A stretch of 64,000 bases of DNA from positions 1 to 64,000 of IMG/VR virus record IMGVR_UViG_3300044655_000639. The stretch is one strand, 5' to 3'. Shown one piece after another: positions 1 to 64,000 of the stretch; within the stretch, counting starts at the first letter, position 1; each line of letters starts with the position of its first letter. Below the pieces are notes generated by a model, which had not been told where the DNA came from, searched no databases, and saw only the letters and a program-made list of their open reading frames with translations. The position numbers and the translations under genes were made by a program. Source of the stretch: a virus.

Positions 1-62
1 CTGGAATGCCTACATTTTCAGAAAGAGGCTGGAGTCCTTTTGGAACATGGGGTGGAAGATAA
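1..62 (+). CDS. 3' end of a late gene (partial)
   Basis: An open frame enters from the left edge and stops at TAA 60-62. The visible tail reads GMPTFSERGWSPFGTWGGR. It is on the late strand directly before the virion RNA polymerase, so it is probably a virion gene, but too little is visible to name it. Confidence 0.5.
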   Translation, partial: GMPTFSERGWSPFGTWGGR

Positions 63-73
63 TATAAATAGTG

Positions 74-79
74 TATAAT
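74..79 (+). promoter_or_regulatory. candidate sigma-70 -10 box
   Basis: A perfect TATAAT lies 27 bases before the start of the giant RNA polymerase gene, in an AT-rich stretch. No good -35 box is seen at 16-18 bases. Host-polymerase transcription of this late gene is inferred from N4 biology. Confidence 0.4.
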
Positions 80-105
80 TCCTTACCACATAAAAGGACT
101 TATAC

Positions 106-3100
106 ATGAACCTTACTGAACTACGTAATCAAGCTGCTAAGGATATTCAAGCTGAAAGATCTAAGATAGGATCTTCCTCCTATATTAACAATACAAACAT
201 ACCTTATAATGAGCCCACACTTGCTGATAGAAGATACACTGGTCTTGCTCCATATGGTGAACCTACTAAAGCAGAGAAGCTCTTAGAGGCTAGAAATGAA
301 AAGATAAATAGACTACATGCTCTTACATCTACAAGCTCTGGTGCTCAGCTACAACAAGCTCTATCAGACATTGTAGACCAGCAAGTGTACACAGATGCTA
401 ATGGTAACAAGTACCAAGAGATGTATGGTAAAGATAGTAATGGAAACACTACTATCACTAAGGTACCTTACACAAAAGAAAATGCATATGGTAATGAAGA
501 TACAAGAAATCTCTATATAGATAATACGCTAGAAGGGAATATGAAGTTAGGGTTAGCTCGTAGTGATAAAGGATTCCTAGGACGGTACACTCCTACAGAG
601 GACAGTAAAGGTAAGAAGTATGGATGGACTCCAGGACCTAAAGGTGTAACACCTCAAGATGGTGCCTTAATGGATATCCAACTACCATATAATGTAGCTA
701 CTCAATTCGAGCATGGTGTGCACTCTAACAGAGGACAACTGGCTAATAGAGCTATAGGTCAAGGTCCTGTATCAAAACAAGATATAGCAAACTTCGGAAG
801 TGGTAAGACTGAGTATACAACACAGAATGCTCCTATGTGGAATCAATCTGCTAATACTAATCCAAGACTAGCTCCAAATACTCCTCTACCTAAAGAAATG
901 GATAAACTGCATAAGTATCAAAATGGGTTACAGATAACTGATTCTAACCTAATAGATGCACTACAGTACGGTGTTGGTAGAAAAGCTGCTGGAATAGCAG
1001 ATGCTATTGTGGATGCTGGAGGACAAGTAGCAGTAGCTGGATATGGTATGATGAATCCTGAGATGACTCAAGAGCAAGTACAAAAGAAGATGGCTAAGAC
1101 TATGGGTGGAAACTCTTTCACCAAAGACTACTACAATAAAAATGGGGACTTCATAGGACTAGACAAGTACAAGAAAGCTGCAGAGTATGGATATGATGAT
1201 GCTACTACTCAAGCTGCTATGGCAGACTTCGGTAAAGCCTTTGATAGTGGAAGCCCTGTGGAGATGGCTAAGTCTATAGCACGTAATCTAGATGCTGCTC
1301 CTGAATTTATAGCAGAGAGTGCTGGAGAATTCCTGACTGGACCTATGAGAGCTGCAGGTGTAATCCTTAATACATTCGACTATGCTAATAAGACTCTAGA
1401 GAGAAGACAAGAAGAAACTGGTAAAGCATACACTACCCTAGGAGATAAAGCTCTAGCAGGTCTAACAGGATGGGGACAAGCTATACTGAATAAAGCTGGT
1501 GTAGATGAGATGATCGGTAGAACAAAGATCGTATCTGGTGTAATGGATAAGCTGATCAAGTCTAATAAGCTAACAGATGGGATGGTATTGAATGCTGGCA
1601 AGAGACTAGCAGGGGCACTGACAGTAGCAACTGGTAAAGGACTATATGAAGGTACTGAAGAAGTAGCACAGCAGTTCTTAGACATCGTAGGAGCTAAGCT
1701 TGGGGATGAAAAAGCTAATGAAATCTTCTCTAGTAAGACAGGAAGAGAACTGTTCCAAGCATTCGGAGGAGGGTTTGGGAGTGGTGCTGGAATGCATGTA
1801 GTAACATCCCCTAAAGAAACCATAGGAGCTGTACTGTCTCCTGTAATGGCTACTACTAATAAAGGACTAACAAGCCTAGCAGAAATATCAGCTAATAGAA
1901 CAGTAGCAGATATAGATGCAAGAAAAGCTAAAGAGTACATAGCAAAACAAAACGAAGTGACAGCAGCTGAGAATGCTAAAATAGAAGAGATCAAAGCTCA
2001 AGAGGAAGCTGTCACTCCTATTACTTCTACTACTACAGCAGATACGCTAGATCTAACAAGAGAAGATATATCTACTGATGAGATAAATAGTGCTGCTACA
2101 GATCTGGTAACTAAAACCATACAAGCACAAGAAGCTGGTACTGTATATGAACCTACAGTTAATGAGCAAGCATTCCAAGCTGCATATGGTGAAGCTGTTA
2201 ATGCTAAGTTCACTGAAGTATATGCTGACATAGCTACAAATACAAATACTACTAATGCTGGGCTTACCAAAGCAACACCTAAACAAATGTCAGAAGGCTC
2301 TAGGAAACTAAATGATAATCCAGAACTTGCTGCACAAAATACTGTACTAGACAAACTTAGTACAAAAGTATCTGAGGCTAAAACAGAAGTTGAAAGAACT
2401 AATGCAGAAGTTGCTTATAATTACCACCTCAATAATGTAGTTACTCCACTAATTAACAGTATAAGAGGTTTTGATGATGCAGGTAATCTAATAAGCACTG
2501 TTGAAACTTCTAGCGCAACTACTCCTGCTAAAGGAACTCCGACTATGGCAGTTAGTGATAGAACAAGTGAAACTATTCAACAAGAAATAGAGGAGTTAGG
2601 TACAAGTAGGGATAACACCTATGTAGAGGACCTGCAAAGATATGTTGATAATGGAATGGGCATAGAAGAAGCTAAAAAGAAAGCCCACTCTAATTCGAGA
2701 GAAACATTCAATAAGATAAAAGCACTAGAAGAAGAACTCAAGACTGTTAAGGCTAATGAAGTATCTCAAGATAAAGCATTCAAAGAACAAGGAATATCTG
2801 ATGATGATCTGACAATCTACAAGAATGCTGGTATAGCAAATATCATATCTGTAGACGATAGAGCTAAAGGGTTAGGTATTGAAATAGATACTGATAAGGT
2901 ACAATTAAAAGAAGGAAGCACTAAGAAGAATAAGCTGTATGATCCTATGAAAGCTGATAATGCAACTCTAGATAGTATCATAGAAAGTGGTTTCAATAAA
3001 GATACGATAGATGCATTAGATGTAAGCAATAAAGGATCCACATTTCTGCAAAGACTATCTAAACACTTCACATTCGGCAAAGAAAAGCAAGTAGAACTGA

Positions 3101-6100
3101 CTAAGATAGCAAAAGACATCACAGCTAAACTATCAAATCCTACTGTTAAAGAAGCTATGACTAAAGTATCTGGTACTGATACATCTACAGCACAAGCACT
3201 AAGAGCTATCACAGTGGCTGTAAGTGCTGTACGATCAGCTACTACAGCAGAATTCGATATCACACATGGTGAAGGTGCTAAACATAATGGATATGCTCCT
3301 CAACTGGGGCTAGCAGAGCAAGTAGGTAAAGCATACTTAAACTCATTCGGAGCTAAGCTAAAGGGTAAGGACTCTGAGAGTATGGCTGCAAAGCATAAAG
3401 AGATAGGTATGAATGTACTGAAACTAGCAGAAGCTGCTGGATATGTAGAGAGTGCTTCTAATATGTCATTCCAGGTCCATAATAGAGTAACACCTAAAGG
3501 AGATAGAGTATCCACAAGTAGAGATGGTGGTAAATCAGATATTCCTGTAGGACAGAAGTCAGGTACATTCGCTAATACTGGGTATAGAGTAAAAGGTGAC
3601 AAAGACTCTTCTCGTATACCTGAGAATGCTGTAGGTTCTACTCTATCAAGTCTGGATAAGATATTCAATCCTATCAATGAAGAGATGGTTATGAGTACTC
3701 CATCTGATGTAGTAACATCTAAGAATCCTATCTCAAAAGAGCACCAGCAGATCATAAAAGATATGCAAGGTATGAAGTTCAGAATAAAAGCTCCATTCAT
3801 AGAATTACTCAAAAGTATAAAGGCTTCTCTAGGTGATAATATGGAGGCAAATCTATCTACGAATCCTGATATTAAAAAGCTATTAGGACTGGATAAGAAG
3901 TCTACGCTACTGACAAAGATGGGAGACTCTGGTAAGAGTATCCAAAGAAAAGGTAATCTACTAAAGCTACTGGAGAACCTGGATGAACTAGAAGCCATGA
4001 GTAAAGATGGATTCCACTTCACATTAGATACTGCTATCAATGAACGTGTACATATAATGCAAACACTTCTAGAGTTCCAAGGTGATAAGTTCATGTCAAG
4101 ACAGATCCTAACAGGAGGAGAATACACTACTGGTAACAAGTATGAGTATGATATGCTGATCAATGACATAAAAGACAATCTACCAAAGGGTATGGAATAT
4201 AATGATGATAGATTGACTGCTGCTGTAAAAGACTTCAATAAAGGAGTATTCAATGGTGATCAAGCTGTGTTCAACATAGTAGCTACTATGAAAGCACTAG
4301 GCTTCGACTCTCCATTCAAGATGCTGAATGTCCTGCAAGGTATGGCTGATGTACAGAAAGCTGATGGGTACAAAGTGACTACTGAGTATGTTCCTAGTGC
4401 AGATGCTACTGCAAGTGGTGTAATGAATACTCTAATGAATCTAATCGGTATGCCTTCAATACAGAACATGTTCAATAACTGGATAAGTGGAGGTAAGTTC
4501 GATCCATATACTGCACTACTAGACGCTGTAGATCTAGATAAAGAAGGTTCTTTCAGTGAGAGAGCATTAGCTACAAACAATGTATTCAATATACTATATA
4601 AAGGATCTAATCGTGACATTACAAAGTATCCTATCATCAAATGGATATATGGTCAATGGAAAGGCAATACTGAAAGAGAGATGGCTGATAGTATAGCAGT
4701 AGACCTGCTAAAAGCTGCTACTACAGGAAATCAAGATGCACTCAATGAAGTCAATAGAATCCTAGCTACAGCTAATAAAGAAGGGTATGAGGATATACTA
4801 GTAGGCGATATAGCTGTACGATCAGGAGATGCTCATCTAATAAAAGAAGCAGAAGAACTAGAAGCTACTATCAAAGATGGTAACTATGTAATATTTGACA
4901 CTGAGACTACAGATAGTACTCAAGGTAAAAATAACCATATCATACAAGCATCTATTCGCATCTTCAAGAATGGCGTAGAACAAGAGCCTGTAATGATACA
5001 TGTGCCACTAGAAGACGGTATCACCATAAGCCAAGGTGCATTCGAGATCCACAAGGTATCAGAAGAGATTCTTAAAAGTAAGATAAAGAATGGTGAAACA
5101 AGAAAAGGTCAGATAGCTAAGATACGTAGAGCAATAGGTTCTCTGCCTATAATTGCACATAGTGCCTCTTTCGATACTTCAGCTCTTCAATTAGGAGACG
5201 GTAAGATTATCACTAATAAAGTGCATGACACTATGGCACTAGCTAAGATTGCTCAATATGAGAAAGCAGCCCAAGATGGTGGAAAGACTACAGGTGGTGT
5301 TATAAATATAAAGGCTCTTTCTAAGACATATGGTATAGAGTATGATGATAAAGCCTCTCATGATGCTGCATATGATACAGCTCAAACAAAGCTACTAATA
5401 CAACCAATGCTAGATAGATTCAATAGCGTAAAGAGTAAGCTAAAAGTAGAAGGTGCCAATAATATCAGTAACCTAACAGAAGAAGATAAAAAAGTAATAA
5501 CAGACTACTACCAAACCAACATAAGTTCTCTATATGTTCCAGCACTAGATAAAGCATTCCCTGGTGTAAAAGAGTATAGTACTGCCATGAAGACACTGTA
5601 TGGTATCCTACAAACAAGTAAAGTATGGGATGGTAGAATCAAGAGTGCTATGGGTGTAATGCAAGGCACTGGTAATAAGATGAGTGTACGTAAGCTAAAG
5701 AATGTTGTACAGGATGTAGACGGTGATCTAACACAAATAGACAAAGAGATGGATAATGAAACATCATTCCTGGTAAACCTACAGCACTCAGTAGATGCTG
5801 CGCTACTACTACTATCTATGCAGAAAGTATTGAATAATCCTAATCTAACAGAAGTTAGTGTAATGACTGTACATGATGACTTCAGAGCACAACCTAAAGT
5901 ACTACGTGAGATAATGGCAGAGTATAATAAGCTAACAAGAGAAGTAGCAGTAAAGTATGACTTCCTCAGTGTAGCAATGGATGAAGTACAAGAAGTGATA
6001 GAGAAGCTGGAAGCAAAAGAGAACAAGACTCCAGAAGAGATAAAAACTCTATCAGTAGTAAAAGCTCAATATAACTCATTCAAGAATGATAGACAATTCC

Positions 6101-9100
6101 CTGGTACTGATGGAAAGCTAACAGTAAATGAAATGCTAGAAGCTAAGAAGAAATTCTTAGAAGGAGACATAGGTCTAAAAGTACTAGGAGATAAAACTGT
6201 AGATCTAAGTGGAGTAGATACTTCTGTATCTAAGCATAAAGCCAAAGAGAAAGCAGCACAGACTCTATCAGAGAAACTACATGAAGCACTGAACAATGGT
6301 GCAGATGTAGCAACAGCTCTACAATCTGTGGTAAATACTATAAAGGTGAGTGAAGAGTATGGTGCTCTAAAGCAGAAGGTTCTAGATGCTCTATCAGGTA
6401 AGACTATAACATTCAGTAGAAGTGATCAAGGCTTTACTGGAGGTAATGGTAAAGTAACAATACCTACTGGAAAGATAGGAGAAGAAAGATTCGTAGCTTC
6501 TGCACAGAGAGCTACAGCAATGACTCCTGAAGGGCTAATAGAGACATTAGCACATGAGATAGATCATGCCTATAAGCTAAGCTATATAGAGAGTGATACA
6601 GGGCTTAAATCACCTGAGGTGAAGTATCTAAATAAAGTGGTAGAAAAGCTACGGAGAGAGCGAGATAAAGGTAATCTAACAACACTATCATCAGAAACCC
6701 AAGCACGTATAAAGTATATAGTAGAACATAAAGATGCTGGGAGAGCTGTGAGTGAGCTGGTATCAGTACTAGAGAATGAAATCTCTGTATCCAATGAGAT
6801 TAAAGGAATAGTACAAGCACCTACACTTCTAGAAGTGCTATCTAACCTCATCAAGAGAGTGAAGGAATGGGTTAAAGCAATGACTCAAGATGAGAGAAAA
6901 TCTCGTATAAGTGAAGCTATGAGTAATGATGATACTACTATGATGGCACTAGAAGCATCTCTAATAGAAGTAAGTATTAACTCTAAAGCATATGGTGTAG
7001 GAGATGGTAAAGCTATGGCTAGAGCTTCAGCTAAGTCAGATACTGATACGGTAAATGATCCATACTTCAATGAGAATCTAAATCCGTTAGTAGCAGCTAA
7101 TAAAGCTATGGCTAAGTCTAATAGATTCCTATCAGACTGGATGATCATATGGGGTGATCTAATAGCTCAAGAAGTAGGACCTATAGCTGGTAAGTTCCAT
7201 AATAAGATGAAAGAGAAATATCCTGTGTATGTTCAGACAATGAGTATGATACGATCAGGATTCTATGAGAGTGAGTGGATGCAAAAGATGCATACAAATC
7301 TAGGAGTAGATGGATCAAGATCTGAAGTAATCAATAAGCTGCAGACTCTACGTCATGAGATAGGGCAACAGACAGGAGCACTAGCTAGAAAGATGGCAGA
7401 GCTTAAAAGAAGACAAGAAGAAGTCTATACAAAGAAAGAGCGTAATACATTATATGCTATGTTCAAGACTGGTATAGGGCATCTATCAACAGAAGAGCTA
7501 AAGACAGTACATGATGGTATCTTCAATGGAAGTATGACATATAAAGAAGCTATAGCTATAGTATCTGATGGTATGACTGCTGATCAAATAAGACAGTTAG
7601 ATAATGTTGCTAACTACGTAAATACTGGTAATACTACTGAGACAGCAAGAGAAGTGAATACACTATTCATAGAAGGTGTATCAGAAGAGAAAGGTGGAGC
7701 ATACGTAGCATTGAAAGCATTATCTCAAATACCTGGATCACTAGAACTGCTAAAGGGCATGGATAAAGATATGCTGAAAGAGATGCTGTCTATTGCAAAT
7801 GCTAACAAACATCTAAGTGAAGTAATCAATAGAGCAAAGACAGACTACACAGGTAAGAAGATCACTAATGAAGCTGGTTACTATAGTGACTATGATGTAA
7901 CGTATGCTATGGACATCTTCAATGAGAATCATGAGTATGTACTGATCACTGCAGAAGATCTAAAAAGAAGCATCTACTCAGAAACCAATGGATGGTTTGT
8001 AGTAAAGGGTGTAGAGAATGGAGTAGGTCTGGTAGGAAGAAAAAGTTATTCTCCTACTAATAGACCAGGTGTTGGACTAGAAGTAACAAGATACCAGAAT
8101 GGTGTATACCTAGATCCAGAACAATCAGCTAAGATGGATAACATAATAGGAAAGTTAAAATCTAAAGAAGCAGTATCAGCATATCTAGATGCAAACAGTA
8201 TCACAATGGATAATGGTAAATACAGATTTGTAATAGATGAGAAGACTAAAAGAGAGAAACTTGATCTAGTAGAGGATTCAGCTGAGTCTCTATATAGAAC
8301 ATATATCAGAAACTTCGAACTAGTACATGCTCAAAGTATTAAGGATATAGTGCTCAATGAAGGAATTCAACATATCAATACAGAAAAGGATATGCTAATC
8401 CTAAATACTATTCTAGAAACTAACAATAAAGAGAGAGGTCTACTAAGTAGAACTAAAGTACTACCATTCCTAAAAGTAAACTATGATATGAAGATGACAT
8501 ATGATGAAATGGCTAAGAAATACCCATACATTGCAATGTATTTTAGAACTCCTAATAATCTATCAACATATCAAGAGTTCAACCAGAACATAACATTTGT
8601 AAAGAAAGGTGAAGGTGATGTGCTGTTAGGATACAAGCCAGGAACATTATTCGCAGATAGTGATAATAGATCCCTAGCAAAATGGGAATCTATGTATAAG
8701 AAACTAATAGTACTATCAAAGCAAAAGATGATTGTAACAAACCCTAAGAAGCTTGCTGTAGATGCTGCTGCTAACATGGGGATCCTATCTATGTATGATA
8801 TGGACCCAATGTCTATATTCAGAGGAATGAAAGATGGATTCACAGAGTACCATAAGTTAACAGCTAAAAGAAACACTCTAGTAGATGTGGAACTTAAAGC
8901 AAGAATAGCCTTCAATAGTAAAGATACTGCAAAGTATGAAGTACTGATGAAAAGACGTGATAAGATAAATGCTCAGCTAAAAGAGATGAAGTTCTATGAT
9001 GCATGGAAATCAGGTTTCATACAGTCATACAGTACAGATCTAGTACTTAAAGAGTTTGATACTATCAGTGGTATCCAAAGAGATATAGATATATTCATAG

Positions 9101-9792
9101 ATAAATATACTATTGATGAGAAAGGTGATCCAAATGCATTGTATAAAGCTATAAAGTGGTGGCAAGAAGCTGGAGGACCAAAAGCTAATGTAGAAACATT
9201 CTTCAGTGCTGTTAGTAAAGCAAGTGCATTAAAAGGGACAATGTTAAGTACTGAGTTAAAAGAGCTGAGTGAGAGATTAAAGAATAAGAAGAATGAAGAG
9301 AGTGTGGCAAGGTATGTCAGCGAGTTCCTAGGAAGTCCCTCATCTGAAGTGGTAAGCTATGGTAGTGCTACTATGGTGTTGATAGATGCCCTATCTAAGT
9401 ATCTTCTAGCAAATCACCTAATGACTCAAGAGAATCCTAGAAAGGGTAAAGTAGGTGCAAGACCTATGTATACTAAAGAAGAAGCATACGCTATAGCTCA
9501 AGAGACATTCATAGACTATAGAGATAATCTTCCAAAAGAAGTACAGACACTAAGTGACTATGGTGTATTACTGTTCCCAGCATACTGGATGCGAGTACAG
9601 AAGATACTAGCGGGACTAGCATTGTACCACCCTATAAGCTCGCTAGGAGGATTTGCAATAGAAGCTTCACTAGGTATTGAGAGCATGAGTGCAATGAACT
9701 CTAACCTGTTTACAAAGGGGGCAAATGAAGGGCTTATAAACCTAAACCCAGCTGAGGTGATAGATGCAGGTTCTGTAATGGTATTGCTCTAA
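106..9792 (+). CDS. giant N4-like virion RNA polymerase with exonuclease and HEXXH domains
   Basis: This 3228-residue protein matches the size class of the N4 virion RNA polymerase, which is packaged, injected with the DNA and transcribes early genes. The single-subunit polymerase motifs are readable in order: a TxxGR-like block near residues 1303-1325 (INERVH, then FQGDKF), motif A DATASG (D1433), motif B R1503-x3-K1507-x7-YG1516, and motif C VHDD (H1923, D1924). A DEDDh exonuclease lies between motifs B and C: FDTET (D1598, E1600), AHSASFD (D1690), HDAAYD (H1752, D1757). A zinc-peptidase-like HEIDH follows at 2150-2154. The first ~1000 residues contain Ala/Gly-rich and helical stretches typical of injected virion proteins; the last ~1000 are unassigned. 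The start has AAAGGA upstream. The polymerase call rests on motifs read by eye. Confidence 0.88.
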   Translation: MNLTELRNQAAKDIQAERSKIGSSSYINNTNIPYNEPTLADRRYTGLAPYGEPTKAEKLLEARNEKINRLHALTSTSSGAQLQQALSDIVDQQVYTDANGNKYQEMYGKDSNGNTTITKVPYTKENAYGNEDTRNLYIDNTLEGNMKLGLARSDKGFLGRYTPTEDSKGKKYGWTPGPKGVTPQDGALMDIQLPYNVATQFEHGVHSNRGQLANRAIGQGPVSKQDIANFGSGKTEYTTQNAPMWNQSANTNPRLAPNTPLPKEMDKLHKYQNGLQITDSNLIDALQYGVGRKAAGIADAIVDAGGQVAVAGYGMMNPEMTQEQVQKKMAKTMGGNSFTKDYYNKNGDFIGLDKYKKAAEYGYDDATTQAAMADFGKAFDSGSPVEMAKSIARNLDAAPEFIAESAGEFLTGPMRAAGVILNTFDYANKTLERRQEETGKAYTTLGDKALAGLTGWGQAILNKAGVDEMIGRTKIVSGVMDKLIKSNKLTDGMVLNAGKRLAGALTVATGKGLYEGTEEVAQQFLDIVGAKLGDEKANEIFSSKTGRELFQAFGGGFGSGAGMHVVTSPKETIGAVLSPVMATTNKGLTSLAEISANRTVADIDARKAKEYIAKQNEVTAAENAKIEEIKAQEEAVTPITSTTTADTLDLTREDISTDEINSAATDLVTKTIQAQEAGTVYEPTVNEQAFQAAYGEAVNAKFTEVYADIATNTNTTNAGLTKATPKQMSEGSRKLNDNPELAAQNTVLDKLSTKVSEAKTEVERTNAEVAYNYHLNNVVTPLINSIRGFDDAGNLISTVETSSATTPAKGTPTMAVSDRTSETIQQEIEELGTSRDNTYVEDLQRYVDNGMGIEEAKKKAHSNSRETFNKIKALEEELKTVKANEVSQDKAFKEQGISDDDLTIYKNAGIANIISVDDRAKGLGIEIDTDKVQLKEGSTKKNKLYDPMKADNATLDSIIESGFNKDTIDALDVSNKGSTFLQRLSKHFTFGKEKQVELTKIAKDITAKLSNPTVKEAMTKVSGTDTSTAQALRAITVAVSAVRSATTAEFDITHGEGAKHNGYAPQLGLAEQVGKAYLNSFGAKLKGKDSESMAAKHKEIGMNVLKLAEAAGYVESASNMSFQVHNRVTPKGDRVSTSRDGGKSDIPVGQKSGTFANTGYRVKGDKDSSRIPENAVGSTLSSLDKIFNPINEEMVMSTPSDVVTSKNPISKEHQQIIKDMQGMKFRIKAPFIELLKSIKASLGDNMEANLSTNPDIKKLLGLDKKSTLLTKMGDSGKSIQRKGNLLKLLENLDELEAMSKDGFHFTLDTAINERVHIMQTLLEFQGDKFMSRQILTGGEYTTGNKYEYDMLINDIKDNLPKGMEYNDDRLTAAVKDFNKGVFNGDQAVFNIVATMKALGFDSPFKMLNVLQGMADVQKADGYKVTTEYVPSADATASGVMNTLMNLIGMPSIQNMFNNWISGGKFDPYTALLDAVDLDKEGSFSERALATNNVFNILYKGSNRDITKYPIIKWIYGQWKGNTEREMADSIAVDLLKAATTGNQDALNEVNRILATANKEGYEDILVGDIAVRSGDAHLIKEAEELEATIKDGNYVIFDTETTDSTQGKNNHIIQASIRIFKNGVEQEPVMIHVPLEDGITISQGAFEIHKVSEEILKSKIKNGETRKGQIAKIRRAIGSLPIIAHSASFDTSALQLGDGKIITNKVHDTMALAKIAQYEKAAQDGGKTTGGVINIKALSKTYGIEYDDKASHDAAYDTAQTKLLIQPMLDRFNSVKSKLKVEGANNISNLTEEDKKVITDYYQTNISSLYVPALDKAFPGVKEYSTAMKTLYGILQTSKVWDGRIKSAMGVMQGTGNKMSVRKLKNVVQDVDGDLTQIDKEMDNETSFLVNLQHSVDAALLLLSMQKVLNNPNLTEVSVMTVHDDFRAQPKVLREIMAEYNKLTREVAVKYDFLSVAMDEVQEVIEKLEAKENKTPEEIKTLSVVKAQYNSFKNDRQFPGTDGKLTVNEMLEAKKKFLEGDIGLKVLGDKTVDLSGVDTSVSKHKAKEKAAQTLSEKLHEALNNGADVATALQSVVNTIKVSEEYGALKQKVLDALSGKTITFSRSDQGFTGGNGKVTIPTGKIGEERFVASAQRATAMTPEGLIETLAHEIDHAYKLSYIESDTGLKSPEVKYLNKVVEKLRRERDKGNLTTLSSETQARIKYIVEHKDAGRAVSELVSVLENEISVSNEIKGIVQAPTLLEVLSNLIKRVKEWVKAMTQDERKSRISEAMSNDDTTMMALEASLIEVSINSKAYGVGDGKAMARASAKSDTDTVNDPYFNENLNPLVAANKAMAKSNRFLSDWMIIWGDLIAQEVGPIAGKFHNKMKEKYPVYVQTMSMIRSGFYESEWMQKMHTNLGVDGSRSEVINKLQTLRHEIGQQTGALARKMAELKRRQEEVYTKKERNTLYAMFKTGIGHLSTEELKTVHDGIFNGSMTYKEAIAIVSDGMTADQIRQLDNVANYVNTGNTTETAREVNTLFIEGVSEEKGGAYVALKALSQIPGSLELLKGMDKDMLKEMLSIANANKHLSEVINRAKTDYTGKKITNEAGYYSDYDVTYAMDIFNENHEYVLITAEDLKRSIYSETNGWFVVKGVENGVGLVGRKSYSPTNRPGVGLEVTRYQNGVYLDPEQSAKMDNIIGKLKSKEAVSAYLDANSITMDNGKYRFVIDEKTKREKLDLVEDSAESLYRTYIRNFELVHAQSIKDIVLNEGIQHINTEKDMLILNTILETNNKERGLLSRTKVLPFLKVNYDMKMTYDEMAKKYPYIAMYFRTPNNLSTYQEFNQNITFVKKGEGDVLLGYKPGTLFADSDNRSLAKWESMYKKLIVLSKQKMIVTNPKKLAVDAAANMGILSMYDMDPMSIFRGMKDGFTEYHKLTAKRNTLVDVELKARIAFNSKDTAKYEVLMKRRDKINAQLKEMKFYDAWKSGFIQSYSTDLVLKEFDTISGIQRDIDIFIDKYTIDEKGDPNALYKAIKWWQEAGGPKANVETFFSAVSKASALKGTMLSTELKELSERLKNKKNEESVARYVSEFLGSPSSEVVSYGSATMVLIDALSKYLLANHLMTQENPRKGKVGARPMYTKEEAYAIAQETFIDYRDNLPKEVQTLSDYGVLLFPAYWMRVQKILAGLALYHPISSLGGFAIEASLGIESMSAMNSNLFTKGANEGLINLNPAEVIDAGSVMVLL

Positions 9793-9795
9793 TGA

Positions 9796-9818
9796 CACAC
9801 TCCTAAGAGTGTGCTTTA
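9796..9818. terminator. bidirectional terminator hairpin between convergent genes
   Basis: CACACTC, loop CTAA and GAGTGTG form a perfect 7-bp stem, followed rightward by CTTT. The loop contains the stop codon of the leftward MazG-like gene, and the rightward polymerase gene stops 4 bases before the stem. Confidence 0.7.
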
Positions 9819-10186
9819 GATAATCGACATACAGTGTAGTCTGGTTCATATAGAGTAGATGGGTCTTGATTAGGATCTTTCTTCCATTTACCATCTGGTC
9901 CTTCCATACGCCATGATATAGCCTGTAATGGATCCTGCTGTCTAGCAGAGATATGCTTCACTACCTGCTTCATGACTAGATCAATGTCATAGCCCATAAG
10001 AGCAATCTCATTAGCTGAAAGTACAATGATATCAGCAATAGCATCAACCATACCATGCTCATCAGAAGCATTCACTGCATCTGAATATTCCTCTAGTTCT
10101 TCTGTGATAGATGCAACATACACACCCTGTGGTGCAATGATGTTACGATCTCTACGCCATACCTTCAATGAGTCTGTCCACTTCAT
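9803..10186 (-). CDS. MazG-like nucleotide pyrophosphohydrolase
   Basis: The 127-residue product has the all-alpha NTP-pyrophosphohydrolase pattern: EELEEY near residue 30, then a helix with DAIADIIVL giving the second metal-binding acidic pair. The tail GPDGKWKKDPNQ resembles phage MazG-like proteins. The likely role is hydrolysis of non-canonical or excess NTPs. It is the last gene of the leftward nucleotide-metabolism run and overlaps the upstream gene by ATGA. The exact substrate cannot be told. Confidence 0.65.
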   Translation of the reverse strand: MKWTDSLKVWRRDRNIIAPQGVYVASITEELEEYSDAVNASDEHGMVDAIADIIVLSANEIALMGYDIDLVMKQVVKHISARQQDPLQAISWRMEGPDGKWKKDPNQDPSTLYEPDYTVCRLSKAHS

Positions 10187-10521
10187 TTGCCTTCTCCATG
10201 AAGCTCATCTACTACAAGCTGTGCATAGCCTGCAATGTCGATCCATGAATCATCATAGAAAGGATCTCCGTTACCAATACGACCAATCTTATGGAAGATC
10301 ATATCTAAGGATTCTCTCATGGCAGGAGTAAGTCTGCTGAAGTTGTTAGAGTGCTTAATGAAAGCATCTTTCAATGCCTGAGTAAGTGCTGCATGACCTG
10401 AGAACTTACCATAACGGTTTCCTCTTTCTAGTAGAATATCTTCTACACCTATATACTGTTTTTCTAATGATGGTGACATTACTGCGTCTCCTCCTCCGTG
10501 ATCTGAAAATGCTAATGACAT
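10183..10521 (-). CDS. DUF6378-like phage protein
   Basis: The 112-residue product contains ERGNRYGKFSGHA, then SLDMIFHKIGRI and DPFYDDSWIDIAGYA. This order of conserved blocks is that of a small phage family related in fold to MazG-like proteins (DUF6378). Its biochemical role is unknown. It lies between the RNR genes and the MazG-like gene, which suggests a link to nucleotide pools. Confidence 0.65.
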   Translation of the reverse strand: MSLAFSDHGGGDAVMSPSLEKQYIGVEDILLERGNRYGKFSGHAALTQALKDAFIKHSNNFSRLTPAMRESLDMIFHKIGRIGNGDPFYDDSWIDIAGYAQLVVDELHGEGK

Positions 10522-10523
10522 AC

Positions 10524-10694
10524 TTAATCTCCTTTAGGTAAGTCTGGTGCAGAGTCAATAATGACCTGCATAGCTTTAAAGTATATGCCTTTGTATTGTT
10601 CATTCAGTTTAGCAAGTGCTTCAGCTTTCACTGTAGCAGATGCTTCTGATGTAGCAATAGCATCATACTTCTTACTGTATTCTTTTGGTGTCAT
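10524..10694 (-). CDS. 56-residue conserved-position small protein
   Basis: Starts MTPKEYSKKYDAIATSEASA. It begins with an ATGA overlap on the nrdB stop and ends 3 bases before the next gene, so it is firmly inside the operon. It is a short, mostly helical, charged protein without a recognised domain. Confidence 0.7.
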   Translation of the reverse strand: MTPKEYSKKYDAIATSEASATVKAEALAKLNEQYKGIYFKAMQVIIDSAPDLPKGD

Positions 10695-11716
10695 ACACTA
10701 CTCCATTTACTATAATCTATATCTTCCCAGTCACCATCTACGGCTTTGCTGTATGTTGTTACACGACCACTGAAGAAATCAGTTAAGACAGTACCAACAA
10801 CATCATCCATGTATGGTAATGGGTTGACAGTAGTATTATAGTTAGGTTTCATACCAAGTTCCTTTAAAGCAATATCAGCACGATACTGAATGTAACGCTT
10901 CAAGTCACTATTAGCAATGTGGGCATAATCAAAGTAATCTACCAGAGCTTCTTCATATGCTACCATCTCACGGATACCCTGATAGATATCATACTTCAAC
11001 TCATCATCCCAAATATCAGGATTCTCAGCTATGAATGTACGGAACAAGTGGCAGTTACCAATGAAGTGCATATTCTCTTCACGAATACTATACTCTACTA
11101 TGGTACAAAGACCAGGGTATTTCCCAGAGAACTGATACTTAAGGAGTGCTGCAAACTGTGCCATGAGAGAGATACCTTCAGCACCTCCAGCATAGATGGC
11201 AAGCATACGAGCTACATCTCTACGGAATACTTTATCGAGAGCAAGCTCTGATAAGTTCATAGCCTTGTATTCTTCGTACTTCTTGACCTTAGCTTTCTCA
11301 AGGTAATCAGCTTTAGAAGCCATAACAGGTATATCAAGGAAGTCCTGATAGATACTGTTAGGAAGCCCTATGGTCTCAGTGAATAGAGAGTAGTTCTCAA
11401 TGTGAGTAAACTCTCTAGCCATGAAGTTCGATAGCATAGCCTGTACCTCAATAGGTTTGAAGATACGAAGTAAGACTGCATAGCCATTCTCAACTGATAC
11501 TTCCTGCTGAGTGAATAGTCTCATGGTACGAGTGATGTCATCCTTCTCTTTAGGAGAAGCTCTATCAAAGTCCTGAATGTCTTTAGCTAGTGATATGATA
11601 TCAGCAGTCCAGTGAGCACGATCATGTTCTTTGTAATAATTCCAAAATTTAGGATAGCGAAAGCCTTTAGAAGACTTGAATGTGGGAATACCATTAATGT
11701 GAATGAGTGTACTCAT
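10691..11716 (-). CDS. nrdB: class I ribonucleotide reductase beta subunit
   Basis: 341 residues. The protein would carry the diiron-tyrosyl radical that starts reduction of ribonucleotides by NrdA. EFTHIENY gives ligands E102 and H105 and the radical tyrosine Y109 with the same spacing as E115, H118 and Y122 of E. coli NrdB. E72 is placed like D84, and EENMHF gives the second Glu-His pair. Length is normal for the family. It is coupled by ATGA overlaps to a 55-residue gene upstream and a 56-residue gene downstream. Confidence 0.93.
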   Translation of the reverse strand: MSTLIHINGIPTFKSSKGFRYPKFWNYYKEHDRAHWTADIISLAKDIQDFDRASPKEKDDITRTMRLFTQQEVSVENGYAVLLRIFKPIEVQAMLSNFMAREFTHIENYSLFTETIGLPNSIYQDFLDIPVMASKADYLEKAKVKKYEEYKAMNLSELALDKVFRRDVARMLAIYAGGAEGISLMAQFAALLKYQFSGKYPGLCTIVEYSIREENMHFIGNCHLFRTFIAENPDIWDDELKYDIYQGIREMVAYEEALVDYFDYAHIANSDLKRYIQYRADIALKELGMKPNYNTTVNPLPYMDDVVGTVLTDFFSGRVTTYSKAVDGDWEDIDYSKWSSV

Positions 11717-11880
11717 AAGTATTCTCCTATACTAAAGTATAATTGGTTTAGGTCATGTGCAGACATAAACCATACATATGAATCTATATCTGAATAATGC
11801 TCCATAGCATCTCCCATAGACTCAAACTCACCTAAATAAGATATCTTACAATCTTCAGTAAATGCATAGTATTTATTCAT
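11713..11880 (-). CDS. 55-residue protein between nrdA and nrdB
   Basis: Starts MNKYYAFTEDCKISYLGEFE and has the acidic/aromatic stretch DIDSYVWFMS. It begins with an ATGA overlap on the nrdA stop and ends with an ATGA overlap on the nrdB start, so translation of the three is coupled. No known domain is recognised. Confidence 0.75.
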   Translation of the reverse strand: MNKYYAFTEDCKISYLGEFESMGDAMEHYSDIDSYVWFMSAHDLNQLYFSIGEYL

Positions 11881-13679
11881 GTACAGCCTAAGCAGGTATC
11901 AGACATCATATCTATTTCCTTATGTTGTATTTGTTTACGTTCACCTGATGCAGTAGAAGCTGATACTCCTGCAGTAGAACGGACGTAGTATAGTGACTTG
12001 ATCTTCTTCCTCCAAGCAAGAATGTGAAGGTCTGAGATGAACTGTACAGATGATCCTGCTGGTATGAAGATGTTCAGTGACTGTCCCTGATCAATGAGAG
12101 CAGAACGATCTCCAGCAAACTCTAGCAGCCAACGCTGATCTAACTCAAAAGCAGTCTTGAATACATCCTTAATATTCTGTGGCATCCAATCTAGATGCTG
12201 TACAGAACCACTGTTCTTCTTAATGGAGTCCCACTGCTGAGATTCCCAAGCACTAGGATATCCTTCTCCTGCCTCATTAAAGAAGTCAGAGATATACTGT
12301 TCAAGATACTTATTCTTAATAGCAAAAGATCCCTGCTTAACCTTCTTAGTGAAAGCATTAGTGACCCAAGGCTCAATACCAGATGAAGTAACACCACACA
12401 ATGATGAGATACTCATGGTAGGAGCAATAGCAGTAACGTGAATGTTACGTTTCAATGTTCCATTACGATCAGACATAGGGCACTTATGACCTCCTACATG
12501 TAAGCTAGCAATCTCATCATTATGATTATCAGCTGATTCCTTAATCATACTGAAGATCTTCATGTTAAGACCTTTAGCAATAGAGGATTCCCAAGGAATA
12601 AGCTTAGACTGTAGAAGTGAATGGAAGCCCATTACTCCAAGTCCGATACTTCTTTCGTCAATGGCTCCTGCTCTAGCTCGCTCGAATCCACTGAGATGCT
12701 CAGTACGGTTGATGAAGTCTTGAAGTACGTTGTCAAGATAATCAGAACAATCAGCAATGAACTGATCAAAACAATGTTGGTACTCATCCCAATACTCAAG
12801 ATTAATGCTACCAAGACAACAAACTCCACTATGGTTATCGTCAGTACGAAGCGTAATCTCAGTACAGAGGTTAGATGTTGTAACTTTGATGTTTTCATTC
12901 TTATATTCCTCTGGTGCTAAGTCATTGACAGTATCAATGAATAGTAGATAAGGTTCTCCTGTAGTAATACGAGCCTCTAGGATCTGAGACCATAGCTTAC
13001 GAGCTGATACAGTACGAACTACTGCTCCAGTCTTTGGTGATAATAAATTCCAGTTGTAATCATTCAAGACACAATGCATGAAGTCATCAGAGATAACCAC
13101 ACCATGATGGAGATTAGGAGTTCTACGGCTACTGTCACCAGTCTCCTTACGGATATCAATGAACTCCTCAATCTCAGGATGTGAGATATCAAGGTATGTA
13201 GCTTCAGAAGCTCTACGAAGACCTCCCTGACTGATGGCAAGAGTACTACGGTCTGAGATACCTAAGAATGGTATGAGTCCAGAAGACTTTCCACCATGAG
13301 GTCCTACAGATTCATTGACTGAACGTACCTTAGACCAGTCAGTACCAATACCTCCACCATAAGCACCAAGGTTAAATGCTTCATTATAGTTCTGGAAGAT
13401 GGAGGGTTTATTGTCAGCAACACTCTTAGTGAAGCATGATATAGGAAGTCCTCTATCAGTACCAGCGTTAGATGAAATAGGCGTTGAACCATGCCACCAG
13501 TAATTTTTTAAATATATAGCCATACGATCAGCATGTTCTGTATCGTTGGCATAAGCATTGCTTACTCTATGTACCCATTGATCATAATCTTCGTTGGGTA
13601 AAAAATAAGTTTCTTTATACAATGCTTTGGAAAAGTCAGGTAAGCCTGACCAACTTCTACTATGTAATAGCTGTAACAT
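11877..13679 (-). CDS. nrdA: class I ribonucleotide reductase alpha subunit
   Basis: 600 residues, shorter than bacterial NrdA because the N-terminal ATP-cone is absent. Catalytic features are present: C82 in GLPISCF and the partner cysteine in GVCCLGSINL (C287/C288), SNLCTEI with N270, C272 and E274, the YY radical-transfer pair in SLYYVRS, and the C-terminal redox pair C596-LG-C599. The start overlaps the end of an HNH endonuclease gene by 20 bases. Absence of the ATP-cone suggests no dATP inhibition through that domain, as in some phage enzymes. Confidence 0.93.
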   Translation of the reverse strand: MLQLLHSRSWSGLPDFSKALYKETYFLPNEDYDQWVHRVSNAYANDTEHADRMAIYLKNYWWHGSTPISSNAGTDRGLPISCFTKSVADNKPSIFQNYNEAFNLGAYGGGIGTDWSKVRSVNESVGPHGGKSSGLIPFLGISDRSTLAISQGGLRRASEATYLDISHPEIEEFIDIRKETGDSSRRTPNLHHGVVISDDFMHCVLNDYNWNLLSPKTGAVVRTVSARKLWSQILEARITTGEPYLLFIDTVNDLAPEEYKNENIKVTTSNLCTEITLRTDDNHSGVCCLGSINLEYWDEYQHCFDQFIADCSDYLDNVLQDFINRTEHLSGFERARAGAIDERSIGLGVMGFHSLLQSKLIPWESSIAKGLNMKIFSMIKESADNHNDEIASLHVGGHKCPMSDRNGTLKRNIHVTAIAPTMSISSLCGVTSSGIEPWVTNAFTKKVKQGSFAIKNKYLEQYISDFFNEAGEGYPSAWESQQWDSIKKNSGSVQHLDWMPQNIKDVFKTAFELDQRWLLEFAGDRSALIDQGQSLNIFIPAGSSVQFISDLHILAWRKKIKSLYYVRSTAGVSASTASGERKQIQHKEIDMMSDTCLGCT

Positions 13680-14145
13680 CTGTACACCTTTTTGAATGAA
13701 TTTTTCTATGACAGTTGCTGCATACTAAGATACACTTATCTACTTCAGTCTTCCAACTTTCAAAAGGAGACATATCTATCTTCTTATGAATTCCAAACTC
13801 TTTAGTAGAAGGGTCTAGATGATGAAAGTCAAATGGTGCAAAGCACTCATCCTCATAGTTACAAATAGAGCAAGCTATCTTTCCACCTAAATGCTCTTTA
13901 ATCTTTAGCACATTGGCTGAATAGTAGTTAGCTCTTCTATTCCTATTTGTCTCTCTCTCACGTTCTCTATACCCATCTTTTCCATTATTTCGTGTAGGAA
14001 TAGTAGTATCTTTTTTACATTGCTTACACATAGGTCTAAATTTCTTTGATCCTGCTGTGTATCTACTGTATCTTATAAATGTGTCTAAGGCATCTGTATA
14101 ACTATCTGACTCTTTACCACATCTATTACACTTTATATAGCACAT
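13660..14145 (-). CDS. HNH endonuclease, free-standing homing type
   Basis: 161 residues. Two Cys pairs near the N terminus (CNRCG and CKQC), a basic linker, then the nuclease core CSICNYE, FDFHHLDP and CSNCHRKIH form an HNH/zinc-finger fold. It lies directly before nrdA, a frequent homing target in phages, and overlaps its start. It has its own promoter-like region upstream. It is inferred to be a mobile gene that cuts endonuclease-free nrd loci. Confidence 0.82.
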   Translation of the reverse strand: MCYIKCNRCGKESDSYTDALDTFIRYSRYTAGSKKFRPMCKQCKKDTTIPTRNNGKDGYRERERETNRNRRANYYSANVLKIKEHLGGKIACSICNYEDECFAPFDFHHLDPSTKEFGIHKKIDMSPFESWKTEVDKCILVCSNCHRKIHSKRCTDVTAIT

Positions 14146-14172
14146 ATGTATCCTTTAAAATTAAGATACTGT

Positions 14173-14201
14173 ATTATACTATAAAATGGTTTCATACACA
14201 A
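14173..14201 (-). promoter_or_regulatory. candidate sigma-70 promoter for the HNH-nrd operon
   Basis: On the minus strand TTGTGT is followed after 17 bases by a perfect TATAAT, 28 bases before the HNH gene start. The -35 box lies inside the loop of the inverted repeat at 14184-14219. Confidence 0.5.
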
Positions 14202-14219
14202 TAGCTGGTGAAACCATTT
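14184..14219 (-). terminator. 11-bp inverted repeat, probable terminator
   Basis: The arms AAATGGTTTCA and TGAAACCATTT are perfect complements separated by 14 bases. Leftward the second arm runs into TTTTATAG. It follows the gene ending at 14244 and overlaps the promoter of the next operon. Confidence 0.55.
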
Positions 14220-14243
14220 AAAGCTGGTAATGAATTCCAGTCT

Positions 14244-14540
14244 CTACTCATCTGCATGTCCTCTACTGAATGATGGTCCAGTCTTGAATGGATCAGGACG
14301 AGGAACAGCTACTGAAGGTAATACTGGTGCTTCCATCTTCATAGCAACAAACATATTGGCAGGCTCTGCTACAGTAGTAATAGGATCTAGTGTTACCTCC
14401 ATACGAGTACCAGCACCGAGGTCCCCACGACCAACAGTAAGCTTAGTACTAATATTGAAACGGTCAGTACTGAAGCCTTGCTCCTTGAGCCAAAGTAGTA
14501 CAGCCTCATCGAATTCCTTTGTGTTAAGTGTGATAGTCAT
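14244..14540 (-). CDS. 98-residue phage protein of unknown function
   Basis: Starts MTITLNTKEFDEAVLLWLKE and continues with a beta-rich part containing KLTVGRGDLGAGTRMEVTL and a Pro-rich tail. It ends the replication run just before a probable terminator. No catalytic motif is visible. Confidence 0.7.
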   Translation of the reverse strand: MTITLNTKEFDEAVLLWLKEQGFSTDRFNISTKLTVGRGDLGAGTRMEVTLDPITTVAEPANMFVAMKMEAPVLPSVAVPRPDPFKTGPSFSRGHADE

Positions 14541-14542
14541 AG

Positions 14543-14647
14543 TTATACTCCAATGTGACGTAATACTTTACGTTTAGTGATACTAGCAATAATGCTAATG
14601 ATGGTAGAGATAAGCACTCTCCATGCAAATTTAATAAAGAGAGCCAT
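14543..14647 (-). CDS. 34-residue membrane peptide
   Basis: Starts MALFIKFAWRVLISTIISII, one hydrophobic helix followed by a basic tail KRKVLRH. AAGGAG lies six bases before the start, and the start directly follows the stop of the upstream gene. Confidence 0.55.
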   Translation of the reverse strand: MALFIKFAWRVLISTIISIIASITKRKVLRHIGV

Positions 14648-14842
14648 TTAGACTCCTTCTACTAATACATAACCTTCTTCAAAAGAAGCTTTAGGAGACC
14701 AACTAGCATAGTCATGTGAGTATACTACATGATATCCAGGTTCATCTGTAAGAGACTCATCTCTTACTAGATTCAAAGCTTGTGCTTCAAAACGTGTCAT
14801 AGGTTCAGCTGTAACAATTTTAGTACATTTATATGTTTTCAT
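14648..14842 (-). CDS. 64-residue conserved small phage protein
   Basis: Contains MTRFEAQAL, then GYHVVYSHDYASWSPKASFE. The last block matches a small protein type common beside phage replication genes (aromatic GY-V-Y and SWSPK). Role unknown. It abuts its neighbours on both sides. Confidence 0.75.
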   Translation of the reverse strand: MKTYKCTKIVTAEPMTRFEAQALNLVRDESLTDEPGYHVVYSHDYASWSPKASFEEGYVLVEGV

Positions 14843-15013
14843 CTACTCTCCCTTGTCTGCTGCTAATAGCTCTGCTTTAGCTGCTGTAGCAATCTTTTTC
14901 ATCTGATTGATGAGATCACGTAAACGCTTAGATGATGCCTTAGTAGGCTTAGAAGCATATAGTGATACTTCTGACTGATACTTCGATACGAGTGTGTTGA
15001 ATTGTTCTAACAT
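14843..15013 (-). CDS. small basic coiled protein, histone-H1-like
   Basis: 56 residues. SKPTKASSKRLRDLINQMKK followed by an Ala/Lys-rich helix resembles short Hc1-type DNA-binding proteins of bacteria and phages. The stop directly abuts the next start. DNA binding is inferred from charge and pattern only. Confidence 0.6.
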   Translation of the reverse strand: MLEQFNTLVSKYQSEVSLYASKPTKASSKRLRDLINQMKKIATAAKAELLAADKGE

Positions 15014-15021
15014 GGTGATCC

Positions 15022-15198
15022 TTAGATTTGGTTGTGTTCTGCCCAGTAGGACAGCTCATCATATAAAGCTCTAGCAATAGTAGGATCAATGTCCTTCAAT
15101 GCCTGGGCAACTAGGTGTGAATTCTCAAATGTAATAGTAGTAGCAATGATGCAAGGATCTACATCAAAAGCATCTATTGCTTCTGATACGAGTTCCAT
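15022..15198 (-). CDS. 58-residue acidic small protein
   Basis: Starts MELVSEAIDAFDVDPCIIAT and includes ALKDIDPTIARALYDELSY. The start overlaps the SSB-like stop as TAATG, so the two are coupled. No domain recognised. Confidence 0.7.
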   Translation of the reverse strand: MELVSEAIDAFDVDPCIIATTITFENSHLVAQALKDIDPTIARALYDELSYWAEHNQI

Positions 15199-15881
15199 TA
15201 TTTCTTACCGAATGATGGTTTACCGAAAGATGCTTTAGGTGCTGCTTTGGTAGTAGATGCTGGAGCTGATCCAGAGTCACGTCCACCAGCAATCCATGCA
15301 GTTATAGCTTCTTCAGTTAGACCATCTTTGTATGTTACATTCTCAGCATAAGCCAAGTCTTTAGCAAGTTTGACACCAGCTTCTGTCTCATTGAGGATCT
15401 CTTCTGCTGAAGCACCAGAGTCTGTATAGAATGCTTTGATTACTTTCTTCTCAGAGATCTGTCCTGCTTTAGCGTAACCTTCTGGAACTACTGAGTATTC
15501 CATCTGTACACGCATCTTCAGTTCGATGTCCTGGAAGTCAGGAAGGATAGCTACTTCTTTCATAGCTCCTGCTTTACCGATAGGAAGCTCTGCTTCTTCT
15601 GGGTCACTGATGTCTTCAATTCCACAGACTACTGCTAGCTTGCTGAATAGACTTGCTTGGAAGTTAGGTGTACCATCGTTGTTATCAAGACGGATAGCAC
15701 CATACATTACTTGAGCTGTACCATTGTTATCTACAAATAGATTGAGAGTACGAGCGCCTTTATCGTTGATATCAACGATGATGTTCTTGAGTGTCACATC
15801 ATAGATGCCTGACTTATTGATTGTGTTGCTACCGCCTTCGTTCTTAGCAGCTGCTGCTACGTCTACTTTAAAAAATGCCAT
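15198..15881 (-). CDS. putative single-stranded-DNA-binding protein
   Basis: 227 residues. The first ~150 are beta-rich (GIYDVTLKNIIVDIN and NLFVDNNGT), followed by an acidic helical part and a Ser/Ala/Lys tail ending FGKPSFGKK. Position next to the Sak4-like ATPase and exonuclease fits the N4 gp45-type SSB, which also assists the middle RNA polymerase. The tail is basic rather than acidic as in bacterial SSB. The call rests on context and general fold. Confidence 0.6.
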   Translation of the reverse strand: MAFFKVDVAAAAKNEGGSNTINKSGIYDVTLKNIIVDINDKGARTLNLFVDNNGTAQVMYGAIRLDNNDGTPNFQASLFSKLAVVCGIEDISDPEEAELPIGKAGAMKEVAILPDFQDIELKMRVQMEYSVVPEGYAKAGQISEKKVIKAFYTDSGASAEEILNETEAGVKLAKDLAYAENVTYKDGLTEEAITAWIAGGRDSGSAPASTTKAAPKASFGKPSFGKK

Positions 15882-15903
15882 TGTATATTTCCTTATATGT
15901 TCT

Positions 15904-15925
15904 GAGTGGGTAACATCCCGTACTC
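15904..15925 (-). promoter_or_regulatory. 5' leader hairpin of the SSB-like gene
   Basis: On the minus strand GAGT-AC-GGG, a six-base loop, CCC and ACTC form a hairpin 23 bases before the start codon. It may be a binding site for autoregulation or a processing site; this is inference. Confidence 0.35.
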
Positions 15926-15939
15926 TAAGATACTATGTA

Positions 15940-16122
15940 TCAACTATTTTTTAATACTTTTAAGCATACTGCTTTTGTGTCTAGATAAGTGGATGGTGTT
16001 CTTTGAACTTTATGAATAAGCTTACTAGCCTCTTTACACTCTTGTACAGTACTAAACTTTTCTAATAAGGTTTGTTCTGTATCATAGGTGGATAGTCTAA
16101 TAATCAAGAGCCATTCATACAT
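15940..16122 (-). CDS. 60-residue unknown protein
   Basis: The start at 16122 is chosen because it forms TAATG with the stop of the Sak4-like gene. It begins MYEWLLIIRLSTYDTEQT and has a helical middle with two Cys (QECKEA, AVCLKV). No known domain. Confidence 0.65.
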   Translation of the reverse strand: MYEWLLIIRLSTYDTEQTLLEKFSTVQECKEASKLIHKVQRTPSTYLDTKAVCLKVLKNS

Positions 16123-16892
16123 TAAAATGACCACTCAGCTAGATCTGTCTGCTGCGATAAGAGAAGATCAATGTGAGCTTTAAGCGAGAAGTACTCTTCA
16201 CCTTCTTTTAAGGACTTGCTTTTAGACGGGTCTACTGTGTTGGCTACATACATCTTATCTGGAAGATCAATGATAGCTGTACGAGCTTGCTTGTCTTCAC
16301 CTCTCATATATACTGCACGATGTTTCAGCTCAGAGACAAGAGTGATAGATTCATTGACCGTACTGTAAAAGCCACCTTTCTCAAGGAACTTACCAGATCC
16401 AAATGAGATATAGTTACCAGTGGTCTTACCATCAGCTTTCTCTTCAATAACATGATTGAGTAAGATGACAGAGATACCATTGAGTTCTAATGTTTCATGA
16501 ATGAAGCTGGTAAGGATAGCCATCTCTTTAGTGACTTCAGCTCCCTGACTTCCATAGACGTTAGGCTTCTGTGAGGCTTTATCAATGACATCCATGAAGA
16601 TTTGAGATACTGAATCAATAGCAACAATCTCTGGATATGAACCAAAGCGTTCATTGAACAGTTCTAGTTTATCCATGATACCATCAATGTGAGTCTTCTC
16701 CCCATCTACTGTGATGTTACCTCCAAAGCAGAGAGTCTTCATATCATAGAATGTATCTACAAGCATATGAGGTACTTTCAATGAGAAAGACTTAGCATCT
16801 CTAGATACAACGAATGATTCTTTTCCTAGGGTACGTAGAAGGTCTGTCTTACCAGCTCCTGCTTTACCATTGATTAGTAATTTAACTGCCAT
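16122..16892 (-). CDS. Sak4-like RecA-fold ATPase
   Basis: 256 residues. Walker A GKAGAGKT at 9-16 and Walker B PEIVAIDS (D93), followed by a RecA-type core. Such Sak4-like phage ATPases act with SSB and an exonuclease in single-strand annealing and recombination-dependent repair. The neighbours are exactly an SSB-like protein and a PD-(D/E)XK exonuclease, equivalent to the N4 gp43-gp44-gp45 block. It overlaps the exonuclease gene by 11 bases. Confidence 0.8.
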   Translation of the reverse strand: MAVKLLINGKAGAGKTDLLRTLGKESFVVSRDAKSFSLKVPHMLVDTFYDMKTLCFGGNITVDGEKTHIDGIMDKLELFNERFGSYPEIVAIDSVSQIFMDVIDKASQKPNVYGSQGAEVTKEMAILTSFIHETLELNGISVILLNHVIEEKADGKTTGNYISFGSGKFLEKGGFYSTVNESITLVSELKHRAVYMRGEDKQARTAIIDLPDKMYVANTVDPSKSKSLKEGEEYFSLKAHIDLLLSQQTDLAEWSF

Positions 16893-17694
16893 TAGTATTT
16901 TCCTTTAGTGACATAGATTTGAATATGATGTGTGTGAGTTCTGGGTAAGAACGGACTGCTATGATAGATTCAGCAATAAGCATGATAGTATCCTCAATGA
17001 GCTTCCAATCATCTTCTGTGATGACTTCTGTTAATACTGTAACTCTAGGTGGTGTTAATTTACCACATTCCTTTCCTGTCTTTTCAGATATGTATCTTCC
17101 ATCAATAGGACGGTTAACATATACAAGACGTATTCTGTTAATGGGGATGCCATTGTAGCGAAACATGAAAGCATACGCAAGAGCTTGGATCTTATAATCA
17201 AATGAGATCTTAGTAGGCTCAGTAGCACTGCTGTATGTCTTGTAGTCTATGATGGTATCACCTGTACGATTGTCACAAGTACCACCAATGTAGATGTCAT
17301 CAAAGATAGGACACCATAGAGATCGTTCTACTTCAGTAGGTTTATTGTGACGAATGTAGTCATTGATAAGAGTCATAGCCATATCAGGATAAGCATTACG
17401 GATAACGTCAAGCTGTATAGCATCTTCTGTGAGAGGTTGCTTCTTAGCAGTCTCAGTGATGTACTCTTCTACCATCTCACGAGTGAAAGGTTCTTTCTTT
17501 ACGTAGGCTTCTGCTGCTGCATGCATACATGTTCCTAGTACTGTAGAAGTAGAAGCAGTGAATGACTTCTCTCCTAATACGTTGTCCTTATACCATACCG
17601 AAGGGTATGAAAAGAACTTGCCTATAGATGAAGGACTGATCTTGAAGGATGCTTCAGGAATGTCTAGCTTAGTGTATGTGAAAATGTCATGCAT
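16882..17694 (-). CDS. PD-(D/E)XK exonuclease, Cas4/RecB-like
   Basis: 270 residues. GTCMHAAAEAYV near residue 54 carries the first catalytic His, GGTCDNRTGDTIIDYKT gives the D and D-x-K core, and DYKIQALAYAFMF gives the Q-x3-Y motif of RecB-family nucleases. It likely resects DNA ends for recombination or degrades host DNA. It is an operon partner of the Sak4-like ATPase. Confidence 0.8.
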   Translation of the reverse strand: MHDIFTYTKLDIPEASFKISPSSIGKFFSYPSVWYKDNVLGEKSFTASTSTVLGTCMHAAAEAYVKKEPFTREMVEEYITETAKKQPLTEDAIQLDVIRNAYPDMAMTLINDYIRHNKPTEVERSLWCPIFDDIYIGGTCDNRTGDTIIDYKTYSSATEPTKISFDYKIQALAYAFMFRYNGIPINRIRLVYVNRPIDGRYISEKTGKECGKLTPPRVTVLTEVITEDDWKLIEDTIMLIAESIIAVRSYPELTHIIFKSMSLKENTNGS

Positions 17695-18221
17695 TATTCT
17701 CCTTTGTGTTTGGGTTGAATACGTGGATGTACAATACCCTTCTTTACAGTACCACCAAGATGGTAGATCATAGCAGTTACTGAAGCTTCTGTACGATCAG
17801 GAAATAGTTCTCTGATCATATCGAATGTACGATCAATACCATAATACTTCCCAGTCATAAATATACGATTGGTAAGCATTTCTTTGTCCCTAATACTCCA
17901 TCTAACAGAAGTGTGTTCTTCTCTAGTAGTATCGGCAGGATAGTCATGTGTACGTATTACTTCTATAGCAGTATTGTATGCTTCAGTATGGTCGTCAGGT
18001 GGGCATACCCACTCAATGAAAACTTCCTTATCACCACACTTCTTACGTAGTTCTGTGAGTTCAGATACCATGCTATTACATTCTGTATTAATATCATGGT
18101 ACTTCTTAGTAAGTGTATCTATCGCAGTATTCAATTCAGCAATACGTTCTTTGTATTCTGCAATGTCATCTCGCATATCCATATAGTGATGAGCTTCCTC
18201 GTCTACAAGTATAATCTTCAT
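17694..18221 (-). CDS. coiled-coil protein with C-terminal HTH-like domain
   Basis: 175 residues. Residues ~15-65 form a heptad-rich coiled coil (MRDDIAEYKERIAELNTAID). The C-terminal part, WSIRDKEMLTNRIFMTGK then IRELFPDRTEASVTAMIYHL, has the spacing of a Myb/SANT- or sigma-region-4-like helix-turn-helix. A DNA-binding or regulatory role is inferred. It overlaps its neighbours by a few bases on both sides. Confidence 0.7.
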   Translation of the reverse strand: MKIILVDEEAHHYMDMRDDIAEYKERIAELNTAIDTLTKKYHDINTECNSMVSELTELRKKCGDKEVFIEWVCPPDDHTEAYNTAIEVIRTHDYPADTTREEHTSVRWSIRDKEMLTNRIFMTGKYYGIDRTFDMIRELFPDRTEASVTAMIYHLGGTVKKGIVHPRIQPKHKGE

Positions 18222-18415
18222 TTGATTTCCTTTATTTTCATAATTGTTTCATCAATCCCGTACTCTTCTGCTACTCTATCAAATTCTCTAAGACTGAAAT
18301 CTCCAGCAGTACCACCATCATTAGCATGATACACTGTATACTCCAACTCACCATCTGAGTTCTCAAATCCTATGATGACTTTTTCATCATCATATGCTAT
18401 ATACGTTTTAGACAT
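18218..18415 (-). CDS. 65-residue unknown protein
   Basis: Starts MSKTYIAYDDEKVIIGFENS, a small beta-strand-rich acidic protein. It overlaps the downstream gene by ATGA, and AAAGGAAT precedes the start. No domain recognised. Confidence 0.7.
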   Translation of the reverse strand: MSKTYIAYDDEKVIIGFENSDGELEYTVYHANDGGTAGDFSLREFDRVAEEYGIDETIMKIKEIK

Positions 18416-18424
18416 GGTATTCCT

Positions 18425-18859
18425 TTATTGTAAATTATCACGGTAGAATTTACCGAGAATGTTAATGTTGAGATACTTCTCATCCTCAATAGCATTAAGA
18501 CAGAAGAGAGCTTTACACTCCATATAGGTGAGTTCTCTTTTAGATATACAAAATGCTAATATTGTTTTCCGTAGTATAGTCTTCCCTTTAGTAAGGTCAG
18601 AAGATCCTTTGTATGATTTCCAGTTGTTCTCTTTACGCATAACATCAAACTGTACTCTCTTGCCTTTTATGTTACGACCAATACGATACAATGCTTCTGG
18701 TCTAACAACCCCTGACTTCAATGCTGGAAGATGAGTCTCAGAATAACATTGTTTTTTGCCAAGATACATAGTACCATCATCATACTCTATCTGATAAATG
18801 AAACCATAAGTGTTCTCTGGTAGAGACTCTACAGGCTGATCCTCATATGTCCAAGTCAT
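18425..18859 (-). CDS. GIY-YIG-like phage nuclease domain protein
   Basis: 144 residues. YGFIYQIEYDDGTMYLGKK resembles the GIY-YIG entry strands, followed by NWKSYKGSS and LTYMECKALF, a layout found in short phage GIY-YIG-like proteins. The second tyrosine motif is degenerate, so catalytic activity is uncertain. It sits between the primase-helicase and recombination genes. Confidence 0.65.
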   Translation of the reverse strand: MTWTYEDQPVESLPENTYGFIYQIEYDDGTMYLGKKQCYSETHLPALKSGVVRPEALYRIGRNIKGKRVQFDVMRKENNWKSYKGSSDLTKGKTILRKTILAFCISKRELTYMECKALFCLNAIEDEKYLNINILGKFYRDNLQ

Positions 18860-19149
18860 AATGGTGTGATCTGTGCTGTACGAGTCTCAAGCACTTCCTT
18901 CGTCTTAACTGATAGTACTAGTTCTCTCAGTAGCAGTCCATTATGAAATGAACGGAATACTAATACGTCTGTAAAGCCTCTGTACTCTGATAGTTCCTTA
19001 CGAGTAACTGATCTAGTGCAGAGATGATGAGAGTTCTTAGAGGATGTGCCTACTAATACTTTCTCATGGTTGGTGTTCTTAGCACCATATGATTTAGAAG
19101 ACTTATAGATACAAGCCTCTACATCAATCCAGATGGGATACTGTTGCAT
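18856..19149 (-). CDS. 97-residue unknown protein
   Basis: Starts MQQYPIWIDVEACIYKSSKS; basic overall, with SSKNSHHLCTRSVTRKELSE. It overlaps the GIY-YIG-like gene by ATGA and lies 10 bases after the primase-helicase. Function not recognised. Confidence 0.7.
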   Translation of the reverse strand: MQQYPIWIDVEACIYKSSKSYGAKNTNHEKVLVGTSSKNSHHLCTRSVTRKELSEYRGFTDVLVFRSFHNGLLLRELVLSVKTKEVLETRTAQITPL

Positions 19150-19159
19150 TATCGTTCCT

Positions 19160-21352
19160 TTAAAAGATTCTACGGATCATAGTATGTATGTTTCTCATAG
19201 CATTAGCAGATGCAGGTTCATCCCAGTAAGCATTGACTGCTTCAACTAAGTCAGAGGTGTAATCAATGTCAGCACCTAAGTCATGAGCATGATAGACTAG
19301 TCGTACTAAAGAACGGTATCGTTCTCCAGGGACTGCATTATAAGCGTATGAGAATGTCTCTAGCTCATCAGAGAGCAATGCCCTAGACTGAGCAGATGAA
19401 AGCTTCTGAGGTTCCTTACGTGGTTCTGTAGAGGATGCTACAAGAAGGTGTTCTTTCACTTCAATAGGAGACTGATCAGTAACTGATAATACAGTACGTC
19501 CTGTATAGGCAAAATAGATCTGAGACTTCGGTAGAAGATCAGTCTTTAGTGACAGAGATTCAGCAATGGACTTAATGAATGGTCTCCACTGCATATCAGG
19601 AATGTCAACTACAGCATCAAGCTCTAGAAGGATACGGAACTTGAATGGGTTGGTACTGTCTGAAGTACGGGCAATATGGTGATTGATATCCTGAAGTATG
19701 AAGTGACATTCTTCATCTGTTATTGCAGAGTCATCAATGTCAAGACATATCCACTTACAACCACCAATGATGTTCTCCTTAGAACGCTTACCACCTTTGA
19801 ACTGAAATGGTGAATATGCTAAGTCGTACTTGAGTACTTCATCTAAGTCTTTGAATAAAGTCTCAGAGAATTCGTAGCCTGAAGCACACTGAGACTGTCG
19901 TTCTTCTTTCGTACCTGATACTGTAAGGTATGATACTCCAATAACATCAGTCTTCTGAATGGCTTCATAGCAGATACCATCTTCACATATGGTGTAGATA
20001 CCTGTCTTATCATATGATGTAGCAAGTGTAACAAGCTCCTTCATCTTAACAGCAGGTACTCCAGTGGTAGGAATGTAGCCATGCTTACGAAGTTCATGAA
20101 GACTGATGAAGGAACGTCCGTCTTTAGATTTGGTGTGCGTAAAGTCAACGAAGAGTTCGTATGGTTCTTTCACCATAGCTACCTCAAAGTTGATCATATC
20201 CTCATCTAGCATCTCACAATATGTGATAGCAGCAATATAGTCTTCAGCCATGATACTGTTGTGCTTGTTGAATATTGCAATAGCTCCAGAGAACTTCAGT
20301 GCTTTCCACTGCATATGCATACGTACAAGTTTAGATATCTTGAACTGAGGGTCAAGTGTAGCAGAGAGTTCCTCATTGTATCGCTTATAGGTGATGAAGA
20401 GTTCTCGTACTTCTGGTGATACTTCTAAGGGTGCTCCAGCTCCTTTAACAGCTTCTGCCGCTATTGTCTTGATGAGACCTGATACATGCTTTCTAGCTGC
20501 TAATGCTGCATCCTCAGCTGCTGTCTCAGCTGCTAACATCTCAGATACTGTAGGATACTGGATGGATGGTACAGTGGTAGGTGAGAAGTTAAAGAATGAT
20601 CTACGAGCAAGCTTAGTAGAAAACTCTCTGTCGAATATCTTCTTGACTGGAGCTTCATACAGGATGTTATCCTGAGAACCTACAAAGAGAGCAGTAACAG
20701 GAAAGTTCTTCAGAGGTTTACCCTGTTCTTCCTTATTACCAATGAGCTTCACTTCTTTAGAGCCTTCATCATATACTTCAGACATAAACTGTAGAAGTGG
20801 TACTATAGAACCTGATGTGAGTTCTCCTCCGAATTCACCTGAGTATACGAAGCCTCCACCAATACCAGATTCCTCTAAGGTGTTGAAATGCTTCATGAGA
20901 CCCTTCTGTGTACTATCTACTGAGGCGAAGAGTTCTTCAGGTTTCTCATAGAATTCCTTGTAGGTATTCCATTCAGTAGGGTCAGGCTTACCAGCAAGCT
21001 GAGCAGAACGTATAGCATTGGATGTGGCTACTGCTTTACGCTTGTCTTCTATGATGCTGTAGCCTTCGTTGAAACACTTACGTGCTGCATTAACTGCTGA
21101 GTCTTTACCAAAGCCAGATGCTGCAATAGCAAATGAGATAGCATTGATAGGAATCATAGATCCATTCCAGTGCTTGATGTTACGTCTAAGATGTGATGCA
21201 AATAGAACTAGTTCTGATGCAGCAATGGTAAGCTTAAAACGGTATGGAGCTTGTGGGTTATTAATGGAGTCAACGGTTTGCCTAACAATGTCAGGCAATG
21301 CACCAGAGAAAGCTCCTTTAGCTTGGAGATCTTGTTTAAGTAGGTCTAACAT
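19160..21352 (-). CDS. primase-helicase fusion, ATPase first and AEP-type primase last
   Basis: 730 residues. The N-terminal half resembles DUF3987-type phage helicases: a Walker-A-like AASGFGKDSA near residue 80 and an ATPase core with FVYSGEFGGEL and ALFVGSQDN. The C-terminal half has an archaeo-eukaryotic primase signature: CLDIDDS near residue 535, then HHIARTSDS and PFKFRILLELD. The order is inverted relative to most primase-helicases, where the primase comes first. It would prime and unwind at the phage fork with the family-A polymerase. N4 gp42 occupies a comparable place. Confidence 0.75.
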   Translation of the reverse strand: MLDLLKQDLQAKGAFSGALPDIVRQTVDSINNPQAPYRFKLTIAASELVLFASHLRRNIKHWNGSMIPINAISFAIAASGFGKDSAVNAARKCFNEGYSIIEDKRKAVATSNAIRSAQLAGKPDPTEWNTYKEFYEKPEELFASVDSTQKGLMKHFNTLEESGIGGGFVYSGEFGGELTSGSIVPLLQFMSEVYDEGSKEVKLIGNKEEQGKPLKNFPVTALFVGSQDNILYEAPVKKIFDREFSTKLARRSFFNFSPTTVPSIQYPTVSEMLAAETAAEDAALAARKHVSGLIKTIAAEAVKGAGAPLEVSPEVRELFITYKRYNEELSATLDPQFKISKLVRMHMQWKALKFSGAIAIFNKHNSIMAEDYIAAITYCEMLDEDMINFEVAMVKEPYELFVDFTHTKSKDGRSFISLHELRKHGYIPTTGVPAVKMKELVTLATSYDKTGIYTICEDGICYEAIQKTDVIGVSYLTVSGTKEERQSQCASGYEFSETLFKDLDEVLKYDLAYSPFQFKGGKRSKENIIGGCKWICLDIDDSAITDEECHFILQDINHHIARTSDSTNPFKFRILLELDAVVDIPDMQWRPFIKSIAESLSLKTDLLPKSQIYFAYTGRTVLSVTDQSPIEVKEHLLVASSTEPRKEPQKLSSAQSRALLSDELETFSYAYNAVPGERYRSLVRLVYHAHDLGADIDYTSDLVEAVNAYWDEPASANAMRNIHTMIRRIF

Positions 21353-21360
21353 AATGGTCC

Positions 21361-22176
21361 TTATTTAATAATGATTTTGTCTAGGATTCCTTTACAGAAT
21401 TCAACTTCATCGAGAGTGTCACCAACATTAATAACGTCAGGTATTGTAATAGCATTACCATAGTTCTCGTCTAGAGTGGCTCCAAATGTATCCTCTAATA
21501 CTGCAAAGAAGAACTTACGTAAGAGTCTATCGTTGAGGACTGCTGACATGGTCTGAATGGACTTCTGATCTCGATGAGAGAAGAGTGGAATAGTAGCAAG
21601 AAAGTTCTTCTTGTCTCCTGAGCTACATGCTTGGTCTGGGAATACAAGTGAAATCTTGCAGTAGATATGCTCACGTTCTAGTAGTTCTACTGTAGCAAGA
21701 ATCTTCGCCATGTTCTCACGGATGGTACTGTCAGAAACATAATAGGGATATGATATGCTGATGTACAATTCATAAAAGTATGAGATATATTTCTCAGTAG
21801 GTACTAAGAAACAAGCGGGGTCTTCTGCTATGACTTTAGCAACATCCCATAGTTCACCTTCAACATCATAGTGGTAAGACTCGTATACTGATTCAGAGAT
21901 GAGTCCTCGTTTAAGGAGAGACTGCTTCACTCTGTTCTTTATGATTTCGTATTCACCCTCAGTGATAGTGGGAGTATCAGTAAGAAGTTCCTTCAATGCA
22001 ATATCATAACTGACATCACACTTATAAGGATCTGCCTGAGTAAGAGTCTTCACATGAGACTTAAAGTGCAGAAGATTACGGTAATTAAATATCACTGTAT
22101 CTTTTGTAGGAAGCTTCTGTAGCCACGACTGTGGGTGGATGTCTGGTAAGGCTGAATGTGTAATGATAGGTTTCAT
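21361..22176 (-). CDS. VWA/CobT-like partner of the AAA ATPase
   Basis: 271 residues from the start at 22176, which has AAAGGAAC upstream; a longer frame upstream overlaps the ATPase gene. It contains HYDVEGELWDVAKVIAEDP and, later, VELLEREHIYCKISLVFPD, a spacing seen in phage proteins paired with CobS-like ATPases (N4 gp25 type). No clear MIDAS DxSxS is visible. It likely forms a complex with the product of the adjacent gene. Confidence 0.65.
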   Translation of the reverse strand: MKPIITHSALPDIHPQSWLQKLPTKDTVIFNYRNLLHFKSHVKTLTQADPYKCDVSYDIALKELLTDTPTITEGEYEIIKNRVKQSLLKRGLISESVYESYHYDVEGELWDVAKVIAEDPACFLVPTEKYISYFYELYISISYPYYVSDSTIRENMAKILATVELLEREHIYCKISLVFPDQACSSGDKKNFLATIPLFSHRDQKSIQTMSAVLNDRLLRKFFFAVLEDTFGATLDENYGNAITIPDVINVGDTLDEVEFCKGILDKIIIK

Positions 22177-22186
22177 TGTTGTTCCT

Positions 22187-23239
22187 TTAGAATGGTATGA
22201 ATTCTGAGTCTTTGAATTTAAACTCTGTATCACTAGGTACATGCAAAGCTCTGTAGATAGTATCATAAGGATTCTCTGCTGTAGGAGTCATTTTCTGTAC
22301 TACCCAATCAGATGGTGCTGGAACCCCATTAGAGATAAACTCTTGTATTATATGCTTAGCATACTCTCTAAGATGTTTATCTGCCTGTGGATTGTCAGTA
22401 TCTGATGTCTTCCATTTAGCTGCTTCTTTTACTGCTTCTGCATCATACTGTGAAGACTGTGCTTCTCGTTGAATGACTTCCCATAGCTCATCTACTGATG
22501 TAGCTTCTGATTGTGTCATAGACTTCTTCTTAGCTTCTGTAGCTTTTACAGCAAGTTTACTGTTGAACTGCTCATAGAGGTCTGTATGCTTATGGAATAC
22601 AACATCATGGTAGACACAATCTGAGATGTCAAGCTGTGACAGCTTATGCATACGTATAGCATCTCTCATGGTAACAGTAGAAGTAACTCCATGAGACTTC
22701 AAGATAGATCGTGCAATATCAGCATGTTCTACAATCTCAGGGGAAGTGAGTGAGAGTTCAAGCTCAGGGTCTCTATCAAGTGTGATATGAAAGTATCTAT
22801 CAATGGTAGAGAAGTCAAGCTTAGAACGTCCAGTATAAGTGCTGTGAGCATCAGCTGGATTAGCTGTAAGGATAAGTCTAAAGTTCTGGTGCTTCTGTAC
22901 GATACCGTCAGGGAATGAAATGAATCCATTCTCTATGGTGTTCAAACAGAGGAGTACGTTAGGGTCAGCAGCATCTGCCTCATCTAACAGGAACACACCA
23001 CCATTCTCAAATGCATTACGAAGCTGAGTAGGAATGAATACTCCGTTGATAGAGATGAATCCAAGAAGAGCATTCACTGACATCTGCTTCGTACAAGAGA
23101 TGGAGTGGAAAGTGAGTGATAAGTCCTGAGCTATCTGCATAGCCATAGTGGACTTCCCTGAACCTGCTGGTCCCATAAGAAGGACTGGTATTCCAGACTC
23201 TACTACTTTCTTAACGTAGGAGTATTTACTGTGATGCAT
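22187..23239 (-). CDS. MoxR/CobS-like AAA+ ATPase
   Basis: 350 residues. Walker A GPAGSGKS near 23-30, Walker B VFLLDEADAAD and sensor-type ILTANP are clear. The pattern FLLDEADAADPNVLLCLN is typical of CobS-type MoxR ATPases. With the downstream VWA-like protein it forms the gp24-gp25 pair that is conserved in N4-like phages. Its role in infection is not established. Confidence 0.82.
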   Translation of the reverse strand: MHHSKYSYVKKVVESGIPVLLMGPAGSGKSTMAMQIAQDLSLTFHSISCTKQMSVNALLGFISINGVFIPTQLRNAFENGGVFLLDEADAADPNVLLCLNTIENGFISFPDGIVQKHQNFRLILTANPADAHSTYTGRSKLDFSTIDRYFHITLDRDPELELSLTSPEIVEHADIARSILKSHGVTSTVTMRDAIRMHKLSQLDISDCVYHDVVFHKHTDLYEQFNSKLAVKATEAKKKSMTQSEATSVDELWEVIQREAQSSQYDAEAVKEAAKWKTSDTDNPQADKHLREYAKHIIQEFISNGVPAPSDWVVQKMTPTAENPYDTIYRALHVPSDTEFKFKDSEFIPF

Positions 23240-24140
23240 CGGAGACTCCTAATGTGAATTGTGGGATTGAAATCTTATAACTGTAATCATAGATATGGGA
23301 ATCTGAATCTGTAATCTGCTCAAGTACATATTCGTTGAGTACTGTAATAAGCTCTACTTTACTGTATATAGTAAGATGAATACAAGTATTATCTACCTCA
23401 AATATATCAGAATACTTCTCAGCAATGATATCGTTACCATAGTACCAAAGCTTGTATGCTGTGATGGATTCTGAGATAGGCAGTAAGTCTGTAACAAGAT
23501 GATCAGATTCCATCTCAGTAACAGTCTCTCTATCAAAGAGTCTCCTCCATAAGTCTATTCTAACAAGACCTAACTGCTTCAGCATATAATATGGAATGTA
23601 TAGCATATGGTCTAGGTCTACCCATAATGGCAAGTCTGCTGGTGGTACTCGTAAATGCTTTGTAGACTGTTCTGTATCTAAGTTAAGTAGATCTACCATA
23701 GCTATTTTAAGTTCATGAGCTCTAGACTCGTAATTGTTGCATAGTTCTTTAGCTGACTTAAAGTCTTCTCGTAACTGGAGTACTACAAACATATAGAATC
23801 TGAGTTCATCTACAGTATGTCCTGCAGTGGCTGTAATGTGATGGTTAAAGAGTGTGCTCCAAATGACTTCTGCATTAGGACGGACTGTAGTGAATTGAAA
23901 TAGTGGTTTCATAGTAGGTTCCTTTTCTGGTTGTGAGGGTATACAGTTGTACTGTTCAGGAATATCCCAAATTTCTTTAGGGAGAGATTGCCATGTAGTC
24001 TGATATAGCTTTAATAGTTCTTGCATCTTAGCATCGTCAAGATCTCTTTGACTGTACGGAGGAAGTATCTTAGATGTATCAAGTCTAGTCTTAACATTCA
24101 TGATGTCTTTATAAGACAATGCTGATGTAGTAATTGCCAT
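23226..24140 (-). CDS. 304-residue unknown protein upstream of the AAA ATPase
   Basis: The start at 24140 (MAITTSALSYKDIMNVKTRL) is preferred because AAAGGAAT precedes it; the longer frame begins in the promoter-like region. The protein is helical with many aromatic residues and no visible catalytic motif. It overlaps the ATPase gene by 14 bases and is probably part of the same functional unit. Confidence 0.7.
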   Translation of the reverse strand: MAITTSALSYKDIMNVKTRLDTSKILPPYSQRDLDDAKMQELLKLYQTTWQSLPKEIWDIPEQYNCIPSQPEKEPTMKPLFQFTTVRPNAEVIWSTLFNHHITATAGHTVDELRFYMFVVLQLREDFKSAKELCNNYESRAHELKIAMVDLLNLDTEQSTKHLRVPPADLPLWVDLDHMLYIPYYMLKQLGLVRIDLWRRLFDRETVTEMESDHLVTDLLPISESITAYKLWYYGNDIIAEKYSDIFEVDNTCIHLTIYSKVELITVLNEYVLEQITDSDSHIYDYSYKISIPQFTLGVSDASQ

Positions 24141-24175
24141 ATAATTCCTTTGAAATATAATAAAGTATACCAATG

Positions 24176-24189
24176 TATACTATGGTATA
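24176..24189 (-). promoter_or_regulatory. TATAC-TATG-GTATA inverted repeat
   Basis: A 5-bp inverted repeat with core TATG, preceded by a further GTATAC pair at 24165-24170. It lies 36 bases upstream of the start at 24140 and belongs to the repeat family also seen at 34240, 36623, 36703, 37313 and 54465. Confidence 0.45.
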
Positions 24190-24207
24190 TCCCAAAAGGG
24201 ATACACT

Positions 24208-24339
24208 TTAGATGTACTTACTAGAAGTAGATACTGCTAGATTACAAAGGATAGGGCATACTGCAACTAGGTTAATGAGATCTTGTAGTTTGGCTTCTGC
24301 TGAAGCATCTTTGTTTTTAAGAATATCGTTGAAAGTCAT
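24208..24339 (-). CDS. 43-residue small protein
   Basis: Starts MTFNDILKNKDASAEAKLQD and ends with a hydrophobic Cys-containing part. AGGAG lies five bases before the start. Function unknown. Confidence 0.55.
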   Translation of the reverse strand: MTFNDILKNKDASAEAKLQDLINLVAVCPILCNLAVSTSSKYI

Positions 24340-24385
24340 AATGACTCCTATAGTGGGATGGTGGATTACTCCATATAAGACTGGG

Positions 24386-24750
24386 TGAAGTACATGAGCT
24401 GTTAGTCCTCGGTTACCTCATTTAAAGTGTAGCTCTTCTATACATTCACTTATGTACTTCATACAATTTTAAAATTAGCATGGGAGCTTACCGCATGCTG
24501 GTTTACACTATCCTAAGAATCACCAAAGGAATCATGCACCGTAGCTTGCAACGGGATACACTATTATGTAAAACTAAGATGGAAGTGTTATAACCGTTTC
24601 TTCTGGCGGTTCCTCTACCTATGTCCCCTGCTGAACGTAGCATTTAGAATTCTGATATTTTAGATGATAGGTGATTAATCTATCAGAGCTATGGAGTCTG
24701 AAACTATTGCATCCTAAGTAGCCTCCACAACATCCTACGAATAGGATGCT
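24386..24750 (-). ncRNA. candidate structured noncoding RNA region
   Basis: No supported gene occupies 24340-24756. The stretch holds a chain of perfect helices: a 10-bp closing helix (24386-24395 with 24452-24461) directly extended by GAGCT/AGCTC (24396-24400, 24431-24435); AGCATG/CATGCT (24477-24482, 24494-24499); AACCG/CGGTT (24592-24596, 24607-24611); TGATAG/CTATCA (24665-24670, 24680-24685); TCAGA/TCTGA (24683-24687, 24697-24701, sharing 3 bases with the previous arm); and an 8-bp stem with a UUCG loop on the minus strand (24731-24749, one G-U). Neighbours are all leftward, so the minus strand is assumed. No match to tRNA, tmRNA or a group I intron core was seen. Confidence 0.45.
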
Positions 24751-24756
24751 AGGAAG

Positions 24757-24966
24757 CTAGAGTGATGCAAGTAATTCTTCTTTAGAAGCAAAAGCTAGAC
24801 GTTCTACTACATACTCTTTGTCTGAGTACTCATCCCATAAATACTTAATGCGTACATCATTTTTAGTTCTAAAGATTGAGATAGCTTTTACAGCTCTCTT
24901 ACTCGGTAGGTTATTGTTCATATACCATACCTCATCGCCTACATTAAATTTCGTTTCAATTTTCAT
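24757..24966 (-). CDS. 69-residue small phage protein
   Basis: FNVGDEVWYMNNN near the N terminus is an SH3-like beta strand pattern, and the end FASKEELLASL is a short helix. This arrangement is common in small phage proteins beside replication genes. Role unknown. Confidence 0.7.
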   Translation of the reverse strand: MKIETKFNVGDEVWYMNNNLPSKRAVKAISIFRTKNDVRIKYLWDEYSDKEYVVERLAFASKEELLASL

Positions 24967-24976
24967 AATATTTCCT

Positions 24977-27055
24977 TTAGTGGCATTCTGCCCAATTACG
25001 TCCTGATAGGACTTCTCCTGTGTAGGTACACTTCATACCTAACAGTTCTGAGACTTTAGCATATGATGTCTGTAGTATATTCTTTACAGCTTCTACACAA
25101 TCATCACGTACAATAAAGTCAACTTCATCATATATGGTAGCCTGTTGTTTGAAGTGCTCACCATGTATAAGACCTGCTTCTGCAAATGCCTGATGTATTA
25201 TGGTAAGGTAGTTCTTCATAGCTTCAGCACCCTGACCTTGACAGAAATAGTTGAGACACTTATGAGGTGAGTCTACTGGTATGAGTCTTCCTCCAAGAGT
25301 GAGAATACCTCCACTCTGTTTAGCATCATTAGTGAGTTTCTTAATGAGATCTGCTAGACCATCTGTAGACTTAATCAGTCTGTCTTGTACTTGCTTTCCG
25401 AAGATAGCCTGCTTAACCAGTTGGTCATCATATTTGACGTAGACTGCTGCTGTACCTGATTTAACTGGATAATAGTATTCACCATCTGCTTCTCTAAGAC
25501 GACCTTCAATAGAGGACACAGCATCATTCCACTCTGACTGAGTATAGTCTGTGAAGTCCTTACGCCCAAGGAGAGTGTACCCAGTAAGTGTTGATGAAGA
25601 TCCATAAAGAAACCCAAACCATAAAGGCTTTGCATCTGTTCTAGAGACTCCACATGATTTTGCATTAAGACTATGCAAGTCTGTTCCAAGATCTTTGTCT
25701 CCTGAAGTGTTGATCTCATTTAGTCTTCCTCCATCAAATTCATATAAAGCTTCTGCCAGGTTTACGTTCTCCTGTCCTCCAAAGTCAGTACCAACAAATG
25801 TCCATCCTTCAGGAGCTGTAAACAGTTCTCTGAATTCTTTAGCTGCTGGTATCTGATTAAGATTAACTGAGGAGGAAGTGAACCTCCCAGTGACAGTACC
25901 GTTAGTATCAATACGAGATGTTATGGTAGAGTCATATCGTACTGCTTCATTGAGACCCCTAAGCTGAGACAAGTCTTTCACTATCTTGAGGTAACGCCTC
26001 AGGTCTGCCCCATAGTCTCCAAGAGCAGTGAGTTCTTCACCATCTACTTTAGCGGTACCTTTATCTGTATACGTACTGAATTCAAAATCATACTGCTGTT
26101 TAAGCCAATGACGTATCTTATGGCGAGAACCTGGATCAAACTTCGTAAGCTCTACTGGAGTGTAATCACCACCACTGTAATGAGTGTATACAATACGATG
26201 AGGTCTATCAAACCAAGCATACTTCTTGAAACGTATCTTCCCATTCTTCAGTATGGTGTACTGGAATGGATGATATGCTATAGCAGTGAGATACTGATAG
26301 TTCTCATCAGGAATATATTGCTTAGTCCTACGAGGCTTAGCAGGTGTGACATCAGGACCTTTACGTAGAATCAAAGGCTTGAATGTACGAGACAGTCTCA
26401 TAGAGATACTAAGCTGTTCATGCATGAGCTTCTGCATCAGAGAACGTCCTGCATCAATATCATAATAAAATCCATAGTGTACCTGCTGAGCAATGAGTTG
26501 TGCTACTTCATGCTCCAAGTCAATGACAGATTGTGATGGAAAGTTCTTAGCTGATAGCAAGTTCTGATATAGCTGATATGTAACGTCTACGTCCTGAATA
26601 CAATAGCTCATCATAGAAGTGTTGAGTTTACTCCAATCAGAATGAGAACCTTTAGGATACTGCATACGATCACCAAAGGCTTCAAGTGAGAACGAACCAT
26701 ACTTAGACTTGTTGAAGTCAGGTATGGTATAGTCAAGTTCTGATAGTTCATCCTTAGTGTAGATAAGCTTAGCAAGAAGCATAGTATCAAGACATGTAGT
26801 ATGAAGAGTTCCTAGTATGTTATTCACAACGATACAGTCAAAACCAATACCATTATGAGCAATAACTAGATCAACGCTATTAAGTACCTCTAATGCATTC
26901 CTGAGAGTACCGCTACTACCAGGAAGGTAATGTGAAGTGTATATCTGTGTAGGACTATCATCAATCTTAATAGCAATACAATGAATCTTATCTACAGCAT
27001 ACACACCTTCTACTGGAATGGCAGATGTTTCTAAGTCGAATACTGCTGTAGTCAT
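24977..27055 (-). CDS. family-A DNA polymerase with 3'-5' exonuclease
   Basis: 692 residues, T7/N4 size class. Exonuclease motifs: FDLETS (D7, E9), AHNGIGFD (D73) and YCIQDVDVTY (D155 region). Polymerase motifs: A with TDFGGQE (D424), B with K476 and YG at 484-485, and C IYDEVDF (D643, E644). Motif C carries Tyr where most family-A enzymes have His, and motif A has GGQE instead of the usual SQIE-type sequence. There is no 5'-3' exonuclease domain. It is the main phage replicase, working with the primase-helicase and SSB. Confidence 0.93.
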   Translation of the reverse strand: MTTAVFDLETSAIPVEGVYAVDKIHCIAIKIDDSPTQIYTSHYLPGSSGTLRNALEVLNSVDLVIAHNGIGFDCIVVNNILGTLHTTCLDTMLLAKLIYTKDELSELDYTIPDFNKSKYGSFSLEAFGDRMQYPKGSHSDWSKLNTSMMSYCIQDVDVTYQLYQNLLSAKNFPSQSVIDLEHEVAQLIAQQVHYGFYYDIDAGRSLMQKLMHEQLSISMRLSRTFKPLILRKGPDVTPAKPRRTKQYIPDENYQYLTAIAYHPFQYTILKNGKIRFKKYAWFDRPHRIVYTHYSGGDYTPVELTKFDPGSRHKIRHWLKQQYDFEFSTYTDKGTAKVDGEELTALGDYGADLRRYLKIVKDLSQLRGLNEAVRYDSTITSRIDTNGTVTGRFTSSSVNLNQIPAAKEFRELFTAPEGWTFVGTDFGGQENVNLAEALYEFDGGRLNEINTSGDKDLGTDLHSLNAKSCGVSRTDAKPLWFGFLYGSSSTLTGYTLLGRKDFTDYTQSEWNDAVSSIEGRLREADGEYYYPVKSGTAAVYVKYDDQLVKQAIFGKQVQDRLIKSTDGLADLIKKLTNDAKQSGGILTLGGRLIPVDSPHKCLNYFCQGQGAEAMKNYLTIIHQAFAEAGLIHGEHFKQQATIYDEVDFIVRDDCVEAVKNILQTSYAKVSELLGMKCTYTGEVLSGRNWAECH

Positions 27056-27099
27056 AAGTCCTCCTATTTCTTAGTAAAAATACTGGCAATACCTGCTAC

Positions 27100-27192
27100 T
27101 ATAATAAGCAGAAGACTACCAACAACAGTGATGATCAATGGTGCCAGATAAAATCCAATGGCTATAAGGATTCCAATGCCAATGTATTCCAT
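27100..27192 (-). CDS. 30-residue hydrophobic peptide
   Basis: Starts MEYIGIGILIAIGFYLAPLI, a single membrane helix. The start overlaps the upstream stop as TGATG. Role unknown. Confidence 0.45.
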
Positions 27193-27308
27193 CAGTCACA
27201 TACCATAATGGTTTCACAAGGATAACCTGGTGTACATACCATAACCATACGGCAACCAGCTGCCTGAGAGAGTGTAGCAAAAAGTGCTAAGAGTAGAATG
27301 TATTTCAT
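27192..27308 (-). CDS. 38-residue secreted Cys-rich peptide
   Basis: MKYILLLALFATLSQAAG is a typical signal peptide. The remaining 20 residues hold four Cys (CRMVMVC, YPC and MVC). AAGGAA precedes the start. It is likely exported and possibly disulfide-bonded; no family is recognised. Confidence 0.55.
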   Translation of the reverse strand: MKYILLLALFATLSQAAGCRMVMVCTPGYPCETIMVCD

Positions 27309-27322
27309 GATGTTTCCTTTAT

Positions 27323-27658
27323 TTAATACCAGCAGTCATATTCATACTCTGCATCATTTTCTATGATATCAGTACGTACTGCTGTGAATATCTTTATAAG
27401 ATCTTCGTATTCTTCTTGATCCATTTCACCTGAACCATAGAAGAATCCACTTGTAGCTGGTAGAGAAGCTTCTGCTAAGTCTGATAATAGTTGATCTATT
27501 ACTTCAATGTTATCTCTATTGAGAGTAGTCGGTACACAATTCTCTTGATTACAGTTTTCTTCAAACCAACCTTGAAGCTGATGATTCTTTCTCCAGTACT
27601 CAACTTCTTCTGTCTGCTTCTTCACTACTACTTTGTTTAAGTATTGATCTAATCCCAT
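27323..27658 (-). CDS. MGLDxYL-family conserved phage protein
   Basis: The start at 27658 (MGLDQYLNKVVV) is chosen from the AAAGGAAA site and from the family, which begins MGLDMYL. YWRKNHQLQGWFEEN and SGFFYGSGEMDQEEY match the conserved blocks. 111 residues. Function not known. Confidence 0.72.
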   Translation of the reverse strand: MGLDQYLNKVVVKKQTEEVEYWRKNHQLQGWFEENCNQENCVPTTLNRDNIEVIDQLLSDLAEASLPATSGFFYGSGEMDQEEYEDLIKIFTAVRTDIIENDAEYEYDCWY

Positions 27659-27668
27659 TGTATTTCCT

Positions 27669-29114
27669 TTATTTGTTAATGTATATAGCATTATTCAACT
27701 GCAGTCTACTTCTAGAACAAGCAACATAATATAAGCGTAACTCTTCCTCTTCTGAGTGAGAGCGTTCTGATGGTTTCATCTCAAGGATATCATCAAGATC
27801 AAAGTCATGAGCTATGGTCACTGAATCGAATGTCAAGCCCTTACTGCTGTGGCAGGTACTTAAGGTGATGAAGTGATCGTCAGGATGCTTCTCTGCCTGC
27901 TGAGCATGCTTGTATGCATCGTATATCTTAGATGCTCCATGCTTCATGATGGTTTGTGCTGCTGTCTTAATGTTACGGTCCTCTTCACCATGAAGCATAA
28001 GGATGTATGCAAGACAAGTACGATACTTCGATGGTAGAGTCTTAGATTTAAAGTAATGATCAACATCCTTCTGAATGTATTTTAGAGACTGATCATATAT
28101 CTGAGAGTCTTTCTTCAAGTTCATCAGAGTAAGCATATTAGAGAATATCTCTTTAGCCTGTCTAGTGAGGTTGAATGGTGTATGCTGAGCAGTAAGAGTA
28201 ATCATGTATTCAATGAGACCACTGTTAGTACGAGAGATGATAGCTTCACTACGAATGGTAGTGTCAGAATGAGCTGTACCTTTGAATGCAATGGTATCAT
28301 CAAGGTGACGATGAATGAAGTTCTCAATGCTACTAGCAATGGCTGTAGAGCAACGAAATGATTGAGATAGAGTCTTTGTCACTCCAACATCAGCAAGAGC
28401 TTTAAAGCCATTAATGGTGTGATTAAAGCTATAGATATTCTGCAGTGGATCACCTACCATAATCTTCAGGTTAGCTGGAAGTAATAGAAATATCTCTAGG
28501 GTGACAGCATTAATGTCTCCTGCTTCATCCAACATGATGACATCAAATGGAATATCATAATGGATACAGCCTAAGTCTAGTAGCATATGATAAAGCTTCA
28601 GATAGAATGCGTGAGTACATGGCATAGTCTTATTGACCATAGCATTAAAATATCTGGAGATGATCTGCTGGTTAGCAGGTTCATGCTCATCATAGTACTG
28701 CTGAAGAGTAGTGTACTTAGATAGACAGAATGCTTCAAGATGCTGAACTACTAATACCTTATCATCATAGTCTATCTTCTCAGTGATGTCACGATATGTG
28801 AATGATGCAACTTCTCTCTTCTTCCCCACATCACCCTCAAGGGAAAGTCCATGAGTGATAGTTGGAAGATATGCTAGAGAGTGTGTGGTCTTACACTGGA
28901 CGTAAGGTGGAAACTTAGACTTGGACTCATCAGCAATCGACTTATTATAAGCCAAATATAATTGGGCACTATGTGGTAATGCTTCTGATACTTTAAGTAG
29001 TGTGTATGTTTTGGATGCCCCAGCCACAGCACTAATCTTGAGTACTGAACCTGTAGAAGCGTTAACTGCATAATCTATAATAGATTGTTGTTCATCAGTG
29101 AGAGTGTATGACAT
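27669..29114 (-). CDS. SF1 UvrD/Rep-like helicase
   Basis: 481 residues. Motif I AVAGASKT (K35), motif II LDEAGD (D196, E197), motif III GDPLQNIYSFN, motif V SSKGLTFD and motif VI YYVACSRS. Motif I reads AGASKT instead of GxGKT, so the loop is slightly unusual but the Lys is kept. N4-like phages carry a comparable helicase (gp37) for replication or recombination. Confidence 0.85.
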   Translation of the reverse strand: MSYTLTDEQQSIIDYAVNASTGSVLKISAVAGASKTYTLLKVSEALPHSAQLYLAYNKSIADESKSKFPPYVQCKTTHSLAYLPTITHGLSLEGDVGKKREVASFTYRDITEKIDYDDKVLVVQHLEAFCLSKYTTLQQYYDEHEPANQQIISRYFNAMVNKTMPCTHAFYLKLYHMLLDLGCIHYDIPFDVIMLDEAGDINAVTLEIFLLLPANLKIMVGDPLQNIYSFNHTINGFKALADVGVTKTLSQSFRCSTAIASSIENFIHRHLDDTIAFKGTAHSDTTIRSEAIISRTNSGLIEYMITLTAQHTPFNLTRQAKEIFSNMLTLMNLKKDSQIYDQSLKYIQKDVDHYFKSKTLPSKYRTCLAYILMLHGEEDRNIKTAAQTIMKHGASKIYDAYKHAQQAEKHPDDHFITLSTCHSSKGLTFDSVTIAHDFDLDDILEMKPSERSHSEEEELRLYYVACSRSRLQLNNAIYINK

Positions 29115-29178
29115 GAAGTTCCTTTATGGTAATCTGCATTAGATAATGCTATTAATAGAATTGTATAATGAAGATGAG

Positions 29179-29254
29179 TGGTGGGCAATTGGTGACTCGA
29201 ACACCAATGACTCCTTTATGAGAGGAGGATATTAAACCTTTATATGAATCGCCC
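29179..29254 (-). tRNA. tRNA with CAU anticodon (Met or Ile2)
   Basis: Read on the minus strand: acceptor GGGCGAT/ATTGCCC with an encoded CCA, D-stem ATAT/ATAT, anticodon stem CTCCT/AGGAG with loop CTCATAA, and T-arm TGGTG-TTCGAGT-CACCA. All stems pair (one G-T). The CAU loop fits elongator Met or lysidine-modified Ile tRNA; which one cannot be decided. An Ile(AUA) tRNA would suit the frequent ATA codons. Confidence 0.85.
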
Positions 29255-29483
29255 AATAAGCCAGCTACGTGTGCGTGCAGGGACGTAGCGTAGTGTAAGT
29301 AGTAGTAAAAAGTGTCCAAGCTAGCACTACCACTGATACAGAAGTTTATGAAAATAAACAGATGTACATCTTCCATTAGTAATGTACGTGAGAGATAGTT
29401 CTACCTCAACTGCAATCCGTGAGTTCCTACACTCCGACTACTGTCACCCTCTGTAAGTAGGTATCTGGTGACATGTATTATAA
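29255..29483 (-). other. noncoding stretch with hairpins after the tRNA
   Basis: There is no convincing gene in these 229 bases; the long frame crossing it runs through the tRNA. It has a 7-bp hairpin GCTACGT/ACGTAGC at 29264-29289, a 7-bp pair GAGATAG/CTACCTC near 29391-29406, and GTCACC/GGTGAC arms near 29444-29473. Confidence 0.4.
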
Positions 29484-29753
29484 TTATAGCAAAGAGATTT
29501 CATAGAGTTGATCTCGCAAGTCTTTGACAGCATTAGCTATCTTATTAACTCTAGTGTAGTCTCTATCAGAATAGGGTACTGCTTGTAATTGCCTTTGTAA
29601 GTGTATGGATAATTCAAGCTTAACTTCTAATGCTTCATCGTATGGTAAAAGATACCAGGCTGATGGGTCAGAACCATAAAGATACTCTGATGTAGATGAT
29701 GGACGATTTTCTGTTTTAGGGTTATGAAATTCTGATGAATAAATAGATGGCAT
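29484..29753 (-). CDS. 89-residue unknown protein
   Basis: Starts MPSIYSSEFHNPKTENRPSS after an AAGGAA site and ends with a charged helical part (YTRVNKIANAVKDLRDQLYE). It stands alone between tRNA-like elements. No domain recognised. Confidence 0.6.
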   Translation of the reverse strand: MPSIYSSEFHNPKTENRPSSTSEYLYGSDPSAWYLLPYDEALEVKLELSIHLQRQLQAVPYSDRDYTRVNKIANAVKDLRDQLYEISLL

Positions 29754-29770
29754 AATATTCCTTGTTCAGT

Positions 29771-29845
29771 GAAGACTGGTAGGGCTTGAACCTACAACTC
29801 AGCGCACCTACGCCCTGTATTCAGACCAATTGAACTACAGTCTTC
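29771..29845 (-). tRNA. tRNA-like element with imperfect anticodon arm
   Basis: An acceptor of 8 bp, GAAGACTG/CAGTCTTC, a D-stem GTTC/GAAT (one G-T), and a perfect T-arm GTAGG-TTCAAGC-CCTAC are present. The extra G-C acceptor pair recalls tRNA-His. The anticodon arm does not close properly: CAGGG/CGCTG with one mismatch and an 8-base loop. CCA is not encoded. It is probably a decayed or unusual tRNA. Confidence 0.5.
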
Positions 29846-29851
29846 GTGTTA

Positions 29852-29888
29852 TGGTGATATAGCGAATGACAGTGAACATTCCTATATC
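29852..29888 (-). other. tRNA minihelix-like hairpin ending in ACCA
   Basis: On the minus strand GATATAG-GAATG, loop TTCACTGT, CATTC-G-CTATATC and then ACCA form a 12-bp helix with one bulged G. This is the shape of a stacked acceptor plus T-arm, without D and anticodon arms. Confidence 0.4.
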
Positions 29889-30113
29889 GTGACTAAATCT
29901 TTAGACTTATTTAAAAGTTTATCACTGTAAGTTTTTTGATAGCTAATACCTCGTGCTATCAGCGAGGATAACAGTTGCAATCTCAACCAATTGAGACCAC
30001 TGCTATACGATTAAACACACATAGATTGGTTTGTGACAGTATCTTCTCCAGATGACTGTATAGAGTACACCAATACATGTAAAGATGTAATCAATACAAC
30101 CATCCTAAGATGG
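29889..30113 (-). other. noncoding stretch with a D-arm-like remnant
   Basis: No gene is seen. On the minus strand GTCTC-AATTGGTT-GAGAT has D-arm form and is followed by CCTCG/CGAGG (near 29948-29968), but there is no room for an anticodon arm. It is probably a tRNA remnant. Confidence 0.3.
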
Positions 30114-30665
30114 CTATTCGTTAAATAGAAACTTCATATCCTCAGGTATACATTCATACATTGCTTCAGCTACTTCTCTGATTTGGAAGTGTGCTGAAGA
30201 TGCTCTACGAAGCTCTAGGAAGTTCTTTAAGCTTCTAGCGTTAAACATTACTGTCCAGTTGTATTGGAAGGCTTGTGGTAGCATTAGAGATACAATCTCG
30301 TTGGATACTCCATCTTCAACAAAGCGTCTAATTTCATCTTGTAGATATGATAATACATTGTCTACTTCACTATTCCCAGTAGACTCAAATACAATATCAG
30401 TCTTATTCAATGTGTACCTACTTGACTGGCAAGCATAAGAAGCCATACGATGACGAGTCATTTCAAGAAGCACTTTTGTACTAGCTGATATGTCAAATGT
30501 GAATGTAGCAAACTCCAATACACTAGAGTGCTTATGTTTTAATGCTACCTTAGTGATACGATTATCACGTTTAGTAGTATCAGTATAATCTCCTTTAGCA
30601 TAGCAAAGTCCAATACTATGGTCTATGCCTTCTAGCCCTTGATGTGCAATTAATTTAACTTTCAT
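30114..30665 (-). CDS. thyX: flavin-dependent thymidylate synthase
   Basis: 183 residues from the start at 30665, which has AAAGGGAA upstream. The ThyX motif RHRxxSxxxxSxRY is present as RHRMASYACQSSRY at 71-84. ThyX methylates dUMP using methylene-tetrahydrofolate and FAD/NADPH. Slightly shorter than typical ThyX (200-250) but with all core blocks. It supplies dTMP alongside the phage ribonucleotide reductase. Confidence 0.93.
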   Translation of the reverse strand: MKVKLIAHQGLEGIDHSIGLCYAKGDYTDTTKRDNRITKVALKHKHSSVLEFATFTFDISASTKVLLEMTRHRMASYACQSSRYTLNKTDIVFESTGNSEVDNVLSYLQDEIRRFVEDGVSNEIVSLMLPQAFQYNWTVMFNARSLKNFLELRRASSAHFQIREVAEAMYECIPEDMKFLFNE

Positions 30666-30708
30666 CTTATTCCCTTTTTTAATATTTGTATAGCTATTGC
30701 TACGCATA

Positions 30709-30924
30709 TTATTGAAGCAGATAATAGTAGTATTGAGTAGGAGTCCATACTTCTTTTAGGTCTCTACGGTTATCTTCTCCAACAAATCGTTTTCCATCTA
30801 ATGTAAACATATCTACATCATTTCCAATAATGGCAACTACTGGGTATTCGCCACCTTTATTAGTACATAAAATACGTACTGGCTTACCATTACTGGTATA
30901 CTGTTTGTTAATATCTATTGTCAT
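30709..30924 (-). CDS. 71-residue conserved small protein
   Basis: TSNGKPVRILCTNKGGEYPVVAI is cut from a widespread small phage protein pattern (GKPVRILC and YPVVA). It overlaps the upstream gene by ATGA. Function unknown. Confidence 0.72.
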   Translation of the reverse strand: MTIDINKQYTSNGKPVRILCTNKGGEYPVVAIIGNDVDMFTLDGKRFVGEDNRRDLKEVWTPTQYYYYLLQ

Positions 30925-31337
30925 TTACGCTCCCTTTTAGTTTCTAATACTTTGAACCATTTATTGGGTCGTCCGAAATAAGACTCTGCTTCGAGTTCTG
31001 TCATGTATTTATTTGTAGGACAATAAAAGTCATCAGGAGTACGCAAATCAAGCCATAAGTATTCGTACACTGGCTCTGGTGGTTTGATACGATATTTTAT
31101 AGCTGTCCCAAATGGGTAGTCTGTATACCACTTTCCTTCTAGCTCATATTGAAGTATTTTAGTCGTATCCTCAACCCATTCATGGATTGCTTCAGAGTTT
31201 GAATGAGGATTAACCCCTCTTGGAATACATACATTTTGTGAGAAGAATTCATTGAATACTTCTGTAAGTATAGGTCTACGATAATCCTCTGGATTAAATG
31301 TCCCAAATACTTTATCTTTCAATTTTTCTTTAGTCAT
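30921..31337 (-). CDS. 138-residue unknown phage protein
   Basis: Starts MTKEKLKDKVFGTFNPEDYR; the middle has IKPPEPVYEYLWLD and the end is basic (KTKRERK). It has single-base or ATGA overlaps with both neighbours. No domain recognised. Confidence 0.7.
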   Translation of the reverse strand: MTKEKLKDKVFGTFNPEDYRRPILTEVFNEFFSQNVCIPRGVNPHSNSEAIHEWVEDTTKILQYELEGKWYTDYPFGTAIKYRIKPPEPVYEYLWLDLRTPDDFYCPTNKYMTELEAESYFGRPNKWFKVLETKRERK

Positions 31338-31666
31338 TATAATTCCTTTATAAAACTAGGTAGTTCACCTATTAACGGCTCACAGTTGCTAGAGTTTAAC
31401 CAATCTTCATCAATATGTTGTTGAGTTGCCTCTATAATGGTTGGAATTTTGTAGTCTAAAACTTGTGACCAAACCCATTCACCAACTTTTGGTTTCCAAA
31501 GCTCACAGTGTTGTATATTAATATCATAGTTTCTAGTGTTGTCTATGGTGTCTCTAGTATACCAACCTTTTACACGAACAGTAGTAGTGCACCCTTTGTG
31601 TAGAGAGTCTATTTTTCCTATACCGAATACATTACTTCTAACCCAATCGCCTACTTTAAGTTCCAT
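31337..31666 (-). CDS. 109-residue SH3-like repeat protein
   Basis: The start at 31666 gives six bases from AGGAG; an ATG three bases earlier also exists and overlaps the upstream stop. Two similar beta modules are visible: LKVGDWVRS and later PKVGEWVWS, both SH3-like. Role unknown. Confidence 0.68.
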   Translation of the reverse strand: MELKVGDWVRSNVFGIGKIDSLHKGCTTTVRVKGWYTRDTIDNTRNYDINIQHCELWKPKVGEWVWSQVLDYKIPTIIEATQQHIDEDWLNSSNCEPLIGELPSFIKEL

Positions 31667-32249
31667 CATAAACTCCTATATATTTTCATAACATCTTTAG
31701 CTTGTTTGTGCCCTAATTTACTATACCCTTTGTACCTCTTAATAGCTAAGAAATATGTACCATAGATATCAAGATAGTCTCTAAGAAGCTTAGCAGCATT
31801 CATGATATTACCTGAGTCATGGTAAGGATTGTATGGCAAGATAGAGCCACAAGTCATGTTGATACCACATAGACCTATTACGTTTGGTATGGCGTGTTTA
31901 CGGTGCACAAATGAGCTTTCAGATGCTATCAGTGCACCTAGTACTTTGGGTCTAAATTATATGTCTCTGCTGCTTTGATGGTATCTTTAGCTTGTTGTGG
32001 AGATGCTCCTAAAGTCTGAAGGGCTTCTGCTGTGGTTCTGTATGACTCAAGTTCTTTGTTGAGAGCATCTATCTCTCTGAAAGCCGCTGAGGCTTCTACT
32101 CTAGCTTGGTTGTCCATACTCAAGGACTGTTCTAAGACTCGTTCATGAGTGGATATGAGCATGCAGGATTGATTGCAGTATACGAATGGTATTGCAATGA
32201 TAGCAATAAGAATAGGAAGAATAATATCTTCATCAATGCTGATAGTCAT
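31666..32249 (-). CDS. membrane-anchored lytic transglycosylase made by -1 frameshift
   Basis: The frame from 32249 reads to Lys102 (AAG at 31946-31944), then continues in the -1 frame from GTA at 31944 to TGA at 31666, giving 194 residues. Residues 10-26 are a membrane helix and 35-85 a coiled coil. The SLT domain spans the junction: IKAAETYNLDPK, then VLGALIASESSF with catalytic Glu111, then GLCGIN and AAKLLRDYLDIYG. Without the shift the SLT part has no start codon before its catalytic Glu. It is predicted to cut peptidoglycan glycan strands from the inner membrane, early in infection or at lysis. Confidence 0.75.
31902..31950 (-). promoter_or_regulatory. -1 programmed frameshift signal
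   Basis: The slippery heptamer C-CCA-AAG (31950-31944) is in the correct zero frame. After a 5-base spacer a 7-bp stem GGTGCAC (31938-31932) / GTGCACC (31908-31902) follows with a 23-base loop. The zero-frame stop TAG lies 4 bases after the heptamer. Confidence 0.75.
31938..32249 (-). CDS. zero-frame product: short membrane coiled-coil protein
   Basis: Without frameshifting, translation from 32249 stops at TAG 31938, giving 103 residues: a membrane helix and coiled coil without the SLT domain. The start overlaps the previous stop by ATGA. It may be a regulator or partner of the longer product. Confidence 0.65.
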   Translation of the reverse strand: MTISIDEDIILPILIAIIAIPFVYCNQSCMLISTHERVLEQSLSMDNQARVEASAAFREIDALNKELESYRTTAEALQTLGASPQQAKDTIKAAETYNLDPKY

Positions 32250-32506
32250 TGTGCCAACTTTGCTTCTGCTTGCTGTAGAGTAAGACCATCTTCCATCAAT
32301 GACTGTACCATATAGCAATGTCCTATGATGATGTCAGAATCATCTTTCTCTTGCTGTAGCTGTTTGTTTTCCTCAAGCAATAGTCTGGCTTGAGCATTAG
32401 TAAGTACACTACTATACCACGCTATGATGGCCATAATGAAGAGACCTGATGACAACCATCTGTAGAAGGTACGAGAAGCTTTTAAGTGTTCATATGTTTC
32501 TCTCAT
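32246..32506 (-). CDS. 86-residue membrane coiled-coil protein
   Basis: A basic N terminus, one membrane helix (SSGLFIMAIIAWYSSVL) near 19-36, then a coiled coil (LLLEENKQLQQEKDD). The topology resembles the next gene and i-spanin-like proteins. It is coupled by ATGA overlaps on both sides. Confidence 0.7.
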   Translation of the reverse strand: MRETYEHLKASRTFYRWLSSGLFIMAIIAWYSSVLTNAQARLLLEENKQLQQEKDDSDIIIGHCYMVQSLMEDGLTLQQAEAKLAQ

Positions 32507-32697
32507 TGTAGGTCCTTATTTATTTGAGGTAGACGTTCTAATAGCACTAGACAATGAACAATACTCATCTCTAAGTGTGCTATATCTTTGGTGTGTTCTA
32601 TGGTTCTGTCGTGTGTAATTTCATACATATAGTTCTCTGCTACTTTAAGTGTAGCATATAGTTCTTCAATACAAGTTATGATGACTCCTTTAAACAT
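32503..32697 (-). CDS. 64-residue unknown protein with uncertain start
   Basis: In-frame starts are ATG 32721 and ATG 32697 (overlapping the upstream stop). The only strong Shine-Dalgarno, AAAGGAG, lies five bases before an ATA codon at 32679. The body (IEELYATLKVAENYMYEI) is helical. Confidence 0.6.
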   Translation of the reverse strand: MFKGVIITCIEELYATLKVAENYMYEITHDRTIEHTKDIAHLEMSIVHCLVLLERLPQINKDLQ

Positions 32698-32911
32698 ACA
32701 TTCTGAAGTGTACTGGTGCATCTAATGCACGTACTACAAGCTTAGCTGTAGCATTATTAAGCTCTCTATTACATTTAGTAAGAGCAACTCTTTGGTCTAG
32801 TATAGTACTACGTAATAGAAGCAAATCTGCTACTGATATACGTACTTCTTTTATACCCTCATAATGGATGGTATTAATACCTTGCAGTATGATGTCAAGC
32901 TCTGTTTTCAT
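32690..32911 (-). CDS. 73-residue unknown helical protein
   Basis: Starts MKTELDIILQGINTIHYEGI; the middle ISVADLLLLRSTILDQRVAL is helical. It overlaps the upstream gene by ATGA. No domain recognised. Confidence 0.7.
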   Translation of the reverse strand: MKTELDIILQGINTIHYEGIKEVRISVADLLLLRSTILDQRVALTKCNRELNNATAKLVVRALDAPVHFRMYV

Positions 32912-33141
32912 AAGTTATCCAATAGTTCTTGGAAGTCAACACCATAAAGATAGCACTGCTTTTTAAGATGTTTATATGTATTGATCCAATCATCTGATAG
33001 TTCTCGTTCTAGCTGAGATGCTGCAAAGTCAGGGTCTTGCATAGCTGCTTCATATGCTGCTTCTTCTTGGGCTTCTCTATAATATTCCATACGAAGATCT
33101 TCTTCCCATTCTGCTCGTTCTTCTGTTGTCATAGACTTCAT
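32908..33141 (-). CDS. 77-residue acidic helical protein
   Basis: Rich in Glu/Ala in the first half (EEDLRMEYYREAQEEAAYEA), with a short C-terminal helix LKKQCYLYGVDFQELLDNL. AGGAG precedes the start. First gene after the terminator at 33167. Confidence 0.7.
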   Translation of the reverse strand: MKSMTTEERAEWEEDLRMEYYREAQEEAAYEAAMQDPDFAASQLERELSDDWINTYKHLKKQCYLYGVDFQELLDNL

Positions 33142-33166
33142 ACTATACTCCTGTTATTAATGTTAT

Positions 33167-33194
33167 GAAAAAAGTGGATATTTGAAAATATCCA
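33167..33194 (-). terminator. rho-independent terminator
   Basis: On the minus strand TGGATATT, loop TTCA, AATATCCA form an 8-bp stem followed by C and six T. It lies between the gene ending at 33230 and the next start at 33141. Confidence 0.75.
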
Positions 33195-33229
33195 GTGTTA
33201 TTATTGGCACTATTTCAAAGTACTAATTT

Positions 33230-33463
33230 CTATGCAAAATCCTGTAGAAATTTAGGTGGAAATGCTAGCAAATATAATGACATTAAAAACTGTGCAGTCA
33301 TACCTACTATTAACATATCTCCACTACCATGAAAGAAATTCATGACTACTAATAACATACCTAAGTCTAGTATAAAATCTCCATAGCGTTTATGTTCCCA
33401 TTTCCATTTAAGAATGGCAAAGTCAAAGAAGACTATAAGTCCTATAACTATTAATTGTTCCAT
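33230..33463 (-). CDS. 77-residue multi-span membrane protein
   Basis: The start at 33463 overlaps the stop of the upstream gene as TAATG. Three hydrophobic segments: LIVIGLIVFFDFAIL, LDLGMLLVVMNFF and MTAQFLMSLYLLAF. A small inner-membrane protein; exclusion or holin roles are possible but not shown. Confidence 0.65.
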   Translation of the reverse strand: MEQLIVIGLIVFFDFAILKWKWEHKRYGDFILDLGMLLVVMNFFHGSGDMLIVGMTAQFLMSLYLLAFPPKFLQDFA

Positions 33464-33903
33464 TAGATCCTGTCTCTCCCATGTCTGATAGCATGGCATG
33501 AATGACATACTGATACACACTGTTCTGTGGTAAATGTCATTGATTCTATACCATCATAATGTTCATGATGGACCTGTAGTGGAATGTCACAATCACTGCA
33601 ATCTACACAGTGATATTTATCCCTCTTGAGTACCTGTTTACGAAGTGCTCTCCATTCTGGAGACTTCAAATATACTGCGTATGCTGAGTAGTATTCAGGT
33701 GGAACCTTCTGTAGTGGTACATGTACATGATGATCTAAGTCAACTGTATATGGTGTGGTAGCACATGTACTTCTAACTGGAGATTCTCCAAGTAATACTC
33801 TGATAAGCAGTAGAATTGGAATGAATAGTATTCCTGCTACTGTAGTGATAGCAAACCAGAAGAATGCTAATACTAATAGCAATGCTTCCAGTAATACTGG
33901 CAT
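33463..33903 (-). CDS. membrane-anchored HNH nuclease
   Basis: 146 residues. Residues 1-38 are one long or two short membrane helices (ALLLVLAFFWFAITTVAGIL then FIPILLLIRVLL). From ~75 comes an HNH domain: SPEWRALRKQVLKRD, HCVDCSDC, LQVHHEHYDGI and CVSVCHSCHAIRHG, with two Cys pairs for zinc. A membrane tether on an HNH nuclease is uncommon and may act on incoming DNA. Confidence 0.75.
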   Translation of the reverse strand: MPVLLEALLLVLAFFWFAITTVAGILFIPILLLIRVLLGESPVRSTCATTPYTVDLDHHVHVPLQKVPPEYYSAYAVYLKSPEWRALRKQVLKRDKYHCVDCSDCDIPLQVHHEHYDGIESMTFTTEQCVSVCHSCHAIRHGRDRI

Positions 33904-34133
33904 TATGCTGCTTTAGTGAATGTAGGACCAGAGTGCTTCTCAGCAATCTCCTCTACATCAACATGATGATCAGGTTCAATGTCAGGACCAGTGAACAGTC
34001 CGTGCTCAAACCCTGTTGATAAAGCCTCTGGCACTGCAGATATTTCTTCAACTACTGTCTTAAATGTAGATTCTGCTACAACTGTAATGTCTTTAGTAAT
34101 GCCACCTACTGTGGCTGCGATAAATGCTAACAT
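33903..34133 (-). CDS. 76-residue unknown protein
   Basis: Starts MLAFIAATVGGITKDITVVA, weakly amphipathic, with an acidic His-rich end (DIEPDHHVDVEEIAEKHSG). One-base overlap with the HNH gene. Function unknown. Confidence 0.65.
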   Translation of the reverse strand: MLAFIAATVGGITKDITVVAESTFKTVVEEISAVPEALSTGFEHGLFTGPDIEPDHHVDVEEIAEKHSGPTFTKAA

Positions 34134-34222
34134 GATGTATCCTTTTGCATTTGTTTAGCTTGATCCGTATCTGCTTCTGTAACAGATACAACTACTCCAT
34201 TGATAACATAATAATAATCCAC
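34127..34222 (-). CDS. 31-residue small protein with GTG start
   Basis: GTG at 34222 follows AAGGAG by six bases. The peptide (V)DYYYVINGVVVSVTEADTD resembles small YYVINGKVV-type phage peptides. It overlaps the next gene by seven bases. Confidence 0.5.
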   Translation of the reverse strand: MDYYYVINGVVVSVTEADTDQAKQMQKDTSC

Positions 34223-34239
34223 GATATTCTCCTTATATG

Positions 34240-34256
34240 GTGACTCTATGGTACAC
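34240..34256 (-). promoter_or_regulatory. TCTATG-core inverted repeat
   Basis: GTGAC-TCTATG-GTACAC on the plus strand, imperfect arms, 18 bases before the GTG start at 34222. Same core as the copies at 36623, 36703 and 37313. Confidence 0.45.
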
Positions 34257-34295
34257 CTAATACAATGCAGCTGAGGAGACTGCACTGGGTTAGAC

Positions 34296-34550
34296 TTACC
34301 AGCGTTTACCTACTTTAGCCTTTTCGGCTTTAGTATTCGCACTGTTCATAAGAGATGTATACTTATGTTCAAATAGAGCTTGCTGTAGCTCAACTTGGAG
34401 TTCTTCCGTCCACTGGTCTCCCAATGCTACTGATAGGACTGGTTCCCATTCCATCTGCCAACTACGTCTACCGTACTCATCTGCTTGCTTTGCAATAAGT
34501 GGATCAAGTCCACTAGGTCCCATATCAACTGCTAATTCACGAATATCCAT
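34296..34550 (-). CDS. 84-residue unknown protein
   Basis: Starts MDIRELAVDMGPSGLDPLIA; RSWQMEWEPVLSVALGDQW is an aromatic amphipathic part. AAAGGAG precedes the start. No domain recognised. Confidence 0.68.
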   Translation of the reverse strand: MDIRELAVDMGPSGLDPLIAKQADEYGRRSWQMEWEPVLSVALGDQWTEELQVELQQALFEHKYTSLMNSANTKAEKAKVGKRW

Positions 34551-34614
34551 ATTATTCTCCTTTAGATTAATAGGCTTACACCTATCATTTCAAAGAACCG
34601 AGTGGATACGAGGG

Positions 34615-34649
34615 AAAAACAGGTAAGACCAATGGTCGTAAAATACCTG
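34615..34649 (-). terminator. rho-independent terminator downstream of the RNA polymerase gene
   Basis: On the minus strand CAGGTA (34649-34644) pairs with TACCTG (34625-34620), with an inner GACC/GGTC hairpin, followed by five T. It would end transcripts from the polymerase gene. Confidence 0.65.
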
Positions 34650-34687
34650 CTAAATTCCTTTCATAAAATGTATAACACACACACAAA

Positions 34688-34756
34688 TCAATGTCTACTA
34701 GAACGGATATAATCCCTATGCTCAGCATTACCTGTTAGATTGTAGTAAGACATCAT
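34688..34756 (-). CDS. 22-residue micro-ORF
   Basis: MMSYYNLTGNAEHRDYIRSS begins after GAGGG and lies between the polymerase gene and its terminator. It may be a real small peptide or chance. Confidence 0.3.
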   Translation of the reverse strand: MMSYYNLTGNAEHRDYIRSSRH

Positions 34757-34789
34757 AATACCCTCTACAAAGAGAGAGTACTAGATATC

Positions 34790-36604
34790 TTAGTCTTCAT
34801 AAGACAACGGCATACCTGCCATAATGTCATCTCTACTAAGACTACCTTTAGTGATACGAAACTGTAGTGATGGATCAATCTGAGTAAGAATATCATGAAG
34901 TAAATTCATGTCATTAACATCAGCCATAACAGCCTTAACAAGACTGAATAACTTCTCTTCATTACCTTCTTCAATACCATATGAATCATGAATCATACTG
35001 ATAGCAAAGTCAGCTCTACGGCATACTTCTCTAGCTATGAACGACTCTACAGAACGTACAATATTAGGAGCTAAACTTCTGTTATACTTAGTATTATTAG
35101 GAACTTTAGCTTCAATAGATACACTATGAGTCTTACCCATTTGAAGATCAGCATAGTATCCTTTATGTGTAACAGTCTCCATTACATCATATGATACAAC
35201 AAAGCCATCAGGCATTGTCCACTGATAGTGTGATTGGTTCTCATTGTTGAATCTATAGATAAGATTCATAAGCTTAAGTGCTGCAGGAGCAAGCTCTTCT
35301 AATGCAGTCATAATGAACTTATATAGACCAGCTTTAAGCTCTTCTGGAACTAAGTCTCTGATAGTATGTGTACCAGCATAACGTACATCATCCTTGATAG
35401 TATCAGTATTATCCAATAGCTGTTTCTCCATACCACCATAGAATGCAATCATTACTAAGTGTTTAACTGTATCCTTAACAAAGATACTACTACCAGTATG
35501 CTCATTAAGTCTTCTAGCTAATTCAATACGTAAGTCTTCCAACTCAGTATCTGAGAGTCCTACTCTACTACCTGTCAATGGATCACTACCAAGTAATGCA
35601 TATACTTGTAGATTATTATTTCTACAGTCATACTTCTTAATACTGTTGCCATTGATTGTAAGCATACGCTTCTGAAATGAATCACCTTGTGGATTAAGGT
35701 ATGGACTACATGAATGCATACGTCCTGAACTATTCTCAAATGCATATGGCACATGGAATGTCTCATCTTGAAATCTATGAATATCTTCTACTAACTTGTT
35801 CCACTCTTTAGCCATGAATACACCATCTTTATCAAACCATTTGTCTTGTAATTTATACTCTTCTAATAAAGGAACTAGTTCTTCATTAGGTATAAGCTTA
35901 AATGGTACTGACTGTTGGTGATTCAATGCAGATAATGCTGCTTCACCTTGTGCTGTAAGACCACTAAGCATAGTCTTACCTGATAAATACGTTCCTCCTT
36001 TATTCTCTGCAGTATGTGCTACTAATCTATAAGCTGCTCCTCCACTACGTACTGTAGAAGCTTTAAGATAGAGTCCTTCTTCTTGTAAGAATGCTTGTAG
36101 TTTAATACTAGGCTCAATGATATTATGTGTATGAGCTTTGTCTGTCTTAATGATCTTATTTTGTAGAAAACCAGTATCTTTAAGGAACTGAATAATGTTA
36201 GCTCCAAGTGTAGCTTTAGTGCTGTGACTAGCACGTACTCTACCTGTACTTAATGTTATTACTTTGTTACAAAGCTGTTGACCTAGCTTGTAACCTGCAA
36301 TCCTGTGTTCGAGGTAACTATGGCTGATTACAAGATCCTCAATGAGGATTGTAAACACTTTAGCCCACTGAATATTGTGTTGAGACAACAGCTCATGATG
36401 GTACTCTTTATGTTCTATCTCACTGTTATTAATAGCTATTAAGTACTCACTCCAATTACTGCCTAATGTCTCTGCATTAAGCTTAGAAACACTGTCTTTA
36501 ATTGCTAGTCTAAGACCAGCTAAGCTATAACTAGCTTCGTATGACTGCTGCTTAGCAGCAACTGCTTGGATTTGTGCAAATGTAAGTGTTGATAATGTTT
36601 TCAT
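34790..36604 (-). CDS. T7-like single-subunit RNA polymerase
   Basis: 604 residues from the start at 36604 (GAGGAG upstream). Motifs: SSGRMHSCSPYLNPQGD (TxxGR-type), motif A KKYDCRNNNLQ with the catalytic Asp, motif B KHLVMIAFYGG, and motif C MIHDSYG. It lacks the long N-terminal promoter-binding part of T7 RNAP (883 residues), matching the size of the N4 middle polymerase. N4 RNAPII is two separate chains; here all motifs lie in one chain. Likely the middle-gene polymerase, needing phage cofactors such as SSB. Confidence 0.88.
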   Translation of the reverse strand: MKTLSTLTFAQIQAVAAKQQSYEASYSLAGLRLAIKDSVSKLNAETLGSNWSEYLIAINNSEIEHKEYHHELLSQHNIQWAKVFTILIEDLVISHSYLEHRIAGYKLGQQLCNKVITLSTGRVRASHSTKATLGANIIQFLKDTGFLQNKIIKTDKAHTHNIIEPSIKLQAFLQEEGLYLKASTVRSGGAAYRLVAHTAENKGGTYLSGKTMLSGLTAQGEAALSALNHQQSVPFKLIPNEELVPLLEEYKLQDKWFDKDGVFMAKEWNKLVEDIHRFQDETFHVPYAFENSSGRMHSCSPYLNPQGDSFQKRMLTINGNSIKKYDCRNNNLQVYALLGSDPLTGSRVGLSDTELEDLRIELARRLNEHTGSSIFVKDTVKHLVMIAFYGGMEKQLLDNTDTIKDDVRYAGTHTIRDLVPEELKAGLYKFIMTALEELAPAALKLMNLIYRFNNENQSHYQWTMPDGFVVSYDVMETVTHKGYYADLQMGKTHSVSIEAKVPNNTKYNRSLAPNIVRSVESFIAREVCRRADFAISMIHDSYGIEEGNEEKLFSLVKAVMADVNDMNLLHDILTQIDPSLQFRITKGSLSRDDIMAGMPLSYED

Positions 36605-36622
36605 AATATTCTCCTCAGAATA

Positions 36623-36640
36623 ATACACTCTATGGTGTAT
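36623..36640 (-). promoter_or_regulatory. ATACAC-TCTATG-GTGTAT inverted repeat
   Basis: Perfect 6-bp arms around a TCTATG core, 19 bases before the start of the RNA polymerase gene. Candidate promoter or operator. Confidence 0.5.
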
Positions 36641-36702
36641 GTTAATGTTATGGTTAGACTATTCACTGTAGATTATTCAGGACTTATTGACATTGCCTAC
36701 AT

Positions 36703-36720
36703 GAGTACTCTATGGTACTC
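36703..36720 (-). promoter_or_regulatory. GAGTAC-TCTATG-GTACTC inverted repeat
   Basis: Perfect 6-bp arms around the same TCTATG core, in the 268-base gap upstream of the RNA polymerase. The gap otherwise shows only a doubtful rightward frame and no clear gene. Confidence 0.5.
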
Positions 36721-36872
36721 TCTCGTGCTTGCTCGTCTTGTACTTCTAGGTGCTGCCTATGGTGGCAATCCCTTTAATAGAGATGTTCAAGATGAGACTC
36801 CTTGTATAAGATTAGTGGTTAACTATGTAACGCACCATCCTACCTACTAGTTAGAGTAGGTAGTGTGATATG

Positions 36873-37280
36873 TTATGCTCTAGCCTTAGCTTCTCTATTA
36901 GCTTTGAGTTGAGCTGCTCTGGCATCATTCTCCTTCTTGAGATCTGAACCTAATGATCCAAGTCCTATTGAAGTACACATTGATTCATGATTAGTCTTAG
37001 CTACTTTAACTGCTCCTCCAAGCTTAGCTAGTCTCTCAGCGTCTTTCTCCCATTCATCTGCTAAAGCATCTCCTTGCTCAGCTAGCATAAGAGATGTCTT
37101 TACTCCCATTTGGTAGGCTACTGATGTTGTATCTCTAGCTGCTAAGAATGCATGGGTTGATACTGTCTTGGTAGTATTGGTCATCTTAATAATCAAGGCT
37201 TTCTTCTGTCTTGACTCTAGGTATTTGAACACACCAAATGTGAATGCTGCTAATAATACGATGATGATAAGTGTAAACAT
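36873..37280 (-). CDS. 135-residue membrane protein with charged cytoplasmic part
   Basis: The start at 37280 has AGGAG upstream; a longer frame would run into the inverted repeat at 37313. One membrane helix at 2-18 (FTLIIIVLLAAFTFGVF), then a basic helical part, ending NREAKARA. Early position suggests an early membrane function; no family recognised. Confidence 0.65.
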   Translation of the reverse strand: MFTLIIIVLLAAFTFGVFKYLESRQKKALIIKMTNTTKTVSTHAFLAARDTTSVAYQMGVKTSLMLAEQGDALADEWEKDAERLAKLGGAVKVAKTNHESMCTSIGLGSLGSDLKKENDARAAQLKANREAKARA

Positions 37281-37312
37281 GATGAACTCCTGCCATATAG
37301 GACTTACTTGTA

Positions 37313-37328
37313 TATACTCTATGGTATA
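37313..37328 (-). promoter_or_regulatory. TATAC-TCTATG-GTATA inverted repeat
   Basis: 5-bp arms around TCTATG, 33 bases before the start at 37280. Fourth close copy of the family in 3.1 kb. Confidence 0.5.
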
Positions 37329-37370
37329 GATTGTAGACGTTGGTATGAACATTATCAGTGACCATGTAAA

Positions 37371-37408
37371 AGAGCTAGGCTCTATACTACCATCCGAAGA
37401 TAGTAGTA
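37371..37408 (-). terminator. tandem hairpins, first with UUCG loop
   Basis: On the minus strand TACTACTATC-TTCG-GATGGTAGTA is a 10-bp stem (one T-G), followed by AGAGC-CTA-GCTCT and TTTT. It directly follows the small gene ending at 37414. Confidence 0.6.
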
Positions 37409-37413
37409 AGAAC

Positions 37414-37518
37414 TCAGTGCATTACTATTGAATAGCTCTTAGGAGTCATAATGAATCCAACAATAGTAAGGAGAAGTGTAGCATTATCTACAAGTGTAGA
37501 GATGATGATGTGTGACAT
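37414..37518 (-). CDS. 34-residue membrane peptide
   Basis: Starts MSHIIISTLVDNATLLLTIV, one membrane helix. AAAGGA lies upstream. It would be the first gene of the leftward region. Confidence 0.45.
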   Translation of the reverse strand: MSHIIISTLVDNATLLLTIVGFIMTPKSYSIVMH

Positions 37519-37948
37519 GGTAGATCCTTTGTGTAGTACATAGCTCTATGACTATGATAGTGAAGAAAGAGGCTCCACTGGATTATAGGGGCGGATACCC
37601 TCCAACTGAATATCCCTCCACCTATCTCTGCACCCTTACAAAATATTTTCAAAACTGTGTAATCCAAATCTTAATTATTTCTTAGTAGCAGAGTAGCGCA
37701 TGAAGTGGAGAATAAGGAGGGATTGTTGTATATGTTGAAGTAGATGTTTGCTGTCACTGCTACTGCGTAGGGCTAAATAAATCTAACCCCCCAGCGCAGT
37801 CGTTAACCATTCAGATTCCTGATCGTATCATAGATCGTTATGTATTGTCAAACATAACGCTATAGTGCTCTACTATGATATGAAATATACTATAATTTGC
37901 ATAACAGTAATAACATATGGTATGATTCGGTAAAGATAAGGAGTATTA
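37519..37948. other. divergent intergenic control region
   Basis: 430 bases without a supported gene separate the leftward and rightward sets. It holds a run of six C near 37785, a leftward TATAAT (37587-37582) with TTCAGT 17 bases upstream, and a rightward TATAAT at 37891. It is the natural place for first transcription and perhaps an origin, but no iterons were seen. Confidence 0.5.
37891..37896 (+). promoter_or_regulatory. candidate -10 box for the terminase operon
   Basis: Perfect TATAAT in an AT-rich stretch, 52 bases before the terminase small-subunit start. The -35 side is weak. Confidence 0.45.
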
Positions 37949-38668
37949 ATGCCAATATCGCTAGAAGTACTAAGAGATAGTCTAGGTAAGAAGAAAGGTG
38001 CTCTAGTAAGCCAAGAGACTGTAGATGAGCTGAATAGGCTAGAGGAAGATCCTGACTATGGTGATGAGTTCACTGATGCTTATAAGCAGTATTTCAATGT
38101 ACTAGAGAAGAATAGTGCATGGTCTACTCCAAAGTATATGCATGCTTTAAAGTTCTTCTCACTGATGGAGTCTGATCATAGTGCAGTAGATGCTTATGTT
38201 AAGACATTCCCTGAGAGACTAGCTGCTAGACATGCTAGAGGTGAGACCAAAAAGGATATGGGAGGAGAAGCTAGTAGATATAATGCTAGTGCTCTAGTCA
38301 ATGAGATACGAAGAGTAGCAGGAATATCTGTAAAGTTAACTCATAGACATACTATGCTGAAAGCTATACAGGTTACTACTGATCTTATGTTGGATAGGAA
38401 TGTAAGTCCTGCTGTAAGACAGAAAGCTGCAGAGACATTGATCAGAGAACTAAGACCTGAAGAGGATAGTAATGTAGTGATCAAGGTAGGTATGACTGAT
38501 GATATGAAGAATCAACAGGCTAAGCTGGTAGATCATATCGGTACCATAGCACTTAACCAGCAGAAGATGCTAGCAGCAGGTATGAGGATAGAAGATATAC
38601 AAAGACTGAATGTATCAGTGATCAGAGATGAAGAATACGAGGAAGCAGAATATGTTGAAGCTGACTAA
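37949..38668 (+). CDS. putative terminase small subunit
   Basis: 239 residues. A helical N-terminal part (DELNRLEEDPDYGDEFTDAY), a middle NEIRRVAGISVKLTHRH and a regular helix AVRQKAAETLIRELRPEED, ending in an acidic tail. It lies immediately before the large subunit and overlaps its start by 17 bases, the standard terS-terL order. The call rests on position and size. Confidence 0.6.
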   Translation: MPISLEVLRDSLGKKKGALVSQETVDELNRLEEDPDYGDEFTDAYKQYFNVLEKNSAWSTPKYMHALKFFSLMESDHSAVDAYVKTFPERLAARHARGETKKDMGGEASRYNASALVNEIRRVAGISVKLTHRHTMLKAIQVTTDLMLDRNVSPAVRQKAAETLIRELRPEEDSNVVIKVGMTDDMKNQQAKLVDHIGTIALNQQKMLAAGMRIEDIQRLNVSVIRDEEYEEAEYVEAD

Positions 38669-40427
38669 TCAAGCACAAGAGAGAATCAAAGAAGGTAAAC
38701 CACTGACTGTAGATGACCTACTGAATAATGTAGACCTAAGATTCAATGGTTATATACCTAGTGCAGTAGCATTTGAATTCTTTAGCTTTATACGATTATG
38801 TTTAGGAGAAGAACCTGAGAATGCTAATCCTCTAGCACACTACTTCCTGATAGATACGATATTCCAGCAGGATAATGTAAAGTTCTATATGGAGCAAAGA
38901 GGTATAGACTATGAGAGTAACAAAGGTAGGACAGCTATCATGTGTACTCGTGAATTCAGTAAGTCTACTCTAATAGGAACGTACCTACCACTGTTCATAG
39001 CATGGAGGGGGAATATTCCTGGATATGGCGATGTCAACTATGGTCTGTATATAGGGGATAGTATGCGTAATAACGTGAAGACTACTATGAATACTATAGA
39101 GGTGGTATATCTGGAGAGTCTATGGTTACAGGATCAGTTTGAAGCATACAGGTTCACTGATGAAGTAATGGAGCTAGTACGTAAGCCTAGGACTAAGAAA
39201 GAGATAGCTGAATATGATAAAGCTATACAGATGGGTAAGAAGAAGGAACAAGTACCTGGTAGAAGTAAGCGTAAGTTTGCTATGAAAGGCGTAGGGGCAA
39301 TGACTGGGACAAGGGGAACTAGAAGTGGACTACAAAGACCACAGTTTGCTATATTCGATGACCTGGTTCCAAGTGAGGCAGAAGCTAATAGTGAAGCAGT
39401 ACTAGGAAATATACAGTCTACTATTGATAGTGATGTACTACAAGCTCTACATGGTGCTGGTAGCTTTGCTATGATTATTGGTACACCATACAATAAGAAA
39501 GATCCGGTATATCAGAGGATTGAAAGTGGAGCATGGGTTCCAGTAGTATTCCCAATCTGTAAGGAATTAAGAGTAGATCTAACTGAAGAAGAGTTTGAAG
39601 GTGTGTGGGAAGATCGTCATAGCTATAAGAAAGTAATGAAGAGATACCTAGATGCTATCAAAGAGGATAAGCAGAGAGGTGTAATGCAGGAACTAATGCT
39701 ACGTATCAGTAGTGAAGAGGATAGGTTAATTCCTGACAGCTATATGAACTGGTTCAGTAGAGCTGATATCACTGCAAAAGGTGGTGAATACAACTGGTAC
39801 ATGACTACAGACTTCACAACTACAGGAAAGAAAGGTAGTGACTTCAGTGGGATAGCAGTATGGGCTGTAAATAGTAATGAAGACTGGCTACTGGTGGATC
39901 TAAGTCTGAAGAAACTGGATCTGAATGAGCAATATGAAGAGCTATTCAGACTGGTTAATAGGTATAAGAGATTCAATGGTAGTGTAACTGTAGGAATAGA
40001 GACAGATGGACAGCAGAAAGCCCATATATTTGCAGTACAGCAGATGATGGCTAAGAAGAATGAGTACTTTACTCTAGCAAGACAGAAAGGTAAGACAGAA
40101 TTCGGTATAAGTAGTGGTGGAATCAAGAAATTCAACAGGTTTCTAGCAGGTGCAGTACCTAAGTTCCAGAATGGTAAGATATGGTTTGCTACTGAAATCA
40201 AGAAGACTGCTGATATGCAGGAATTACTACAGGAATTACAGTATACAACCTATGCTGGATTCGGTAGTGGTAGTGATGATGGTTGTGATCTTATTACTCA
40301 AATGAGTATGATGGAAATATACGCTCCAAGTGAAGGGAATGTTAATGAAAAGCATCCTAAAGATCATATGTGGTGGGAAGAAGAACAAGAAGATGATAAT
40401 ATATACCTAGGATCATACATAGTATGA
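38652..40427 (+). CDS. terL: terminase large subunit
   Basis: 591 residues from ATG 38652 (GAGGA upstream; the ATG 24 bases earlier lacks a site). Walker-A-like CTREFSKST near residue 100, Walker B FAIFDD near 234, and the RNase-H nuclease part with TTDFTTTGKKGSDFSG near 384, VGIETDGQQ and SGSDDGCD. It packages DNA into the prohead through the portal. N4 gp68 counterpart. Confidence 0.87.
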   Translation: MLKLTNQAQERIKEGKPLTVDDLLNNVDLRFNGYIPSAVAFEFFSFIRLCLGEEPENANPLAHYFLIDTIFQQDNVKFYMEQRGIDYESNKGRTAIMCTREFSKSTLIGTYLPLFIAWRGNIPGYGDVNYGLYIGDSMRNNVKTTMNTIEVVYLESLWLQDQFEAYRFTDEVMELVRKPRTKKEIAEYDKAIQMGKKKEQVPGRSKRKFAMKGVGAMTGTRGTRSGLQRPQFAIFDDLVPSEAEANSEAVLGNIQSTIDSDVLQALHGAGSFAMIIGTPYNKKDPVYQRIESGAWVPVVFPICKELRVDLTEEEFEGVWEDRHSYKKVMKRYLDAIKEDKQRGVMQELMLRISSEEDRLIPDSYMNWFSRADITAKGGEYNWYMTTDFTTTGKKGSDFSGIAVWAVNSNEDWLLVDLSLKKLDLNEQYEELFRLVNRYKRFNGSVTVGIETDGQQKAHIFAVQQMMAKKNEYFTLARQKGKTEFGISSGGIKKFNRFLAGAVPKFQNGKIWFATEIKKTADMQELLQELQYTTYAGFGSGSDDGCDLITQMSMMEIYAPSEGNVNEKHPKDHMWWEEEQEDDNIYLGSYIV

Positions 40428-40433
40428 TATAAT
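40412..40433 (+). promoter_or_regulatory. 7-bp hairpin joined to a TATAAT box
   Basis: ATCATAC-ATA-GTATGAT is a perfect 7-bp inverted repeat with a 3-base loop, directly continued by TATAAT (40428-40433). It overlaps the terL stop and precedes the next gene by 25 bases. Confidence 0.45.
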
Positions 40434-40457
40434 ATCGTAAATATAAAGGAGACTCCT

Positions 40458-41102
40458 ATGACTGTAGCTGATGTTATTGAATATGCAAAGTATGGGGAAC
40501 TGGCACAGCTGGGTGTAGTAGCACAATTAAAAAGTAATGATCCTATAGAAGTAGTAGATGCAGAGAAACAAGTGTTAAGCTATATCAACCTAGGACTGCT
40601 AGAACTGCATAAGAGATTCAATCTCAATACAAAAAGACTAGTAGTAACGATGGTCACAGGAACATCAACATATACAATAACAGCTACTGATTTCAATAAG
40701 GTACTAGAAGTATATGATTATACTGGTACTAAGCTTCTACTGAATGAGACTACTGATAGTGATAGTATTACAACTCCTACATATAATACGCTATCAGTAC
40801 CTAATGCTGCAACAGGTGAAGATATCACGATTGTATATAATGCTTCTCCAACAACACTGGCATGGTCTACTCCTTTATCAGGTGTAACAGTACCACTTCC
40901 CCCAGTAATGTTAGAAGCCTTACTGCACTATATAGGGTATAGAGCACATGGAGCTATAAATGGTAATGTAGATGGTGAAAACAATACGCACTATATGAGG
41001 TTTGAAGCTAGCTGTAAGAAGATGACAGATATTGGTATTGGTATCAGTATTGACACACCATTAGAGAATGGAACTCTATTAGAAGCAAAGGGATGGGTAT
41101 AA
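40458..41102 (+). CDS. head-tail adaptor-like protein
   Basis: 214 residues. INLGLLELHKRFNLNT near residue 42 is the helix typical of T7 gp11-like adaptor (tail tubular) proteins, followed by beta-rich YTITATDFNKVLEVYD. Position after terL fits N4-like late maps. It probably connects portal and tail. AAAGGAG precedes the start. Confidence 0.6.
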   Translation: MTVADVIEYAKYGELAQLGVVAQLKSNDPIEVVDAEKQVLSYINLGLLELHKRFNLNTKRLVVTMVTGTSTYTITATDFNKVLEVYDYTGTKLLLNETTDSDSITTPTYNTLSVPNAATGEDITIVYNASPTTLAWSTPLSGVTVPLPPVMLEALLHYIGYRAHGAINGNVDGENNTHYMRFEASCKKMTDIGIGISIDTPLENGTLLEAKGWV

Positions 41103-41103
41103 C

Positions 41104-44100
41104 ATGGCGAAACAATTACAACTACGCAGAGGGACAACTACTGAACATGCTACATTTACTGGTGCAGAAGCAGAAGTAACAGTAGATACTACAAAGGATA
41201 CACTGGTAGTACATGATGGTGTGCTAGCTGGAGGATATCCTCTAGCAAAAGATAGTACAGTAGTGCATCTATCAGGTGCTGAAACTATTACTGGAGTAAA
41301 GACATTCAGTGCTCAACCAGTAGGTATCACAAAAGCTAGTGTAGGGCTAGGTAATGTAGCAAATACAGCACAAGTAACAGCAGTGACTGGTACAGCTCCT
41401 ATAGTAAGTTCTGGAGGTACAACTCCTGCTATAAGTATGGCTGCAGCTACTGCGTCTGTTAATGGATATATGACAAGTACATATGCCAGTAAGCTAGATG
41501 GTATAGCTACAGGTGCTCAAGTTAATGTAGCTACTGATCTAACTGTAACAGCTGGTACAACATCAGGACCTACTATCAATAGCTCTACTGGATCGGATGT
41601 AGTGATACCGTCAGCAAGCGGTACAAATTCTGGTATAGTAACTACTGGAGCACAGACATTTGCTGGAGCTAAGACACTAACATCACCAGTACTAGTGACA
41701 CCTTCAATAGGAGTAGCCACTGGTACAAGCTTTAATAGTATTACAGCATTAGCAGATACTCTTCCACTAAATAATGGGACTGCTGCTATAGGTACAAGTA
41801 CTAAAGTAGCAAGACAAGATCACGTACATGCTCTGCAGTCATATACTACTGGCGTGCAAGACTGGCGTGATACTGCTATGTCTAAAGCACAGTTCAATGC
41901 GCTTGCAGCGGAACGTAGAGCAAATCGGGCTGGAAGTGGGTTTGACAGTTTTGGGGCTAATTATTTTGCTGATAATATTCAAGGTATAAGAGCGTTATCA
42001 ACCAATGTAAATTCATTCTTTTTAGGTAGTGATGTTTTAAACTCAGCGGGTAACATAAAAACTGTTATTAATGGGGTACAACATAAAATTTACGATGGAG
42101 TATCAAGTTATAAAGACCAAATTGTTTCCCTGCCATCGGCTCCAACAATCTACCAGTTCGGCACAACTCTAACCGCTGAACAAATCGCATCAGGGTGTAT
42201 CACTCATGTTGATGCGAGTAATAGTGGATTGATTACGAATGGTAAGTTTGATAATACTGATACGAGTGGGTGGACTCCATATCTGGGGGCTTCATTATCT
42301 ATTGTATCAAATAAATTACGGGTAACTGCAACGACTACTGACGCAAACCCAAGGGCTACAGAAGCAATCCCTACGGTTATAGGTAAAAAGTACGTTATTG
42401 AGGCAGAGCAGTACAAAGGAACAAATGCGTCTACTTATATTGCTGTGTCTAATACTTCTAGTGGTACGTCTCCTTATGCAATACTAAATAGTACAGTAGA
42501 CGGAAGGGTAACACTTGAGTTTACAGCTACCGCTACAACTTCGTACATTGGAGTATTCACTGTAGGCTCTATCATAGGTAACTACTCAGAATTCGACAAC
42601 ATCGCAGTATTCCCATCAGATGCAATCTCACGTTCTGACTTGGTATTCCTTGAGTCATGGCATGAAGATGTATCAGAGAAAGACTTTGTGTATCCATTAG
42701 GTAATGTCCAGTATCTCGGAACAACTGGAGATAGTGGCACACCCGTAGCTGGAGCATTTGCAGGGTTTGGTACTTATTCACTATTTGGCAATTGGCAAGC
42801 ATCAGGGGCTTTAGTCGGCAAAGGGTATGTATGGAGTACTCTATCCGATGCCAACAAGAAAGCTTTTCTAGCTAATCCTGAGAATAACTGCTACTTGGAT
42901 GGGGATAAGGTTATTCAGGTTCGGTATCGTATGAGGGTTGTGCAAGGTTGGGGTGATAGTTGGGAAAATAATTGTGATGTATCTGGCATAACACGATTGG
43001 CGTATGCGAGTGGTAATGCACGAGTTAAGCCAAAAGGCAAACAAGTATCAATCCTAAATGACCTAAATTCTTTTAGTGGTGATAGAACAGCGTGGTATGT
43101 ATCTTATGACCATACTGATGCTAAAGCTGACATACAAACTCAAATAGGAGCGTTTCAAAGTACGTTAGGGTCTACACTATTAGATAGCGTTGCGTCTTAC
43201 GAAGGTAAATGTTACGCAATGCCCATAGCACTTGTCCACCGACGTAATCAAGGTGGGTACCATCCTGTTTATAATAGCAATGGTACATTGATGGCTAATG
43301 ATACTACAGTTGATGCTCGTAGATATTGGCATCATAGCAATGCTTTTAAACCCACTTCAATATCAGATTGTTTTTTAACTGGTGTTGGTAGTAGTCTTAT
43401 AGGGTTTCATTCACATAGTGGGACTATAGCTTCAACTTATCAAGGAAGACATGATGGCTTATTCTACGACCAAATACACGAAGGTGACATCATTGACCTT
43501 CGCAATTCTTCACAAAAAGTTGAAGATTATAATAGATTACTTAGTCGTGAGTTCAACAAATCGGTTGCAGGTACTACACGTGGGGCTGAGGGGGAGCGGG
43601 GTGTAACATACTCACTGGATACAACTGTAAGTTCTGTTTCATTCTTTGCTGGTACTACAAATGGATTGGGTACATATATAGTTATACCAACTCCTGTTTC
43701 TTTTCTAACTGTTGACACATATCAAGAAATAGTTAATGGGGTGGCAAAATACTTTGCAGTTATTAACGGTATTCCATACTATCTTACAAGACGGGATAAT
43801 GGTACTACACTTTATATCCAAAAAATACTTGGGGAAAAAACAAGTTTTACTGGCTCTATTTCAGCAGGTAATAGCGTACAAATCTTGGTTGTAACTAAAA
43901 CAACCCGCACCAAATCCAATACCATAACCCATACAGACATTATCGGTTCGCCTGCTAATTATCCTACAGCATGGAAGCAATCAGGCGTAAGCGGAACACC
44001 TCTAATCGTGGCTGAGGGTGGAACAAGTCTATTACCAACTGGAACTACTGGCTCAGATGGTTTAGCAGTGTATAAGCTATCACGTAAAGCTAATGCTACA

Positions 44101-44970
44101 CCTTTGCAAGTATTAAAATCTACAAATAGTGGTGCTACTTGGACGCTACTTATTAGTGCTACGCACTACACGTTTTCAACTACTGGAAATTACATTGAAT
44201 TTATCACTGGGCATAGACCCCTTGTAGCAGACTTGATTATGGTGACGTATCAGACTAAGACACAGATGGCATTACCTTCTGTAAATAGTGAAGTGTTGGC
44301 GGTAGGTATGGTGTTAGGGACTAACTCTTTAAGCAGGGCTCATATCACAAGCTCATTAATAGGAAAAATACCAGTATTTAGCCAAGATTCAAGTCAATAC
44401 GCTCATCAGGTATCCAATTGGGTTACATCGCCCGTGTTAAGCGCAGCCAATGGGGTGATGCTAGGTGGTGGAAACACGGGATATAACCCGTTACACAATA
44501 TCGTAACTCTTCCATCTAATACGGCACCTGCCGCTAAAGTATTCCCATACCTAACACGCTCAAATGGTAAAGCCTACTTAAACTTAGTATTCAAAGAGAT
44601 GAAGTTCGGTAGTTTTGTAGCTCCTACTGTGGACACTGGAGCTTCTATCTCACACGTACAATATGCAACTTATCAAGTCAGTATTGCAGGGTGTCCGTTA
44701 GATGGCGAGATAGTGCAGTGGACAGCTACTACTGCTACGGCTGCTATCAACTGGGCTTTATACAATAAGAACGCAGATGGTTCACTCTATGTTATCTCTA
44801 GCGGTGCTGCTTATACAAACGCTAAGATGTTCGATGGCAACTCATGGGGTGATGATAGTAAGTTTAACATCGTAGATAACGTAAGCACCACTACAGACGA
44901 TAACGGTGCTACTGTATTAATAGGGCAAAAACGTATCGAACTACCATACTTTATAGGCGCAGGAGAGTAA
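41104..44970 (+). CDS. tail fibre / receptor-binding protein
   Basis: 1288 residues. The N terminus, QLRRGTTTEHATFTGAEAEV then VDTTKDTLVVHDG, is the attachment module of many phage fibres (Mtd-N-like). ETITGVKTF and ASVGLGNVANT follow as shaft repeats. From ~260 the protein changes into a long beta-rich adhesin-like part with a different codon style (near base 41,870). It would bind the host surface. Confidence 0.8.
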   Translation: MAKQLQLRRGTTTEHATFTGAEAEVTVDTTKDTLVVHDGVLAGGYPLAKDSTVVHLSGAETITGVKTFSAQPVGITKASVGLGNVANTAQVTAVTGTAPIVSSGGTTPAISMAAATASVNGYMTSTYASKLDGIATGAQVNVATDLTVTAGTTSGPTINSSTGSDVVIPSASGTNSGIVTTGAQTFAGAKTLTSPVLVTPSIGVATGTSFNSITALADTLPLNNGTAAIGTSTKVARQDHVHALQSYTTGVQDWRDTAMSKAQFNALAAERRANRAGSGFDSFGANYFADNIQGIRALSTNVNSFFLGSDVLNSAGNIKTVINGVQHKIYDGVSSYKDQIVSLPSAPTIYQFGTTLTAEQIASGCITHVDASNSGLITNGKFDNTDTSGWTPYLGASLSIVSNKLRVTATTTDANPRATEAIPTVIGKKYVIEAEQYKGTNASTYIAVSNTSSGTSPYAILNSTVDGRVTLEFTATATTSYIGVFTVGSIIGNYSEFDNIAVFPSDAISRSDLVFLESWHEDVSEKDFVYPLGNVQYLGTTGDSGTPVAGAFAGFGTYSLFGNWQASGALVGKGYVWSTLSDANKKAFLANPENNCYLDGDKVIQVRYRMRVVQGWGDSWENNCDVSGITRLAYASGNARVKPKGKQVSILNDLNSFSGDRTAWYVSYDHTDAKADIQTQIGAFQSTLGSTLLDSVASYEGKCYAMPIALVHRRNQGGYHPVYNSNGTLMANDTTVDARRYWHHSNAFKPTSISDCFLTGVGSSLIGFHSHSGTIASTYQGRHDGLFYDQIHEGDIIDLRNSSQKVEDYNRLLSREFNKSVAGTTRGAEGERGVTYSLDTTVSSVSFFAGTTNGLGTYIVIPTPVSFLTVDTYQEIVNGVAKYFAVINGIPYYLTRRDNGTTLYIQKILGEKTSFTGSISAGNSVQILVVTKTTRTKSNTITHTDIIGSPANYPTAWKQSGVSGTPLIVAEGGTSLLPTGTTGSDGLAVYKLSRKANATPLQVLKSTNSGATWTLLISATHYTFSTTGNYIEFITGHRPLVADLIMVTYQTKTQMALPSVNSEVLAVGMVLGTNSLSRAHITSSLIGKIPVFSQDSSQYAHQVSNWVTSPVLSAANGVMLGGGNTGYNPLHNIVTLPSNTAPAAKVFPYLTRSNGKAYLNLVFKEMKFGSFVAPTVDTGASISHVQYATYQVSIAGCPLDGEIVQWTATTATAAINWALYNKNADGSLYVISSGAAYTNAKMFDGNSWGDDSKFNIVDNVSTTTDDNGATVLIGQKRIELPYFIGAGE

Positions 44971-44971
44971 C

Positions 44972-45346
44972 ATGGATTTATTCAAAACAAACGGGCAACT
45001 AAAAGCTAGAGGGAAACTTCTAGCAGACTTGCAAGATGAGCGTACAGCGGCAGAGTATGAAATCTGGAAACAGACTAATGATGAAACATTCATGGAAGAT
45101 GTTATAGTTGGTCAAGATGAAGATGGCAACGACATTATAGAGTCACAGCAAGTCAATGTGTTTGAAGCTCCTATCGTAACTGAAGAGGAACTAGATGCTT
45201 ATCTAAAGACACGTTACCGTGAGATGAGACAAGCGGAATATCCTAGTCCAACAGATTATCTCGATGCTATCGTCAAGGGCGATACAGTAGCTCAAAAGGC
45301 TTATATTGACGCTTGTCTAGCAGTGAAAGTGAAGTATCCGAAATGA
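44972..45346 (+). CDS. fibre-associated small protein
   Basis: 124 residues. REMRQAEYPSPTDYLDAIVK and KAYIDACLAVKVKYPK resemble small proteins encoded right after fibre genes. AGGAG lies inside the fibre end. It shares the atypical codon style of the fibre C terminus. Confidence 0.6.
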   Translation: MDLFKTNGQLKARGKLLADLQDERTAAEYEIWKQTNDETFMEDVIVGQDEDGNDIIESQQVNVFEAPIVTEEELDAYLKTRYREMRQAEYPSPTDYLDAIVKGDTVAQKAYIDACLAVKVKYPK

Positions 45347-45657
45347 AGATGATTATAGCTCTATTAATAACGCTATCTTTGAGTGCTGAGACGTTCTTTG
45401 AGCAAGAGGATAAACAAAAGCACATCATAGGTTCTATGGCTATCGGTGGAGTTGCTACTGGATTGGCAAGACATTACGGTTCTAATAAGTTTGAGGCTAT
45501 TGCTATCGGTGTTGCTTCGGCTTTGTTAGTTGGTATCGCTAAAGAGGCTATTGATGGTAAAGGCTATGGCACTGAGGATGTAGGCGATGTGTATGCAGAT
45601 ACAATTGGAGCAGTTAGTGGTAGTTTATTATCTGCTCAATTCAATTGGAAGTTTTAA
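45343..45657 (+). CDS. YfiM-like (DUF2279) exported membrane protein
   Basis: The ATG at 45343 forms an ATGA overlap and gives a signal peptide MKMIIALLITLSLSAET; the upstream TTG frame has no site. DKQKHIIGSMAIGG, then GIAKEAIDGKGYGTEDVGDV, follows the YfiM/VanZ-like DK-x2-H layout. Found with lysis genes in related prophages. Role unproven. Confidence 0.6.
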   Translation: MKMIIALLITLSLSAETFFEQEDKQKHIIGSMAIGGVATGLARHYGSNKFEAIAIGVASALLVGIAKEAIDGKGYGTEDVGDVYADTIGAVSGSLLSAQFNWKF

Positions 45658-45661
45658 GTTT

Positions 45662-45733
45662 ATGACGTATTCTAAGTTGCTTATGAAGCTGCCTATAGTT
45701 CTTAGAAAATTTATTTATGGATGGTTTATGTAA
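45662..45733 (+). CDS. 23-residue basic hydrophobic micro-ORF
   Basis: MTYSKLLMKLPIVLRKFIYG ends with TAATG on the PAS gene, suggesting coupling. It may be a real leader peptide. Confidence 0.35.
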   Translation: MTYSKLLMKLPIVLRKFIYGWFM

Positions 45734-46410
45734 TGTTAGATTACCTAAGACGTTTGTGGGCGAGATACAATCCTTTCGACATCAAATGGTATATCCACGA
45801 TATGTCTGAGCCTCTCCACGAATTTAGAAAAGCACTCGAAGAGATACGGCATGGGAATAATGTCACTATCGCATTATTAGAAAATGAACTAGCGGAAAAA
45901 GAGTTTATCCTACAGCAATTTGCCGATGTCATCCCTGACATGGTATGGCTCAAAGAGTATGATGATGAAGGTAGTGGTGGTAAATATGTGTATGCTAATC
46001 GTGCTATACGTGACCAATTACTGTTATGCCCTAACCCAATAGGCTCTACGGATATAGAACTGGCATTGAGAGCTAAGGAAATCTATGGTGTTCATAATCA
46101 CACGTTTGGTGAGAAGTGCAGTAATAGTGATTTGGCTACTATCGAGAACGATAAGCTCGGTCATAAGTCAAGCAGGTTTTTGGAGTCGGGGCTAGTAAAG
46201 GGCAAGATGATGTATCTGGAAGTGCATAAATCTGTTGTACGTACTGACAAGGGAAAAATCATCGGAGTGTGTGGAAGTGGCAGGATTATCACTGATTATA
46301 TCGAAGCCGTTAAAGAGCTAGAGACTCTACAACAAGATGACATCAAGTGCTGTCTATCCATCAAGAAGCTAGTTGAAGTGTTTAAAAAATATGAATTCGA
46401 GGAGGAGTAA
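45733..46410 (+). CDS. PAS-domain protein in the lysis cassette
   Basis: 225 residues from the ATG coupled at 45733. A helix with AEKEFILQQFADVIPDMVWL leads into a PAS fold: KYVYANRAIRDQLL, a central part, and MYLEVHKSVVRTDKGKIIGV. No kinase or output domain follows; the C terminus is helical. PAS domains sense ligand, redox or oxygen state. Its place before the lysis genes suggests sensing linked to lysis timing, by inference. Confidence 0.72.
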   Translation: MLDYLRRLWARYNPFDIKWYIHDMSEPLHEFRKALEEIRHGNNVTIALLENELAEKEFILQQFADVIPDMVWLKEYDDEGSGGKYVYANRAIRDQLLLCPNPIGSTDIELALRAKEIYGVHNHTFGEKCSNSDLATIENDKLGHKSSRFLESGLVKGKMMYLEVHKSVVRTDKGKIIGVCGSGRIITDYIEAVKELETLQQDDIKCCLSIKKLVEVFKKYEFEEE

Positions 46411-46412
46411 GT

Positions 46413-46637
46413 ATGGCTGCTGAAACGTGGGAGGAGGTACGGTATCACGTCCTTGGACAACTTCCCGTCCTCAATAAAAAGATTGATAGTCTTGAGACAA
46501 AGCTAGGAGTCGTAGAGACTAAGTTCGAGTCAGGGATGGCGGTGATAACCACTAAGATGGGGATGATAACTTTTATATCATCATCAGTCGTATCTATCAT
46601 CGTAGGACTTGCAGTACATTTTTTGGGAGGTAAGTAA
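46413..46637 (+). CDS. XhlA-like coiled-coil membrane protein
   Basis: 74 residues. A coiled coil (LNKKIDSLETKLGVVETKFE) is followed by one C-terminal membrane helix (ITFISSSVVSIIVGLAVHFL). This is the layout of XhlA/haemolysin-type holin partners. GAGGAG precedes the start. Confidence 0.65.
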   Translation: MAAETWEEVRYHVLGQLPVLNKKIDSLETKLGVVETKFESGMAVITTKMGMITFISSSVVSIIVGLAVHFLGGK

Positions 46638-46762
46638 TGCACAAAGTAGACAAGCTCTCTAGGGAGTTGGCAAGACTGATACAAGAGAAGAAATACAAAG
46701 AGGCGAAAGCTATATACGAAGAACTAGGCGAAGTCCTAGAGACTTATCAATGGTGCTGTTAG
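46637..46762 (+). CDS. 41-residue small helical protein
   Basis: MHKVDKLSRELARLIQEKKY starts with TAATG on the upstream stop and ends 8 bases before the peptidase gene. Charged helix with terminal CC. Likely part of the lysis cassette. Confidence 0.6.
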   Translation: MHKVDKLSRELARLIQEKKYKEAKAIYEELGEVLETYQWCC

Positions 46763-46770
46763 GAGAATAG

Positions 46771-47223
46771 ATGATGCAAGGTTTTCATCCAAAGTTTACG
46801 TGGGAAGAGCTTATACGTACAAATCATAGTAGCTTACAAGCTCAAAATATCAAAGAGGCACTGAAGTATCAAAACGCTGGTAAGCGGTTATCAAAGCTGT
46901 TGGGAAGCATCAGAGAAGCGTATGGATTTCCTATCTCTATTACAAGTGGGTTTCGTTGTCCAGCTCTCAATAGGGCTGTTGGAAGTAAGGCTAAGACCTC
47001 ATCACATATGAGGTTTGAAGCTGCTGATTGTATTCCCGTTGGTAAAGATTTCAAGCACTTCTTTAATTGGCTCAATGAACATAGTATCGAGTTCCCTGAT
47101 TTACGCAAAGCAATCATCGAACATCATAAGGGGTTGGTGCATATTGAGGTGAAGATGGATGCTGAGGAGCCTCAAGTATTTTACACTACGAATGACAATG
47201 TGACGTTTAAGGCGGTGGCATGA
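46771..47223 (+). CDS. M15-family peptidase endolysin
   Basis: 150 residues. ITSGFRCPALNRAVGSK, SSHMRFEAADC (H and D zinc ligands) and LVHIEVK (third His) form the peptidase M15 / D,D-carboxypeptidase-like site. It would cut peptidoglycan stems or cross-links at lysis. No signal peptide, so it needs the holin. AGGAG precedes the start. Confidence 0.85.
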   Translation: MMQGFHPKFTWEELIRTNHSSLQAQNIKEALKYQNAGKRLSKLLGSIREAYGFPISITSGFRCPALNRAVGSKAKTSSHMRFEAADCIPVGKDFKHFFNWLNEHSIEFPDLRKAIIEHHKGLVHIEVKMDAEEPQVFYTTNDNVTFKAVA

Positions 47224-47441
47224 GTAAGTTACTAGAGCTTATTACAGACCCTAATGGGTCACTGTCCCATACGAAGATATGGAGCAATATTGGGATGGCT
47301 ACATTGACAGCTACGTTTATCATCGGGACATACAGTCATGGTATCACTCCTGAGCTGATTGTGGCGTATGGTGGAATTGTAGTGTTCGGGCGTGCAACAA
47401 GCAAGTACTTGGATACTAAATCAGTATCTACGGGGGAATAG
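47220..47441 (+). CDS. putative holin
   Basis: 73 residues with two hydrophobic segments (IGMATLTATFIIGTYS and LIVAYGGIVVFG). It overlaps the endolysin gene by ATGA, the usual holin partner position. Length and topology fit class II holins. Confidence 0.6.
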   Translation: MSKLLELITDPNGSLSHTKIWSNIGMATLTATFIIGTYSHGITPELIVAYGGIVVFGRATSKYLDTKSVSTGE

Positions 47442-47777
47442 ATGGTATGGATTACGTTTTTAAAGATGTACTGGAAATATGTTTTGGTTTTTGTGTGCTT
47501 CTCACTATTTTCTATCTCGCTAGTGGGGATGAGGATATCCAACACTGAGTTAAGAGCTGAGAGGGATATGTACTCTACAGCACTAGAGTTCCAGAATGCT
47601 TCACTACTAAAGCATAAGAAAGAATATGATGAGAAGTTATCTAAACTGCCTAAAGAGATTGAAAAGATTACTGTTAGGTATAAAGTTATTTATCAAGGTA
47701 TAGATGATTGGAAAGGAGATGATAATGCAACTGATTGTGAAAATGCTGATAACTACCTTCGTAGTTTTAACTATTAG
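47442..47777 (+). CDS. i-spanin (Rz-like)
   Basis: 111 residues: an N-terminal membrane anchor (WKYVLVFVCFSLFSISLVG) and a coiled-coil periplasmic part (LLKHKKEYDEKLSKLPKEIE). The o-spanin gene begins inside it in another frame, the classical Rz/Rz1 arrangement. It would fuse inner and outer membranes at lysis, so the host is Gram-negative. Confidence 0.8.
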   Translation: MVWITFLKMYWKYVLVFVCFSLFSISLVGMRISNTELRAERDMYSTALEFQNASLLKHKKEYDEKLSKLPKEIEKITVRYKVIYQGIDDWKGDDNATDCENADNYLRSFNY

Positions 47778-47961
47778 TGGATGTAGCCATAAGATACTAT
47801 ATGTGCCTAGTGAGTGTAATATCCCAGACTACTCAGAAGTGGTCTTAGATCTAACAGATAGAAATACAACTCTAGGAGAATCTAAGAGATGTACTATCAA
47901 CTACACAAAACAAAAAGAAGCTAATGAGAAGATGGTGAAAGCCATAAAGCTTTGTCAATAA
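47725..47961 (+). CDS. o-spanin lipoprotein (Rz1-like)
   Basis: 78 residues from ATG 47725, six bases after AAAGGAG; earlier in-frame ATGs are worse placed. Signal sequence MQLIVKMLITTFVVL with lipobox TISGC. Overlaps the i-spanin gene by 53 bases. Longer than lambda Rz1 and not Pro-rich. Confidence 0.8.
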   Translation: MQLIVKMLITTFVVLTISGCSHKILYVPSECNIPDYSEVVLDLTDRNTTLGESKRCTINYTKQKEANEKMVKAIKLCQ

Positions 47962-47974
47962 AGTAGATAGAATA

Positions 47975-48003
47975 GTGACAAATACCATAGATGATGGTAT
48001 AAT
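47975..48003 (+). promoter_or_regulatory. near-consensus sigma-70 promoter with hairpin
   Basis: GTGACA (5/6), a 17-base spacer, and TATAAT (6/6), 31 bases before the next gene. The spacer carries ATACCAT-AGATG-ATGGTAT, a 7-bp inverted repeat overlapping the -10 box. Confidence 0.7.
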
Positions 48004-48033
48004 AACAACAATATCAATCAATAAGGCAGAATA

Positions 48034-48237
48034 ATGACAACAACATCTGGAAAACTCGTAATAATTGACCTAGGTATGTCAACAGCACATTACCTATGGA
48101 ATGGTGCTACACTTGAAGGTGTGGTAAAAGTATTCGTCTATAAAGGAACGTCTTTGACTATCACAGTTAAAGACAAATCAGTAATCCCAGTAGCAGAGAT
48201 GAAACTCGCTGGTATCAAAGTAAAGGAAGTAAAATGA
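48034..48237 (+). CDS. 67-residue beta-rich protein
   Basis: Starts MTTTSGKLVIIDLGMSTAHY; beta strands with VVKVFVYKGTSLTITVKDK. First gene after the strong promoter and coupled by ATGA to the next. Probably a small fibre-associated protein. Confidence 0.6.
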   Translation: MTTTSGKLVIIDLGMSTAHYLWNGATLEGVVKVFVYKGTSLTITVKDKSVIPVAEMKLAGIKVKEVK

Positions 48238-48455
48238 GTCAATTTGTAATGATAGCACCTGAGGGATATTCTATGCTAGATAGGCACTATATCAACTCTA
48301 CAGAACTAAACACAGGGCTTTTTGTCAATGCACACATATACACTGTTATTGAAATCGCAACAGCATTGATGTTGGAGCGTGGTGATATGACACCTGAGCA
48401 AACACTAGCTGATATTCAGTTGGTAAATGATGAGATATGGGTTAAACTGGTATAA
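48234..48455 (+). CDS. 73-residue unknown protein
   Basis: Starts MSQFVMIAPEGYSMLDRHYI; ends with DIQLVNDEIWVKLV. Between a promoter-proximal small gene and a long fibre gene. No domain recognised. Confidence 0.6.
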   Translation: MSQFVMIAPEGYSMLDRHYINSTELNTGLFVNAHIYTVIEIATALMLERGDMTPEQTLADIQLVNDEIWVKLV

Positions 48456-48459
48456 CTAG

Positions 48460-51063
48460 ATGGCAACTTTTACAGTCACTACATCACAGAATATTGACCA
48501 AATAGCTGGTAAGAATGGTGGCGATGTCTACAATATAAATGGAGGTACATTAACTATTGATGGGCACAGCAGGTTTGATTTAAATGCCTCTAATGCTTCA
48601 GCTACAGCTGCTACTTCATTAGGTACTATTACTATATCAGCAACACTTGGTGGAACTCTAAATATCGATGCAAGGAATGTACGGCTGATTCCATTCAATA
48701 ATGGGACTGGAACTGTCCCTGCTGCTGGAACAATCATCTCACAAGGCGGAGCAAGTGGTAAGCTCATGTGTGTGTATGGAGCTACTCCATCGGTCACTGC
48801 TCCACTCGCAACAGGTGCAGCTATGGTTGCATCAAGTTGGCTATTGATAAAACAGTGGAATGGCGTAGAGTTTAGTGCTGGTGCTTTAACTGGAATTAGT
48901 GCAGATGCAACTCAAAATAGTGTTGTAGGATGGATAGAAATATTCGGTGATGATGCCTCAACAATCAATGCTAACCGTTTGGGTTCAGTCAACATAACGG
49001 GTGAATGGTATAGACTTGGAGCTACAACAGGTGTGGCAAACCAAACAATGCAAGTACCTAATAACGGCACACTAAAGCATATCGCTGGTGTATGGATTGA
49101 GAAGAACGCTGGAGCTAAAGACTATGAGTTTTACCTAAATGCTGGTATGCAAAACACAGTTGGGTCGGAAGAGTTTAGAGGTAAAGTGTGTTGGATAAGC
49201 AACACTGGATTGGTTCGGCTAGGACACAATGGAACAGCTAATATGGGGTATGTGCCTCCAGCAGGGCGTGAAGTTGTAATCCCAAATGTATTCTTGCAGT
49301 GTTGTTTGGCTACTGCTAGAAATGCAGAGGTTGTCCCTAATGCTACGATAGCTACACGATATGACTTCACTACAACTGGTGGAGGTGTTGTAAATATAGA
49401 TAAGGCACAGATGGCATGGTATCCCTCTTTTGTTCAGGCGTATTCAGTACAGTTAAGCAATATTCAGGTAATAGAGTCACTATACTGTTCAGAGCTTGCT
49501 TCTGAAGCCAATTGGATAAACATAGGGGTAGGACAAAAACCTACAACAAGTCTTAATGTATCCCCTTTGATATTAACCCTATGTTTTTCAGGGGGTACTA
49601 TAACAAATTATAAAGGGTCTAGGCTTAACCAAAGTGCGACAGGAATTTATACTGACACTCTGACGGATATCAGTGGGTTTGATTTTATCAATCATAGTAA
49701 TACACCATTGTCAACTAGAGGACACGCAACAACAGGGTCAATAAACGCTACAAGGGTAAACAACTGTAATTTTGTATCTCCTCAGATATTAGGGGGTAGA
49801 ATACTTTTGACTTCGTGTACTAACGTCAACTTATCCAATATCGCTTATTCGGATAATGTAAGCGGTACAACATTCACAACATACGCTTCTAGCGTTGTGG
49901 ATATTGCGTCAGGCTGTATCAATATCACTGTAGATGGTATCACTTTACCTGTTGCTAATAATCAGCCATACACACAGCTTGTAGGTATTCAAGCTGCTGG
50001 GTGTAGCAACATTAAAGTGCGTAACATAGGGACTCTATTATCACCTCTCAATCTCGGTAGCACCAATGCTTGTGGGTATGCTGTTACGCTAGCAGCAGGT
50101 GCAGCAGCAAATAACGTAAAAGTACAGAGAGTCTATGTAAGCAACACACGGACAGGTTTCTCATCGGGGGATAACTCCTCTAAAGATATTGTGTTTGAGA
50201 ACTGCTTAGGGGACTATGCTGATACAGCTACAGGGCTAACGTCTTACTCATCACTCAACGCTACCCATAGAGCTATTGGTAACAATTTTACCGCTGGTGC
50301 TGCTGCTTCCGTGTATGGCACACACTGGTTGGACGTTTTCAGTTCGGCAACCGCAGGAAGAGTTTTAGTGCTAATGAATGAGCCAAGCTCAACAACAGCA
50401 AGCCAAGCGATAGTTGCAAATGGTGCAAACTTCACCTCTGCTGGGGGTTTGTATATGCCTGTCATCGGTCACACTGCTACGTTTGAAATGCCATACTATG
50501 CACTAGGACATACAGGGTTTGCTAATAGTGCTTTGGTAATGTCGGGTGGTACAGCAACGAACTACGACTACAACTTTGCAATTGATAAGAATGACGGTGC
50601 CGGATGGCCTGCTATGACTACTGCTAACTACACTGCAACGACTCTAGGAACTGCACTCAATGCAATAGGTGCTTTGGATGCGAGCAAAGGGTTCAAGCTA
50701 CGATTGAAGATAACTACTATCACAACCAATACCACTGCTATAACCACAGTGTATCTTACGACAACATCAACGACTACAGCGCAAGGGTATCAATATCCGC
50801 TAGATACTATCGTAGCTACAATGACTGGTATGGTGACAGGTAGTGACATAGTGATTCTACCTCATGGTACAGAGACTGTTAGAGCCACAGCTGAAGACAT
50901 CTCTGGGACAACATATGCTTATACGTATGAAACTCCTGAGAGTGTGGATATACGTGTATACAAAGAAGGATACTTCCCATTCAGTATAGAAAACTATATG
51001 TTGGGTTCAACAAACGCATCAGTACTAATAACTCAAGTACCTGATGTTTCATATCTAGCTTAA
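48460..51063 (+). CDS. second long fibre / adhesin-like tail protein
   Basis: 867 residues, Thr/Asn/Gly-rich beta-helix-like sequence (NSVVGWIEIFGDDAS, NCNFVSPQILGGRI, NIKVRNIGTLL), typical of phage adhesins and tailspikes. The last ~90 residues (TVRATAEDISGTTYAYTYET) are a separate module and return to the phage's usual codons. No hydrolase motif was recognised. Confidence 0.7.
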   Translation: MATFTVTTSQNIDQIAGKNGGDVYNINGGTLTIDGHSRFDLNASNASATAATSLGTITISATLGGTLNIDARNVRLIPFNNGTGTVPAAGTIISQGGASGKLMCVYGATPSVTAPLATGAAMVASSWLLIKQWNGVEFSAGALTGISADATQNSVVGWIEIFGDDASTINANRLGSVNITGEWYRLGATTGVANQTMQVPNNGTLKHIAGVWIEKNAGAKDYEFYLNAGMQNTVGSEEFRGKVCWISNTGLVRLGHNGTANMGYVPPAGREVVIPNVFLQCCLATARNAEVVPNATIATRYDFTTTGGGVVNIDKAQMAWYPSFVQAYSVQLSNIQVIESLYCSELASEANWINIGVGQKPTTSLNVSPLILTLCFSGGTITNYKGSRLNQSATGIYTDTLTDISGFDFINHSNTPLSTRGHATTGSINATRVNNCNFVSPQILGGRILLTSCTNVNLSNIAYSDNVSGTTFTTYASSVVDIASGCINITVDGITLPVANNQPYTQLVGIQAAGCSNIKVRNIGTLLSPLNLGSTNACGYAVTLAAGAAANNVKVQRVYVSNTRTGFSSGDNSSKDIVFENCLGDYADTATGLTSYSSLNATHRAIGNNFTAGAAASVYGTHWLDVFSSATAGRVLVLMNEPSSTTASQAIVANGANFTSAGGLYMPVIGHTATFEMPYYALGHTGFANSALVMSGGTATNYDYNFAIDKNDGAGWPAMTTANYTATTLGTALNAIGALDASKGFKLRLKITTITTNTTAITTVYLTTTSTTTAQGYQYPLDTIVATMTGMVTGSDIVILPHGTETVRATAEDISGTTYAYTYETPESVDIRVYKEGYFPFSIENYMLGSTNASVLITQVPDVSYLA

Positions 51064-51072
51064 GGAGATAGC

Positions 51073-52425
51073 ATGGCAATGATAACTGATCCAGATAATC
51101 TGGTCGTAGGTACAAACCTAACATTCAATACAGGAGCAAGAACATTTGACTTTGTTGTAGCAGGTGGACTGGTAGCAAAGGATGGTGTAGATACTAATGC
51201 ACTATGGAGTAAGCTTGTAGATCTATGGTCTACTGCAACATACAAGCCATTTCCATTCCCTATGAACAAGATTGATAATCGTTCAGGACAGTATGTGTTT
51301 GGTAGAGATCCAGGTGGTAACTACAATGGATGGAAACCAGGAAGTGATGCAACTCGTCAGATGCTACGTAATGGTGGATGGTCAGAGTACAGTAATGCTG
51401 GTGTACTGAATAGGCAGTACTTCGGTGCAGTTCTCCAAGGTGGAGTATCTAGCGGTGCACAGATGTACTTCCAGAAAACAAGTGGCGGACCAGCTATCAA
51501 CTATACGTTTACAGACTTGCCTAATGAAGCGGTACAAGTGTTTGGAGATGCAAGTAATGGCAGCTTTGATAATCGTACATACTTCAAGTCATTTGTTAGG
51601 GAATATGGGTATACCTATGATGATGCTTCTCTAACAGATATTTCTGAGACAGCTACTGGAGCATACAAGCTTCCATTTGGTATTAACTCTAGTGCAGACT
51701 CTGATATTCAAGCTACCGATGGTGATGTGGCTACACTAGCTCCGTATACTGGTATCACAATCAAGTATGATACTGCTGTTACAAACGTAAGTATTGGGGC
51801 TGGTAGTTATCCATTCAAGAAGCATATCACTCCTAACGGTGCAACCATCAAGCAGATCTATACAAAGATGCAGTATCAACTACGTCAGAATAGTAATATC
51901 AATACTGGGGGTACAGGTGGTGTAGTGACTGGTAAGACTGCTGACCTAATCTGCTGGTTCGTAGGACCAACACTATATAGTAGAGCATTCTTTATACCAA
52001 GTCCTGCTGACCTCAATAGTGTAATCTTCATTGATGATAATGGAGTAGAGAGACAATTCCCATATGCATCAGCTGGGACACTGAACTTCAATGCTCCACT
52101 GACTGCAGGTGGTACAGGTGACTATACATTATATTACTCAACTACTCCAGGAGGTAATGACTATGGTGAAAGTACAGCAGTAGTAGTGAACGATAAAGAT
52201 GGAGTACCCATCACAGGAACAATCACTGGTGCAAGTATTGCATTTACCTTTGACTATTCTAATAATACTCAAGGTGGATATGCAGGGGGTACAAATAGGA
52301 ATGTGGTATTAGCATGGGGTAATCCAGGTTCAGCAAAACCAGGTATCAGTACTGGTACAATTACACAATCTAAAGGTATCAGTATTTCAGCAGTAGCAGA
52401 AAGTGATCCATCATACATTCAGTAA
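51073..52425 (+). CDS. tail/appendage structural protein
   Basis: 450 residues, starting MAMITDPDNLVVGTNLTFNT. The block ALWSKLVDLWSTATYKPFPF and VFGDASNGSFDNRTYFKSFV, with Gly/Thr-rich strands, resembles large phage tail appendage proteins. AAGGAG precedes the start. A specific role is not assigned. Confidence 0.6.
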   Translation: MAMITDPDNLVVGTNLTFNTGARTFDFVVAGGLVAKDGVDTNALWSKLVDLWSTATYKPFPFPMNKIDNRSGQYVFGRDPGGNYNGWKPGSDATRQMLRNGGWSEYSNAGVLNRQYFGAVLQGGVSSGAQMYFQKTSGGPAINYTFTDLPNEAVQVFGDASNGSFDNRTYFKSFVREYGYTYDDASLTDISETATGAYKLPFGINSSADSDIQATDGDVATLAPYTGITIKYDTAVTNVSIGAGSYPFKKHITPNGATIKQIYTKMQYQLRQNSNINTGGTGGVVTGKTADLICWFVGPTLYSRAFFIPSPADLNSVIFIDDNGVERQFPYASAGTLNFNAPLTAGGTGDYTLYYSTTPGGNDYGESTAVVVNDKDGVPITGTITGASIAFTFDYSNNTQGGYAGGTNRNVVLAWGNPGSAKPGISTGTITQSKGISISAVAESDPSYIQ

Positions 52426-52468
52426 ACTTTAAGGTTAAGTAGTGCATAATATTGGAAAAAGAGGTAAC

Positions 52469-53344
52469 ATGATAGAAAAAATAAAATCATTAGCTACTGA
52501 TTCCAAGTACACTACTTGGTACTGTAGTATTATAAATAATGCTATGGCACGCACAGATGATATTGAAGGAGAGCGGCATCACGTGGTTCCACGAAGCATC
52601 TGGCCTGATGGCATTTTGCTTAAGGAAAACATAGTAAAGCTTACATATAAGGAGCATTATGTTTGCCATAAACTACTAGCAAGAATGCTGATAGATCCTG
52701 CACATACACGTAAGATGCGCTTTGCTCTATGGAGGCTAACACATAAGCGTGTCAATGATCAGATGTGTAATTCTAGAGATTATGAATCTGCCAAAGTGCT
52801 TCACAAGCAAGCACTTGAAGAGCTATGGGCGCAGGATGGGTTTAGAGAAGATATGCTAAAAAGTCGTAAATGGTTTTACGAAAGTGAGGATCAAAAATCT
52901 GCTAATAGCAGACGAGCTAAAGAACGACTACAAAACCCAGAGTTTCGTGAAAAGTTTTTTAAAGCTGCCAATGAAGCAAATAAAATAATCAGAGATTCTG
53001 ATCCTATAAAATGGGCACAACAATCTATGAGATCTGCAGAAGGAAAAGCTAATGCTAAAAAAACACAGCAAACTGATAGCCATCGCAAAGCTTGTAGCGA
53101 ACGAGAATTAAATAAATCCCCCGAGCAAAGATTAGCGCTGGCCAAGCAAGGCCAACAAGCTCTAGTCGACAAGCTCGGTGGAGAAGAGGCGTATCGTGAG
53201 TACTTGAGCAATAGGATTAAAGGACGTCGCAAGTACATTAATCCTAGCGATGGGTCAATACGCATACTTCGTGAAGCCGTTGATGGGTATGTGTTGATGG
53301 CTGACTATAAGCTAACTGTAAGGAACCATTATGTTTATATTTGA
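52469..53344 (+). CDS. HNH homing endonuclease
   Basis: 291 residues from ATG 52469 (GAGG upstream; the earlier GTG lacks a site). ERHHVVPRSIWPDG, ENIVKLTYKEHYVCHKLL is the HNH core; a long basic middle and a C-terminal NPSDGSIRILREAVDGYV (NUMOD-like) would bind DNA. It stands alone between tail genes and overlaps the next by 14 bases, as mobile genes do. Confidence 0.82.
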   Translation: MIEKIKSLATDSKYTTWYCSIINNAMARTDDIEGERHHVVPRSIWPDGILLKENIVKLTYKEHYVCHKLLARMLIDPAHTRKMRFALWRLTHKRVNDQMCNSRDYESAKVLHKQALEELWAQDGFREDMLKSRKWFYESEDQKSANSRRAKERLQNPEFREKFFKAANEANKIIRDSDPIKWAQQSMRSAEGKANAKKTQQTDSHRKACSERELNKSPEQRLALAKQGQQALVDKLGGEEAYREYLSNRIKGRRKYINPSDGSIRILREAVDGYVLMADYKLTVRNHYVYI

Positions 53345-53798
53345 CGGAGATGCAAAACGTATCTATATAGAGCCTACTGCAGTAAGTGGGGGAACAGTCA
53401 TATTTACCCCACAAGAACTATGGAGTAGATACGTAGACTGGAGATCCCAAGGGGATAACTCTAAGTATCTCCCAGCTATGCGTACTGTTGATGCTATCAT
53501 CAGTGGTGGACAACTACTAGGACCATATCTATTCATACGTAATGATCTGGGATGGAGAGGTGTTCCTCCTGTGACTGATGGTATCAAGATAATCATCAAT
53601 GGTTCACTATATGGTGAGTCACAGATACTGCCAGTGATGGAGAACATACCTAACCAAGAGACAGATCTAATTATCAATATGTCAGCATTGACGAATACTG
53701 TTAATACTGGAGGTGGTAGTTCCTTCACACTAGAGCAGATTGCAGATGCTGTAAGGAACAAGATGGTAGGGGATATATATGCAGCTAAGTTCATCTAA
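53331..53798 (+). CDS. structural protein, tail region
   Basis: 155 residues. FTPQELWSRYVDWRSQGDNS is a block seen in several phage virion proteins, followed by beta-rich VTDGIKIIINGSLYGESQ. Coupled to its neighbours by overlaps. Probably a tail or appendage component. Confidence 0.6.
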   Translation: MFIFDGDAKRIYIEPTAVSGGTVIFTPQELWSRYVDWRSQGDNSKYLPAMRTVDAIISGGQLLGPYLFIRNDLGWRGVPPVTDGIKIIINGSLYGESQILPVMENIPNQETDLIINMSALTNTVNTGGGSSFTLEQIADAVRNKMVGDIYAAKFI

Positions 53799-54129
53799 AG
53801 GTATCCTGTATGATTTCACTTCTGCAATAGCAGGTACTGGTGGAGGTATAGACAATGCCACTGCTAACATCATAGAAGCCAATACAGGTACTAGTATTCA
53901 TGACTATGTAGGTCATACTGAAATGGAAGAACTGAATGAATTACCATACATAGTAAGAAAGTGGGAAGATGCAACTAAGTCAAATCTATTGTATACTATC
54001 ACTATGACATTCATAGATGGACTACTGAGCACTGTGGTAGCACAGAATCATGTGAGTACTCTAACAAAGACAACAACTATAGTATGGGTGAATGGTAAAT
54101 TCTTCTCATCTAGTTCAGTAATAGCATAG
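53779..54129 (+). CDS. 116-residue probable virion protein
   Basis: Starts MQLSSSKGILYDFTSAIAGT; the end TIVWVNGKFFSSSSVIA is beta-rich. Overlaps the preceding gene by 20 bases. No domain recognised. Confidence 0.55.
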   Translation: MQLSSSKGILYDFTSAIAGTGGGIDNATANIIEANTGTSIHDYVGHTEMEELNELPYIVRKWEDATKSNLLYTITMTFIDGLLSTVVAQNHVSTLTKTTTIVWVNGKFFSSSSVIA

Positions 54130-54137
54130 GAGCGTAT

Positions 54138-54380
54138 ATGGTATCAACAGAAATAGTACTGGATAGATTTGCAGATTGGCTACCACTGACATGCACAGGA
54201 ACAGTAGTGTATATAGCTGAAGTAGTATCAGGGAACATACTGGTGAAGTTCGGTAGTGGTAGTACTGCTAAAGGCTTCACAATGGTTCCAGGTGACACAC
54301 TGAAAGCAGCAGAGACTGTATATGTTAAAGTAGTAAAAGATGCTGACTCATATCCTACAATACATGTAATCAAAGACTAA
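54138..54380 (+). CDS. 80-residue beta-rich small protein
   Basis: LVKFGSGSTAKGFTMVPGDT then ETVYVKVVKDAD is a beta-sandwich-like pattern seen in small virion proteins that bind or decorate the head or tail. AGGAG precedes the start. Confidence 0.6.
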   Translation: MVSTEIVLDRFADWLPLTCTGTVVYIAEVVSGNILVKFGSGSTAKGFTMVPGDTLKAAETVYVKVVKDADSYPTIHVIKD

Positions 54381-54389
54381 GGAGAACAT

Positions 54390-54428
54390 ATGGCTAAATC
54401 CTGTAAGACACCTAAACCTAAGAAGTGA
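54390..54428 (+). CDS. 12-residue basic micro-ORF
   Basis: MAKSCKTPKPKK follows a strong AAGGAG site at normal distance and is placed like a real gene in the late operon. Whether it is made is unknown. Confidence 0.35.
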   Translation: MAKSCKTPKPKK

Positions 54429-54464
54429 GAATACTGTGCACCTCTAAGGGTGTATATCTATACT

Positions 54465-54478
54465 TATACTATGGTATA
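54465..54478 (+). promoter_or_regulatory. TATAC-TATG-GTATA inverted repeat before the portal gene
   Basis: Same sequence as at 24176. It lies 30 bases before the portal start; TATAAA at 54489-54494 may be a -10 box. Confidence 0.45.
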
Positions 54479-54507
54479 CTTTCAATAATATAAACTAAGG
54501 ACTATAC

Positions 54508-56607
54508 ATGGCTGATGATATTGTAGAAGATGATGAAAAGAAGAGTAATCTAGTTAGCTGGAAGAATGCTCCTACTGTAGCTGACTTAGAAGCTGATCTA
54601 ACTTCTGCAGAGTCAAGTCATGCTGAGCATGTAGCTAAAGTAGAAGAGTGGCTAAAGAATCTAGCAGCAGAACTGAAGATCACCATACCTAAGGGTAGAA
54701 GTAAGGTACAACCTAAGCTGATCAGAACACAAGCTGAGTGGAGATATGCTGCACTAGAAGAACCATTCCTAAGTGCTAAGGATATCTTTGAAGTAAGCCC
54801 TAGAACATGGGAAGATACTGAAGGTGCTGATGATAATGAGATCACACTGAACTATCAGTGGAATACTAAGATGGATAAAGTAGCATTCATCAATGAGTAC
54901 GTAAGAAGTGCTGTAGACGAAGGTACTACTATCGTGCAGGTAGGATGGGAATTCCAAGAAGAAGAACGTATGGTAGAAGTGGATGTAGAAGCTACTCCAG
55001 AACAACTACAGATGTATCTGATTACACAAGTACAGCAAGGTATGATGACAGAGGAAGAAGCTCAAGCAAGAATGCAGAGTGGAGAACCTATGGTGATAGG
55101 TACTAAGAAAGAGAAACGTATGGTTACTGTAAAGAACCATCCTAAGTACAGAATCTGTGAATATGATAAGGTAGTAATAGATCCAACATGTGAAGGTGAT
55201 CTAGATAAAGCTCAATTCATCATCATGCCATTCGAGACAAGCATGAGTGATCTCAAGAGAGATGGAACATATAAGAACCTAGACAAGATCTTCGGTAAAG
55301 ATGGTAAGGTAATCAGTGTAAGCTCAAGTGATGAAGAGTTCATCAGTTCACAGAAGAAGAATGTGAGTGGATTTGAATTCAAGGATAAAGCACGTAGAAA
55401 GCTGACAGCATACGAATACTATGGTTATTGGGATATCAATGATACAGGTATCACTACTCCTATCAAAGCAGTATGGGTAGGATCTACTATGATCAAGCTA
55501 GAAGAACTGCCATACCCTGATAAGAAGCTACCATTCGTAGGTGTGCAGTACCTACCAGTACGTAAGAGTGTATATGGTGAACCAGATGGTAGTCTACTGA
55601 ATGACAAACAAGATATCATGGGTGCAGTAGCACGAGGTATGATAGATGTAATGGGTAGAAGTGCTAATGGTCAGGTAGGTATGCAGAAAGGATTCCTAGA
55701 TGTAACCAACCAGAAGAAGTTCGATAAAGGTGAACACTTCTTCTACAACCAAGGATTTGATCCTAGAACCTCAATCCATATGCAGACATTCCCAGAGATA
55801 CCACAGAGTGCAATGCAAATGATACAACTACAGAATGCAGAAGCAGAGTCACTGACAGGTGTCAAGAGCTTCAGTCAAGGTATCAGTGGAGCAAGTCTAG
55901 GTAATACTGCTGCAGGTGCTAGAGGTGCTCTAGATAGTGCAAGTAAGAGAGAGCTAGGAATCCTACGAAGACTATCAAAGGGTATAGAACAGATCGGTAG
56001 AAAGACCATAGCAATGAATGCAGTATGGCTAGAAGATGAAGAAGTGATTCGTATTACAAACAAAGAGTTTAGAACTGTAAAGAGAGATGACCTCAATGGA
56101 GACTTCGATCTACGACTATCTATCAGTACTGCAGAGAGTGACAATCAGAAAGCAGAGGAGCTAAGCTTCATGCTACAGACTAATGCTGCAAGTATGGACC
56201 CAGAGCTAGCACGTATCATACAAGCTGAGATAGCTACTCTACGTAAGATGCCAGAACTAGCTAAGAAGATACTAGAGTTCCAACCTCAACCAGATCCAAT
56301 GCAACAGCAAATGCAGCAACTACAGTTACAACTACTACAAGCACAAGTAGCTAATGAGAGAGCTAAAGCTGGAGAGAATCAGGTGGATATAGAGTTGAAA
56401 TCCTGGAAAGCTGAGACAGAGAGAGCTAAGTCTAGATCTCTCAATAGCAAGACAGATCTAGATGATCAAGTGTTCCTAGAAAAGGATGCTGGACTTGATC
56501 AACAGAAGATAATGGAACAAAAAGAGCATGACCGCTTAGCCTCTATGGATATTGAAGCATTTAAAGCTATGAATAGTAAAACTCAAGCTAGTAAGAAAGG
56601 TCTCTGA
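54508..56607 (+). CDS. portal protein
   Basis: 699 residues, large as in N4 gp59. RTQAEWRYAALEEPFLSAKD, then the long clip/stem region, KLPFVGVQYLPVRKSVYGEP and MQKGFLDVTNQKKF match podovirus portals. A Gln-rich helical stretch (residues ~590-620) precedes the C terminus, which ends SMDIEAFKAMNSKTQASKK. It forms the dodecameric DNA gate. Confidence 0.85.
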   Translation: MADDIVEDDEKKSNLVSWKNAPTVADLEADLTSAESSHAEHVAKVEEWLKNLAAELKITIPKGRSKVQPKLIRTQAEWRYAALEEPFLSAKDIFEVSPRTWEDTEGADDNEITLNYQWNTKMDKVAFINEYVRSAVDEGTTIVQVGWEFQEEERMVEVDVEATPEQLQMYLITQVQQGMMTEEEAQARMQSGEPMVIGTKKEKRMVTVKNHPKYRICEYDKVVIDPTCEGDLDKAQFIIMPFETSMSDLKRDGTYKNLDKIFGKDGKVISVSSSDEEFISSQKKNVSGFEFKDKARRKLTAYEYYGYWDINDTGITTPIKAVWVGSTMIKLEELPYPDKKLPFVGVQYLPVRKSVYGEPDGSLLNDKQDIMGAVARGMIDVMGRSANGQVGMQKGFLDVTNQKKFDKGEHFFYNQGFDPRTSIHMQTFPEIPQSAMQMIQLQNAEAESLTGVKSFSQGISGASLGNTAAGARGALDSASKRELGILRRLSKGIEQIGRKTIAMNAVWLEDEEVIRITNKEFRTVKRDDLNGDFDLRLSISTAESDNQKAEELSFMLQTNAASMDPELARIIQAEIATLRKMPELAKKILEFQPQPDPMQQQMQQLQLQLLQAQVANERAKAGENQVDIELKSWKAETERAKSRSLNSKTDLDDQVFLEKDAGLDQQKIMEQKEHDRLASMDIEAFKAMNSKTQASKKGL

Positions 56608-56609
56608 GT

Positions 56610-57455
56610 ATGAGCTATATAGTATATAAACACACCAATAATATTACAGGTAAGTCCTATGTAGGTCTGACTAAATACACAATAGAGCATAGATGGTCTC
56701 AACATGTGTATGAAGCTATGAAAGGCAGACGTAACTATAAGTTCTATAATGCTATAACTAAGTATGGTACTGATGTATGGACAAGTGATACGCTAGTGTA
56801 TGATATAGAAACATTCGAGGAAGCTGCTATACATGAAAAGTACATGATAGCTTTATATGATTGTATAGATAATGGTTACAATATATCAGAAGGCGGTGAA
56901 GGTTGCACTATAAAGGCAGGTCCAAGTCACCCACTGTATGGTGTCAAGAAGAGTAAAGAACATGTTGATAAAAGTGTGAAAGGGACTAAAGAAGCTAAAG
57001 ATAAATGGACAGAAGAAAGACGTATGCAGTATAGTGCTACATGTGTAGAAGTTCTCAGAAAGAGATGGGAGACTATAGAGTACTCCTTCTACCATGAGGA
57101 TTATGGTGTAGTAACAGGATTTGTATCTGATATAGCTAACAAGTACCAACTATACTCAGGGTATCTTAGATATGTAACAAAGGGCAAATCTAAACACTGC
57201 AATGGATGGTTTCTGTATACAGGTGATAACGGGGACTATACCAAAGATCCTATATACACTTTCACACATGAACTATATGGAAATGAGACTTTAACCTTAA
57301 AAGATATGAGTATTAAGTATAATCTATCAAAAGGTAATCTATGCATGGTAGCCAAAGGACAGCGTAATCACACTGGAGGTTGGAGACTAGCAATGATGGA
57401 TGCTAAGGCATTCGATGCTATGAACATGCCAAAAAAAGAAGGAGTAAAGAAATGA
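56610..57455 (+). CDS. GIY-YIG homing endonuclease
   Basis: 281 residues. IVYKHTNNITGKSYVGLTK gives the GIY-YIG-type core with R in HRWSQH and E in AIHEKYMIAL; GYNISEGGEG follows. The second half contains two DNA-binding repeats (FVSDIANKYQLYSGYLRYV and LKDMSIKYNLSKGNLCMVAK). The C-terminal 20 residues resemble the portal C terminus. Mobile gene inserted after the portal. Confidence 0.85.
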   Translation: MSYIVYKHTNNITGKSYVGLTKYTIEHRWSQHVYEAMKGRRNYKFYNAITKYGTDVWTSDTLVYDIETFEEAAIHEKYMIALYDCIDNGYNISEGGEGCTIKAGPSHPLYGVKKSKEHVDKSVKGTKEAKDKWTEERRMQYSATCVEVLRKRWETIEYSFYHEDYGVVTGFVSDIANKYQLYSGYLRYVTKGKSKHCNGWFLYTGDNGDYTKDPIYTFTHELYGNETLTLKDMSIKYNLSKGNLCMVAKGQRNHTGGWRLAMMDAKAFDAMNMPKKEGVKK

Positions 57456-57874
57456 GTAACTACCTAATGGATATGAACACTACAAGAGAGAACGTAGACA
57501 ACAGAGCTATAGTGATCAAGGACTGGAACTATGGTCCTGTAAAGCTACAAGGTGATAACCTACAGTACTGGGACAAACTAGCAGGTATCTGGAAAGTAAC
57601 ACCACAAGTAGCAAAGAGACATCTATGTGCTAACTGTGAGTACTTCGATAATACTCCTGATATGATGAAGCAGATGATGAATATTCTACCTGACTCATAT
57701 GATAAGGATGGAGGTATCAGAGGATACTGCCATAAGTTCGACTTCATAGCACAAGCAGTACGTAGCTGTCAAGCATGGGGAGAGAAAGACTACTATACTG
57801 ATGAAGCAAAGATGAAACCTGCTAAGATGAATGGTCTAGGTGATGATGACTTCATGACTAAGATGAATAAGTAA
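57452..57874 (+). CDS. Cys-cluster virion-operon protein
   Basis: 140 residues. CANCEYF, then RGYCHKF and VRSCQAWG give a four-Cys site that could bind zinc or iron-sulfur. This four-Cys type is common next to phage portal genes. It overlaps the upstream mobile gene by ATGA. Confidence 0.65.
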   Translation: MSNYLMDMNTTRENVDNRAIVIKDWNYGPVKLQGDNLQYWDKLAGIWKVTPQVAKRHLCANCEYFDNTPDMMKQMMNILPDSYDKDGGIRGYCHKFDFIAQAVRSCQAWGEKDYYTDEAKMKPAKMNGLGDDDFMTKMNK

Positions 57875-57883
57875 GGAGTTATC

Positions 57884-58495
57884 ATGCCTGAAATGAATAT
57901 AGGAAAACATACTAGTAATGATAATGGAATACTGGATGTAGGATATTTCAACGCTAACCAAGAACTACTGAGAGAAAGTCTACTGACTGATCCAAGTGGG
58001 GGGATGTATGTTGTAGATAAACTAAGTAATGCTGTACATGAAGGAAGAGCATTTGCTATTAATTCCAAAGGCACTATCACTGCAGGAAGTACTCTGCGGA
58101 TGCATGGTAGAACAGGTGATAAAGAAGTACACTTCGATCACTTCCACGTAGCAACAAGTAAAGGATTCATAAGTCTAGCTCTATATGAAGCTCCAACAGT
58201 GACAGTACTAGGAAGTGTAGTACCAGCACTCAATAGAAAGAGAAACTCTCTCATAGTACCTACAATGATTGTATATGGTGGATCTACTATAACAGTGAAT
58301 GGCACATTACTGGAGGAACATACTATCTATGATACAGGTGGTACTGGTAGTCATCTGACACAAGGTAGTGGTGGTATAGATGCTGACTGGATACTGAAAC
58401 CTAACACTGACTACCAGTTCATGATCACAAATACTGACAGTACAAGTGTGAACTATACTGCTCGCTTCATATGGGCAGAGAGAGATCCTATTTGA
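57884..58495 (+). CDS. probable head-associated virion protein
   Basis: 203 residues, beta-rich. AVHEGRAFAINSKGTITAGS, SLALYEAPTVTVLGS and NPDTDYQF-type end (LKPNTDYQFMITNTDSTS) match a phage structural family encoded between portal and capsid genes. Decoration or head-fibre role is inferred. Confidence 0.65.
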   Translation: MPEMNIGKHTSNDNGILDVGYFNANQELLRESLLTDPSGGMYVVDKLSNAVHEGRAFAINSKGTITAGSTLRMHGRTGDKEVHFDHFHVATSKGFISLALYEAPTVTVLGSVVPALNRKRNSLIVPTMIVYGGSTITVNGTLLEEHTIYDTGGTGSHLTQGSGGIDADWILKPNTDYQFMITNTDSTSVNYTARFIWAERDPI

Positions 58496-58595
58496 CATTA
58501 AGCTAAGAATACGTTAAGATTTCAATACGACCTACAAGTGAAGTCGATAAAAGCTCTAAATCAGGTAATCTCGTAAGAGGACACAAAGGACATGT

Positions 58596-58928
58596 ATGAC
58601 AACAGAGGAACTCGAACTAATCGAAGACTCAAACAAAGAAGCTAAGGAAGCTATAGCTTTAGGTGAAGCATTCAAAAGACTGCTTGAGAATGAAGACTAC
58701 CAGAAGGTAATCTCTAATGGTTATATCAAGGACTATGCTAAAGAGTTAGGAATGGCTATTGCTATGAATACTGGAGCGTATGATACTGATAAGATGATTG
58801 AAGACCTGAAGGGTATCAATGCATTCGTAGGCTATGGTTTCAAGGTTGCTAATGCACACATGGCTGCAGAACAAGATCTGATAGAGAATGCTCGTTATGT
58901 TGCAGAAACTACAGAAGTAGAGGAGTAA
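58596..58928 (+). CDS. 110-residue helical protein
   Basis: Acidic and helical (ELELIEDSNKEAKEAIALGE). It precedes the scaffold-like gene with a 3-base gap, which suggests a morphogenesis role. AAAGGA lies upstream. Confidence 0.6.
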   Translation: MTTEELELIEDSNKEAKEAIALGEAFKRLLENEDYQKVISNGYIKDYAKELGMAIAMNTGAYDTDKMIEDLKGINAFVGYGFKVANAHMAAEQDLIENARYVAETTEVEE

Positions 58929-58931
58929 CAG

Positions 58932-59996
58932 ATGAGTGTAAATCTAGATAATATGTCTGATGAAGACTTTGAAACACATATGAATAACCTTCCTAGAGAG
59001 GAAGAAGATGAAGCAGTCATTGAGGACACTGAGCCTACTGATACTGTAGAAGATGAGACTACTACTGGTGACGATCAGAGTGAAGAGGAAGAGTCTACAG
59101 AAGAAGAGGAAACAGAATCTCAAACTACTGATAGTGATGAAGAAGAGAACGATAGTACAGAAGACACAGAAGAGGATACTCAGGAAACCACGGAAATCGA
59201 CTACAAAGCATTCTATGAGCAAGTAACAGCTGACTATAAAGCAAACAATAGAGTTATGCCTGGATTGAAAGATCCTGAAGACTTTAGAAAAGCATTAGCT
59301 ATGGCAAGTAACTATGCACTGAAGACTACTGCTATCAAACCTCATCTAGGTCGAATCAAGATGCTGAAAGATGTATCTGATGAAGAACTAAATGAGATGA
59401 TGGACTTCAAGAATCGTAATCCTGAAGTTATCAAGAAAGCATTGAAAGATGCTGGTATTGACCCACTGGATATTGATGTTGATGAGAAGGTAAGCTATCA
59501 GGCTAATGACTACAGAGTAAGCACTGCTGAAATAGAGTTTGAAGAGATCATTGATACTATCAAGGATACTCCTGAGTTTGCTAGGACAAGTGAAGTAGTG
59601 ACTTCTGTATGGGACGAAGCTTCTAAGAAAGCTATGCTGGATAATCCACATCTGATCAAAGCATTGAATGAAGAGATGCAGATGGGACGATATGATACCA
59701 TCCAAGGTATGATTGATCAGCGTAAGCTATTAGGGAAGACTGGTGGAATGACTGATCTACAAATGTATCAAGAGATTGCTACAGAGATGCAGAGAAGTCA
59801 AGTACAACAGTCTGCTAAAAAAGTAGAAGTAGTAGCACCTGTACAGAAAGTTGAAGACCCTGCTGTAAAAGAACAAAAGAAACAAGCAGGGATAAGTACT
59901 AAGAAGACATCTAGTGCTGTGAAGAAGTATGACCCAACTAAGTTGAGTGATGAAGAATTCATGGAACTAGTAGCTTCTGGTGCTAAGTTTATCTAG
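58932..59996 (+). CDS. scaffold-like protein
   Basis: 354 residues. The first ~95 are extremely Asp/Glu/Thr-rich (TEEDTQETTEI), followed by a helical core (DVSDEELNEMMDFKNRNPEV) and a basic C terminus ending LSDEEFMELVASGAKF. This charge layout and position just before the capsid gene are typical of scaffolding proteins. Confidence 0.72.
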   Translation: MSVNLDNMSDEDFETHMNNLPREEEDEAVIEDTEPTDTVEDETTTGDDQSEEEESTEEEETESQTTDSDEEENDSTEDTEEDTQETTEIDYKAFYEQVTADYKANNRVMPGLKDPEDFRKALAMASNYALKTTAIKPHLGRIKMLKDVSDEELNEMMDFKNRNPEVIKKALKDAGIDPLDIDVDEKVSYQANDYRVSTAEIEFEEIIDTIKDTPEFARTSEVVTSVWDEASKKAMLDNPHLIKALNEEMQMGRYDTIQGMIDQRKLLGKTGGMTDLQMYQEIATEMQRSQVQQSAKKVEVVAPVQKVEDPAVKEQKKQAGISTKKTSSAVKKYDPTKLSDEEFMELVASGAKFI

Positions 59997-60004
59997 GAGA
60001 TAAC

Positions 60005-61447
60005 ATGTTATATGGTAATGGCACAAATAGCTCTGTAGGAGCACAGTTTAATACATATGAGTACAAGCGTAAAGCTCTCATCGAGACAGCAAAAGCTGAG
60101 TACTTTTCACAATTAGGTGACTCTGAGAGTCTTACAAAGAACTACGGACAAAAGATCAAGAAGTATCACTACCTTCCATTATTGGATGATCGTAATATCA
60201 ATGACCAAGGTTTAGATGCAACTGGTGTATCTACTGCGAATGAGGTGACTATCACTATCACTACTGCAGATGGTGAAGATATCTTAGCTGTTGGTAATGG
60301 TTCTAATGCTGCAACTGCGTTGACTGCTGCACAAGCACGAGCAATGGTAATCTTCAAGCAAGAGCTTGGTATTGATATTGCAAATGCATTGTATGATACG
60401 TATGCTGAAGCTGTAGCTGCTTATGTTAATGGTGCTTCATCTACTGTAGCTAATCGTGGTTCATTGGTTGTAGGTGCTGCAGTTAATGCATCTGGTAACT
60501 TATATGGTTCAAGCAAGAATCCTGGATATATCTCTGGTAAATTGCCTACGTTGTCTGAGTCTGGTGGGCGTGTTAACCGTGTTGGTTTCAAGCGTTTAGA
60601 GCTAGAAGGTTCTATTGCTAACTATGGTTTCTTCTATGAGTGGTCTAAAGACTCTATGGACTTTGATACTGATGAAGAGTTGTATACTCATATCAATCGT
60701 GAATCTGTACGTGGTGCTCGTGAGTTGTCAGAAGACATCATCCAAATGGACTTGCTAGCTGGTGCTGGTGTTATTCGTTATACTGGTGATGCAACATCAT
60801 TAGCAACAACTGGTTACAATGCTACTGCTTTGTTGAACTCTGTAGTAACTTATGATGACCTTGTTAAGCTTGGTGTAACTCTTGATGATAACCGTTGTTC
60901 TAAGGACACAACTGCTATTACAGGCTCTAAAGATACTGATGTATTGAATATCCCTGCAGCACGTTATATGTTCATTGGTTCTGAGTTGATTCCTACAATC
61001 ATGCGTATGACTGATTATCACTCTGTGAAAGCATTTATCCCTATTGAGAAGTATGCTCAAATGAGTGCAAGTGGTAAGTACACTAATGCATTGCATGGTG
61101 AGATTGGTGCAGTAGCTGGATTCCGTATCGTAGTTGTCCCTGAGATGATGGGTTATGTTGGTGCTGGTGAGAATGTTGGTGCAGACCTTTCATACCTTAA
61201 TGATGGTGCTAAGTACAATGTATACCCAATGTTGGTTGTAGGTTCTGGTGCATTTGCTCATATCCGTTTCCAAGTATCTGGTGGTATGTCTGACAAGTTC
61301 AACATCATCGTACGTAAGCCTGGAACATTCGCTAATGCTGATGATCCATACGAGAAGATCGGATATAGCTCTATCCAATTCTGGCAAGGAACAATGATCC
61401 TTCGTCCTGAATGGTTGGCTAAGGTGCTCACGTTAGCTAAGGGGTAA
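60005..61447 (+). CDS. major capsid protein, N4 gp56 family
   Basis: 480 residues. VGFKRLELEGSIANYGFFYE, HINRESVRGARELSEDIIQM, DLLAGAGVIRYTGDA and ARYMFIGSELIPTIMRMTD are hallmark blocks of the N4 gp56 HK97-fold family. Codon use differs from neighbours (more GGT, GTT, CGT, TTG), as expected for the most abundant protein. AGGAG precedes the start. Confidence 0.93.
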   Translation: MLYGNGTNSSVGAQFNTYEYKRKALIETAKAEYFSQLGDSESLTKNYGQKIKKYHYLPLLDDRNINDQGLDATGVSTANEVTITITTADGEDILAVGNGSNAATALTAAQARAMVIFKQELGIDIANALYDTYAEAVAAYVNGASSTVANRGSLVVGAAVNASGNLYGSSKNPGYISGKLPTLSESGGRVNRVGFKRLELEGSIANYGFFYEWSKDSMDFDTDEELYTHINRESVRGARELSEDIIQMDLLAGAGVIRYTGDATSLATTGYNATALLNSVVTYDDLVKLGVTLDDNRCSKDTTAITGSKDTDVLNIPAARYMFIGSELIPTIMRMTDYHSVKAFIPIEKYAQMSASGKYTNALHGEIGAVAGFRIVVVPEMMGYVGAGENVGADLSYLNDGAKYNVYPMLVVGSGAFAHIRFQVSGGMSDKFNIIVRKPGTFANADDPYEKIGYSSIQFWQGTMILRPEWLAKVLTLAKG

Positions 61448-61500
61448 ACCCTTGCTAAGCTTCTGGGCATAGGTGATTCTCTCAGGAGAGTCTAACACTA

Positions 61501-61520
61501 AGAGTGGTATCATCCACTCT
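61501..61520 (+). terminator. hairpin after the capsid gene
   Basis: AGAGTGG-TATCAT-CCACTCT is a perfect 7-bp stem, followed by ATAATAAAAAG. Rightward it lacks a T-run, so it may be a processing or weak termination site. Confidence 0.45.
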
Positions 61521-61547
61521 ATAATAAAAAGATAACAAGGAAATAAA

Positions 61548-62096
61548 ATGAGTGAAGAAACCAAAGTACCAACTCCTAGAGAGTTATTAAAAGAGAAAGC
61601 TGACTTGCTTGGAGTTGAGTATAAGAGTAATGTAACAGATGCAAAGCTGTTAGAGTTAATCGAAGCTAAGATGAAGCCTGTAAAAGCTGAAGTGGTAGTG
61701 GAGAAATCAGAGGAAGAGAAAATACAGGAGACTATTGCTGAGAGTCGTACTAAGCTGATGAAGCTACGTAGAGTGATCCTAACATGTAATGATCCACAGA
61801 TGAAAGAATGGGATACTACACCTATCCTGAGCGTAAGTAACTCTATCATCACACTACCTAAGATTGCAATTCCACTGAATGTAGAGTGGCATATCCCACA
61901 AGGGTACTATGATCTATTGAAGAGTCAAAGATGTGGTATTGATGTAAAAGGTAAAGATGGTAAAGGTCGTACAATCACAGTACGTAAAGAGATTGCTAAG
62001 TACAATATCCAAGATCTACCTGATCTAACTATTGAAGAACTAGCTGAATTAAAGCAGATGCAGATTGCACGAGATGGTGTAGCAAAAGCTGAATAG
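61548..62096 (+). CDS. 182-residue head protein with LEM/HeH-like N terminus
   Basis: TPRELLKEKADLLGVEYKSN then KLLELIEAKMKP is an HeH/LEM-like helical hairpin. The second half RRVILTCNDPQMKEWDTTPI and YDLLKSQRCGIDVKGKDGKG is a conserved phage head-region pattern. AAGGAAA precedes the start. A head completion or decoration role is likely. Confidence 0.65.
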   Translation: MSEETKVPTPRELLKEKADLLGVEYKSNVTDAKLLELIEAKMKPVKAEVVVEKSEEEKIQETIAESRTKLMKLRRVILTCNDPQMKEWDTTPILSVSNSIITLPKIAIPLNVEWHIPQGYYDLLKSQRCGIDVKGKDGKGRTITVRKEIAKYNIQDLPDLTIEELAELKQMQIARDGVAKAE

Positions 62097-62102
62097 TATG
62101 AT

Positions 62103-62124
62103 GATGGTCTCTTAGGAGGCTATC
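62103..62124 (+). terminator. strong hairpin between late genes
   Basis: GATGGTCT and GGCTATC sides pair over about 9 bp with CTTA in the loop, including G-T pairs. No T-run follows; a processing role is possible. Confidence 0.4.
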
Positions 62125-62147
62125 TATGATATTATCAAGGAGAACAT

Positions 62148-62516
62148 ATGGCAGCAGTAACACAGTTTACAATCACTAAAGGTAATGAACTAGAGTTCTA
62201 TATCATCATAAAAGAGAATGGTACAGTATCTCCTCTAGTACTAGATCCTGCTGATACATTCTCATATAGCCTAGTCAATAAGAAGCATGGTACTAAGGTA
62301 GTAGAAGATGTTCCTATGACTATAGTTGACGGACCAAATGGTAAGATCAAAGGAGTTATAACCGCTGAAGTAAGTGCTACTCTACCGCATAAGGTAGGTA
62401 GTGCTGAAGATGGGTATATCCCAAGAGCAAGTCTACGTCTAATAGTGAATGGAGATACTGCTGCTCAAGGTATGTTCGTAGCATCTATCGAAGATGTATA
62501 TGTTATAGTAGGATAA
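62148..62516 (+). CDS. 122-residue beta-rich virion protein
   Basis: Starts MAAVTQFTITKGNELEFYII; YSLVNKKHGTKVVEDVPMTI and LRLIVNGDTAAQGMFVASIE are beta strands of an Ig-like fold. AAGGAG precedes the start. Probably a head or neck component. Confidence 0.6.
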   Translation: MAAVTQFTITKGNELEFYIIIKENGTVSPLVLDPADTFSYSLVNKKHGTKVVEDVPMTIVDGPNGKIKGVITAEVSATLPHKVGSAEDGYIPRASLRLIVNGDTAAQGMFVASIEDVYVIVG

Positions 62517-62519
62517 GTC

Positions 62520-64000
62520 ATGGATATTGAAGTAGAATCTCCAATAACAGTAGAAGCTGAAGTACAGACATATACACTAGTATCTGATGATATCTATGTA
62601 AGAAGATATGGCACATCCAACATACCTCCATGGTATGCTAGTATGATAGAAAGTCTCATAGCTAACTCTGGAACGATAGCAAATATGGATGATGTCATAC
62701 AATATTTAAGTAGTCTAGAATCAGGATACAACACAAAGTTCTTCAACCTAGAGACAGTAGATTCTGAGACAAACGCACTGCTATCAAGTCTGGTATCGAC
62801 TACTGGAGGACATACGGCAGCAATAGCAAGTCTAGATATTACAAAGACTGATGCTGACAGTGCTCTAGCTATAGCTCAAGATACAGTAGCAGCATACTTC
62901 AATGATGGAAGTGCAGGAGCATTCTTTGATAGTAAGATATCAACATATGCAAGTAATGTGGAAGCTAATGCTAATAACATCTCAGTACTAGGTGCGACAC
63001 TCAATGGAGTGTCTGCTAGAATTACTACTGTAGAAGATGTAACAATATCCCAAGGACTGGATATCCAAACTCTACTAGCATCTACAGATGGGAGTGTAGA
63101 TACATACTACCAACCTGAAGCACCAACCACAGCTAATTATGGTGACTGGTGGATAGATACAGATTCTAATCCTATCAGAGCTTATAGATATGAAGATAGC
63201 AATGGATTGAATACTGGTACTCTAATATGGACTGATAGATCTACTGATGTAGTAGCAATGACATATATCAATGTATGGAAAGACAATACAAGAATAGATA
63301 ATATCATAGACGGTACTACAGTAATAAGTATTGACAATGCAAGGGTAGGGGATATAAACATAGCTGCATACGTAGCCTCTGAGATAGACAAAGAAGTTGT
63401 AGTATATAGTGGAAGCATTCCTCCTCGTATAAGTACAGAGCCAGGAGGGCTACATCCTGCTACTGCTAAAGCAAATGATATCTATATCCAAAAGACTACT
63501 GCTACAAGTGCAAGTGGTGTAGTAGTAGATGTAGTAAATACATATACATACAATGGATCAATATGGGTAGTGACAGGTACAAATAATAATTTGACTGCAC
63601 TAGCTGATATGGCTGATGGTAAGAGAACAATATACAGAGGAACAACTGCTCCAACAAGCCCTGATGTAAATGATATCTGGATACCAGAAACAGGTGTAGT
63701 AGGATACCTAGCAGGAGGACTCTACCAATGGACAGGTACTGTATGGTTGGAAACTACAAGGTACACTGATGATACAGCAGTAACTGATTTTATCACTGAT
63801 ACATTCCTACCATTCAAAGACTTAGTAGATGCACAACTAGACAATCAGATAATATCATGGTTCAAAGAAGTACCTCCAACACTAGCTAATGAGCCTGCTT
63901 CACTATGGACTACTACAGTACTAAAAGATGAGCATCTAGCAGATCTATACTATGATACTGTAAGTGGTATAGCGTATAGATTCAACAAGAGTGCTGCTGG
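62520..64000 (+). CDS. long fibre-like virion protein (3' end outside the window)
   Basis: Open to the window edge, 493 residues seen. AGGA precedes the ATG. Helical coiled repeats (NALLSSLVSTTGGHTAAIAS, NANNISVLGATLNG) are followed by several repeats of a motif like PTTANYGDWWIDTDSNP, RISTEP...NDIYIQKT, PTSPDVNDIWIPET and LANEPASLW, typical of phage tail-tip or central fibre proteins. Confidence 0.75.
   Translation, partial: MDIEVESPITVEAEVQTYTLVSDDIYVRRYGTSNIPPWYASMIESLIANSGTIANMDDVIQYLSSLESGYNTKFFNLETVDSETNALLSSLVSTTGGHTAAIASLDITKTDADSALAIAQDTVAAYFNDGSAGAFFDSKISTYASNVEANANNISVLGATLNGVSARITTVEDVTISQGLDIQTLLASTDGSVDTYYQPEAPTTANYGDWWIDTDSNPIRAYRYEDSNGLNTGTLIWTDRSTDVVAMTYINVWKDNTRIDNIIDGTTVISIDNARVGDINIAAYVASEIDKEVVVYSGSIPPRISTEPGGLHPATAKANDIYIQKTTATSASGVVVDVVNTYTYNGSIWVVTGTNNNLTALADMADGKRTIYRGTTAPTSPDVNDIWIPETGVVGYLAGGLYQWTGTVWLETTRYTDDTAVTDFITDTFLPFKDLVDAQLDNQIISWFKEVPPTLANEPASLWTTTVLKDEHLADLYYDTVSGIAYRFNKSAA

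What the first reader, a model, noticed from the sequence alone, without database searches (positions are those of the whole stretch)
4891..5880. DEDDh exonuclease embedded in a virion RNA polymerase
Motif B (R1503, K1507, YG1516) and motif C (HD 1923-1924) of the single-subunit polymerase are separated by a complete DEDDh set (D1598, E1600, D1690, H1752, D1757). A 3'-5' exonuclease inside the fingers region of an RNA polymerase could mean transcript proofreading, primer trimming or host-DNA attack at injection. I know of no such arrangement in N4 itself.
Basis: partly seen in the sequence, partly recalled or inferred. Interest (0 to 1): 0.85.

Follow-up and report, generated by a model that had tools for sequence, protein, structure and literature searches.

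The report
Exonuclease inserted inside phage virion RNA polymerase
A virus of bacteria related to phage N4 carries, inside the enzyme that it is expected to inject to copy its genes into RNA, a complete second enzyme that chews nucleic acids from their 3' end; near-twin viruses lack it, so it looks like an optional tool (for RNA quality control or for fighting the host) whose use can now be tested.

Summary
The 3228-aa ORF at 106-9792 is an N4-like virion RNA polymerase (vRNAP), and a complete DEDDh (RNase_T/DnaQ) exonuclease lies inside its polymerase domain, between motifs B and C. Profile alignment maps D1433, R1503/K1507/Y1515 and D1924 one-to-one onto N4 mini-vRNAP D559, R666/K670/Y678 and D951. 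The exonuclease folds confidently as DnaQ (pLDDT 88.8; Z 17.9 to a DnaQ domain, 17.7 to Pol III epsilon). Its nearest vRNAP relatives align collinearly on both sides with only a ~10-25-aa linker opposite. An independent second case (L078/L084) carries a 31%-identical exonuclease with all five catalytic residues at the same linker, in a polymerase 86% identical to exo-less ones. RNase_T is absent from the vRNAPs of 18 named phages tested. It is therefore a real, accessory, catalytically conserved domain, not a motif coincidence or assembly error. What it does is not shown. I favour trimming of RNA 3' ends in cis (proofreading or rescue of stalled complexes); a co-injected effector against host nucleic acids is nearly as likely. 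Side finding: a 97-99.8% DNA-identical phage carries a block-replaced, divergent, exo-less polymerase+C-terminal module.

The parts
106..9792 (+). virion RNA polymerase gene, 3228 aa
   Evidence: ORF; PHROG_2206 virion RNA polymerase E=1.1e-15, best stretch 2857-3220; hhalign to N4-like vRNAP family prob 99.9, E=1.3e-36, 1748 columns
4045..4047 (+). R1314, counterpart of N4 mini-vRNAP R424 (T/DxxGR-type motif, INERVHIMQT)
   Evidence: profile alignment, neighbour V1315 = N4 mini 425
4402..4419 (+). motif A DATASG, catalytic D1433 = N4 mini D559
   Evidence: invariant D in 10 aligned relatives
4612..4653 (+). motif B RDITKYPIIKWIYG, R1503/K1507/Y1515/G1516 = N4 mini R666/K670/Y678/G679
4771..5457 (+). 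inserted segment, residues 1556-1784; relatives have a ~10-25-aa linker here
   Evidence: collinear phmmer segments ending at 1555-1556 and resuming at 1785-1789 in L075, L076, L079, L080, L085, L087; alignments
4888..5388 (+). DEDDh exonuclease domain (RNase_T), residues 1595-1761
   Evidence: Pfam PF00929; DnaQ fold, pLDDT 88.8
4894..4911 (+). Exo I motif FDTETT, D1598 and E1600
   Evidence: invariant in 24-sequence alignment
5158..5175 (+). Exo II motif HSASFD, D1690
   Evidence: D invariant
5359..5376 (+). Exo III motif HDAAYD, H1752 and D1757
   Evidence: at least 90% conserved
5869..5880 (+). motif C VHDD, catalytic D1924 = N4 mini D951
6553..6567 (+). HEIDH (HExxH) of the zincin-like C1 domain that follows the polymerase domain
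   Evidence: C1 HExxH described for N4 (PMC12633501; PMC5512222)
7009..9789 (+). C-terminal C2-like domain
   Evidence: aligned to relatives; separate ORF in L076 and L087
1883..9789 (+). segment of the vRNAP gene replaced by a divergent exo-less allele in the otherwise near-identical phage L079
   Evidence: DNA identity 99.5% up to 1883 and 97.3% from 9785 on, about 38-41% amino-acid identity between

Best explanation
A catalytically competent DEDDh 3'-5' exonuclease of about 180 residues has been inserted, in frame and on short linkers, into the fingers region of an N4-like virion RNA polymerase, about 40 residues after motif B. Shown by sequence and structure prediction: the polymerase, the exonuclease fold and active-site residues, the clean insertion, and its accessory, repeatedly gained or lost status. 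Inferred: it is ejected with the polymerase and acts in cis on the 3' ends of nucleic acid handled by that polymerase, most likely the 3' end of nascent early RNA (removal of misincorporated or extruded 3' ends, rescue or abortion of stalled complexes), as PolC uses its built-in DnaQ domain on DNA and PolrMT its PPR domain on RNA.
For: Polymerase: motifs map to N4 D559/R666/K670/Y678/D951; the model matches single-subunit RNAPs, VIA Z 15.6 yeast mtRNAP, 15.0 T7, 12.8 N4 mini-vRNAP over 643 residues; Foldseek best hit N4 mini-vRNAP 1.2e-8. Exonuclease: RNase_T above cut-off; pLDDT 88.8; VIA Z 17.9 DnaQ domain, 17.7 Pol III epsilon, 16.5 over 188 residues to a DNA polymerase chain (9qrn, residues 408-614). 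Insertion. Second case at the same linker, all five catalytic residues kept at 31% identity, E=2e-21. The two embedded exos form one group against the other sampled exos, bootstrap 98. Being sited inside the polymerase domain at the same linker in both cases, not at a domain boundary, favours action in cis. Precedents: exonuclease inserted into PolC (PMC3919608); a 3'-5' exoribonuclease domain on a single-subunit RNAP competing for the nascent RNA 3' end (PMC11346463).
Against: Close relatives presumably transcribe without it: L079 and L080 have polymerases about 86% or more identical to the exo-bearing L078, so it is probably dispensable for transcription. No evidence on substrate (RNA or DNA). 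The distance from the exonuclease site to the polymerase site was not measured (no coordinates; the exo part of the whole-domain model had pLDDT about 25-60). The same linker may simply be a tolerant surface loop.
Confidence: 0.42

Rival explanations
1. The exonuclease is a passenger effector of a polyvalent injected protein: carried into the cell with the polymerase, it degrades host or defence-related nucleic acids (RNA or ssDNA), and sits in the polymerase only because that loop tolerates it.
For: N4-like vRNAPs carry other effector-type domains (MPTase, lysozyme, PBECR, ART; PMC5512222). Presence/absence among closely related polymerases and block swapping of the module look like conflict-driven turnover. 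The fold also resembles TREX1 and RNase T, general 3' exonucleases.
Against: Described accessory domains of vRNAPs are fused to the RNAP module, whereas this one is inserted between motifs B and C in both cases. DEDDh effectors are not among the domains discussed in PMC5512222 (DnaQ and DEDD: 0 occurrences).
Confidence: 0.35
2. The exonuclease works on phage DNA at entry: it trims or resects 3' ends of the incoming genome or of template strands near the hairpin promoters.
For: vRNAP binds single-stranded promoter hairpins and transcribes at the onset of infection (PMC4496689); DEDDh enzymes act on ssDNA 3' ends; nearest cellular sequences are PolC-type DNA polymerase exonucleases.
Against: Most schitoviruses manage without it. 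The phage encodes a DNA polymerase with its own exonuclease region (24977-27055).
Confidence: 0.13
3. The domain is a non-catalytic structural or regulatory insertion, for example helping unfolding and refolding during ejection or promoter discrimination.
For: Optional; inserted downstream of the region that changes shape in N4 (O helix/motif B loop, PMC4496689).
Against: All five catalytic residues kept in two copies only 31% identical; RNase_T scores above cut-off in both.
Confidence: 0.08
4. Assembly chimera or fortuitous motif match.
For: The window comes from a metagenomic virus record.
Against: One uninterrupted frame through both junctions, same composition and codon usage as flanks; an independent second case from two other metagenomes at the same site; confident fold.
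Confidence: 0.02

Closest known systems
N4-like virion RNA polymerase (N4 gp50; PHROG_2206)
   Same: Giant late-region gene, single-subunit RNAP motifs A/B/C, HExxH C1 domain, large C-terminal domain, schitovirus gene neighbourhood
   Different: N4 and 17 other named phages tested have no RNase_T domain; here about 229 residues replace a ~10-25-aa linker between motifs B and C
PolC-type DNA polymerase III (DnaQ exonuclease inserted in the PHP domain)
   Same: DEDDh exonuclease inserted inside a polymerase polypeptide; the exonuclease sequence is closest to PolC-type exos of Bacilli among the genome loci found (28%, E=4e-14)
   Different: C-family DNA polymerase, inserted in PHP (PMC3919608), not in a single-subunit RNA polymerase
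Mitochondrial RNA polymerase PolrMT with PPR exoribonuclease
   Same: Single-subunit RNAP with an in-cis 3'-5' exoribonuclease (PMC11346463)
   Different: PPR helices, not a DEDDh fold; cellular role in primer formation
Polyvalent proteins of phages (PMC5512222)
   Same: Giant injected multidomain proteins; N4-like RNAPs with MPTase, lysozyme, PBECR, ART
   Different: No DnaQ/DEDDh domain mentioned there; here the extra enzyme is inside the RNAP module
RNase T / DnaQ epsilon / TREX1
   Same: DEDDh fold and motif set
   Different: Stand-alone or replisome subunits

Membership tests
N4-like virion RNA polymerase | Homology to N4 vRNAP over polymerase and C-terminal domains | tested here: met
   hhalign probability 99.9, E=1.3e-36, window 1028-3207 to N4 1146-3474
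N4-like virion RNA polymerase | Catalytic residues of motifs A, B and C | tested here: met
   D1433, R1503/K1507/Y1515, D1924 align to N4 mini D559, R666/K670/Y678, D951
N4-like virion RNA polymerase | Single-subunit RNAP fold | tested here: met
   Foldseek top hits N4 mini-vRNAP; VIA Z 12.8-15.6 to N4, T7, mtRNAP
N4-like virion RNA polymerase | HExxH (C1) domain after the RNAP domain | tested here: met
   AHEIDHA 2149-2155, conserved in relatives
N4-like virion RNA polymerase | Schitovirus gene set (portal, N4-type primase, early RNAP, SSB, major capsid) | tested here: met
   PHROG hits
N4-like virion RNA polymerase | Packaged in the virion and ejected; hairpin-promoter recognition | not testable with these tools
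   needs virion proteomics and transcription assays
DEDDh exonuclease (RNase_T/DnaQ) | Exo I, II and III motifs with D, E, D, H, D | tested here: met
   D1598, E1600, D1690, H1752, D1757; conserved in the 24-sequence alignment
DEDDh exonuclease (RNase_T/DnaQ) | RNase-H-like DnaQ fold | tested here: met
   pLDDT 88.8, Z 17.9/17.7 to DnaQ domain and epsilon
DEDDh exonuclease (RNase_T/DnaQ) | 3'-5' exonuclease activity | not testable with these tools
   no assay
PolC | Exonuclease inserted in the PHP domain of a C-family polymerase | tested here: not met
   host domain is a single-subunit RNAP
Polyvalent protein | Several unrelated enzymatic domains in one injected protein, typically with MPTase | tested here: inconclusive
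   RNAP + DEDDh exo + HExxH present; injection not testable

The most novel reading that the evidence does not exclude
A single-subunit DNA-dependent RNA polymerase with a built-in DEDDh proofreading exonuclease that corrects or retracts its own transcripts, an RNA-polymerase counterpart of PolC or Klenow.
Probability: 0.28. Interest if true: 0.92.

Novelty: new variant of a known kind. Interest (0 to 1): 0.74.

Why it matters
Single-subunit RNA polymerases are kin of family-A DNA polymerases, but I know of no member with a DEDDh exonuclease (own knowledge; the papers searched mention none). A natural pair of 86%-identical polymerases with and without the exonuclease (L078 versus L079/L080) gives a ready-made experiment on whether a tethered exonuclease changes fidelity, stalling or transcript ends of an RNA polymerase, or instead serves phage-host conflict. 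It also marks one linker of vRNAPs as a site where a functional domain can be inserted without destroying the polymerase, and shows the polymerase plus C-terminal module being swapped as a block between near-identical phages.

Tried and rejected
Single-sequence scans of viral contigs with the polymerase region or the exonuclease found nothing; relatives came only through conserved-motif alignments. The first whole-domain structure job left the exonuclease at pLDDT about 25-60 because its alignment had no usable exonuclease rows; a separate job with 24 exonuclease sequences solved this. A wider exonuclease alignment gave only four viral loci, two of them L078/L084 again. A genome-contig scan for the vRNAP found none. 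Portal-based relatives mostly lacked or had very divergent vRNAPs. Chimera rejected (frame, composition, second independent case). A single ancestral gain followed by losses is not excluded, but needs losses in L079, L080, L075 and others, because L078 is sister to exo-less L080 with bootstrap 100; regain or transfer between vRNAPs is simpler. Literature searches found no description of an exonuclease in a vRNAP; the library holds open-licence papers only. Membership in PolC considered and rejected.

Full report
What is there. The window is bases 1-64000 of a 74,282-base virus record with an N4-like (schitovirus-type) gene set: portal, terminase, major capsid, N4-type primase, SSB, Sak4-like protein and early RNA polymerase. 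The ORF at 106-9792 encodes 3228 residues. PHROG_2206 'virion RNA polymerase' matches its C-terminal part (E=1.1e-15), and a profile of its relatives aligns with N4-like vRNAPs over 1748 columns (probability 99.9, E=1.3e-36).

The polymerase. In that alignment D1433, R1503, K1507, Y1515, G1516 and D1924 pair with N4 mini-vRNAP D559, R666, K670, Y678, G679 and D951; R1314 pairs with R424. The AlphaFold2 model of residues 1000-2160 (mean pLDDT 67; most of the catalytic core 70-94) finds N4 mini-vRNAP first in the PDB (Foldseek 1.2e-8). VIA-align Z is 15.6 to yeast mitochondrial RNAP, 15.0 to T7 RNAP and 12.8 to N4 2po4 with 643 residues aligned.

The exonuclease. Pfam RNase_T matches 1595-1761 (E=3.5e-8 whole protein, 3e-10 fragment). 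FDTETT, HSASFD and HDAAYD supply D1598, E1600, D1690, H1752 and D1757. Folded separately with 23 relatives it gives pLDDT 88.8 and pTM 0.86. Best structural neighbours are a DnaQ domain (Z 17.9), Pol III epsilon (17.7), a DNA polymerase chain (9qrn, residues 408-614, 16.5 over 188 residues), RNase T and TREX1.

It is an insertion. The nearest vRNAP relatives L075, L076, L079, L080, L085 and L087 align with the window protein up to residue 1555-1556 and again from 1785-1789, leaving only about 14-21 residues between; alignments show the same. In N4 the site lies at mini-vRNAP ~737-777, between motif B and the finger residues K849/K850 named in PMC4496689, hence the fingers; this placement is inferred from alignment.

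A second case. L078 and L084 (two metagenomes; 3060 of 3064 residues identical) have an exonuclease at the same linker. It is 31% identical to the window's, E=2e-21, with all five catalytic residues, and passes RNase_T at 4.3e-13. Its polymerase is 86% identical in protein and about 88-89% in DNA on both sides of the insert to exo-less L079/L080. In the polymerase tree L078 is sister to L080 with bootstrap 100, and the window's allele is far away; in the exonuclease tree the two embedded exos group with support 98. So the domain was gained more than once, moved between vRNAPs, or was lost repeatedly; in every version it is an accessory domain.

How common. RNase_T is absent from 25 of 28 schitovirus-like records (six named phages among them: N4, Littlefix, VCO139, nACB1, two Alteromonas phages) and from 12 further named schitoviruses or N4-like phages of varied genera; all three positive records have it inside the vRNAP frame. 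tblastn of either exonuclease against 50,697 phage records hit no RNA polymerase gene with the exonuclease part. Among bacterial genomes the nearest sequences are PolC-type exonucleases of Bacilli (28%, E=4e-14), in ORFs of about 1590 aa (the PolC name is my reading of ORF size, exonuclease position and sequence).

Block swap of the polymerase module. L079 (IMGVR_UViG_3300042328_000299) is 99.5% DNA-identical to the window at 1-1883, 97-99.8% over the long matches in 9785-16807, and about 90-99.8% over the matches in 68948-74282 of the record; but between 1883 and the end of the gene its vRNAP is only about 38-41% identical in protein and lacks the exonuclease. One breakpoint lies near residue 593, the other at the stop codon.

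How it most likely works. Shown computationally: intact RNAP, intact DEDDh domain, clean insertion, accessory distribution. Inferred: ejection with the genome (known for N4 vRNAP), nuclease activity, action in cis on 3' ends. I prefer RNA 3'-end trimming because both insertions sit inside the polymerase domain at one linker, and because PolC (PMC3919608) and PolrMT (PMC11346463) use built-in exonucleases on their own products. The accessory distribution and the polyvalent nature of vRNAPs (PMC5512222) keep a host-directed effector nearly as likely. The whole-domain model did not resolve the exonuclease, so its distance to the polymerase site is unknown; that is the main gap.

Known or new. vRNAPs, DEDDh exonucleases and exonucleases built into DNA polymerases are known. 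A DEDDh exonuclease between motifs B and C of a single-subunit RNA polymerase was not found in the papers searched. I rate it a new variant of a known kind.

Noticed in passing
window 1883-9789 versus L079 5372-13975: Near-identical phage L079 carries a different, exo-less vRNAP polymerase+C-terminal module: a homologous block replacement with breakpoints near residue 593 and at the stop codon.
   Followed up: partly
L076 757-10283 and L087 6986-16236: In these two relatives the vRNAP is split into two overlapping ORFs (about 2140-2173 aa and 944-1003 aa) at the same place, between the HExxH C1 domain and C2, suggesting a naturally two-part vRNAP.
   Followed up: partly
window 6553-6567: HEIDH of the zincin-like C1 domain, kept in all relatives examined; what it does is not established for N4 either.
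   Followed up: no
window 34790-36628 (-): Single 612-aa ORF matching PHROG RNA polymerase families 2051 and 414; N4 RNAPII is two subunits, so this may be a fused or reduced early RNAP.
   Followed up: no
L068 1554-13640: vRNAP-sized open frame of 4029 aa in record G020, unusually long; domain content not examined.
   Followed up: no
L111, L114, L115, L141: Rhodobacterales and Desulfosarcina proteins of about 730-760 aa with a DEDDh domain at the C-terminal end, relatives of the embedded exonuclease; N-terminal part not examined.
   Followed up: no

Follow-up and report, generated by a model that had tools for sequence, protein, structure and literature searches.

Introduction

Programmed -1 frameshifting at X_XXY_YYZ heptamers is known in bacterial systems, including dnaX, IS3/IS911, lambda G-T, and T7 gene 10, which yield polymerase, transposase, tail-chaperone, or capsid products. 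In tailed phages, it is known mainly for tail chaperones and a few capsid genes. Phage lysins spread over two frames have also been reported or predicted. A phage peptidoglycan-hydrolase gene split over two overlapping frames, with a proposed frameshift, was reported earlier (Shearman 1994, cited in PMC10885494) and, by its title, is the lysin of a phage of a Gram-positive host. In Alteromonas virus vB_AspP-H4/4, a predicted -1 frameshift joins an endolysin gene to another frame (genes 39/40), and the shift is said to make an internal virion protein out of an endolysin gene (PMC5658483). In addition, the CTP1L and Ms6 endolysin genes each give two products, one of which lacks the catalytic domain in CTP1L, although these arise from an internal start that produces a C-terminal fragment (PMC4777826, PMC3111421). 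The SLT-type transglycosylases represented by PRD1 P7 and phrog_13449, by contrast, are encoded in frame, and the SLT domain of P7 starts near residue 6 without an N-terminal anchor before it.

Here, we analyzed a locus on the minus strand of a 64,000-nucleotide stretch (the window) of IMG/VR virus record IMGVR_UViG_3300044655_000639, which is 74,282 bases long. Like the bacterial frameshift genes named above, the locus has a heptamer in the correct phase, a zero-frame stop just after it, a downstream hairpin (its stimulatory role is inferred), and conservation of the slip site in homologues. However, the shift here is predicted to add the catalytic head of a wall enzyme to an N-terminal membrane anchor. 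Unlike the lysin of Shearman 1994, the present gene encodes a predicted membrane-anchored SLT-like protein, lies outside the lysis cassette, and is conserved in two phage types. Full-text searches gave no frameshifted SLT-type enzyme, within an open-licence literature that omits most subscription journals. The claim of a sequence-only reading that no phage transglycosylase made in this way has been described holds only narrowly, given the split lysins above.

Results

Anatomy of the frameshifted gene

The gene lies in a tightly packed series of small genes downstream of an RNA-polymerase-like gene. The features of the locus are as follows.

31666 to 32249, minus strand: whole frameshifted gene, a 194-aa fusion of a predicted membrane segment, a coiled coil, and an SLT-like domain
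31938 to 32249, minus strand: zero-frame ORF of 103 aa with an ATG at 32249, a predicted membrane segment (residues 9-25), and a coiled coil, ending DPKY* with the stop TAG at 31940-31938
31944 to 31950, minus strand: slippery heptamer C_CCA_AAG
31902 to 31938, minus strand: downstream hairpin, putatively stimulatory (7 bp + 3 bp + 3 bp, -15.6 to -17.0 kcal/mol), after a 5-nt spacer (TACTA)
31666 to 31956, minus strand: -1 frame ORF with the SLT-like domain and the predicted catalytic Glu (E111 of the fusion, ESSF motif), stop at 31668-31666
32246 to 32506, minus strand: stand-alone 86-aa membrane/coiled-coil protein, whose stop overlaps the ATG of the frameshifted gene (ATGA)
30921 to 31337, minus strand: 138-aa neighbour protein
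30114 to 30707, minus strand: ThyX-like thymidylate synthase

The last codons of the zero-frame ORF are GAC CCA AAG TAC TAG. Reading C_CCA_AAG with one base re-read gives PKVLGALIASESSF... and continues to the stop of the -1 frame; the predicted peptides across the joint are NLDPKVLGALIASE... and NLDPKVLGALIASESSFVHR. The sequence-only reading described this arrangement correctly, except that it placed the zero-frame stop 4 bases after the slip site, whereas the TAG begins 3 bases (one codon) after the heptamer. It also gave the stem as 7 bp (GGTGCAC/GTGCACC), but the stem is longer, with these 7 bp (31938-31932 / 31908-31902), a 1x1 mismatch, and then 3+3 bp.

The slip site and hairpin exceed chance expectation

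To determine whether a random deletion could produce this picture, we deleted every base-run position of the long genes of the window in turn. The overlap of the two frames then held any X_XXY_YYZ heptamer in 3.8% of cases (0.3% when the overlap is 5 codons or fewer, as here), one of the three best E. coli heptamers in 0.46% (144/31,162), and CCCAAAG in 6 of 31,162. CCCAAAG occurs only once on the two strands of the window. In E. coli, C_CC.A_AA.G is the most efficient of all 64 heptamers, reaching 54% with the IS3 pseudoknot (PMC4066793). The 51 nt after the heptamer fold to -17.0 kcal/mol (z -3.2); only 0.12% of synonymous recodings of the same peptide fold as well, and 0.05% of coding windows have such a fold starting 4-9 nt in. 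A search for a pseudoknot revealed only weak 5-6 bp loop pairings. A scan of the window for two long frames joined by X_XXY_YYZ gave two places, and only this one has a hairpin. Elsewhere in the window, AAAAAAA at 57431 (plus strand) lies in the phase of a -1 slip at the end of ORF 56610-57455, with the next gene open in the -1 frame, but these are probably plain overlapping genes.

The two frames read as one SLT-like protein

Pfam PF01464 (SLT) matches residues 91-173 of the fusion with an E value of 0.0014, although the score of 18.6 bits is below the curated cut-off of 21.3 bits. Likewise, phrog_13449 gives 1.6e-7 for the fusion against 0.0059 for the -1 part alone. PRD1 P7 aligns with 34% identity over about 100 residues, with YNLDP on one side of the joint, ESS on the other, and no gap there. 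A profile of the fusions compared by hhalign with a profile of PRD1 P7-type SLT domains matched with 98.2% probability over 93 columns, again without a gap at the joint. Codon usage is gene-like only in the zero frame upstream and in the -1 frame downstream. In addition, no ATG, GTG, or TTG lies in the -1 frame between its upstream stop and the catalytic Glu in any lineage. Searches of solved-structure sequences gave nothing for the SLT part, and single-sequence and 4-sequence AlphaFold models were uninformative (pLDDT 41-42).

The split is conserved in diverged relatives

Single-protein scans of viral contigs and an exact DNA search revealed no close SLT relatives, in collections from which records near the window are left out, and plasmids gave no match. 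Contigs with related large terminases (TerL), including a 72% relative, had no homologue of this protein; one contig (G007) has a PF01464 hit below the cut-off that is not similar to it. In another, a 79% relative (L011), the terminase at 1305-3085 is not a continuous frame, probably because of a sequencing indel in an older dataset.

We searched with the neighbouring ThyX (30117-30665), which found contigs with 76-90% identical ThyX. Six of them (L121-L126), from six metagenome datasets, carry an SLT-like protein 43-44% identical to that of the window over the SLT part in the -1 frame, split at the same codon. The site reads CCCAAAG TAC TAG in the window, CCCAAAG TTT TAG in L121-L124, and CCCAAAA TAT TAG in L125 and L126. 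L121-L124 are 99.9-100% identical to each other around the gene and count as one lineage, whereas L125/L126 form the second, 83% identical to L121 across the gene. Between these lineages, Ks is 0.45-0.64 and Ka/Ks is 0.28-0.30 in the zero frame and 0.22-0.26 in the -1 frame, against 1.3-1.6 for wrong-frame readings, which indicates purifying selection on both frames. Loss of the heptamer in close relatives that keep both frames, which the sequence-only reading had named as grounds for rejection, was thus not observed.

The relatives also have hairpins after the slip site (-12.2 and -11.8 kcal/mol). However, these are weaker, differ in sequence and in spacing (3 and 9 nt), and are only marginally above the synonymous null (p = 0.025 and 0.06, compared with 0.0012 in the window), so a conserved stimulator is likely but not proven. 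The Pfam scores of the relatives (19.6 and 15.4 bits) are likewise below the cut-off. While the catalytic-type SES motif is invariant in all copies, the canonical motifs GLMQ and AYNAG are replaced by GLCG/GAFG and RYKG/AYKG, which leaves catalysis uncertain; PRD1 P7 has GLMQ and AYHGG.

Genomic context

The window has an N4-type layout, with a 3228-aa ORF at 106-9792, of giant virion-RNAP size (judged by size only), and a large terminase 36-37% identical to those of Schitoviridae isolates. The giant virion polymerase gene (N4 gp50-like) of Alteromonas phage AD45-P1 (KF005317.1 90623-102305) is itself annotated as a potential frameshift. The RNA-polymerase-like gene of the window (34790-36628, minus strand) is a 612-aa ORF weakly similar (24%) to RNA polymerase 2 of an Alteromonas N4-like phage and looks like one long ORF. 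A homing-endonuclease-like gene (phrog_655) at 52442-53344 (plus strand) lies next to a 450-aa ORF at 51073-52425, and further HNH genes are present at 13660-14145 and 33463-33903.

The relatives are about 42-kb contigs. The one annotated, L121, has a 2093-aa tape measure protein and major head protein, scaffold, portal, and terminase families, so it is siphovirus-like and unrelated in structure genes to the N4-like window. Nevertheless, the ThyX of the window is 88-90% identical to that next to the gene in L121-L126, the 138-aa neighbour has a homologue (32% identity) that also follows the frameshifted gene in L121-L124, and the late lysis genes are shared in part. A tRNA-like gene at 29769-29845 (minus strand), with an odd two-base anticodon call by ARAGORN and an Rfam tRNA hit, lies next to a stretch (29853-30059) that is 95% identical in DNA to L121, L122, and L124. 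The frameshifted gene therefore travels between phage types, probably of the same hosts.

In the window, the gene sits in the early/replication operon, while small membrane proteins, an M15-type peptidase endolysin (phrog_894), and an overlapping Rz/Rz1-like pair with a lipobox form a complete-looking late lysis cassette at 46413-47961 (plus strand). L121 has the same division. The stand-alone 86-aa protein directly upstream is related to the zero-frame module of the L121-type gene (47% over 30 residues), which suggests that the anchor module alone is a functional product.

Discussion

Our analysis strongly supports a programmed -1 ribosomal frameshift, and we hold this explanation with high confidence, although it rests on sequence and not on a measured shift. 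Ribosomes would translate a short membrane-anchored coiled-coil protein; at C_CCA_AAG, probably with help from the hairpin 5 nt downstream, a fraction would slip back one base, bypass the TAG, and add an SLT-like lytic transglycosylase domain, giving 103-aa (no catalytic Glu) and 194-aa (with catalytic Glu) products from one message. We infer that the short form co-assembles with the long form through its coiled coil and limits the number of catalytic heads. The membrane-tethered muralytic enzyme proposed by the sequence-only reading is likewise an inference, and its fixed ratio of products rests on no measurement. The acidic N terminus of the window protein does not clearly predict N-in/C-out topology, whereas the relatives have a more negative C-side, which favours C-out. 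From its place in the early/replication operon of two phage types, each with its own late endolysin and spanins, the gene most likely remodels the wall locally during infection and does not carry out final lysis.

Of the alternatives, it is possible, though unlikely, that the frameshift is real but the SLT-like head does not cleave peptidoglycan and instead binds glycan or another partner, for example, as an exclusion or lysis-timing factor. The loss of the GLMQ glutamine and the AYNAG asparagine in all copies, together with the location away from the lysis cassette in both phage types, would fit this reading. However, the ES motif is invariant, and PRD1 P7, which also deviates in the third motif, is annotated as a transglycosylase. 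It is more doubtful that the protein is the main endolysin, a membrane-anchored (SAR-like) lysin made in small amounts by frameshifting. Although it combines an N-terminal membrane segment with a muralytic-type domain, the separate late cassettes of the window and of the relative argue against this role. Independent translation of the downstream frame, by reinitiation at the TAG or at the GTG at 31908, is very unlikely. The L121 and L126 -1 ORFs have GTGs too, and the stop and restart lie close together, but the GTG starts lie past the catalytic Glu, SLT homology is continuous across the joint, and the conserved element is a slippery heptamer and not a start. Transcriptional slippage also seems unlikely because the runs are only 3-4 bases. 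Finally, a sequencing or assembly error or a chance frameshift mutation in a plain in-frame fusion, with one base missing in the C or A run, would give the same picture in the window alone, where no second copy of this exact locus was available and the 98.6% identical sibling contig does not reach it, but it is excluded for practical purposes by the same split in L121-L126, the purifying selection on both frames, the rarity of this heptamer among simulated deletions, and the intact state of the other long genes of the window.

More tentatively, the locus could represent a horizontally mobile early-gene cassette in which -1 frameshifting sets the ratio of anchor-only to catalytic subunits of a membrane-bound wall enzyme. 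This would be a phage peptidoglycan-remodelling system outside the holin-endolysin-spanin pathway, for example, for superinfection exclusion or controlled wall opening, carried by a distinct SLT subfamily with GxxG and YKG in place of GLMQ and AYNAG.

Mechanistically, this is an ordinary bacterial -1 frameshift; what differs from the described cases is the gene in which it occurs. A frameshift that decides whether a membrane protein carries a catalytic wall-cutting head, kept in two unrelated phage types, would be a translational means of dosing a potentially lethal enzyme. Automatic gene callers split or miss such genes, so similar ones may be overlooked.
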